DNA from: a virus
Reading direction: 5' to 3' (one strand)
IMG/VR virus record: IMGVR_UViG_3300031598_000011
Coordinates: 1-35,168 of that record
DNA: 35,168 nucleotides
The stretch's first letter is position 1. Every line of letters begins with the position of its first letter. Both the position numbers and the translations under genes were made by a program. The notes under the pieces are model-generated. The model had not been told where the DNA came from, made no database searches, and worked only from the letters and a program-made list of their open reading frames with translations. Of this stretch, positions 1 through 35,168 are shown piece after piece.

Positions 1-1473
1 GGTGAGCGTGGTGAAGAACATCAAACCCCGGTAGTCCATTATAGAATGTTGGATACTATTACCAACGGCGGCACCCAGATTATTAATCTATGTCATCGTG
101 GTATAAGCAAAACTACAGTGATGGGTGAGTATTTATTTCTATATCTAGGTGTTTATGGGACCTTGCCTGGTTTTGGTAAAGTAGATCTAGCTTTATACGT
201 ATCAGATTCCATTGAGAATGGTATAAAAAATATGCGGAAGAACTTAGAGTTCCGCTGGGAAAATTCAGATTTCCTAAAACAATATATACCGACTGTGCGA
301 TTCACAGATATTCGATGGGAATTCAAGAACGCCGATGGTAATGTTTTTATTGTTCGTGGATATGGAGCAAAGACAGGTGTTCGTGGTGCTAAAGAGATGG
401 GTATGCGCCCACAGTTGGCGGTACTAGATGATCTAATCAGTGATGAAGACGCTAGATCAGCAACAGTCATTGCTTCAGTAGAAGATACAGTCTATAAGGC
501 TGTTACTTATGCATTACATCCTACTAGGAACATGATCATATGGTCTGGCACACCCTTTAATGCCAAAGACCCACTGTATAAGGCAGTTGAGTCTGGTGCT
601 TGGGCAGTTAATGTATTCCCGGTATGTGAATCATTTCCTTGTACTGAGGAAGAATTTAGGGGGAGTTGGCCTGATCGATTCACTTATGATTTCGTTAAGA
701 AGAAATATGATACGGCAATGAAGAATAATAAGATTGATACATTCAATCAAGAATTAATGTTGCGTATTATGAGTGAAGAGGACCGGATGATACAGGATGG
801 GGATATTGGATGGTACAAGATAGATGCTGTCTTACGGAACAAGGGTAGGTTTAACTTCTATATTACTACTGATTTCGCCACTTCAGAGAAGGAAAAGGCA
901 GATTTCTCAGTTATTAGTGTATGGGCGTATAATAATGTAGGCGATTGGTTATGGGTAGATGGTATCTGTAAACGCCAGTTAATGGATAAGAACATTGATG
1001 ATTTATTCCGGTTAGCCCAAGAATACAAACCCCAATCTGTAGGTATTGAGGTAAGTGGGCAACAGGGAGGCTTCATTCAATGGATTCAATCACAAATGCT
1101 AGAACGGAACATTTATTTCCCTCTAGCAAGTGAAAGTAATCAAGGTAAAGCTGGTATGCGACCTAGTACAAATAAACTTGTACGATTCAATACTGTAGTC
1201 CCTTGGTTTAAAGCAAGAAAAGTATTTTTTCCTATAGAACGTAAAGCTGAAGCGCCAATGGTAGAAGCGATAAATGAACTTAGTTTAATTGCAGTGGGGG
1301 GTATGCGCAGCAAGAATGATGACTTCCTAGATACAATATCTATGTTAAGCTCCCTTATGCCTTGGAAGCCTTCAGAGGAAGCTCCCATAGTTAGTTCTGG
1401 TAAGGATGACAACATGTGGCATGTGGACGTTGATGTTAAAGATACTGATCGCATATCTTCTTATATTGTGTAA
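1..1473 (+). CDS. Large terminase subunit, 5' end outside the window
   Basis: This is the ATP-driven DNA packaging motor and headful or end-cutting nuclease. The reading frame is open from base 1, so the first ATG at 46 is probably internal and the gene starts outside the window. Numbering from that ATG, the Walker A-like motif is CHRGISKTT (16-24), Walker B is LAVLDD (124-129), and a coupling-motif-like WSGTP lies at 166-170. The RNase H-fold nuclease has acidic residues at D276 (YITTDFA), E335 (GIEVSGQQ) and D426/D429 (NDDFLDT). The HRGxxKTT form of Walker A is typical of podovirus terminases. It is followed by the connector and portal genes, as expected for a packaging module. Family assignment is firm; the packaging type (cos, pac or terminal repeats) cannot be told. 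Confidence 0.93.
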   Translation, partial: GERGEEHQTPVVHYRMLDTITNGGTQIINLCHRGISKTTVMGEYLFLYLGVYGTLPGFGKVDLALYVSDSIENGIKNMRKNLEFRWENSDFLKQYIPTVRFTDIRWEFKNADGNVFIVRGYGAKTGVRGAKEMGMRPQLAVLDDLISDEDARSATVIASVEDTVYKAVTYALHPTRNMIIWSGTPFNAKDPLYKAVESGAWAVNVFPVCESFPCTEEEFRGSWPDRFTYDFVKKKYDTAMKNNKIDTFNQELMLRIMSEEDRMIQDGDIGWYKIDAVLRNKGRFNFYITTDFATSEKEKADFSVISVWAYNNVGDWLWVDGICKRQLMDKNIDDLFRLAQEYKPQSVGIEVSGQQGGFIQWIQSQMLERNIYFPLASESNQGKAGMRPSTNKLVRFNTVVPWFKARKVFFPIERKAEAPMVEAINELSLIAVGGMRSKNDDFLDTISMLSSLMPWKPSEEAPIVSSGKDDNMWHVDVDVKDTDRISSYIV

Positions 1474-1482
1474 GGTAAAATT

Positions 1483-2163
1483 ATGAAATTACAAGAAGTC
1501 TTTGACCAGCTTACTTATGGTGAACTTTCCCAGTTAAGTATTGGTGGTAATGAAGCTGGTGTTATCAGCGTATCTAATCGTGAACGGGTGATCCCACATG
1601 TCAATATGGCACTAGCTGCAATATATAAACGATTCCCATTAAAAGAAGGGCGAGTCAATGTCCCTTTAGTAACAGGAACATATACTTATACAGTTGTAGG
1701 CGAGGATATTAATAGAATAGAACGTATTTTTACTGACTCTGCTCTAAAAGAAGAGTTAAGTCTTAATAATGAGATAGATATATATAGTTGTTTTACTACA
1801 AGTCCCAAAGTCTTGGTGGTTCCCATTGCTATAGTTGATAATAGCACTACTTTACCAACCGCTCTGAAGGCTACATCATTGGATTTAGTCTATCGTGCTA
1901 ATCACCCTAAACTCCAGGAGAAGGATGCTGACCTAGATCCTGATGAATTGGAGTTGGAAATACCATATACGTATATAGAACCTTTAATATACTTTGTAGC
2001 TTCTAGAATGCTTGCTAATACTGGAACAGGGCAGTTTGAGGGACTAGCAAGTAATAATTATATGCAAAAATACGAGATGGCTTCGCAATTATTAACTAAT
2101 CTAAACCCGCAAGTTGAGAATACTACTAAGAATGCGCGATTTAGGGATGGGGGTTGGAAGTAA
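1483..2163 (+). CDS. Probable head-tail connector/adaptor protein
   Basis: A 226-residue protein between terminase and portal. The N-terminal part is helical (residues 1-50, with RVIPHVNMALAAIYKRFPL), then comes a beta-rich middle (VNVPLVTGTYTYTV) and a helical end (YIEPLIYFVASRMLA). This helix-beta-helix plan and the place beside the portal are those of phage connector or adaptor proteins that dock under the portal; N4 gp67 is a possible counterpart. An AAGG ribosome site lies 8 bases before the ATG. The stop TAA shares its last base with the ATG of the portal gene, so translation is probably coupled. No catalytic motif is visible. The function is inferred from layout and position, not from a recognised signature. 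Confidence 0.6.
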   Translation: MKLQEVFDQLTYGELSQLSIGGNEAGVISVSNRERVIPHVNMALAAIYKRFPLKEGRVNVPLVTGTYTYTVVGEDINRIERIFTDSALKEELSLNNEIDIYSCFTTSPKVLVVPIAIVDNSTTLPTALKATSLDLVYRANHPKLQEKDADLDPDELELEIPYTYIEPLIYFVASRMLANTGTGQFEGLASNNYMQKYEMASQLLTNLNPQVENTTKNARFRDGGWK

Positions 2164-4364
2164 TGGCTGAAAAAAATCAAAAGACAGTAGAGACAGGCAT
2201 TAAGAAATCTATTGGTATTACTGCTCCTGAAGGATGGACTACGCCACCTACTATTGAGGAAATGAAAGCAGATCGACTAATTGCTAAGACAATCCATGAT
2301 GCTCAAGTAGATAAGATCGGTGTATGGTTAGATAATCTAAATATTACTGGCACAGCGGCTATAAAAACAATAGCTGGGCAATCCGCAATACAGCCAAAAC
2401 TTATACGTAAGCAAGCAGAATGGCGATATGCTTCTCTAAGTGAACCTTTCCTATCTACTGATGATGTATTTAATGTGCGACCAGTAACCTGGGAAGATCG
2501 TGATGCAGCTCAGCAGAATGAACTAGTATTAAACTACCAATTAAATACTAAAATTGATAAAACTAGATTTATTGACGAGTATATACGCACTGCAGTAGAT
2601 GAGGGCACAGTCATTGTTCAAGTTGGTTGGGAATTCGCTGAGGAAACCTACGAAGAAGATGTACCTGTAATTGAGTTTCAAGTAGATGAGGCGCAAGCTC
2701 CACTACATGAGCATATACATCAGTTAATGCAAGAATCTCCTAGTCAGTATGCTACCGATGTGCCAGAGGAATTAAAAGAGGCGCATGAGTTAACAATGCA
2801 AGAAGGTCGCCCGATTGTGCCTATATTTACTGGTGAAGTACGTAAGGAAGAGAAAACTCGCATCCTAAGTAATAAACCAACCTTAGAAGTATGTGATTTT
2901 CGTAATGTAATGATCGATCCTACTGCTAATGGGGATATCGAAAAAGCGGGCTTCCTCATAAAAACTTATGAAACAAGTAAGTCTGCACTTAATAAGGATG
3001 GTAAAAAATATCAGAATATAGACAAGATTAGTATTGATAATAATTCAATCTTATCAACTCCAGACCATACTCCTAGAGAGGACGAAGATAACTTCAACTT
3101 TACTGATGAAGCACGTAAGAAATTTGTAGTACATCAGTATTGGGGTAAACGAGATGTAGATGGTAGTGGTCTTGTCACAGCATTTGTAGCTGAATGGGTT
3201 GGTGATGTGATGATTCGTATGGAAGAGGTCCCTTTTCCAGATGGGGCATTACCATTTGTTATTGAACATTACCTACCTGTACGTAAAAGTAACTACGGTG
3301 AACCAGATGGTTCATTGCTAGAAGATAATCAAAAGGTTATTGGCGCAGTAACTCGTGGGATGATAGATATCATGGGTAAATCTGCGAATGGGCAGACCGG
3401 GATACGTAAAGATATGTTGGATACAACTAATCGACGTAAGTTTGATCAAGGTAGAGACTATGAGTTTAATGCTAATGTAGATCCACGCCAAGGCGTGTTT
3501 ATGCATACTTATCCAGAGATCCCAGCATCTGCACAATTTATGTTGCAGCTACAAAGTATGGAAGCTGAATCTATGACCGGTGTAAAATCTTGGTCCCAAG
3601 GTGTTTCAGGTGCTGTATTAGGTGACGTAGCCGCAGGCATACGTGGAGCTTTGGATGCAGCTTCTAAACGGGAGCTTGGAATACTTCGCAGACTTTCCAG
3701 CGGTATAGTAAAGATAGGTCGTAAGCTTATTAGTATGAATGCAGAGTTCCTATCAGATGAAGAGGTTGTCCGAGTCACTAATAAAGAATTTGTGACTATT
3801 CGTAGAGATGACCTTGCCGGTAAATTCGACTTAACATTATCTATATCCACTGCAGAAGAAGATAATAATAAAGCTGAACAGCTAGCCTTTATGCTTCAGA
3901 CTACTGGACCCACTATGGACCCAGAAATGACTAAGATGATCTTAGGGGATATTGCTAAATTACGTAAGATGCCTGATTTAGCACAACGTATTACAACATA
4001 TAAACCTGAGCCTGATCCTGTTGCTCAAAAAGTACAACAGCTAGAAGTTGCTAAATTAGAAGCTGAGATTGCTGAAATGCAAGCTAAAACACAAAAGATC
4101 ATGGTAGATGCTGGGCTAGCACAAGCTAAGACCAATACTGAGTCTGTTAAAGGCGCTAATCTTTCAGCAGATACTGACCAACGTAACCTTAACTATGTAG
4201 AACAGGAATTGGGTGTTACACAAGAACGTGACTTAGAACGTCATGGTGCACAAGCAAAAGCACAGGAAAAGTTAAAATTACTTGACCATGAGCTTGGATT
4301 AGAAAAAGAAGAAGCAAAACAAGATACAAACTTATTACAACAATATTTGACTAATAGAGGATAA
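2163..4364 (+). CDS. Portal protein
   Basis: A large portal protein (733 residues from the ATG at 2163) that would form the dodecameric ring through which DNA is packaged and ejected. I prefer the ATG at 2163, which overlaps the upstream stop as TAATG, to the TTG nine bases earlier. The early part has the usual portal pattern (EWRYASLSEPFLSTDDVFNVRPV, split as EWRYASLSEPF then LSTDDVFNVRPV), followed by a long middle with PFVIEHYLPVRKSNYGEPDG-like crown/stem sequence. The C-terminal 130 residues are a charged coiled coil (QQLEVAKLEAEIAEMQAK), as seen in the barrel of long podovirus portals. Length is close to N4 gp59 and P22 gp1. Position after terminase and before scaffold and capsid supports the call. 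Confidence 0.88.
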   Translation: MAEKNQKTVETGIKKSIGITAPEGWTTPPTIEEMKADRLIAKTIHDAQVDKIGVWLDNLNITGTAAIKTIAGQSAIQPKLIRKQAEWRYASLSEPFLSTDDVFNVRPVTWEDRDAAQQNELVLNYQLNTKIDKTRFIDEYIRTAVDEGTVIVQVGWEFAEETYEEDVPVIEFQVDEAQAPLHEHIHQLMQESPSQYATDVPEELKEAHELTMQEGRPIVPIFTGEVRKEEKTRILSNKPTLEVCDFRNVMIDPTANGDIEKAGFLIKTYETSKSALNKDGKKYQNIDKISIDNNSILSTPDHTPREDEDNFNFTDEARKKFVVHQYWGKRDVDGSGLVTAFVAEWVGDVMIRMEEVPFPDGALPFVIEHYLPVRKSNYGEPDGSLLEDNQKVIGAVTRGMIDIMGKSANGQTGIRKDMLDTTNRRKFDQGRDYEFNANVDPRQGVFMHTYPEIPASAQFMLQLQSMEAESMTGVKSWSQGVSGAVLGDVAAGIRGALDAASKRELGILRRLSSGIVKIGRKLISMNAEFLSDEEVVRVTNKEFVTIRRDDLAGKFDLTLSISTAEEDNNKAEQLAFMLQTTGPTMDPEMTKMILGDIAKLRKMPDLAQRITTYKPEPDPVAQKVQQLEVAKLEAEIAEMQAKTQKIMVDAGLAQAKTNTESVKGANLSADTDQRNLNYVEQELGVTQERDLERHGAQAKAQEKLKLLDHELGLEKEEAKQDTNLLQQYLTNRG

Positions 4365-4429
4365 AACTGGTATATAGTTACGGTAGTTACGGACAATCTA
4401 TTAACTTTTTTTAAAACAATGGTAGATAA

Positions 4430-4813
4430 ATGACAATAAATGAATCGTATGATGCAATCGAGAGATTGGAAAGAAGTGAGAGAATCGAAGCAACTGAGCG
4501 TAGTATAGCTAGTGCAAAAAGTGTTGCTGATGTTGTTACCTCACTTGCCCGACTTAAGTCAAATAGAGACTTTAAGAGTATGGTTTTAAAAGGATACTTT
4601 GAAGAAGAAGCAATCCGCTTAGTTCATCTTAAATCTGCCCCAAGTATGCAATCAGTAGATGACCAACGTGCTCTCATATTACAAATTGACGCAATTGGTT
4701 GTTTTAGTAATTATCTAAATACTCTACTTGCTAAAGCAACTATGGCTAGTAAAACCTTAGAAGATGATGCAGCTAGTTTGGCTGAACTTTATACTGAACA
4801 GGGGAATGAATAA
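4430..4813 (+). CDS. Conserved small phage protein between portal and scaffold
   Basis: A 127-residue, mostly helical, charged protein. The central part (LKSNRDFKSMVLKGYFEEEA, followed by IRLVHLKSAPSMQS) resembles a small family often found just after the portal in N4-like and other phages; its function is unknown to me. No catalytic residues or membrane segments are seen. The ATG has only a weak purine-rich leader. Its stop overlaps the scaffold start (TAATG at 4811-4815), so the two are probably translated together. Position corresponds to N4 gene 58. A role in head assembly is inferred from context only. Confidence 0.7.
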   Translation: MTINESYDAIERLERSERIEATERSIASAKSVADVVTSLARLKSNRDFKSMVLKGYFEEEAIRLVHLKSAPSMQSVDDQRALILQIDAIGCFSNYLNTLLAKATMASKTLEDDAASLAELYTEQGNE

Positions 4814-5967
4814 TGGCTGATACTAAAGAAGAAAAGGTTGAAGAAGTAATTTCCCCTCTTCAAATGACAGATGAAGAATTTCTAGCGTCGCCACCTCCAC
4901 AGGAGGAAGTAGTTGCTCCTGAGGAAGTAGCAGTTGAAGATGTAGTTGCAGAAGAAGCTGTTGTAGAAGTTGCTGCTGCTGACGAAAAAGTTGAAGAACC
5001 TGCTGAGGGCTCCGGCGAAGCCGAAGAGCCCGAAGAAGTAGCTGATAAGATACCTGAACCAGTAGAAGCGGCAGAAAAGCCTGTTGAAAAAGATATAGAG
5101 GAAAAAGAGGCTCCTGAGACCGATTCTAAGAGCATAAACTATGAAGCCGAATACAAGCGCCTACTACAACCCTTTAAAGCTAATGGGAGGGATGTTACGG
5201 TGGATACAGTGGATGATGCTATCTCACTGATGCAAATGGGTGCTAATTACAACAAAAAGATGGCTGGTTTGAAACCTAGCCTAAAGATTTTGAAGCTGTT
5301 AGAGAATAACGGTCTTCTAAGTGAAGAAAAATTAAGTTTTTTGATTGACTTGGATAAAAAGAATCCTGAAGCAATTAATAAACTGGTAAAAGACAGCGGG
5401 CTAGATCCTATGGAACTAGACGCAGAAAAGGCAGGTGAATACGCACCGAAAACCCATTCGGTTGATGATCGTGAGTTAGAGTTGGACTCTGTATTGGATG
5501 ATATCCAAGGTACACCAACATATAATAGAACTCTTGATGTAATCAGTAAGGAATGGGACAGTGCTAGCAAGCGAACAGTAGCGGGACAACCTCAGTTGCT
5601 TAAAGTGATTAATGACCACATGGCTAGTGGTATTTATGATCAAATCAATACTGAAGTAGAACGTGGACGTATGCTTGGTCACCTGAACGGTGTTTCGGAC
5701 ATTGAAGCTTACCGTAAAGTTGGAGATGCTATACAAGCTAATGGAGGATTTGACCATCTGGGTGTACCCCAGGAGAGATCCAAAGAAGAAGCGCCTATAG
5801 TAGTTACTCCAAAAACGAAAAAAGTTAATGATCCAGCATTAAAGGACAAGCGCAGAGCTGCTGGTAGTACACCAGCTGCAGCCCCAACGGCACCTGCAAA
5901 GGATTTTAATCCATTATCTATGTCAGACGAGGAATTCAGCAAACTTGCTGCATCCCGTTATGCATAA
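4813..5967 (+). CDS. Probable scaffolding protein
   Basis: A 384-residue protein directly upstream of the major capsid gene, the usual place for a scaffold (N4 gene 57). Residues 1-110 are extremely acidic and rich in Glu, Val, Ala and Pro. The middle is helical (LKPSLKILKLLENNGLLSEE), and the C-terminus is basic and proline/alanine rich before a final helix. A short motif appears at both ends: PLQMTDEEF (15-23) and PLSMSDEEF (367-375). Scaffolds are typically acidic, helical and able to bind capsid through a terminal helix. A short GC-rich patch near 5007-5031 breaks the AT-rich codon use and folds into a hairpin, listed separately. No enzyme motif is seen. Confidence 0.75.
   Translation: MADTKEEKVEEVISPLQMTDEEFLASPPPQEEVVAPEEVAVEDVVAEEAVVEVAAADEKVEEPAEGSGEAEEPEEVADKIPEPVEAAEKPVEKDIEEKEAPETDSKSINYEAEYKRLLQPFKANGRDVTVDTVDDAISLMQMGANYNKKMAGLKPSLKILKLLENNGLLSEEKLSFLIDLDKKNPEAINKLVKDSGLDPMELDAEKAGEYAPKTHSVDDRELELDSVLDDIQGTPTYNRTLDVISKEWDSASKRTVAGQPQLLKVINDHMASGIYDQINTEVERGRMLGHLNGVSDIEAYRKVGDAIQANGGFDHLGVPQERSKEEAPIVVTPKTKKVNDPALKDKRRAAGSTPAAAPTAPAKDFNPLSMSDEEFSKLAASRYA
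5007..5031 (+). repeat. Stable hairpin with GAA triloop in scaffold gene
   Basis: GGGCTC (5007-5012) and CGGC (5013-5016) pair with GCCG (5020-5023) and GAGCCC (5026-5031), leaving loop GAA (5017-5019) and a two-base AA bulge. The core GCGAAGC (5015-5021) is the known extremely stable DNA mini-hairpin sequence. The site sits inside the scaffold coding region in a GC-rich island. Its function is unknown. Confidence 0.5.
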
Positions 5968-5988
5968 AATTTATTATAAGGAAATATT

Positions 5989-7410
5989 ATGACACGCGAC
6001 TATAATGCACCGTCAACCACGGCTTCAGGTACAGCCTCGGATATCGGTCCACAAATCAACAGTGCTTACTATCAAAAGAAAGCACTAGTTACAGCAGCTA
6101 AGGAAGCCTTTTTTGGTCAACTAGCTGACGTTACATCCATGCCTAAAAACATGGGACAAAAAATAAAGCGGTACCATTATTTGCCTCTATTAGATGATGC
6201 TAATCTAAATGATCAAGGCATTGATGCTGCAGGTGTAACCATTGCAGGCACAGCTTTTTACGTAACACTACCTAGAGCTGTTATGGCTGTAACAAATGCT
6301 ACGAAAGCAGCTGCTGCTACCGCTATTAACAACCTTACCGGCACTCCTTGTGTTGCAGGTGCTGATGGTTCTGGCGGCTCTGGGCTAGCTACTCTTACCA
6401 TTACTGGCTCACTAACACTTAAATATGCTGATGATACTAAAGCTACCGCTGTAGTAGATCTCAACATTGGTGGTGTGAAACAGCAAGGTTCTGGTAACTT
6501 ATACGGTTCATCTAAAGATATTGGTGTTATTTCTGGTAAATTGCCAGCAGTATCTGAAAACGGTGGTCGTGTTAACCGGGTAGGTTTCAAACGTGTAGAA
6601 CTAGAAGGTACGTTTGAGAAATTCGGTTTCTTTGATGAATACACTGAAGAATCAATGAACTTTGATACTGATGCTGATCTAGCACAACATATCAATGATG
6701 AAATGGTTAAAGGTGCTAATGAATTAACCGAAGCTGCACTACAGGTTGATTTGTTAAACGCTGCTGGTGTAATTCGTTATAGCGGATCTGCTACATCTAG
6801 ACAAACTATTGCTGCTAGTTCTGTAGTAGTCTTTAAAGATCTAATGTTGCTAGCTATTGATCTGGATAACAACCGTACTCCTAAATCCACCAAAGTTATT
6901 GCTGGATCACGTATGGTTGATACTCGCACCATTTCCGGTGGACGCGTTGCGTATGTTGGGTCTGAACTACTACCAACATTGAAAGCAATGTCAGATTTCC
7001 ATTCTAGCCCAGCTTTTGTACCAGCAAATAGATATGCTGATGCTGCCAACGTACTTGTTGGTGAAGTTGGTTCAATAGATGCCCTACGTATTGTAGTGGT
7101 ACCTGAAATGCAAAAATGGTCTGGCGCTGGTGCAGATGCTTCTGGTAGTGCAACACATTATGAAACAGCAGGACGTTTCGATGTGTTCCCTATCTTGGTA
7201 GTGGGTGATGAGGCTTTCACAACTATTGGTTTCCAAACCGATGGTAAAACCGTGAAATTCCGGATCTTCCATAAAGCACCGGGTGAATCATCAGCGGATA
7301 AAACCGATCCTTACGGTGAAACTGGGTTCATGTCCATTAAGTGGTATTATGGATTCATGACCTTGCGTTCAGAACGTATTGGCTTGATTTTAACTTCAGC
7401 AACGATGTAA
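5989..7410 (+). CDS. Major capsid protein, N4-gp56 family
   Basis: This is the main shell protein of the head (HK97 fold in this family). The 473-residue product has a polar N-terminal arm (first 30 residues), then the helix ALVTAAKEAFFGQLADV. The stretch LEGTFEKFGFFDEYTEESMN followed by HINDEMVKGANELTEAALQVD is what I recognise as the N4-gp56 capsid signature. A Gly/Ala/Thr-rich segment at residues 97-160 looks like a surface insertion and helps make the protein longer than N4 gp56 (about 400 residues). A strong leader (ATAAGGAAATATT) precedes the ATG, and a clear terminator follows the stop, fitting a highly expressed late gene. Confidence is high. Confidence 0.9.
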   Translation: MTRDYNAPSTTASGTASDIGPQINSAYYQKKALVTAAKEAFFGQLADVTSMPKNMGQKIKRYHYLPLLDDANLNDQGIDAAGVTIAGTAFYVTLPRAVMAVTNATKAAAATAINNLTGTPCVAGADGSGGSGLATLTITGSLTLKYADDTKATAVVDLNIGGVKQQGSGNLYGSSKDIGVISGKLPAVSENGGRVNRVGFKRVELEGTFEKFGFFDEYTEESMNFDTDADLAQHINDEMVKGANELTEAALQVDLLNAAGVIRYSGSATSRQTIAASSVVVFKDLMLLAIDLDNNRTPKSTKVIAGSRMVDTRTISGGRVAYVGSELLPTLKAMSDFHSSPAFVPANRYADAANVLVGEVGSIDALRIVVVPEMQKWSGAGADASGSATHYETAGRFDVFPILVVGDEAFTTIGFQTDGKTVKFRIFHKAPGESSADKTDPYGETGFMSIKWYYGFMTLRSERIGLILTSATM

Positions 7411-7420
7411 AGTAAGTCTT

Positions 7421-7455
7421 AGAGGGGTGGGTTTATGCTCATCCCTCTTTTTTTT
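7421..7455 (+). terminator. Rho-independent terminator after the capsid gene
   Basis: The 11-bp stem AGAGGGGTGGG (7421-7431) pairs with CTCATCCCTCT (7438-7448) with two G-T wobbles. The loop is TTTATG and an eight-T run (7448-7455) follows. It lies 10 bases after the capsid stop and probably limits read-through, giving more capsid message than downstream message. Confidence 0.9.
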
Positions 7456-7484
7456 AACACTAACTTGGGATTTTAAAAGACACT

Positions 7485-8048
7485 ATGTCAAATACCGAAA
7501 CTAATGAAGTAACTGGTCAAGACGAAAAGGCCAACCTCAAAAAGCGGGCTGATTTAATGGGCATTACGTACCATCCTTCAATCGGGTTAACTAAACTCCG
7601 TGATAAGGTTAATGCTGTGTTAGAAGCAGCGTCTAATGAAGAAGCCACTTCTATTGAAGAGTCAAAGCCTGAAAGCGAAAATGCAATACGTATTCGCCTA
7701 AGAAAAGAGGCTCATGCATTGAAGCGTGTGCAAATTACTTGCATGAATCCTGCTAAGAAAGAATGGAATGGTGAATTATTCACAGTTGGAAACTCTGTAG
7801 TAGGTACCGTTACACATTATGTACCTTTTAATGCCGAAGACGGTTGGCATCTACCTAGTATTGTTGTACAAGCGATGGATGACCGTATGTGTCAAGTATT
7901 CTCTGTAACTACGGACTCTCGTGGAAATAAAGGACGTTCTGGTAAACTAATTAAAGAATTTGCTATTCAGGACTTACCTGCACTAACCGAATTAGATATT
8001 TCTAAACTAGCAGCTCGACAAGCTGCTTCTAAATCTATTGATAGATAG
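7485..8048 (+). CDS. Conserved N4-like structural protein (gp55 position)
   Basis: A 187-residue protein after the capsid terminator. Residues 18-48 (KKRADLMGITYHPSIGLTKL) look like a small HeH/LEM-type helix-extended-helix fold, which in phages often occurs in head completion or nucleic-acid-contacting proteins. The second half has a conserved-looking core (VQITCMNPAKKEWNGELF; VTHYVPFNAEDGWHLPSI) that I associate with an unnamed phage family found next to capsid genes. It ends with a helical charged tail. A role as a minor head protein is inferred from position. The ribosome site is weak (no strong GGAG), so expression may be modest. The fold statement is by eye. Confidence 0.65.
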   Translation: MSNTETNEVTGQDEKANLKKRADLMGITYHPSIGLTKLRDKVNAVLEAASNEEATSIEESKPESENAIRIRLRKEAHALKRVQITCMNPAKKEWNGELFTVGNSVVGTVTHYVPFNAEDGWHLPSIVVQAMDDRMCQVFSVTTDSRGNKGRSGKLIKEFAIQDLPALTELDISKLAARQAASKSIDR

Positions 8049-8058
8049 AGGATAAACA

Positions 8059-8688
8059 ATGCCAATTACACCTGTTAGTACAGCCGCTTTAACTACCACA
8101 GCACTTGACGGTACAGGAGTATTCGATACTTTAATACGCGCAAATAAAGCACACTTGGATGCTGAGTTTGCTAAGAATCGTATTAAAGGGGCTGAGTATG
8201 CTACTGTATACTTAGGTTCACTTCAGGCAGTTTTAAGTGCCTCGATTCAATTCTTGCTAACGAAAGATAAGGCAAGTTTGGACGCAGATCTAGTAGCACA
8301 ACAAATACTTAATGCTGCTAAAGAACATGAGGTCCTAGAGTCTACGAAGTGTAAACTTAATGCTGAATTTGATGTATTAGTACTCACTAAACTGAAAGTA
8401 CAGCAGGAAACTGCACTCCTCCTACAAAAAGTGCTAACTGAAAAAGCACAGACGATAGCAGCTGGTGTAGATGCTACTAGTTTAGTAGGTGTACAAAAAG
8501 GACTGTATACAGCACAAACTGCTGGATTTACCCGAGATGCTGAGCAAAAGGCTGCTAAGATTCTAGTAGAAACCTGGAGTGCTCGTCGAATGACAGATGA
8601 AGCAACTGCTGCTAACTCTACTAATAAGCTAGATGATGCATCTGTTGGTAGCGTAGTAGATAAGTTATTAACTGGAGTTGGGATATAA
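8059..8688 (+). CDS. Conserved helical virion protein (gp54 position)
   Basis: A 209-residue, almost wholly helical protein. Its N-terminus, TTTALDGTGVFDTLIRANKA, followed by the GAEYATVYLGSLQAVLSASI segment, belongs to a family common beside capsid genes in N4-like and some siphophages, with no agreed function. A C-terminal motif (GFTRDAEQKAAKILVETWSA) is also typical of that family. Long Lys/Glu/Ala helices suggest a coiled-coil assembly. An AGAGG ribosome site precedes the ATG by 7 bases. The gene is bounded by a terminator downstream and lies only 10 bases after the previous stop. A structural role is inferred; no enzymatic residues are seen. Confidence 0.65.
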   Translation: MPITPVSTAALTTTALDGTGVFDTLIRANKAHLDAEFAKNRIKGAEYATVYLGSLQAVLSASIQFLLTKDKASLDADLVAQQILNAAKEHEVLESTKCKLNAEFDVLVLTKLKVQQETALLLQKVLTEKAQTIAAGVDATSLVGVQKGLYTAQTAGFTRDAEQKAAKILVETWSARRMTDEATAANSTNKLDDASVGSVVDKLLTGVGI

Positions 8689-8709
8689 TTAGCTGTATTA
8701 ATAGCTAAC

Positions 8710-8741
8710 AAAAAAAGGGGAGCTATCTGCTCCCCTTTTTT
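8710..8741 (+). terminator. Rho-independent terminator, possibly bidirectional
   Basis: The stem GGGGAGC (8717-8723) and GCTCCCC (8729-8735) has a five-base loop and is followed by six T (8736-8741). It is preceded by seven A (8710-8716), so A-T pairs extend the stem and it could act in both directions. A second, weaker inverted repeat TTAGCT/AGCTAA lies just upstream. Confidence 0.9.
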
Positions 8742-8758
8742 CTCTTTGGAGAAGTATA

Positions 8759-11050
8759 GTGGGTCTTTTTAGTACAAAAAGAAAAACGAAAGTAGGAACC
8801 ACAGTGGTAAGGTCCCTGGAGGATGATAAGGTACCTAACTCTCTTATTACTGGGTTCGTTATAGCGCAACAACAAAAGCAGCCTATATACAGTTCTGTAC
8901 TTGAAGAATTCATGGATGGTATATCTCTCAAGGCCGATAGGATGTACACCTATGGCGCTGGCTCTTATACCTATGGGTTGCCTTCAGGGCAATTTCGTTC
9001 TCCCTCTGAAGGCAACCCAGCAGTTAAAACAGTACTAGCAGGCGTTCATAGTGTCGCCGAATCTGCCATAAGTATACAATATACATATGTAGTCCCTTAT
9101 AACATGCACCATGTTGCTTGGATGCAGATTATAGATAATCATGGATATATCGAAGGATCTAATACACTAGGGAATCTAACTGCCTCAATGGGTACTACAG
9201 TGTGGTTAGATGATATGGTTGTAGTCGTACCTGCTGCTGATTATGACTTAGCTTTACTAGAGCTTAATGAAGGATATGATCTTAAAACTTTCCATAAATG
9301 GGGTAGAGTAGCTAGAGCAGGGTATTCTCCCACTAGACCTTATACTCACCATTTCGCTAATTTAGGTATACGAGCACATTCAGCAGTAGAGAGAAGTACT
9401 ACTGCTACAGTAGCTCATGTTAGAGTTCAGTATGTATGGGAAGTTGCAAGTGCGTGGCAACAACATGGATCTACACCTCCAACTATTCACACTAGTAGTT
9501 TCACCCTATCTTTAGCTGCTTATAACGATGCTGCTGATTATTACCATGTTGCATATAATGTAAGTGGGGGAGCAACAAAGTATTGGCTTTATGAAGACGG
9601 CTCTGGTGGATATACGGCATTAGATTTAATATTTAATACCCCACAAACAACTAATGGGCAGTTTTTTCCATTCTTATATTTCCGCTTCAATAAAGCGTCG
9701 CCATTAGCAAATACTAGTTCAGTTGACTATATCCATAGTAAAAAAATGGCTGGCAAAATAGAAATGAACTATGATGAGGTTGTTGCTGAGATAGAGTCAA
9801 ATCCTGGTATTGGTGACGTAGAACAAGCTATGCAGATTATGGCTGTCCCTGCTACCACTTCTAATGAAATAGAACTTAGATATCTATTTGATTTTTGGAA
9901 AGCATATTCTAGCCAAGTAATTGCTACAGATTGGGCTCCAGGTGAGCACAGTCTAGTAATCCAAGATAAACGATTTAAACTTACATTACAAAATAGAGGC
10001 GTAACTACGCACTTAGTTGCGGGCGTAACAGGGATTGTAGGAACTTATTCTATGGTATATGTCCCTGTGACTTGGCCACAGCTTATTGAACATGGTTATA
10101 GATCGACATTAACCGCAGGGGGTAGGCCAGCAGAACATAGGTATCGCCATCAGATTTCAGCTAGCATATATGAAGAGGTTATTGTACGTGATATGCAATT
10201 AATGTTTCATATTATTGGTAACTATACAACTACAGCTGGCGATGGCTATGATCCAAATGGAATTCTATTAACAGTACCTTTAGATCGCTCAATAACACAA
10301 TTTTATTCACTTAGGGATAGAGAAATACTATATTCCCGTGGCCTGCACCTTGTCTTTAACTCTGTAATAATAATTAAAATAAAGTGGTATCAGACCGGTC
10401 TTTTCAAGTTTTTTGTTATGGTTATAATGGTAGCAATTGTTATTGTATCAATGGGTACGATGGCACCTGCGATGGCTATGCAGATAGCTGCTGTTAATTT
10501 TGCATTGGGAGCTGCAGCGGCTAACATGGCTGTTATGGTAGCAATAGCTAAGATGCTGATAGTTACTATAGTTATAGCTGTTGCAGTAAAGTTTATATCT
10601 AAACACTTGGGTCCTGTTGGCTCTATGATTTTAGGTGCTGTATTACTGGCTGCAGCGTTCTACTTCGCTCCAGCTAGTGCATCACTTGCCATGCCTTCGA
10701 TGGGATTTACTAGCTCACAAGTATTGCTACAAATAGCAACTTCACTCCTTACTTTCGATCACTTTGAACGCCTTACTAAGGGTATAGCGGGGAAAATGGC
10801 TGAATTGTCCGTTCTTCAGGATGAAAGGGATAAAGAGTTAGAGGAAGCCAATGCACTACTAGATCAAAGTAATTATCTCTTTCCTTTTGTTATATTTGGG
10901 GAAGAACCAGATGATTTTTACAATAGAACCATACATTCTGGTAATATAGGCATATTGGCAATTGATCAAGTAGAAGCATACGTAGACCAGGCTTTAAAAT
11001 TGCCTACCCTAAGGACTACATTACAACCAATAGCAGTAGGCACACAGTAG
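8759..11050 (+). CDS. Unidentified large virion protein with hydrophobic C-terminal region
   Basis: A 763-residue protein that starts with GTG at 8759. The start is supported by GGAG seven bases upstream and by the terminator just before it. Residues 1-540 are beta-rich with many Tyr, Gly, His and Val and no motif I recognise. Residues about 550-645 form a cluster of hydrophobic segments (FFVMVIMVAIVIVSMG; MLIVTIVIAVAV; ILGAVLLAAAFYF). Residues 680-763 are a charged helical end. Order matches N4 gene 53. A soluble domain joined to a membrane-active region, next to internal virion proteins, suggests a tail-tip or ejection protein that inserts into the cell envelope. That role is inference; it could also be an unusual tail component. 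Confidence 0.6.
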   Translation: MGLFSTKRKTKVGTTVVRSLEDDKVPNSLITGFVIAQQQKQPIYSSVLEEFMDGISLKADRMYTYGAGSYTYGLPSGQFRSPSEGNPAVKTVLAGVHSVAESAISIQYTYVVPYNMHHVAWMQIIDNHGYIEGSNTLGNLTASMGTTVWLDDMVVVVPAADYDLALLELNEGYDLKTFHKWGRVARAGYSPTRPYTHHFANLGIRAHSAVERSTTATVAHVRVQYVWEVASAWQQHGSTPPTIHTSSFTLSLAAYNDAADYYHVAYNVSGGATKYWLYEDGSGGYTALDLIFNTPQTTNGQFFPFLYFRFNKASPLANTSSVDYIHSKKMAGKIEMNYDEVVAEIESNPGIGDVEQAMQIMAVPATTSNEIELRYLFDFWKAYSSQVIATDWAPGEHSLVIQDKRFKLTLQNRGVTTHLVAGVTGIVGTYSMVYVPVTWPQLIEHGYRSTLTAGGRPAEHRYRHQISASIYEEVIVRDMQLMFHIIGNYTTTAGDGYDPNGILLTVPLDRSITQFYSLRDREILYSRGLHLVFNSVIIIKIKWYQTGLFKFFVMVIMVAIVIVSMGTMAPAMAMQIAAVNFALGAAAANMAVMVAIAKMLIVTIVIAVAVKFISKHLGPVGSMILGAVLLAAAFYFAPASASLAMPSMGFTSSQVLLQIATSLLTFDHFERLTKGIAGKMAELSVLQDERDKELEEANALLDQSNYLFPFVIFGEEPDDFYNRTIHSGNIGILAIDQVEAYVDQALKLPTLRTTLQPIAVGTQ
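8975..9018 (+). repeat. Long hairpin inside the 763-residue virion gene
   Basis: GGGTTGCCTTCAG (8975-8987) is followed by its perfect reverse complement CTGAAGGCAACCC (9006-9018). A G-T wobble and a G-C pair extend the stem inward to 15 bp, leaving a 14-base loop. It lies about 215 bases into the gene and has no T run, so it is not a classical terminator. Confidence 0.75.
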
Positions 11051-11069
11051 ATTATAGGAGTATTACAGG

Positions 11070-11624
11070 ATGGCAAGTTCACCATATTCGCAACAAGTTG
11101 ATACCTTTAATAATGCTGGAAATCAACTATATGCTTCACCACACTTAAATCTCCAAAGGCCAGTAGGAGCAGCGTATGGTCCAGCCCTTGGTGCATATAA
11201 TACTCAAGGAGCTCTTCCTGGCTCGGGTTCAAACTTGTGGGGTGGTTCAACCGGCCTTCAGGGGTCACAATTTTCCAATACCGGTATCCAAGGAGGCTTT
11301 AGTGCTGGTGGGGTTGGACTAGGTGGAGGGGGTGGTCTCTGGGGTGGTATGGGAGATATGTTTGGTAAAGTAACTCCAGAAGGTCTTGGGATGGGCGCAG
11401 ATATGCTCCTCGGACTTGGCAAGCTAGGTTTAGGCTTTAAGCAATATGGACAGGCTAAAAAACAACTTAAATTCGCTCGAAATTCATTTAATAAGAATTA
11501 TGCAGCACAAAGGCAAACTACTAATGCTAGTCTAAGGGATAGACAGAGTGCACGGGTTGCTTCTAATCCAGGGGCATACCAATCAGTAGGAGATTACATG
11601 CAACAAAATCAGGTAGCAGCGTAA
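11070..11624 (+). CDS. Small Gly-rich internal virion protein (T7 gp14-like layout)
   Basis: A 184-residue protein with a low-complexity Gly/Ser/Gln-rich N-terminal half (residues 1-105) and a helical C-terminal half (GMGADMLLGLGKLGLGFKQY, then KKQLKFARNSFNKNYAAQRQ and SLRDRQSARVAS). A hydrophobic helix followed by a basic, polar helix resembles T7 gp14-type internal virion proteins, which form the outer-membrane pore of the ejection channel; position matches N4 gene 52. No signal peptide is seen. GGAG lies upstream of the ATG. Its stop TAA overlaps the ATG of the next gene, so the two are probably translated as a pair. The assignment rests on layout and context. Confidence 0.6.
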   Translation: MASSPYSQQVDTFNNAGNQLYASPHLNLQRPVGAAYGPALGAYNTQGALPGSGSNLWGGSTGLQGSQFSNTGIQGGFSAGGVGLGGGGGLWGGMGDMFGKVTPEGLGMGADMLLGLGKLGLGFKQYGQAKKQLKFARNSFNKNYAAQRQTTNASLRDRQSARVASNPGAYQSVGDYMQQNQVAA

Positions 11625-13954
11625 TGGCTATTAATTGGAATAATGTATCTGGTATGGGTAGTGGTAGGGCATTTCAAGGAATGCGTTCAGCCCTTAGTGG
11701 CATGAGTGCAGGTGCTGATCAAATATCTGACACATTCACTAAATATGCAGAAAATAAAAATGCTGGAGATGTTCTAGCATTCAAAGAACTTTTAAATTCT
11801 GCGAGATCACCCGAAGAACTAGAAGCCATGCGCCCAGAATTAGCGTCCTTAAAAGAAGGGATGGGGCAAGCTGGAAGAATAGCTTCAGTTGGTGGTGCTG
11901 ATGCACGATTACGAACACTTAATGCCGAGAACTTAAATAGATTAAATACAATATCCCAAGAAAGGACATATGCACAGGCAACAAAAGATCATGCTCAAAT
12001 GCCGCTTGTAAATAAGATTCACTCTCTATATATACAAGACAAGATGGAAGAGGGTGACGCATTACTGGCAACATTACCTAGTGATAGTACGTTCCTTAAA
12101 GATTTGGCCACAACTAAGTCTCATAAGAATGCTGCTAAAGCAGCAGCAAATGTAGAGCAAACGAAGCTTGGCTTGCTGGAAAGAAAAGAGAATCGAGCAT
12201 TGAAGAATGACCAAGATACTCGACAGGAAAAGATAGCGAAAAACTTTACTACATTCCAAAAAGAAGAAGCTTCTGGTGGTCTAGAAGAGGCTTATAAAAT
12301 AATTGATGGATTTGAAGACGTATCTGATAAAGTTAGAAGTGTCGTTAAGAGGGCCCTTGCAAACAAAGTATCATCAAATGCAAAGTATGGACGTATGAGT
12401 CCAAAAGACCTTGCTAGTATTGCTGCAAGGTATGTTAAGAATCAGAACACCGCATGGTATGATGCTCGTCCGGAAGGCACATTTGGTTCTGCTGATGACG
12501 CTGCTAAGGGTTTAGGTACTGCAATAGATTTCTTCTACCAAAGTCCCAAAAACGTAGAATTTATGGAGGGAAGAGATCAACTCCGTGATTACTATACGAA
12601 TGCACTAAAGAATACCAAACGCCCTACTTTACAAGATTTACAAGGAGATGATGGTCTCAAGTCGATTACTGATGGGGAAGTAGCGGACTACTTCAATAAA
12701 GCTGGACTTAATCCGGAAGCAGGGAATGCTCCTTTAGGAGGGGGTAGTGATGTACCTGTGTCAGGAGTTCCAGCCGGTCCCGCTGATTTTACTATATCAT
12801 CAAAAGGTGATTTAGTGCATAAAGACGACTATCCACAATACGAACTAGAAAACAAAGGTGTCTACACTGGTGGGCTTAATGCCTTACGCCCAGGCGATCT
12901 TGATAATGAACCAGATACAAGTGCACTTGATCGAGAAGTCGCCCAACTGAAGGCAGAAAGTCGTGGCGAACAAGGTGGAGATTTCAAGCTACAGAAACAG
13001 ATTGGTAGTCTATCACAAGGGGTTAAAACCACTTTAGCTAATGACTTGCGCTTCTATAAAAAGGCGTACAAGGAAGGCAATATAACTATTGAGGATACGC
13101 TTTACGCGGTAGCTAATGCCTGGAAAGATAGAAACCCAATGCCAATGGCGGATAGACAGAAAATGTTAGAAATGCATGGTGGAAAGGGTAATGCTTCAAA
13201 TAGTATAACGACCTTTTATGACCAGATTGAATCAGCTATTGAGGATAGCAGTAAATCTGGAGCACCAAAGTCTGGTATACAATTACTACTTGAAAAGGAC
13301 ATACTAGACGAAATCAACCCAATTGAAGCTTTAATTCAGAATATGACACCAGGCATAGATGTGCCATACATGAGGGATGGTAATCCAGAAGTAGAACGGA
13401 TGATATCAAAGCTGCCCGGTCCTCGCCTATTTAATACCTTAATGGGAGATGGTAGTGTTGGGATAAACCCTGCGGTTACTGAGGCTGCAAAAGAAATTGG
13501 TGGAAAATCAGTAGAAATTGGGAGAGCAGCTGCTAAAAGTATTCGAGACTTCGATATTAATGATGTAAGTATTCCTGAGAGTTGGAAACCACTTAATAGT
13601 AGTCGTAATCAAGAAATTATTGATGATCTCAAGGATAGACGCTCTAATTATAGGGATAGCAAGGATAAACTTCTAAAAGGATATTCTAATAGAGAAATCT
13701 TCTCTGGGGACCCAATAGATAGAGTTGTTATGCCTAGGGGTGAAATGCAACCAGATTCCAATAAGCGTATTGTTCAACCAAGAAAGGTCACTGAATTAGT
13801 AAAAACATTACGTGACCAATTAATGGGTACCGGTAAACAAGGTAGAGTATTAAGCAAATTTGAACAACAAATTCTTATGGATCGCTTTAAAGATGCTGGA
13901 CTGTTAAAAGGTAGTACCTATCGCTGGCTTGATCCAGATAATACGTCTCGATAG
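11624..13954 (+). CDS. Large helical internal virion (ejection) protein
   Basis: A 776-residue, soluble, strongly helical and charged protein. It begins with a short Gly-rich segment (MAINWNNVSGMGSGRAFQGM) and long helices (residues 25-230), passes through a Pro/Gly linker near residue 370 (PLGGGSDVPVSGVPAGPADF), and continues into a second helical half. No catalytic motif is visible. It sits between the small Gly-rich protein and the giant virion polymerase, the place of N4 gene 51, and is of the size and character of T7 gp15-like ejected proteins. I infer that it is packaged in the head and enters the periplasm with the DNA. A structural-only role cannot be excluded. Confidence 0.6.
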   Translation: MAINWNNVSGMGSGRAFQGMRSALSGMSAGADQISDTFTKYAENKNAGDVLAFKELLNSARSPEELEAMRPELASLKEGMGQAGRIASVGGADARLRTLNAENLNRLNTISQERTYAQATKDHAQMPLVNKIHSLYIQDKMEEGDALLATLPSDSTFLKDLATTKSHKNAAKAAANVEQTKLGLLERKENRALKNDQDTRQEKIAKNFTTFQKEEASGGLEEAYKIIDGFEDVSDKVRSVVKRALANKVSSNAKYGRMSPKDLASIAARYVKNQNTAWYDARPEGTFGSADDAAKGLGTAIDFFYQSPKNVEFMEGRDQLRDYYTNALKNTKRPTLQDLQGDDGLKSITDGEVADYFNKAGLNPEAGNAPLGGGSDVPVSGVPAGPADFTISSKGDLVHKDDYPQYELENKGVYTGGLNALRPGDLDNEPDTSALDREVAQLKAESRGEQGGDFKLQKQIGSLSQGVKTTLANDLRFYKKAYKEGNITIEDTLYAVANAWKDRNPMPMADRQKMLEMHGGKGNASNSITTFYDQIESAIEDSSKSGAPKSGIQLLLEKDILDEINPIEALIQNMTPGIDVPYMRDGNPEVERMISKLPGPRLFNTLMGDGSVGINPAVTEAAKEIGGKSVEIGRAAAKSIRDFDINDVSIPESWKPLNSSRNQEIIDDLKDRRSNYRDSKDKLLKGYSNREIFSGDPIDRVVMPRGEMQPDSNKRIVQPRKVTELVKTLRDQLMGTGKQGRVLSKFEQQILMDRFKDAGLLKGSTYRWLDPDNTSR

Positions 13955-14005
13955 AAGGCCATATTTCGTGAATCTTCTATATTTAATTGAACTACTGAGG
14001 TATAA

Positions 14006-17000
14006 ATGGCTAACCCTTTTGACTATGATACATATTTTAGCAATAAAGCAGCAGAAGCAAATGATCCTCTTGTTCAAAAGCTAGATGGCATAGTTGCCAC
14101 TCACGATAAAAAATTAGAAGAATTAGAAGATACATCCTGGGTAAAAAAATATAATTTAGATCCTAATAGTGTCGCAGGTAATGTAGTAGATACTGCCGCA
14201 TCCCTTGTATCTGGAGCATCTCGTGTTGCTGGTCACTTACGTCAGCTGCCCAATAGTGTAACGGCTAGCATTTACAATGCAAATGTTGATAATAGCCATA
14301 TCTCTGCATACAATAGATTCCAAGGTGGTAAAGCAACCCCTCAGGATATCAACCTCTTAAATACTAGACCCAGCCCAAATCTACAAACACCATTAGAGAA
14401 TATAAAAGCTTCACAAGCGAACCGTGCTGCAGCCCAAGAAATTAATGAATATCACAATGTAAGAAATATTGTTGATCAATCTGGGCGTGAAGCTTTCACT
14501 AAAGAAATAGGTGAAGGCTTTGAGAAAAACTATTCTGAGGCTACTGAAGGAGTAGATGAGATTAAGGAAGGGGAGTTTATCGCTGGACTCTCTAAACTAA
14601 CCTCAGGAGTAGGTAAGTTAATAGCTAATGCTGGGTCAGCTGTACTTAATAATAAAGCTACTGCAGTAGAGTATATAGTTGAGAATATACCCCAACTTGC
14701 TCTTGGAGTATTTGGAAAAGCAGGTACTATTGCTTTAGTGAGTAGTAATGCTGGCTATGCAATAGAACAGTATCAGATGGGACTTGAGGCATATAAGAAA
14801 AAACATAATGGACAACTACCCTCAGTAGAAAAACAAGAAGAGATGGCTGGAAATGCACTTATGCTTGCTGTTGTAGAGCATGGTAGTGATGTAGTCAGTT
14901 TAGGTATGACTAAGCTAGCAGGCAAAGCAGTTACGAAAGCAGCTGGAGATGCTGCTAATCGTACTAGTATACCGAAAGCAGTTAAAGAAACCGCTAAGGG
15001 AGGCACAGTAGGTTTAATTACTGAAGCTCCTACTGAAGCCTATCAAACATACATAGAAGGTAAGATTGTTGATGAGCCTGCAACACCTAAAGATATATTT
15101 ACAAGCGGTGTGATTGGTGGAGTTGCTGGTCTTGGATTAGCTGGTAGTGGTCGTGCTTTACATGAAGGTGCAAAGCTATCTGCGCAGAAAGCTAGATTTA
15201 AAGATGATCCTATAGAGAAAGGTTTAGCTGAGAGGAGTGCTGCAGCCATAGAGAGCGGGGATATAAATTCAATGGTTGACCCTGCTAATAAGAAGACTTA
15301 TGCCCCTGATGAGGCTATAAGGGCTTTACATGGTAATGCCAAAAGAGAAGATACAACAGAAGAAACTAAGCAAGAGCACCTAAAGACAGCTGATGATGCA
15401 ATTGAAGCATTAGTTAAAAAAGAGACCGCATTAGAGGGAATATTAGAGAGTACTGAAACCTTACAAGGTATAGTTAATAAGGCTTCACTTCAGGTACAAG
15501 AACTTGAATCAGCTGAATCCCCTGATTTGTCTAGGATAACAGAACTTAAAACAATTGTAGATGCTTACCAATCTGAGATTGATCGAAGGAAAGATAAAGG
15601 GGAACTATCAAAGGCGGAGAGAAAAGCTTATGAGAAAGAACTAGCTGAGAAAAAAGCCATACTTGTTAGAGCTAGAAAAGAAAAAGTTGAGTTAGACGAG
15701 TATGTAATACCAAACAAGGTAATGGACAAGCTAATAGATAAAGCTGCTGGTACAGATACTCTAACACCAGAAATGTCTGCGGCAATAGATTTCATAAAAA
15801 GCTTTGATGATGCTGGTGGGGCAGTAATGAGTACTGCACCCATGAAGAGAGTAGCAGAAGCTCTAGGATTAACTCTTGATTCTAAAGAAAAACCAGAAGC
15901 TCTCGCTGAGAGAATACGTGAAAAAATAGTTGGTAGTGCAAATACTAAGGAGGTAGCTGCTACTCCAAGTGATAATACAGAGGCTACACGGGCTGCTAAC
16001 ATAGTGATAACACATGCTATGAAGAATACTGACCGAGTACCTACTGAAAAGCTAAAGAAGATAGCTAACAATAAAGGTAATGGTCTTACTAAGTCACAGA
16101 GGGATTTCCTACGCAAAGTAGCAAAAGCACGAGAGCTTAAGAAGTTTTCTGAAGGTTTAGTTTTAACATCCAAGGATATATTTGAAGGCAACCAAGGAAA
16201 TAAAGGACTTCTTCAACATACCCAAGTTTTCAACAAAGCAATAAAAGCTAATAAAGCAAATGAAGCAGCTAATGAGATAGATGCTTTAAAGAAATTCGCA
16301 ACTGCTCATTCTGATAAAGCTTGGGCATTGTCTAATATACATGCAGCACTTAAACCAAATGAAGAGGTACAAGCAGTTCTTGATGCCAATAAAGGTTGGA
16401 GTGTAAACAAAGGTGAGACATTAAGTCCTGCAGAGTTAAAGAAAAGAAATGGGTTAATAATTAGGAAAACCTCATTTAAGTTAATTGATGCAATTAAGAG
16501 TGAAGCACGGGCGCTTAAAGCTGCTCTTACGGCAATGGAATCCCAGTATAATCTCGTATTCTCTAATATTCCTCTTGATGACCTTAAAGGGGGCGGAGAT
16601 GATGATGACCAAGCCTCAGTTGTTAAAACAAAGGAAACAGAACAAGTAAAGGCAGAGGTTAAAAAATCTACTGCTAAACAAAGAGCTGAATCAAAGAAGG
16701 TTATTACTTCAGACGATACCATGAATGAAGCTATCATTAAGATGGGTGGTATCAGTACTACTTTGAAGCTTGATATAACTGGTGATACTAAAGGCAATCA
16801 GGGAATCCCATTCATTGGTTCATTATTTAAAGAAGATGGAAAGTTTACTGACTTATCTGATCTAGCTACACAGCTAGAACAGTATGGATACTTTACGCAA
16901 GCAGAATTAGAGGATGTGGATGGTGGGGCTCAATTACTAAGAGACCGTATACGTGAAGAATATGACGGTGGAGAGGCTCATAAAATATCATCAGAAATAG

Positions 17001-20000
17001 AAGACGAAGCAGAAGCTGCCATGCAAGAAAGGGCAGAGCAAGATCAAGAAAAATCAGAACAAGTAAAAGAAGAAGATTTTAATATATGGAGTGGTTCAGG
17101 GGAGAATGCAATCCTTAGTAATCTTGCTAATCGACCTTTTACATATGGAGGTATAAAGTATAAATCAGTTGAACATGCTTACCAAACTGTGAAGTCTGGT
17201 AAATTTGATCAACAAACGTATGATTACAAGGGTTGGGGGAAAAATAATAAACTTCGTGGTCGTCTAAGCGAGAATAGAGATAAGAATTTAGACATCATGG
17301 ATACATTAATACGTACCTCTCTTGCTTCTGGGGAACCGGAAGCTGTTGAGGCGCTTGCGCTATTAAAGGAATCAGGTAATAAGACGATTACCCATAAGGG
17401 CCCTTATGGATCTGATATTTGGACAACAGAATTTCCTCGTATATTAGATAAAATACGGACCCAAGAAAGGGCAGAAAATCCAGAGCAAATAGATAATAAA
17501 GATATAATTATATTTCCTAATGGGCTCAACATTATAAAAGGTTTTACGCCTATTAGTGAGTTAGAAAAGTTTTATAAAAGTGGAGCAATCCAACAATTAA
17601 TTAAATCTAATAAGCTTGAGACACAAAAAGCTCGAGATACTGCTTGGTTTGGGCCAGTTCCATATTCGTACTCGAATGGGACATATGAGCATGTGCAGAA
17701 AGATATGCCCCCAGTACTTATCAAGATAGCTGAAACCTTAGAGCAAGAACTTGGACATAAGCCAGGCTACCTTAATAGTGGGTTAATGAATGTAATTCCT
17801 GCAGGTAATAAAATTGGTAAACACGCAGATGCTGAAAGTATTTTCTTACGTGATGATGAAACTATAGGGTCTGTAGTCACTGTTAGTTTTGGTGGAGAGG
17901 CAAAGATTACGATAACACGTAACGGTGGTAAGAGAGAAAGTATGTCATTTACGGCAGAGAGTGGTGATATATACACTATGCCAGATGGTAAGTTTCAACA
18001 AGAGTACTTACATGCGGTAGGACCAGCAGAGACTGAACGAGTTAGCTTAACTTTTAGACATATACCTAGGAGTGTAATAAAAAAGGCAGAACAAACGGAA
18101 GCAGCATTACCTGTAGAAGAAATTAAAGGATTAAATGCGCTTAATAGAGAATCTAAACCTGCTATAACAGGTGAAGATGGTACTGAAAGTCAACTTCGTG
18201 AGATTATAGCTGAGGACTTTCTACAGACCGATGGTATTGGTACTGATGGAAAAACAAACCCACTGATTACTGTTAAAGATCTATATACAGCGTATGAGAA
18301 AAAGGAAATTGAAATTGCAGATTTCTTGGATTCTGAGGGTTTAACTGAAAAACAAGATCAAGCAATAAAAGAATTCTTTTCTACATCAGCAAAATGGTTC
18401 GATAATATTCAGGAAAACTTACCAAAATTTGTACCAGATAATCTCAGGCAAAATGATGTAATGCAGTACTTCGTAGATACTGTGGGTGAGGTTAGAGACA
18501 CAGAAGAGAATGTTAAACTTGCTATATCCCTTGCAGTTATTAAGTATATAGGCGATCACGCTAGTGATAACTTTAGTCTATCAGATGAACGTATTAATCA
18601 GATTTTAGGAAGAGATAGAGATACACCAGTATCTAAGACTGCAAGAAAAGAATTAGGGACTAGTGGAGTATCTAGATCTATATTACTAGATAGTTTAGGC
18701 ACCACAGTTATGCAAGCCTTAGGACTTAAAGCAAAGAATACTACAGGACAACATTGGGAAGCTAGATTACGTGCTACCTTAGGGCAACATGCATTAAAAC
18801 TAGCTGAAGATTCAGGCTTAATAGTAGCTACATCTATAACCAATAAGAGTATGACGACCTTAGTACAAGAAGGTCTTGATAGTAAGCAAATAGAAGAACT
18901 TAGTAAAAGGAAGTCTGGTCAGCCTACAGTGGCTCCTACAACATCTGGGGAAGTAGAAGTACATAAAAGGACTGATGTAAGTGATGATAAAGCTGCACAT
19001 ATATTTTATGCAATAACACGTGGGGTGAAGACTAAGAAGAAGTACACTCAACAACTCCCGTCTCCACAAGCTGAAAAGATTAGAGAGATTACTAGTGGGT
19101 CAGAAGGCATACTTAATAAATTATTTGGCGTAGAAGGAGGAAATAAAACACCTACTTTAAGTCCAACTAAGTCTATTAATACTAAGATTAAAAGCGGCGT
19201 AAGAACTATTACATCTCTAATTCCTGAAGTATTAATAGATGTTATTAATAAAAAAGTTGAGACTAAGCATAATTTAAATGTACCTGTTGTAAGAGTATTA
19301 GAGTCTCTTATAGGGTCTAATAAAGATATTTGGGATAATAATCCTATACTGTTTAGAGTACTTGGAGCTCCTACTATAACTCCTCAGAATACTCATGTTA
19401 TTAATCGGCCTGGCGCAGAAGCGGGGAATACAGCAAGAATATTAGAATACGACAATATTGTACGTTTTGCTAACGAACTATTAATACCTTCTAAAGAAGG
19501 TCTTGATACACCCTTCTATTATGACCATACAGTATGGAAACAGCATAGAGTTGGAATTGCCCAAGCAGATTTTAATCCAGTAAACAGTAAAATATCTCGC
19601 TACCTATCCGCTGCAACATCATGGAAAGAAACTATTACGATAGGTGATAATCCAGCAATGACAAGGTTTGCCTTAACAATTGCTGAAGACCTAGGAATTA
19701 GAATTGAAGAGAGACAATTTGATTCTATTTGGTCTGAAGTTCAAAAAAGAATATCTAACCAAGAATTACCATATTTTGCTGCCATTGACGCAATAACAGA
19801 GTTATTAACTGATGGTGTAATTCTTACTCCTGATCAGCAAAATGATATTGCTGTTGCAGTAGAAGCAGGCGGGCAGAATGTACAATCGCTTAATGCTCTT
19901 GTCAATTTAGCTTCTTATAAGGCTGCTAAAGATAGGAAGGCAAAAACGGGTAATAAAAATCAAACATTTGATGCACAGATGGTATCAGTAACTGATGGTG

Positions 20001-23000
20001 TAGCCAATGGTACTATGATTAACCATATTCTATATGGGGCCTTTAATAATGTTAAAGACTTAGCAAAATTTGTAATAAAAGGTGGTATTTTTAGTAAAGG
20101 AGATAGTTACGCGAATTACCCTGCTTGGAGAAGTAAACATGGAAATAAAGATATTTATGAGGCTACAGGTGCAAAGTTAAAAGATGTTTTGGCAGATGAT
20201 ACGTACATGGATAGCTTTAGGGATGAATCCTATCCAATAATCGCCTCAATTGAAGTAATTGCTAAGCCGCTCTTTGCTGGCGATATGCGAAAGCTTATTA
20301 AAGGTGTTTTTAATCCTCTAATGTTTAGTTCTAGTATGTTTCGTATACAAGAGAAACTAGGAGATGACTTTATTAGTCAATACTATAAGGGGCTTGAGCG
20401 TATATCAGTAAAATATAACAGTTATGGTACTAATAAAACTAAAGCGCAACGTAACGAACATAAAGAAGAACTTGATATTTATATTGAGAGTGTAAACTGG
20501 CTCCTCGAAAAAGGTGGAGCTGAGCTACTAAATACTGAGTTGTCCATACAAACACTTATGGAGACCGAACTTACTGACGACCAAGTACTTAAATTAAAAG
20601 CTGAGTTTAAAGAATACATAAGTGCCCCGCTTATAAAGATACTAAGGGAAGATTTTGCAGTATTTATAGATCGTCAAGATAAAATTAATAAAGCAGCACA
20701 AATGGCTAGTGGTTTATATATAGTAATTTATGAAAGCGAACGTAAAGTAGAGATTGAAAGGTTAATGGAGAAAGGTGAAATAGCAAAAACTAAGAGTGGA
20801 AATCCAGCTAGCGATATGAATGCTAAACAGGAAGCTGCCTTTGCTAAATCACTTAAGGAAAGGGGAATAGAACCAATAGTACATACTGCAATGTCAAAAG
20901 CAGAGGATAACTTAGAGAGTGGTTTATTCTTGGGTAAATCTTTCCGTAGTACAGCTGAGTATGGTAATTCAGCTTATACAGCTAGAGTCCGTCACAATAG
21001 GAAAACTGTGGGTGGTGCTAATTCAGCATCTGTCAGAGGATTTAGAAGCTATCTTGAAAGTGTTGGGATATCTACACCTGCATGGTTGACCCATTCACTT
21101 GATAGCCAAACATCCCATCTTACACAATTAGAGTACGATATATTAAACATACATGATGGTCTAGGTGGGAGTTTAAGTAACCATGACGGTATTGTAAAAC
21201 TAGTAAACGAAAACTTTGCTAAGTCTGTATTGGCATACTCTCCAGGAGAAGAGCTAGCTAATACTCTAGAGCGGGTAGTTCAAGGTGTCTCTACTATGAT
21301 AAAAGCTGGAGAGCTCTCTCCGGATACCTTACAAGCATTGACAATATTTTTAACAAATACCGCAGAAAAGATAAATAGAGATAATAAATGGAATAGTGAC
21401 TATATTAAAACTTCTGGGAGAGAAGTACTAGGGCAAACAATCTCGGGTATAGTAGAGTCTACTTTTAAAGCAAATGAACTTAAGTTCCAGTTACTACAAA
21501 ATTTAGAAAATGTTGGACAATATGCCTCTCATACTAGTAGTTTTGAAGTGCCACAAGAGTTCCGTAAAAAGGCAAATACAAAACTACTAGAATTATATAA
21601 AGCTGGTAATAAGCTTGATTCAAATGTAAGCAAAGCAGAGAAATCAATTATAGGAGAACTTGACTTTGGGGAGGAGCAAGTTACAGAGACTGAGTTTGGT
21701 AAATTAGGGACCTCTAACACAGAGTCTAATACTGCTTTGGTTGACTTTTTTGAGCGTAATAAAAAGACCACAGCTAAGAAAGTATTTCAAATATTAGAAA
21801 ATACATATGGTAAGGATACTGGTGTAACTAATAGTGATTTCTATCTAAAACTATTAACTAAGTTAAAGCTAGCATTACCAGATGATTTGCCGATTACTTA
21901 TATTACTGCTGATACAAAGAAAGAGGATATCCGTGGCGTACCAGAAGACTTAGAGGTACGCGGTTGGACATATAGAGATGGGCAAAAAGTAGGAGTTGCT
22001 ATTCTAGGTACCGAATTTAAAAACTCTGGAATAACCCATGAGCTATTAGTACATGAGTTGATGCATGCGGCATTATCTGGATTTATTGCAAAGAAAACAA
22101 ATAACCCACATATTGTTGCTTTAGGGAAATTACGTATACAAGCTATAGAATATATTGAGGCCAATAGGAAAGAGTTTTCCGAGAAAGAACTTAGAGGTTT
22201 TAATGCAGCAACTAGTAATCTAGACGAATTTATATCCTGGGGTATGTCTAACACTCAGTTCCAACAAAAAGTATTAATTAAACTAACACCACCAGAGAAT
22301 AAGCAGGAGTCTTGGCTTTCAACCCTTAGAGATGGCTTACAGGAGTTTATCTTTGAGATTGCTAGCGCATTCTTTGGTTCTTGGACTAGGACTGATAGCA
22401 CAGCTGTCACTGGTATGCATGAACTAATAGTGCATGTCTCAGGGCTTATGGAACAAGTTATTGAGAGTAGGGATGCTAAAGATACAGGGGATACTTCAGG
22501 TGGGCTTACTATACTGCCTATGATATCAGGAACTACTATAGATGCAGATATTGAAGCATACACTACATTAGATATTTTTAACGCATTCCCAGATGATGGG
22601 AGAGGAGCACCAGAGTTTAAAGATCACCTTCGTGAATTACTAGAAGGTATCGTTGATAAGCTTCACGGGCCCTTTGGAAGCTTCAAGGAAGCCTTACGGA
22701 AGGATGCGGCTAGTAACCCCTTAGAAGTGTGGCTTAAGGCGTTAGACGATGGTAAAGCACCCTTTGCATCGGAAATACTAGGTTCAGGATTTACTGGCAA
22801 TAAGCAGCAGGGTTTCGTTATACAACAAGTTGAAGCTACTATGCGTGCTGCTTTAGATTCTAATATGCATACTGTAACCAATGAATCATTGCGCACAGAG
22901 CTAAAAAGATTATTTAAAGAAACTAAAGATCGGCTTACTCCAGAAGATTTCAGAGGTAAATTCGGAGCAAACACATTAGAAGATGCTACAGAACTATATG

Positions 23001-26000
23001 ATTTTGTTTTTAGTGCAAAAGCTCGTGAAGACGGCAAATCAGATTACTTGGCTAGATTTGCAGCTTTATCTTTAGCACATGAAGAATTTAATAGTCTTTT
23101 GAAAATACCTACTGAGGCTCGTAACCCTGACGCAGTAAGTTTAGATTTCCTTGACCGTTTAATAGCTCTCTATAAAAGTGTTTTGGATTTCTTTCATCGT
23201 AAACTTGCTAATATTGAGAAAGGCCAGAATATTGATGAAAGACTAACTACCTTAGTAGAGCAATTAGTGGCTGTTGAAGCCCAACGTAGATATGAGCTTA
23301 AACTTGAGGCTAAAGGTCCTAACCCTATTATAGAGTCTGCGGAAGAGCTCGCTAGAGCAGTAACTGAAAAGGCAACTGAAAAGGTTATAAAAGCAGCCAA
23401 GTCACCTATAGTAAGAAAATCAGGTAGTGGCATTATTAGGGGAACAGCTGCACTTGTTGATACCTTAGCCTCGGGACGTTTAGAGGGAGTACTGCAAGTA
23501 CTAATTGATAAGAAAAACTCTTATCAAGATGGGCAGCTAAAGCTGGGAGAAGGAATAATAAATGCTATCAAAAATCCTCTTGAGGCATATGAATTACTTG
23601 TTCGAGGACGTAAGCGTTTAGAAGGTGAAGTTGTACAAGAAATAGCTTCTGTAGGTGAAACACTTAGAGATGCTTTTGAAGATAAAAATCTACCTGCAGA
23701 GACTAAAGATGCAATTACAGCTGTACTCTTACGTTCAGGAGTACATAATCTTGCAGCAGCAGGGTTTACCTTAAGTGATATAGAAAACTTGATAGGCAAT
23801 ACTACTGCAATAAAAGCAGAGATTAAAAAACTTGAAGACACTCTAGATCAGTTTGGAGCACTTAAAGCAGAATTTATTGAAAATGCAAATGCACTAGGTT
23901 TTAGTAGAATAGGGGGAGAAACTAAGGTTCAGGAGTTTAAACACAATGCTTACCAAATAACTAGGCGTTTTGGTGTTAATAGGAATGTAGATCCTCTTAA
24001 TGAATCACAGCTAAAACGAGCTGATAAAACTATCAAATCATTGATCACATTGTATGCATTATTTTACTTAGAAGGCGGAGATACAACAAGAAAGCAGTCA
24101 GCAGAAATTAAAAAACTTATGCAAACAGAAAATGCCCGATCTGTAGAAGAGGGTAATGGTATTGAATTAGCTCTTGGTTTACATAAAGCATTAGAAGATC
24201 AGGCATTAATTGAAGAATTTGATGGTAACCCAGTAAAAATGGTGCATGGATATGTGCCAGAAATTTATAACTATCGTATAAAAGTAGAGACAGCAACTGA
24301 GGCAGAAGGCAAAGAGCTTATTAATCAGAGGTATGTTAAGAGTAGTTTACCAGTACCAATTGACCCAGGCGATCCAAATCAAGAACCTAAATACCTTTAT
24401 ACACTTTTAGATGGTGGTATGCCGCCATACTTAACTTCTGCTGTCGGGTTCGGTAGTCTTAAGAGTAAGGGTACCTCAGTCTATGATAATTATATGTTGC
24501 CAAATACAGTAGCTGGACAATCTAATTTGGCTATACATAACCATATTATGAAACACCGTAACAGGAACAGAATAAAACCTTCAGCAAACTTTAATCCAAC
24601 TAAAGTGAAAGAAAATTATGCAGCACCTATCTATAGTGATAAGGGTGACATAGTAGGAATGAGATACTTAATGACTACAAGGACTAGGAATACTTTACTA
24701 GAACGCGATAATAACTATGAGTCAGTATTAGGAGAATTAGCGGGTTCTATTATGGGTAAGAAAAGTACTATAGAGCAGAACAAGGTAGCCATCAAAATTA
24801 TGCGAGAACAGTATGAACTAGAGTATATTACTAGGGGTAAATCATATCTATTAGTTGGAGAGGATAGTTCTGATCCAGAATTAAAGGCTATTTGGGATAG
24901 GCTTCCTACCCAGACAAAGAAGGATGTTAAAGAAATTTGGGATCGTAATGGGGTAATGATTCGTAGAGATTCGGTAGATATATTATTTGGATACCCAAAA
25001 GTGGGAATGGGTGATATGTTCAGACGGGCAAATGATGAACGTATGATTAGAAAGGCTAAAAATCTTCCTACTAATTTACAGGATTTAGAGGAAATTACTA
25101 AAGTAGAGAAACTTGTTATTGCTGTAATAGAGGGAATGTTACGTACAAACCATAGATTGCGAGGCCATACTGAAGATGAAGCTAAAGACTATGCTAAGGG
25201 TGCAGCATACTTAGTATCTAGAGGTGAGAATATGTGGCAAGGTGTAGTTACTGAAGTAAAGGATATAATAGTTGTAAAAAGTGGTATCGTATTATTAGGT
25301 AATATGACTAGTAATATCTCAATGTTATATTTGCAAGGGGTGCCTATGGCGGATGCTGTTAAGTACACCATAGTAGCGTATAACTCTGCCACTCAACATA
25401 AGAAAGATCTTAATGAGTTAAATAGTCTACGTATTTCATTAACAGCAAACTATACCAAAGGTAATCAAAACCGTATTACCCAACGTATGACTGAACTAGA
25501 GGATTCTATTAAACGTAATCCAGTAACTCCACTAATAAATGCTGGTCTAATGCCAACAATTGTAGAAGATTTAGATATGACTGAAGATAAGTACTCTTTC
25601 AAAAGTGTACTTACAAAGAAAGTTGAGAAACAGCTTGATAAACTACCTGATGGAATGGTAAAAGTTCTCCGTGCAGCATATATGACTAGAGATAGTAAAA
25701 TGTACCAAGGGCTGGCACATCTTACACAGATGTCAGATTTTACATCTCGATATGCCTTATATCAACATCAGACTACGCGTACAAAAAATAGACTATCCCA
25801 TGAAGAGGCTATTCGACATGCTAGCAGATCTTTTGTAAATTACGATATTCCATTACATCGTTGGCTACAATACAGTGATGATATGGGGCTTACTTTATTT
25901 ACTAAGTATTTCTTATATATACAAAGTGAATTGCTAAGGGTAGTTAAAGGAAACCCTGGACGAGCACTTTCGCTATTAATGATGCAAAATTATCTAGACA

Positions 26001-26137
26001 TTCTGCCACCTCATATCATAGAAAGTTCTATGTTCGCGCATGCAGGCAATATCCCTCTTGGTTCAGGCATCTTTAGATATCCTGATGCAGTGCAAACTAT
26101 ACCTGCTATGGCAGGTGCTCTTGCGATATTAAAATGA
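14006..26137 (+). CDS. Giant N4-type virion RNA polymerase fused to NADAR, AlkB and peptidase domains
   Basis: A 4043-residue protein in the position of N4 gene 50, whose product is injected to transcribe early genes. Start: ATG with GAGG upstream. The N-terminus has helical and hydrophobic segments (about 217-310 and 362-387). A NADAR domain (about 1024-1153) and an AlkB-type dioxygenase (1163-1356) follow. The polymerase core spans about 1430-2530: R1848 (degenerate TxxGR motif), D1997 of motif A (TDGVANG), R2095/K2099 of motif B, and D2384 of motif C (NIHDGLGG). A-to-B spacing is 98 and B-to-C 289, against 107 and 285 in N4 as I recall it. Next comes HELMH (2683-2687). The C-terminal 1250 residues are helical with no motif I can name. 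It is longer than N4 gp50 (about 3500). Domain calls are by motif reading. Confidence 0.9.
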   Translation: MANPFDYDTYFSNKAAEANDPLVQKLDGIVATHDKKLEELEDTSWVKKYNLDPNSVAGNVVDTAASLVSGASRVAGHLRQLPNSVTASIYNANVDNSHISAYNRFQGGKATPQDINLLNTRPSPNLQTPLENIKASQANRAAAQEINEYHNVRNIVDQSGREAFTKEIGEGFEKNYSEATEGVDEIKEGEFIAGLSKLTSGVGKLIANAGSAVLNNKATAVEYIVENIPQLALGVFGKAGTIALVSSNAGYAIEQYQMGLEAYKKKHNGQLPSVEKQEEMAGNALMLAVVEHGSDVVSLGMTKLAGKAVTKAAGDAANRTSIPKAVKETAKGGTVGLITEAPTEAYQTYIEGKIVDEPATPKDIFTSGVIGGVAGLGLAGSGRALHEGAKLSAQKARFKDDPIEKGLAERSAAAIESGDINSMVDPANKKTYAPDEAIRALHGNAKREDTTEETKQEHLKTADDAIEALVKKETALEGILESTETLQGIVNKASLQVQELESAESPDLSRITELKTIVDAYQSEIDRRKDKGELSKAERKAYEKELAEKKAILVRARKEKVELDEYVIPNKVMDKLIDKAAGTDTLTPEMSAAIDFIKSFDDAGGAVMSTAPMKRVAEALGLTLDSKEKPEALAERIREKIVGSANTKEVAATPSDNTEATRAANIVITHAMKNTDRVPTEKLKKIANNKGNGLTKSQRDFLRKVAKARELKKFSEGLVLTSKDIFEGNQGNKGLLQHTQVFNKAIKANKANEAANEIDALKKFATAHSDKAWALSNIHAALKPNEEVQAVLDANKGWSVNKGETLSPAELKKRNGLIIRKTSFKLIDAIKSEARALKAALTAMESQYNLVFSNIPLDDLKGGGDDDDQASVVKTKETEQVKAEVKKSTAKQRAESKKVITSDDTMNEAIIKMGGISTTLKLDITGDTKGNQGIPFIGSLFKEDGKFTDLSDLATQLEQYGYFTQAELEDVDGGAQLLRDRIREEYDGGEAHKISSEIEDEAEAAMQERAEQDQEKSEQVKEEDFNIWSGSGENAILSNLANRPFTYGGIKYKSVEHAYQTVKSGKFDQQTYDYKGWGKNNKLRGRLSENRDKNLDIMDTLIRTSLASGEPEAVEALALLKESGNKTITHKGPYGSDIWTTEFPRILDKIRTQERAENPEQIDNKDIIIFPNGLNIIKGFTPISELEKFYKSGAIQQLIKSNKLETQKARDTAWFGPVPYSYSNGTYEHVQKDMPPVLIKIAETLEQELGHKPGYLNSGLMNVIPAGNKIGKHADAESIFLRDDETIGSVVTVSFGGEAKITITRNGGKRESMSFTAESGDIYTMPDGKFQQEYLHAVGPAETERVSLTFRHIPRSVIKKAEQTEAALPVEEIKGLNALNRESKPAITGEDGTESQLREIIAEDFLQTDGIGTDGKTNPLITVKDLYTAYEKKEIEIADFLDSEGLTEKQDQAIKEFFSTSAKWFDNIQENLPKFVPDNLRQNDVMQYFVDTVGEVRDTEENVKLAISLAVIKYIGDHASDNFSLSDERINQILGRDRDTPVSKTARKELGTSGVSRSILLDSLGTTVMQALGLKAKNTTGQHWEARLRATLGQHALKLAEDSGLIVATSITNKSMTTLVQEGLDSKQIEELSKRKSGQPTVAPTTSGEVEVHKRTDVSDDKAAHIFYAITRGVKTKKKYTQQLPSPQAEKIREITSGSEGILNKLFGVEGGNKTPTLSPTKSINTKIKSGVRTITSLIPEVLIDVINKKVETKHNLNVPVVRVLESLIGSNKDIWDNNPILFRVLGAPTITPQNTHVINRPGAEAGNTARILEYDNIVRFANELLIPSKEGLDTPFYYDHTVWKQHRVGIAQADFNPVNSKISRYLSAATSWKETITIGDNPAMTRFALTIAEDLGIRIEERQFDSIWSEVQKRISNQELPYFAAIDAITELLTDGVILTPDQQNDIAVAVEAGGQNVQSLNALVNLASYKAAKDRKAKTGNKNQTFDAQMVSVTDGVANGTMINHILYGAFNNVKDLAKFVIKGGIFSKGDSYANYPAWRSKHGNKDIYEATGAKLKDVLADDTYMDSFRDESYPIIASIEVIAKPLFAGDMRKLIKGVFNPLMFSSSMFRIQEKLGDDFISQYYKGLERISVKYNSYGTNKTKAQRNEHKEELDIYIESVNWLLEKGGAELLNTELSIQTLMETELTDDQVLKLKAEFKEYISAPLIKILREDFAVFIDRQDKINKAAQMASGLYIVIYESERKVEIERLMEKGEIAKTKSGNPASDMNAKQEAAFAKSLKERGIEPIVHTAMSKAEDNLESGLFLGKSFRSTAEYGNSAYTARVRHNRKTVGGANSASVRGFRSYLESVGISTPAWLTHSLDSQTSHLTQLEYDILNIHDGLGGSLSNHDGIVKLVNENFAKSVLAYSPGEELANTLERVVQGVSTMIKAGELSPDTLQALTIFLTNTAEKINRDNKWNSDYIKTSGREVLGQTISGIVESTFKANELKFQLLQNLENVGQYASHTSSFEVPQEFRKKANTKLLELYKAGNKLDSNVSKAEKSIIGELDFGEEQVTETEFGKLGTSNTESNTALVDFFERNKKTTAKKVFQILENTYGKDTGVTNSDFYLKLLTKLKLALPDDLPITYITADTKKEDIRGVPEDLEVRGWTYRDGQKVGVAILGTEFKNSGITHELLVHELMHAALSGFIAKKTNNPHIVALGKLRIQAIEYIEANRKEFSEKELRGFNAATSNLDEFISWGMSNTQFQQKVLIKLTPPENKQESWLSTLRDGLQEFIFEIASAFFGSWTRTDSTAVTGMHELIVHVSGLMEQVIESRDAKDTGDTSGGLTILPMISGTTIDADIEAYTTLDIFNAFPDDGRGAPEFKDHLRELLEGIVDKLHGPFGSFKEALRKDAASNPLEVWLKALDDGKAPFASEILGSGFTGNKQQGFVIQQVEATMRAALDSNMHTVTNESLRTELKRLFKETKDRLTPEDFRGKFGANTLEDATELYDFVFSAKAREDGKSDYLARFAALSLAHEEFNSLLKIPTEARNPDAVSLDFLDRLIALYKSVLDFFHRKLANIEKGQNIDERLTTLVEQLVAVEAQRRYELKLEAKGPNPIIESAEELARAVTEKATEKVIKAAKSPIVRKSGSGIIRGTAALVDTLASGRLEGVLQVLIDKKNSYQDGQLKLGEGIINAIKNPLEAYELLVRGRKRLEGEVVQEIASVGETLRDAFEDKNLPAETKDAITAVLLRSGVHNLAAAGFTLSDIENLIGNTTAIKAEIKKLEDTLDQFGALKAEFIENANALGFSRIGGETKVQEFKHNAYQITRRFGVNRNVDPLNESQLKRADKTIKSLITLYALFYLEGGDTTRKQSAEIKKLMQTENARSVEEGNGIELALGLHKALEDQALIEEFDGNPVKMVHGYVPEIYNYRIKVETATEAEGKELINQRYVKSSLPVPIDPGDPNQEPKYLYTLLDGGMPPYLTSAVGFGSLKSKGTSVYDNYMLPNTVAGQSNLAIHNHIMKHRNRNRIKPSANFNPTKVKENYAAPIYSDKGDIVGMRYLMTTRTRNTLLERDNNYESVLGELAGSIMGKKSTIEQNKVAIKIMREQYELEYITRGKSYLLVGEDSSDPELKAIWDRLPTQTKKDVKEIWDRNGVMIRRDSVDILFGYPKVGMGDMFRRANDERMIRKAKNLPTNLQDLEEITKVEKLVIAVIEGMLRTNHRLRGHTEDEAKDYAKGAAYLVSRGENMWQGVVTEVKDIIVVKSGIVLLGNMTSNISMLYLQGVPMADAVKYTIVAYNSATQHKKDLNELNSLRISLTANYTKGNQNRITQRMTELEDSIKRNPVTPLINAGLMPTIVEDLDMTEDKYSFKSVLTKKVEKQLDKLPDGMVKVLRAAYMTRDSKMYQGLAHLTQMSDFTSRYALYQHQTTRTKNRLSHEEAIRHASRSFVNYDIPLHRWLQYSDDMGLTLFTKYFLYIQSELLRVVKGNPGRALSLLMMQNYLDILPPHIIESSMFAHAGNIPLGSGIFRYPDAVQTIPAMAGALAILK
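17075..17464 (+). other. NADAR domain within the giant protein
   Basis: Residues about 1024-1153. The opening NIWSGSGENAILSNLA and GGIKYKSVEHAYQTVKSG match the NADAR/YbiA pattern (FSNF-like start, then the EH-x-YQ helix). It closes with THKGPYGSDIWTTEFPRIL. Members act on ADP-ribose-type substrates, and some remove ADP-ribose from guanine in DNA, reversing DarT-type toxins. A highly acidic linker (about 990-1024) precedes it. Family call is strong; substrate is inference. Confidence 0.85.
17392..17409. repeat. 18-bp perfect palindrome in the NADAR region
   Basis: CCATAAGGGCCCTTATGG reads the same on both strands. It falls in codons for THKGPYG. It could form a cruciform or a dimer-binding site, or be a product of codon choice. 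Confidence 0.6.
17492..18073 (+). other. AlkB-type 2-oxoglutarate/Fe(II) dioxygenase domain
   Basis: Residues about 1163-1356. The iron ligands are H1273 and D1275 (KHADAE) and H1336 (EYLHAVGP). R1345 and R1351 (RVSLTFR) have the RxxxxxR spacing typical of AlkB. The preceding LNSGLMNVIPAGNKIGKHAD matches the AlkB NS-x-L-x-N nucleotide-recognition region. Known members remove methyl groups from damaged bases in DNA or RNA by oxidation. All key residues are present, so it is probably active. Confidence 0.9.
18293..21595 (+). other. Virion RNA polymerase core (T7/N4 single-subunit type)
   Basis: Residues about 1430-2530, about the size of the N4 mini-vRNAP (1106 residues). Motif A: D1997 in VTDGVANG, followed by KGGIF as in N4. 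Motif B: R2095, K2099 and F2107, aligned without gaps to N4 R666, K670 and Y678. Motif C: D2384 in NIHDGLGG. The TxxGR motif reads WKQHR (1844-1848), keeping only the Arg, with FNP following. Boundaries are approximate. Confidence 0.88.
21923..22375 (+). other. HExxH metallopeptidase-like segment of the giant protein
   Basis: Residues about 2640-2790. HELMH (2683-2687) lies in a helix (THELLVHELMHAALSGFI), and a likely third ligand, E2741, lies in NLDEFISWGM 54 residues after the second His. This is a zincin arrangement seen in large phage and plasmid multidomain proteins. Self-processing or attack on a host protein are both possible; neither is shown. Confidence 0.65.
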
Positions 26138-26138
26138 T

Positions 26139-26414
26139 ATGAAGATCCCAAAGGAATTCACATTAGGCGCAATTACTTGGAAGGTCAAGATAGTGGAGGA
26201 TTTGCCTGATAGAATGGGACAATCAGATTTTCGGAATGCTACAATATTAATTGAAAAGAATGCTAATAAAAAAGTCATGGAACAGACGTTCTGCCATGAA
26301 TTGTTACATACTTTGTTTTATTCTACGGGTAGGTCAGACAATCATGATGAGATATTGATTGATGGTCTTGCACATTCATTACATCAATACCTAGTTGAGA
26401 TGTACAAAGAATAG
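26139..26414 (+). CDS. Small HExxH zinc metallopeptidase-like protein
   Basis: A 91-residue protein. The sequence shows H53-E54-L-L-H57 in FCHELLHTLFYSTGR, with E71 in SDNHDEILIDGLAHSLHQYL as a likely third ligand. This is the minimal layout of ImmA/IrrE or SprT-like phage peptidases. The ATG lies one base after the stop of the giant gene and no ribosome site is visible, so translation probably depends on termination of the giant gene. The residual hydrophobic core and intact motif suggest it is functional. Its substrate is unknown; processing of virion proteins or of a host regulator are both possible. It is the last + strand gene before the convergent cluster. Confidence 0.75.
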   Translation: MKIPKEFTLGAITWKVKIVEDLPDRMGQSDFRNATILIEKNANKKVMEQTFCHELLHTLFYSTGRSDNHDEILIDGLAHSLHQYLVEMYKE

Positions 26415-26507
26415 AGTACCGGTTACGTTATCCGGCATCACACCATACTACATAGCACTTGGCTCGTCCCTTAACCAACCGCCCTTCATATGGCATGATC
26501 GCATAGC
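26415..26507. other. Convergent intergenic region between late and replication clusters
   Basis: Ninety-three bases between the + strand late genes and the end of the - strand cluster. An imperfect inverted repeat, CCGGTTACGTTATCCGG (26420-26436), could pair as CCGG and TA arms around a CGT loop with a T-T mismatch. No T run follows on either strand, so it is not a clear terminator. A 22-codon frame (26428-26496, - strand, beginning MPYEGRLVKGRAK) is open but has no ribosome site; I do not call it a gene. Confidence 0.4.
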
Positions 26508-26693
26508 TTACTTATCTTGGTTACTTTCGTAGCCTGATTTAATACCTTCACCAATAACTACTAGTAATACAAATATAGTAACTAACCAGCCAAGCGCACT
26601 GCCTACGGTTATTGCAACCATATTAACAGCAGCTGCTATGACGAATACTACAGCAGCAAGTATGAAATAACCAATATATTTTAGTATTTGCAT
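26508..26693 (-). CDS. Small membrane protein with two transmembrane helices
   Basis: A 61-residue protein made of two hydrophobic helices (residues 5-30, YIGYFILAAVVFVIAAAV; and 32-50, LGWLVTIFVLLVVIGEG) and a short charged tail (KSGYESNQDK). It lies 10 bases after the preceding gene, with a weak ribosome site, and is the last gene of the leftward cluster. Size and two-helix form would fit a small holin or an inner-membrane modifier of the host, but no lysin or spanin is next to it in this window. Function is therefore left open. Confidence 0.6.
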   Translation of the reverse strand: MQILKYIGYFILAAVVFVIAAAVNMVAITVGSALGWLVTIFVLLVVIGEGIKSGYESNQDK

Positions 26694-26703
26694 AATGGTC
26701 TAC

Positions 26704-26946
26704 TTATGTAAAGATACTAGTAGTCTTTCCTACTTCAGGTTCTGCTTTAGGTGTTGGCTGAGGACTTGACTTTATTGGTGTAGCTGCACCAGCTTCTTCA
26801 ATACTAATTGTAGCCAGTACTCCGGAGTCTTTACGTGTAGAGCTAAACTTAATATCTACTGTTTTATTTTGTAGATTAAAGCCTTGCTTTACAAGGTATA
26901 GGTGTAGGGCTCCAGCAACTTCTTTTTGTTGTAAGTTAATTATCAT
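26704..26946 (-). CDS. Small protein of unknown function
   Basis: An 80-residue protein that I do not recognise. Residues 1-50 look like a compact alpha-beta fold (MIINLQQKEVAGALHLYLVK then VDIKFSSTRKDSGVLATISI). Residues 51-80 are a disordered Pro/Thr/Ser/Lys tail. A good AAGGA ribosome site lies 6 bases before the ATG. It follows the resolvase gene by 8 bases, so it is probably co-transcribed with the replication genes. No catalytic or membrane features are visible. Confidence 0.6.
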   Translation of the reverse strand: MIINLQQKEVAGALHLYLVKQGFNLQNKTVDIKFSSTRKDSGVLATISIEEAGAATPIKSSPQPTPKAEPEVGKTTSIFT

Positions 26947-26954
26947 TTCTATCC

Positions 26955-27542
26955 TTAAGATTGTGTTGGCATTATAGCCAACAATTGTTGAAAAGAATTA
27001 CCAGCCATACCTGCATATATACTAGCTACTGCATCAGCCATATGTTCGGCTTTAGCTTCACTAACTAATATCTTATTATGTTGAGTATATGTAGGCCAGT
27101 TACCTTCTGGGTGTTGATGCAAAGCCCAAGAGATCATCTGCTTCTTAGTGGCAGTTTTCATCCCTGGACCTGCTAGTTTAACCTCAGTAGGTGTTACCTC
27201 AAAGAAAGGTATCCCATTCGCTCTCAGTGCGCCTAAGACCCCTACACAGATACCATAGGATGCCATAGCACGGGCTGATTGTGACCCAACGGGCACTTCG
27301 ATAAATACTGCATTGGCTCCTTTAGTAGCAATAACTGTTTCTTTATAGAGCTGGAACGCTGATTCAAGATCAAGACTATTCTGACGAACCCGTTTTCCCG
27401 AAGGGAGAACAGGGTTCACAACAGAAAGCTTATCGAGAGTTAGTTTTTTAGTTACCAGATCTAAAGTTGCAGTAGCCAAGCCCCAGTTACGGAGTGATGG
27501 ATCAATACCAATTACTTTAAGTTTATTCTTTAGTAGGGGCAT
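26955..27542 (-). CDS. RuvC-like Holliday junction resolvase
   Basis: A 195-residue RNase H-fold nuclease that probably cuts branched DNA made during replication and packaging. From the chosen start, the acidic residues are D14 (VIGIDPSLRNWGLA), E82 (AVFIEVPVG), E166 and D170 with H167 (AEHMADAVASIYAG), the RuvC pattern. I start it at the ATG at 27542, which has GAGG six bases upstream; a TTG 33 bases earlier would add 11 residues without a better site. The gene overlaps the end of the upstream small acidic gene by 20 bases. A long hairpin lies inside it (27386-27417). Confidence 0.85.
   Translation of the reverse strand: MPLLKNKLKVIGIDPSLRNWGLATATLDLVTKKLTLDKLSVVNPVLPSGKRVRQNSLDLESAFQLYKETVIATKGANAVFIEVPVGSQSARAMASYGICVGVLGALRANGIPFFEVTPTEVKLAGPGMKTATKKQMISWALHQHPEGNWPTYTQHNKILVSEAKAEHMADAVASIYAGMAGNSFQQLLAIMPTQS
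27386..27417 (+). repeat. Long hairpin with GAA triloop inside the resolvase gene
   Basis: On the + strand GAACCC (27386-27391) and GTTTTCCC (27392-27399) pair with GGGAGAAC (27403-27410) and GGGTTC (27412-27417). This gives 14 pairs, one of them a T-G wobble, with one bulged A (27411) and the triloop GAA (27400-27402) closed by C-G. The + strand is the template for the leftward genes. Confidence 0.7.
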
Positions 27543-27822
27543 CAGTAGCCTCAGTAGCTGAGTTTTCAACAGCAAAGGGTAAAGTACCTAACTCGATTAA
27601 ACTTAGTTGGATACCTGCCTTAAAGCCATCAAGAAATTTACCTTTCATAGTAATCTTAGTATCGTCATCAACTACCATGACAGTACCTTCAGGAATTTCT
27701 CTCATATGCTCTAGAGTTGCTACTTTCTTCTCATGCCACTTAGTTAAGATAACTACCATTTGATGTATATCATCTATCTGGACAATCTCATTAGGTGCCT
27801 CTACTTTTTCTTCTTCGCTCAT
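27523..27822 (-). CDS. Small acidic protein of unknown function
   Basis: A 99-residue acidic protein between SSB and resolvase. The N-terminal 20 residues and the C-terminal 20 (ENSATEATDAPTKE) are low-complexity and charged. The middle has a helix (IHQMVVILTKWHEKKVATLE) and a short beta segment (GTVMVVDDDTKITMKGKF). No family is recognised. The leader contains AAGGA about 9 bases before the ATG. It overlaps the resolvase start by 20 bases and follows SSB by 11 bases, so it is part of the same transcript and may assist replication or recombination. Confidence 0.65.
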   Translation of the reverse strand: MSEEEKVEAPNEIVQIDDIHQMVVILTKWHEKKVATLEHMREIPEGTVMVVDDDTKITMKGKFLDGFKAGIQLSLIELGTLPFAVENSATEATDAPTKE

Positions 27823-27833
27823 CAGTGTTATCC

Positions 27834-28580
27834 TTATTCGTCTGTGAATAGGCTAGCCGTAGGTTTTCTACTAGCTATAGGAGTTACAGCTGCTGTAGGA
27901 GTACCTGAGGTACCATCTACTGGAACAAATTTATCTTGGGTCTTACCGGCCCATTTCTTTTCCCAATTGTCGATGGTAGTAGCATTCTCTGCTTTAGCCC
28001 GCACTTCTGTAACAGTCATGTTATCTGAGGCACGAAATACTTTATTAATCTCAGTCTTTTCGTAGAAAGCACCTGATGGATCGTTTACGTAAGTGCCAGC
28101 ACTATTCTTAACATGTTTATTAAGTTTTTGTTTAACTAGACCAAGCTTAACATCCTTGCCTAATAGTTCAACAAGCATCTCTACTTTAGTTGGTACATCA
28201 GCCTTAGCAGTATTGTTGTATACATTTACTACTTTAGTTTCAGGTTCTAGTTCATGTAACTGTTTGCCACAAGCTAGTAGTGATAGTGACTGTGCTTTCA
28301 AGAAGTCAGGTAGATAGACTTTCTCACCAGACTTGCTCTGGTAATAATTTTTATTACCTTTTGCATTTCCAGAAGCTGTATAAAGAGTTTGTTTAAACTC
28401 TTGACCATTAGGAGTACTAGCCTGTAAGACTAGACCTGTAGCACCTGATGCAGTGGTCATGCCATAAGCAAGAGTAATGGTAGCGCTATAAGCACCAGAC
28501 TCTAGTGGAGCATATGTACTGATAACATCATTTTCATCAGCAATATCAGGTGATGTGGTTTGATTTTTAAATAATGACAT
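27834..28580 (-). CDS. Single-stranded DNA-binding protein, N4 gp45-like
   Basis: A 248-residue protein in the place of the N4 SSB, just downstream of the ATPase and primase. It has no recognisable bacterial OB-fold signature, as is true of N4 SSB. It shows a beta-rich core (GAYSATITLAYGMTTASG; ATGLVLQAS) and a Thr/Ala-rich linker ending in a short acidic tip (ASLFTDE), the usual partner-binding tail of SSBs. I start it at the ATG at 28580 with an AGGAAA leader; a 23-codon extension is open but would overlap the upstream gene. In N4 this protein is needed for replication and recombination and also activates host RNA polymerase at late promoters; the same dual role is possible here. Confidence 0.7.
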   Translation of the reverse strand: MSLFKNQTTSPDIADENDVISTYAPLESGAYSATITLAYGMTTASGATGLVLQASTPNGQEFKQTLYTASGNAKGNKNYYQSKSGEKVYLPDFLKAQSLSLLACGKQLHELEPETKVVNVYNNTAKADVPTKVEMLVELLGKDVKLGLVKQKLNKHVKNSAGTYVNDPSGAFYEKTEINKVFRASDNMTVTEVRAKAENATTIDNWEKKWAGKTQDKFVPVDGTSGTPTAAVTPIASRKPTASLFTDE

Positions 28581-28629
28581 AATAATTTTGTTTCCTATAA
28601 AATTTAAAAAAGTGAATCTACTGCGGTAA

Positions 28630-29355
28630 TTACTTGTAATATTCCTCAAGTCGATCTAACACTAATTGAATATTGTTATCAATGAATGTTTCTTTAGTAT
28701 CAAATAAGCCAAGTGGACTACGTATCCTCTCGTTTACTGTCTCTTTAGTAATCTTTGTTTGGAAGACATACTTAAAGCCTAGGGCTTCTTCTTCCGGTGT
28801 AATGGTTAGTAATGGTGATGCATAATCTTTTAACTGCTTTAGATTAACTTTCTTAGCTGCAATAACTACACTGAACCAAGATTCAATTCCATTATTCTTC
28901 AGAGAACCCTTAACAGGGACCTTAGTCTCCATTAACATCTCACCTTCATTAAGAGTATCTAAGGTATGTGCAGTGAAGATTACACGCTTAGTTGATACAG
29001 CAACATACTGCTGCATTAGTCTCTTAAAGTACTGAGCGAAATCTCCCCAAGCTTTCATTCCATTAGCAGAATCTACAATGTAATTCGTCTCATACATATC
29101 AAGAAGGTATGTAAGACTATCTATTACAATCGTATGGGTCTTTGGCTTAGTCTCTGCACGGTTAAATACCTCATACATCTGAAGCGGGTCTGTAATTGTA
29201 TGTTGCTCAAAGCCAGCTTTAAAAGGTAATCGTTTACCTGCTTCACAGTTTGCATAAAATACTCCTGCAGGGTTAGGCATATTCATGAGGGATGCAGATT
29301 TACCTGCAGCGCTCTTACCCACTATTAAGACTAGATGATCATTAACAGTACTCAT
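28630..29355 (-). CDS. RecA/Sak4-like P-loop ATPase
   Basis: A 241-residue single-domain ATPase. Walker A is GKSAAGKS (13-20) and Walker B is HTIVIDSLTYLLD (about 73-86). The segment KRVIFTAHTLDTLNEGEM is typical of RecA-fold cores of the Sak4/AAA_24 kind. It lies between the primase and the SSB, as do the small ATPases of N4-like replication clusters (N4 gene 44 by position). It may act with SSB in strand annealing or in loading the primase-helicase. The leader has ATAAGGAAACCT before the ATG. A possible terminator or attenuator (29381-29399) separates it from the primase gene. Confidence 0.8.
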   Translation of the reverse strand: MSTVNDHLVLIVGKSAAGKSASLMNMPNPAGVFYANCEAGKRLPFKAGFEQHTITDPLQMYEVFNRAETKPKTHTIVIDSLTYLLDMYETNYIVDSANGMKAWGDFAQYFKRLMQQYVAVSTKRVIFTAHTLDTLNEGEMLMETKVPVKGSLKNNGIESWFSVVIAAKKVNLKQLKDYASPLLTITPEEEALGFKYVFQTKITKETVNERIRSPLGLFDTKETFIDNNIQLVLDRLEEYYK

Positions 29356-29380
29356 AGGTTTCCTTATATATTAAATTTAT

Positions 29381-29399
29381 AAAAACGTGCGGAGGCACG
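29381..29399 (-). terminator. Probable intrinsic terminator or attenuator
   Basis: Read on the - strand, CGTGC-CTCC-GCACG forms a 5-bp GC-rich stem followed by five T (complement of the A run at 29381-29385). It begins directly after the primase stop and ends about 25 bases before the next ATG. The short stem suggests partial termination inside the cluster. Confidence 0.5.
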
Positions 29400-29400
29400 C

Positions 29401-31542
29401 TTATTTCTTAGCAATATTCTTAGCAACTGTAATTAGAATAGTGCTCATTACTTCAGCTTCTTCCAATTTATCAGGGATCTTGTCATTAAGAGCTAAAACA
29501 CGCTGACGTATACCTTCAAAATCAAAACCACTATCAAGTAGTAATAGTGCATATCTCAGGAGAAGGTTATTGCGATTGCCATCACCAATATTATTAATTA
29601 CCCAGCGCTCTAAGTTATCCATAGAGTGTTGCGAATTTAATAAGATCTTACGTTCCTCATTTTTACTGGTTTTCGGTATGAAGGATAAGACATCGAGGAG
29701 TTCTCCATCATTGTATTCATACTGTTTAGGGTGTGCTAACCACTTACGTGCCCGTTGATTAGTAGCAGTATCTACTTCAAAAGGTAGCCACTCATATATA
29801 TTGTGCATAAACTCTTTAAAGTCTTTACCATCAAGGGTCAGTTCATAATTCAGAGGCAATACAATACGGAAGCGATGCTCCTGTTTTGTATGGCGTTTTG
29901 TCGTATACAGTAGGTATTTATACTTTTCTAGTAATAACTTTGCTGTCTCAATATTGACTCCATGATCTATATCAAGCACTACTAAGTTAAAGCCAGGTAT
30001 CACATTTTCCTCATTACGATACCCATTGTTTAAATGGTGAGCTGTCCAATGCATCCCTGATGCTTGAGCTACTTGATGTAATTTATCAAAAGGTACATGT
30101 TCGTTCAGGTAGTCTGTGGTCATATCTTGGCTGTACGCAATTACCATTTTGGATAGGTTAGTCTCCTTTAGTGTTTCACCACGTAAAAATTCTATACCTT
30201 CTGAGAATGATTTCTTGATAATGATATTGTTTTTATACCCGTAAGCAGTAGCTAGGGTCATAAGTTCACTTTTATAGCTTGCACCACCCTTATAGAAAGG
30301 TAAGTCTTCAGCTAAGTCTGCCTGTGTAACATCATTACCAACTGAAGCAATGTACTTAGCTAGCTTTACCCAAGGCTTATCTCTAGTTAGGAGTAACGTA
30401 AACGCCTCACCTGAGTCTTCGGCTAGCTTAATAGCATTGTAGATGTGAGTTTCAGTTACTTCTGGAGAGTCATCAATGAATGCATATGCTCCAGCAAGCT
30501 TTAATACTTTAAAGTTACGCTCTGACATCTCCCTCTTCTGTACTTCTAGGTGGTCCGGTAGTTTGTCAGCACGCTTCTCACAGTACAACTGATATTCATT
30601 AAGCGTAATACAGGTAGCCTTACTCATTGTAAGCTTCTTATTAGCGTTAATTATGTCAGCTAGGTTATCTAACCGATCTTCTAATGCATCCAGTAGTGCT
30701 TGGTTGTTATTGTTTGTACGATCTATATACATTTGTTCTGCAGTACGGTTAGCTTTCCTGCTTGAATTACGTATATATCCAAAGAAACAACGTCTAGCGT
30801 AACCTTGGTTAAGCATTGTCATTAAAGCTTCTTCAGTTTTAGCGCCGTCGAATAATCTATTTGGTACTCCGAACATTAATAAGTTAGCAGGCGTGTTACC
30901 AATGATTTCTTCATTGCGAATATTGTCAGAGGTATTCTTAATTAACTTCTGCTTGATTGTCCCTTTGTCAAATAACTCAATAAATGTATCAAATACCTCT
31001 GTGTTAGCAGCTAAGTTGGCCCCAACTTCATCCATAATAAGATTCATAGATCCAGCATTAGCCATTAGAAGCATATGGCGCATCTGTTTAACAGCTGGTG
31101 CTGTGCCTGAATCAAAAGAAAACGCTGGAGTGCCTAGACGCTCAAATTCTTTTTCGACTCGTAGCATCTCCTCATCTGGATCGGTACTCTTACGGTTAGC
31201 CCGTTTAAGTGCTAATTTGGGTAGGTTGTCCTCTGCTAATATAGGAAATGTTTCATCTAAGAAACGATGACGGAACTGGTTAAGTACCTGCTCTTCCATC
31301 ATATTCGTACCCATTGTCTTACCATAACCACTTGGGGCTAAGTTAAGTACGTACATATTAATAGGGATCTCTCCACGGTCAGGGGAATCAATCGTACAGC
31401 GCATCTGAGATGCAGCTAGACTAAAATAATAGCCTACTAGTAGACGAAAGAATAATGAATCATCTCTTTGTGTGTGGTCTCGTAAGATCCCCACTACGTC
31501 TTCAGCTGTCTTGTGATACTCCATCTGATCTATCTGCAGCAT
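29401..31542 (-). CDS. Helicase-primase (N4 gp43-like)
   Basis: A 713-residue replication protein with two parts. The N-terminal ATPase has Walker A APSGYGKT (69-76) and Walker B LIMDE (168-172), as in DUF3987-like helicase domains. The C-terminal archaeo-eukaryotic primase part has the metal-binding D524-x-D526 (LDIDHG). It also has a basic/His segment (TTKRHTKQEHRFRIV, about 547-561) and D591 (FEVDTATNQRARKW). The end (GDGNRNNLLLRYALLLLDSG) looks like a PriCT helical domain. It would unwind the fork and make primers; the N4 counterpart is gp43. The start is well supported by AAGGAG upstream. The replicative DNA polymerase is not in the window. Confidence 0.82.
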   Translation of the reverse strand: MLQIDQMEYHKTAEDVVGILRDHTQRDDSLFFRLLVGYYFSLAASQMRCTIDSPDRGEIPINMYVLNLAPSGYGKTMGTNMMEEQVLNQFRHRFLDETFPILAEDNLPKLALKRANRKSTDPDEEMLRVEKEFERLGTPAFSFDSGTAPAVKQMRHMLLMANAGSMNLIMDEVGANLAANTEVFDTFIELFDKGTIKQKLIKNTSDNIRNEEIIGNTPANLLMFGVPNRLFDGAKTEEALMTMLNQGYARRCFFGYIRNSSRKANRTAEQMYIDRTNNNNQALLDALEDRLDNLADIINANKKLTMSKATCITLNEYQLYCEKRADKLPDHLEVQKREMSERNFKVLKLAGAYAFIDDSPEVTETHIYNAIKLAEDSGEAFTLLLTRDKPWVKLAKYIASVGNDVTQADLAEDLPFYKGGASYKSELMTLATAYGYKNNIIIKKSFSEGIEFLRGETLKETNLSKMVIAYSQDMTTDYLNEHVPFDKLHQVAQASGMHWTAHHLNNGYRNEENVIPGFNLVVLDIDHGVNIETAKLLLEKYKYLLYTTKRHTKQEHRFRIVLPLNYELTLDGKDFKEFMHNIYEWLPFEVDTATNQRARKWLAHPKQYEYNDGELLDVLSFIPKTSKNEERKILLNSQHSMDNLERWVINNIGDGNRNNLLLRYALLLLDSGFDFEGIRQRVLALNDKIPDKLEEAEVMSTILITVAKNIAKK

Positions 31543-31562
31543 AGTTACTCCTTATTGTTGGC

Positions 31563-32561
31563 TTAACCCATGAGAAGATCGCCACTCTCAATGAGTGCAT
31601 CTTTCTGGGTACATATTGCGAATGCTGGACAGTACTTACAAGCAGTGACTGTCCCCGGGACTTCTTTAATTGCGCCTACATTTCCACCCTTAGTAGCCAT
31701 ATGAAGTACGGCATCGCTATTTGTGGTGAAATTCTTTGTGCTACGGCTAGAATTGATGTTTCCATTTTTATAATATTTAAACTGTGGAGTACTACGCCAT
31801 AGCTCAATATCATTACAAAGTGGGATATCTGTCTCTGCAGCAGTTAAGTACTTCTTAATTAGCTCTAGCTTATTTCTAATAAAATTATTAGTTTCTTCTA
31901 ATGGCATAAGCTGTAAGCTCTGTGTGTGAAACCTCTTTGGTGGGTAGGTAGGATCATTCTTAGCCATCATTGCTTTCCAATCAGTAAAGATATAGTGAAT
32001 GTCCATATCGTTTGCGGTAATAAGTTCTGGATCAAGCCAACGATAAATACTACCTTGCTCAATATACTTAGAGGTATTAGCTTGTTTCTTGTAAGTCCAG
32101 ACACCAGTTGATTTGAAATCCTGTACTTTACCTTCGCTAATAAAATCGAATTGTCCAGTAATAGTCCATGTACCCAACTTGCGTGTTAGACGCTGCTCTA
32201 GATAGATAGGAATTACATCAGGACTTAGTTGGTCTGGTCTCTCGGTAGGATTAATAACGATACGCTCGATGACTTTCTTAGGTAGCCCCATCGCTTCCAT
32301 TGCTGCTGGGTAATTAGTCATCCAAGCTTTCTCGATGCCGTCATGGATCGCTGTACCCATACGGCTAGCCATCATATCAGAAAGATTAACTAGGCCCTCT
32401 CCGGGCGGTATACGAAGCGGTAGGATGATCTGGCGCAGTGGTTTTAATAGCGTGGTAGCACTAATGGTGTTTGGATCGCTGTTGTGATCATAAGTATCTG
32501 ATGCGAGGAATACAGCTAAAGCTAAAGGTACATCTGATACGTTAGAGTATTTAGAGGGCAT
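31563..32561 (-). CDS. PD-(D/E)XK nuclease of RecB/Cas4 type with cysteine cluster
   Basis: A 332-residue nuclease. The motifs are H73 (GTAIHDG), D139 (GQFDF), D148-x-K150 (VQDFKSTG), and the downstream helix with Q169 and Y173 (EQGSIYRWL), the RecB-family order. C308, C311 and C317 (CKYCPAFAIC) give the CxxCx5C spacing of Fe-S nucleases such as Cas4 and AddB. The only other cysteine is C249, not an N-terminal one as in Cas4. It is probably a 5'-3' or 3'-5' exonuclease used in replication, recombination or host DNA breakdown. The ATG lies 8 bases after the thyX stop, with an AGGA leader; the primase gene follows 20 bases on. No Cas1 or CRISPR array accompanies it. Confidence 0.8.
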   Translation of the reverse strand: MPSKYSNVSDVPLALAVFLASDTYDHNSDPNTISATTLLKPLRQIILPLRIPPGEGLVNLSDMMASRMGTAIHDGIEKAWMTNYPAAMEAMGLPKKVIERIVINPTERPDQLSPDVIPIYLEQRLTRKLGTWTITGQFDFISEGKVQDFKSTGVWTYKKQANTSKYIEQGSIYRWLDPELITANDMDIHYIFTDWKAMMAKNDPTYPPKRFHTQSLQLMPLEETNNFIRNKLELIKKYLTAAETDIPLCNDIELWRSTPQFKYYKNGNINSSRSTKNFTTNSDAVLHMATKGGNVGAIKEVPGTVTACKYCPAFAICTQKDALIESGDLLMG

Positions 32562-32569
32562 AATATATC

Positions 32570-33262
32570 CTAAAGAATGTGCTTCTTAAACGCTGCTGTA
32601 CATATTGGTACAATAGGTTCAATTAGTTGTAGCATGGCCTCAGCGTAGACTCGTATCTCATATTGTGAATGCTCATGTAGTCTAAGGTTAAGGAAATGCA
32701 TTAGGTTATGTAGATCAACAGTAGCAAACATGTGGCTGTAAGTACCTAGAGGTAGTACAGAACGAGCTAGCTCACGAGGCACATCATTAGCTAACATTTT
32801 CTTATAGGCTACAAAAGAGGCTTTATTAGCATTCCTTATTGATTCTTGGTGGAATATTGCGTTTGGATTTACATCCTTAGTTCTCATTTGCTTATTAGAA
32901 GATGATTGAGTTGTAATGTCCTCTTTAGCTGGAATATAGTATTCCTCTGGAAGTTCAGCATAACGAGCTGAAATTTCATTGAAGCTCCATGTACGATGAC
33001 GATGCCATTGGCGAAGCACAAAGATAGGTGCCTTTACTTCAAAGGTAAAGGTGCAGGCTTCAAATGGGCTAGTATGCTTATTTTTAATTAGATAGTTTAA
33101 TAGCTTAGCATCCTTGTCAGAGTCTTCTCCACTACGCCATTCAGCATCGTAAGAGACTCGAGCAGACCTGACTACACTTAGATCAGAGCCCATTGAATCT
33201 ACAAGACGAACTAAACCATGGTCTAGTACATTAATGTGACTATCAATAATATTTTTAGGCAT
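32570..33262 (-). CDS. thyX: Flavin-dependent thymidylate synthase
   Basis: A 230-residue ThyX that makes dTMP from dUMP with methylene-tetrahydrofolate and FAD. The ThyX motif RHRxxSxNExSxRY is complete at 88-101 (RHRTWSFNEISARY). The early SYDAEWRSGEDSDKDAKL and HTSPFEACTFTFEV segments are also typical, as is the C-terminal PLGTYSHMFATVDLHNLMHF region that carries the substrate-binding residues. Length is normal. It is the first gene in this window of the leftward replication cluster and faces the tail genes across a divergent region containing a hairpin. Its leader is ATAGGAAACATT. It would supply thymidine nucleotides for an AT-rich phage genome. Confidence 0.95.
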   Translation of the reverse strand: MPKNIIDSHINVLDHGLVRLVDSMGSDLSVVRSARVSYDAEWRSGEDSDKDAKLLNYLIKNKHTSPFEACTFTFEVKAPIFVLRQWHRHRTWSFNEISARYAELPEEYYIPAKEDITTQSSSNKQMRTKDVNPNAIFHQESIRNANKASFVAYKKMLANDVPRELARSVLPLGTYSHMFATVDLHNLMHFLNLRLHEHSQYEIRVYAEAMLQLIEPIVPICTAAFKKHIL

Positions 33263-33382
33263 AATGTTTCCTATAAAAGTTTGGAACAGCGCTTGGAAAG
33301 CGCTATGAAGAGAAAAAGGGTATACTGCTTGTTAATGGCATGTAAAATATAGTAATAACTTTTTAATCTAGGGGGTTCTTTA
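33263..33382. promoter_or_regulatory. Divergent control region between thyX and tail genes
   Basis: The 120 bases between two outward-facing genes must hold the start signals for both unless upstream transcripts read through. A perfect hairpin lies on the thyX side (33288-33304). On the tail side there is an isolated TATACT (33321-33326) with no good -35 partner and a TTGTTA (33329-33334) with only weak -10 candidates 15-17 bases on. No convincing sigma-70 promoter is seen. The tail gene has an AGGGGG ribosome site. Confidence 0.35.
33288..33304 (-). promoter_or_regulatory. Hairpin with GGA triloop, candidate virion-polymerase promoter or operator
   Basis: AGCGCTTGGAAAGCGCT on the + strand forms a perfect 7-bp stem with the loop GGA. 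N4 virion polymerase promoters are template-strand hairpins of 5-7 bp with a three-base loop with a purine centre, and GGA is the loop of N4 P2 as I recall it. The + strand is the template for leftward thyX transcription, so the orientation fits. Spacing to a template C for initiation does not fit exactly. Confidence 0.45.
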
Positions 33383-34906
33383 ATGTCTTCACACGGCAGC
33401 TGTGGTACCGGCGAATGGTCAGGGCCTGTACCCGGAGATCCAGATAACAATGTGATTCTTACTGCGTCTCCAGCTTTCGGAGGCATTGAAGTTTCCTGGA
33501 CATATCCTACAACTTACCCTCATGCAGTTTCTCACATATTGCTCTACAGGGCTACCACAAATGTGCTTGCTGTAGCACCGCAAATTGCAGTGGTAGGTGG
33601 GAATAGATACTACGATAAGACTGATTTTGCATCTACATATTACTACTGGATTTATATCATTTCAGTTAATGGTACTGTGGGTGCTGCCATTGGTCCAGCA
33701 TCTGCAATTGCTCGACCACTTCTTACTGATGTTACTACTGCTTTAACAGGGGAAATTGAATCAGGATTTCTTGGTAGTGTCTTAAGTGGACAAGTTAGTA
33801 GTATAGCTACATTAAGTACAGCGCTTAGTACAGAGACAACAGCTAGAACTGCGGATAGCGCTGCTATTAATACGTTTTTAACTTCAGTTCAATCAGCAAC
33901 CAATACACTTAACACTTTTGTACAAACACAGGATACTGCTAGGATTACTGCAGATGCTGCCTTAGTTACCTCTATTGATCTTGTTGGTGTTAGTGCTAAC
34001 CTTAATACTGCGGCAATTGCTACTGAACTTAATGTGCGTGCCACTGCAGATACAGTGATAGCTGCTAGTGTTGTCACAGCGCAAGCTACTCTTAATAGTA
34101 GTATTGCTACAGTGCAAACTAGCTTAACAGCTAACATTACTACTACTGGAGCTATAGGAGCTTTATACTCAACCACTGTTACTGCTAATGGTTTAGTTGG
34201 TGGCTTTGGTATCTATAATACTGGTGCTAGTGTAGAAGCAGGCTTCGATGTATCTAAATTCTGGATAGGTACTACTGCTGCTAATAAGCGTAAGCCCTTT
34301 ATAGTTGTAGGTTCTGAAACTTTTATTGATCAAGCAGTAATTAATGAATTAACTTTTACCAAATTAAAAAATACATCCGGTAGTCTTATTGTAGCAAATG
34401 AGAAAGTTCAGGCTGCATACCTTAAAGTAGAGACAGCCAGTATTGATGACCTTGCAGTTACTATAGCTAAAATTGATGATCTTGCAGTTACCTCTGCGAA
34501 GATTGGGGCTCTTGCAGTTACTGCAGGTAAGATTGGTAGCTTAGCTGTAGATACACTACAAATTGCAAATAATGCAGTAACGGTACCTACAGTGTATCTT
34601 GGTAATTCTTTTAGTCATAATTTTGGTGGACACCCTGCTATACTCATATCAACTATGCAATTTACTGGATCTCCTGATCCAGATGCAAATGTAATGCTTA
34701 ATATAGATGGAACTACAGTTGTCACACAAAGGTTTCGTGCAGTAACAAGTGGTGGCGATACTCTCATGTCCCTTGCGTTTCCTTTTATGCATTACTTACC
34801 TTCCCCAGGGAGTAGTGCTATAACTATTTCCTATACTTCTACTGCAATCCAAAATACACATACTATGTCGGATTGGAAAACCCTTATTCTAACGGTGAAA
34901 AAATGA
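33383..34906 (+). CDS. Tail protein with FN3 domain and lambda gpJ/DUF1983-like middle
   Basis: A 507-residue tail or receptor-binding protein. Residues about 10-115 form a fibronectin type III-like domain (GGIEVSWTYPTTYPHAVSHI, then YYDKTDFASTYYYWIYIISV) after a GPVPGDPDNN start. Residues 120-270 are Thr/Ala-rich helical repeats that probably trimerise. Residues 270-390 (GGFGIYNTGASVEAGFDVSK; KPFIVVGSETFIDQAVINEL) match the DUF1983-type segment found in lambda gpJ relatives. Five decapeptide repeats follow (34442-34591). The last 95 residues are a beta-rich tip domain. A tail-fibre-assembly-like gene overlaps its stop, which supports a distal fibre role. The gpJ-type module is more usual in long-tailed phages. 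Confidence 0.78.
   Translation: MSSHGSCGTGEWSGPVPGDPDNNVILTASPAFGGIEVSWTYPTTYPHAVSHILLYRATTNVLAVAPQIAVVGGNRYYDKTDFASTYYYWIYIISVNGTVGAAIGPASAIARPLLTDVTTALTGEIESGFLGSVLSGQVSSIATLSTALSTETTARTADSAAINTFLTSVQSATNTLNTFVQTQDTARITADAALVTSIDLVGVSANLNTAAIATELNVRATADTVIAASVVTAQATLNSSIATVQTSLTANITTTGAIGALYSTTVTANGLVGGFGIYNTGASVEAGFDVSKFWIGTTAANKRKPFIVVGSETFIDQAVINELTFTKLKNTSGSLIVANEKVQAAYLKVETASIDDLAVTIAKIDDLAVTSAKIGALAVTAGKIGSLAVDTLQIANNAVTVPTVYLGNSFSHNFGGHPAILISTMQFTGSPDPDANVMLNIDGTTVVTQRFRAVTSGGDTLMSLAFPFMHYLPSPGSSAITISYTSTAIQNTHTMSDWKTLILTVKK
34442..34591 (+). repeat. Five tandem 30-base repeats in the tail gene
   Basis: Five in-frame units of ten codons each encode IDDLAVTIAK, IDDLAVTSAK, IGALAVTAGK, IGSLAVDTLQ and IANNAVTVPT. 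The common pattern is I-x-x-L-A-V-T-x-x-K. The first units also share DNA (CTTGCAGTTAC). They probably form a beta-helical or triple-stranded shaft just before the tip domain, and are a place where the shaft could lengthen or shorten by recombination. Confidence 0.8.
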
Positions 34907-35168
34907 TTATCTATGATCCTAAGAATGGAGATATCTTAGTAAGTACAGCTAGGAAGTTAAATGAAGAGGAAATTAAAGCTAATTTAGCTCTCCATCCTAA
35001 AGGGAAACACTTGGTAGATGCTTCTGTTGAATCACTCTCAGGCTATTTTATTACAGCTAAGGGTAAAGTAGGCGTAAAACCTGAGCAACCAGATAGTGCA
35101 CATATATGGGAAGATAGGAAATGGGTACTAAAAGCTGATCTACAGGCAAAGGCTATAGTGTTCAAACG
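34903..35168 (+). CDS. Tail fibre assembly-like protein, 3' end outside the window
   Basis: The ATG overlaps the stop of the tail protein (ATGA at 34903-34906) and the frame stays open to the window edge, giving 88 codons. The protein begins MIIYDPKNGDILVSTARKLN and contains KPEQPDSAHIWEDRKWVLKA, a layout typical of small chaperones or assembly proteins coded after tail fibres (DUF4376/tail fibre assembly type), where a W-x(4)-W segment is common. GGTGA lies just before the start. The overlap implies translational coupling with the tail gene. The rest of the gene cannot be judged. Confidence 0.6.
   Translation, partial: MIIYDPKNGDILVSTARKLNEEEIKANLALHPKGKHLVDASVESLSGYFITAKGKVGVKPEQPDSAHIWEDRKWVLKADLQAKAIVFK

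Follow-up and report, generated by a model that had tools for sequence, protein, structure and literature searches.

A NADAR-AlkB pair in the linker of an N4-type virion RNA polymerase, with a parallel on crAss-type injected polymerases

In the window, the whole 35,168-nucleotide stretch of DNA that was analysed (a 35 kb fragment, IMG/VR record IMGVR_UViG_3300031598_000011), we identified a virion RNA polymerase (vRNAP) gene that encodes, in one protein of 4043 residues, a NADAR domain and an AlkB-type dioxygenase upstream of the polymerase. The architecture is almost certainly that of a NADAR-AlkB cassette inserted in the linker between the N-terminal domain (NTD) and the polymerase of a Schitoviridae vRNAP. 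What is new here is this pair on an N4-type vRNAP; that crAss-like phages offer a parallel was unexpected. The features on which the description rests are listed below with their position, strand and basis.

1..11624, + strand: N4-like late block (PHROG matches)
46-1473, + strand: terminase, TerL (PHROG)
2154-4364, + strand: portal (PHROG)
4813-5967, + strand: phrog_2120 protein (PHROG)
5989-7410, + strand: major capsid (PHROG)
8759-11050, + strand: gp53-position gene (within the late block matched by PHROG)
11070-11624, + strand: gp52-position gene (within the late block matched by PHROG)
11624..13954, + strand: gp51-position gene, ejection protein (synteny with the LUZ7/LIT1 loci)
13997..14000, + strand: Shine-Dalgarno-like GAGG before the ATG (read in the sequence)
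14006..26137, + strand: N4-type virion RNA polymerase gene, gp50-like, 4043 aa (phrog_2206, tblastn, second contig)
14174..16585, + strand: N-terminal domain, residues 57-860, homologous to the injection/membrane domain of N4 gp50 (27% identity to LUZ7/LIT1)
17066..17470, + strand: NADAR of the phage (gp30.3) type, residues 1021-1155 (homologues, fold, catalytic E1056, K1063 and H1130)
17504..18073, + strand: AlkB-type Fe(II)/2-oxoglutarate dioxygenase, residues 1167-1356 (PF13532, ALKBH3 sequence match, fold match)
18323..21685, + strand: single-subunit (T7/N4-type) RNA polymerase domain, residues 1440-2560 (alignment to 12 vRNAPs, 16-29% identity)
19988..20011, + strand: motif A, VTDGVANG, residues 1995-2002, catalytic D1997 (D, G, N and G invariant in the alignment)
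20282..20305, + strand: motif B, DMRKLIKG, R2095/K2099 (R and K invariant)
21152..21169, + strand: motif C, HDGLGG, H2383-D2384 (H-D invariant)
21893..22375, + strand: zincin (C1) domain with HELMH (2683-2687) at 22052-22066, ancestral and common to most N4-type vRNAPs (alignment, HMM, PMC12633501, PMC5512222)
22403..26134, + strand: C-terminal (C2) domain, residues 2800-4043 (30% identity to LUZ7/LIT1)

The vRNAP gene was a single open frame of 4043 codons, with the GAGG motif located 5-9 bases upstream of its ATG start. A second IMG/VR contig (3300031140_000087) contained the complete gene with 99.95% nucleotide identity and zero indels; over the 17 kb compared, the two contigs differed by 8 substitutions, 6 of which fell in the vRNAP gene, and 4 of those 6 were silent. 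The uninterrupted frame described in an earlier note, made from the sequence alone, was thus recovered intact in two contigs. GC, GC3 and codon use were constant across the NADAR-AlkB insert and gave no sign of recent acquisition, which argues that the insert is neither a recent arrival nor a join of unlike sequences. A single-sequence scan for close relatives of the insert retrieved only the second copy of the gene. The earlier note had raised the possibility of a frameshift error joining separate genes and, indeed, such a domain order was previously undescribed for N4 vRNAPs. Nevertheless, an assembly chimera or frameshift can hardly be entertained, and is refuted as far as sequence allows, given the gap-free independent contig, the uniform composition and codon use, and the occurrence of the same domains, in the same frame, on other injected polymerases.

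The late-gene order was that of a textbook N4-like phage (Schitoviridae), with terminase, portal and capsid followed by the gp53, gp52 and gp51 positions and then the vRNAP; the gp51-position gene had no PHROG or Pfam match. Downstream of the vRNAP, replication genes were found on the opposite strand. A frame of 91 aa (26139-26414, + strand), which begins two bases past the vRNAP stop, showed weak SprT-like and phage-peptidase similarity.

The polymerase backbone was identified by a match of phrog_2206 (virion RNA polymerase) to residues 57-4035 at E=0. Matches of 16-30% identity were obtained by tblastn with vRNAPs from N4-like phages that infect Pseudomonas (LUZ7, KPP21, LIT1), Vibrio, Acinetobacter, Pectobacterium and enterobacteria; the vRNAP of Littlefix was also matched. 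An HMM of the N-terminal domain matched the second copy at 2.6e-211, a score that is not independent, as its seed includes the window protein. The window protein departed from the other polymerases by an alanine in place of threonine in motif A (DGVANG) and by FS in place of YG in motif B; as its catalytic residues lie in invariant columns of the alignment, the polymerase should be active. A PDB sequence search with the polymerase segment returned nothing. With these matches, the conserved motifs and the N4-like late operon, the N4-type identity proposed in the earlier note was upheld, and the order that it gave (NADAR, AlkB, polymerase motifs A-C, HELMH) was correct by coordinates. Its view of the peptidase as extra cargo, and thus as an unusual addition, was rejected: an HExxH zincin is an ordinary, standard part of N4 vRNAPs, present in most of the N4 type (alignment; PMC12633501, PMC5512222). 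Its motif varies among these proteins (HELLH, HELVH, HEIMH, HELTH and others), and some vibriophages lack or have lost it.

The NADAR domain did not match the Pfam NADAR family PF08719, and matched PF08010 (gp30.3/Phage_30_3) at 2.8e-4 with 21 bits, for a cut-off of 36. Its identity to a domain annotated as DUF1768 (NADAR) in a crAss-like phage was 36-40%, and the gp30.3 proteins of Aeromonas phage ZPAH1 and T4 also aligned with it. The columns of E1056, K1063 and H1130 were invariant among 48 sequences. NADAR and AlkB were modelled as separate domains with AlphaFold. The NADAR model reached a pLDDT of 87.6, and its only good PDB matches were E. coli YbiA (probability 1.00) and a Phytophthora NADAR (0.98), one of the two being a NADAR-ADP-ribose complex. 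The fold named in the earlier note was therefore confirmed, with the catalytic residues intact, and assignment of the domain as a divergent NADAR, predicted from fold and homologues, is secure. A hallmark of phage NADARs is that the last strand has a histidine where Glu/Asp stands in other NADARs (PMC11125620, PMC11543638). This last-strand His places the window NADAR in the same subfamily as T4 gp30.3, which differs in being a stand-alone early protein, unfused to a virion protein, with 21% identity to the window NADAR. A DarT1-associated antitoxin NADAR was considered and rejected, since His replaces the catalytic Asp and no darT-like gene was recognised in the window.

AlkB removes N-alkyl adducts and requires O2 and 2-oxoglutarate, and ALKBH3 acts on single-stranded DNA and RNA. 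The second domain of the cassette matched PF13532 (2OG-FeII_Oxy_2) at 5e-13, with 50 bits for a curated cut-off of 31; the match to the alkb equivalog TIGR00568 was weak (18 bits). The iron triad (H1273, D1275, H1336) was kept, as were the arginines R1345 and R1351 (RxxxTxR, 2OG/substrate). The nearest PDB sequence was that of human ALKBH3 (4e-4). Although the model had a pLDDT of only 63, most of the 50 matches listed were AlkB or ALKBH proteins, the best being AlkB with DNA (5e-8). This AlkB/ALKBH3-like fold, with its catalytic residues intact, bore out the structure anticipated in the earlier note. The domain has in common with E. coli AlkB and human ALKBH3 the HxD...H...RxxxTxR core (fold match probability 1.00), but is only 16-18% identical to them and is embedded in a polymerase. 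Among named phages, the search for AlkB relatives gave one weak match, in a Salicola phage (5e-3).

To locate the insertion, we aligned 13 vRNAPs: the NADAR-AlkB segment occupies the place of a short proline/glutamate-rich stretch found in the others between the NTD and the polymerase. In N4, residues 907-1006 form a 100-residue low-complexity NTD-polymerase linker, disordered by cryo-EM (PMC12633501). The vRNAPs of N4 (gp50), LUZ7, LIT1/DEV and KPP21 share with the window protein the NTD, the T7-like polymerase, the HExxH zincin (C1) and C2, and the loci of N4-like phages have the same gp53-gp52-gp51-gp50 order of positions; their linker of about 100 residues, however, lacks NADAR and AlkB, whereas that of the window is a 566-residue segment. 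This was the most length-variable region of the vRNAP, the window having the longest stretch, versus 43-503 residues elsewhere (about 107 extracted N4-type vRNAP frames besides the window and the second copy, truncated frames being ignored for the minimum). None of these approximately 107 frames had a recognisable NADAR or AlkB. Likewise, no stand-alone NADAR or AlkB was found in 48 N4-like records without the window's gene, a negative that is strong only for AlkB because PF08719 misses even the window NADAR.

Scanning viral contigs with a NADAR profile, seeded partly with crAss NADARs, yielded 64 further loci, and 57 of the 65 viral NADARs were in frames of more than 1200 aa. Two of them, L123 (4664 aa) and L124 (at least 5186 aa), were divergent N4-type vRNAPs (polymerase profile, 3e-24 and 8e-45; CTD profile, 1e-100 and 5e-110, respectively) with the NADAR in the polymerase-CTD linker. 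Their NADARs were sisters of the window NADAR (support 100/97), so that both flexible linkers of N4-type vRNAPs have served as a site for NADAR. A NADAR related to the window's was also observed in a DUF4326-NADAR-cpYpsA (SLOG) frame (L127:3-2450).

Most of the other NADARs were on crAss-type polymerases: 53 of the 66 NADAR-bearing frames (65 viral and one from a bacterial MAG) matched a crAss RNAP profile. About 50 were giant crAss-type virion RNAPs with an embedded phage-type NADAR, positioned before or after the catalytic motif (MT774391.1 5509-12717; NC_055901.1 13777-31182; L131-L186); the contigs in which these domains were read were fragmentary, and several were cut off at the stored end. 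The single locus from the genome collection (L273, Pseudomonadales MAG WLWP01000004.1), a crAss-type giant with a C-terminal NADAR, is probably on a phage contig binned in that MAG. In cr126_1, the clearest case, a 2402-aa orthologue of crAss001 gp50 (30% identity over 1342 aa, DFDxD motif) had an N-terminal NADAR, which crAss001 gp50 itself lacks; in cr130_1, NADAR was fused to a crAss-type vRNAP whose frame reads TAG as a sense codon. The protein crAss001 gp50 is present in virions by mass spectrometry (PMC10172136). These crAss-type vRNAPs (crAss001 gp50, phi14:2 gp66) resemble the window protein as injected RNAPs, some of which carry a phage-type NADAR and AlkB, but their polymerase fold, of the DFDxD double-psi-barrel type, is unrelated to that of N4, and the NADAR lies on either the N- or the C-terminal side.

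Both AlkB and NADAR were present in one frame in six crAss-type giants (L141, L149, L151, L154, L164, L169), usually in the order AlkB then NADAR, opposite to that of the window. AlkB was found in 6 of 47 distinct crAss-type giants that bear NADAR and in 1 of 75 that do not (Fisher p=0.013), a value that is optimistic because crAss NADARs formed part of the seed of the scan and related phages do not provide independent observations. When crAss-type vRNAPs were sampled by polymerase motif, 5 of 80 had NADAR (about 6%) and 1 of 80 had AlkB (about 1%); with such a minority of carriers, neither domain is essential. The closest relative found of the window AlkB was that of L169 (1e-14). The nearest NADARs being N4-type (L123/L124) and the nearest AlkB crAss-type, the pair seems to have been assembled more than once.

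Polyvalent proteins, as described by Iyer et al. in 2017, include N4-type RNAPs fused to a zincin and to the effectors ART, lysozyme and PBECR (PMC5512222). As a large, virion-linked multidomain protein with RNAP, zincin and effectors, the window vRNAP falls within that definition; its added pair differs in consisting of removal enzymes, not modifiers. A text search of PMC5512222 found no mention of NADAR or AlkB. According to a 2022 survey, in which crAss phages do not appear, phage NADARs are typically stand-alone proteins (PMC9503650). In the open-access literature we found no paper tying NADAR or AlkB to a virion RNA polymerase, the only match being a jumbo-phage review that draws no such connection. 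The earlier note knew of no N4-type polymerase with this domain set; the novelty holds for the NADAR/AlkB pair, whereas effector-bearing N4-type vRNAPs were already a known class (PMC5512222).

As judged from sequence, NADAR, sometimes with AlkB, is repeatedly joined to unrelated injected polymerases, and this suggests that help at entry matters to phages. The co-delivery put forward in the earlier note gains comparative support, because NADAR (six times with AlkB) is also fused to crAss-type vRNAPs. About four copies of the N4 vRNAP are packed and enter the cell, where the inner membrane holds the NTD while refolding of the polymerase takes place in the cytoplasm (PMC12633501). By analogy, the window protein is very probably packaged and injected: as in N4 and crAss001, the head would contain a few copies, which would leave it together with the DNA; as in N4, the N-terminal domain would remain membrane-bound, in the inner membrane, and the polymerase would refold on the cytoplasmic side at genome entry, with the cassette emerging beside the entering DNA. 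There, NADAR would hydrolyse guanine-linked ADP-ribose and AlkB would oxidatively strip N-alkyl groups from bases. The tethered pair could then reverse host-defence or damage adducts on phage DNA or on the first transcripts, and the template would be kept readable during the first minutes. The zincin may free domains by self-cleavage, a mechanism put forward for polyvalent proteins (PMC5512222).

In our view, a polymerase-tethered module that is delivered with the genome and removes base adducts is the best explanation overall, at roughly even odds of being right; we see an equal balance for and against the pair acting on nucleic-acid base adducts, and only tentatively suggest that action on incoming DNA is its selected function. 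Guanine-ADPr in DNA was a substrate of every NADAR assayed so far (PMC11543638, PMC11125620). The one phage NADAR among them, T4 gp30.3, cleared this adduct in vitro, yet it failed to rescue cells from DarT1 (PMC11125620). We counted this non-rescue against the explanation, as well as the argument for soluble ADP-ribose targets discussed below, the low number of copies per cell (about four in N4), the cofactor needs of AlkB and the minority occurrence of both domains. The presence of NADAR, sometimes with AlkB, on two unrelated injected RNAPs gives a direct prediction about the target of phage NADARs during infection: the substrate would be met at or just after entry, beside the template.

A different role, which we regard as somewhat unlikely, is that NADAR degrades small ADP-ribose signals or toxins of host NAD-based defences at entry, with AlkB having an unrelated job (e.g., erasing methyl marks) and the polymerase serving as vehicle only. 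A survey from the Aravind group argues that phage NADARs target mainly soluble ADP-ribose derivatives (PMC9503650). The SLOG and DUF4326 domains that accompany the L127 NADAR, a soluble-ADPr toolkit, and the differing fusion position among vRNAP families point the same way. This role does not account for the coupling with AlkB, seen both in the window and in six crAss-type vRNAPs, however, and every NADAR tested cleaved guanine-ADPr in DNA (PMC11125620). The pair might instead work on RNA, where it would repair tRNA, or the early transcripts of the polymerase itself, after attack by host enzymes that ADP-ribosylate, cap or methylate them. Such activity would agree with the literature linking NADARs to RNA repair (PMC9503650), with the proximity in sequence of the AlkB segment to ALKBH3 and with a tether that puts the pair at the nascent RNA. 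We nevertheless consider it improbable: no RNA-repair genes were seen in the window, and the fold search cannot tell DNA from RNA enzymes.

The location of the vRNAP in the late gene block, which means that it is made during DNA replication and packaging, would also suit domains that act late in the producing cell, where they would clean replicated DNA before packaging, their presence in the virion being incidental. A separate gene would serve this purpose better, and fusion to N4-type and crAss-type vRNAPs, alike only in being injected, points to entry; we hold action in the producing cell to be very unlikely.

A broader extension of the tethered-module explanation, put forward tentatively, is that NADAR with AlkB forms a recurrent, convergently assembled adduct-reversal module on any injected RNAP, whether of T7/N4 or crAss fold, and that the linkers are general cargo sites. 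Tethered repair and counter-defence would then accompany the incoming genome from the outset. In this light, the N4 vRNAP's two disordered linkers, which have been known as flexible tethers and nothing more, are suggested to be insertion and ejection sites for cargo domains. Such general cargo sites would also cover the SF1 helicase, transglycosylase and second zincin of other vRNAPs.

Several of these domains were observed in the sampled N4-type proteins. An SF1 (RecD/Pif1-like, AAA_30 + UvrD_C_2) helicase lay between the polymerase and the CTD in L062 (12089-14266; vRNAP of 4700 aa), L064 (12038-14620; vRNAP of 4994 aa) and L124 (residues about 2600-3150). A transglycosylase was present at the N-terminus of the vRNAP in L054 and others. 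A second zincin was found in the NTD-polymerase linker of L091 (residues 1113-1212) and L106 (residues 1018-1120), in the latter in addition to the usual zincin after the polymerase. Among the sampled vRNAP segments, one matched FtsK gamma (DNA-translocase targeting) at 1e-21 and one a phage lysozyme at 1e-3.
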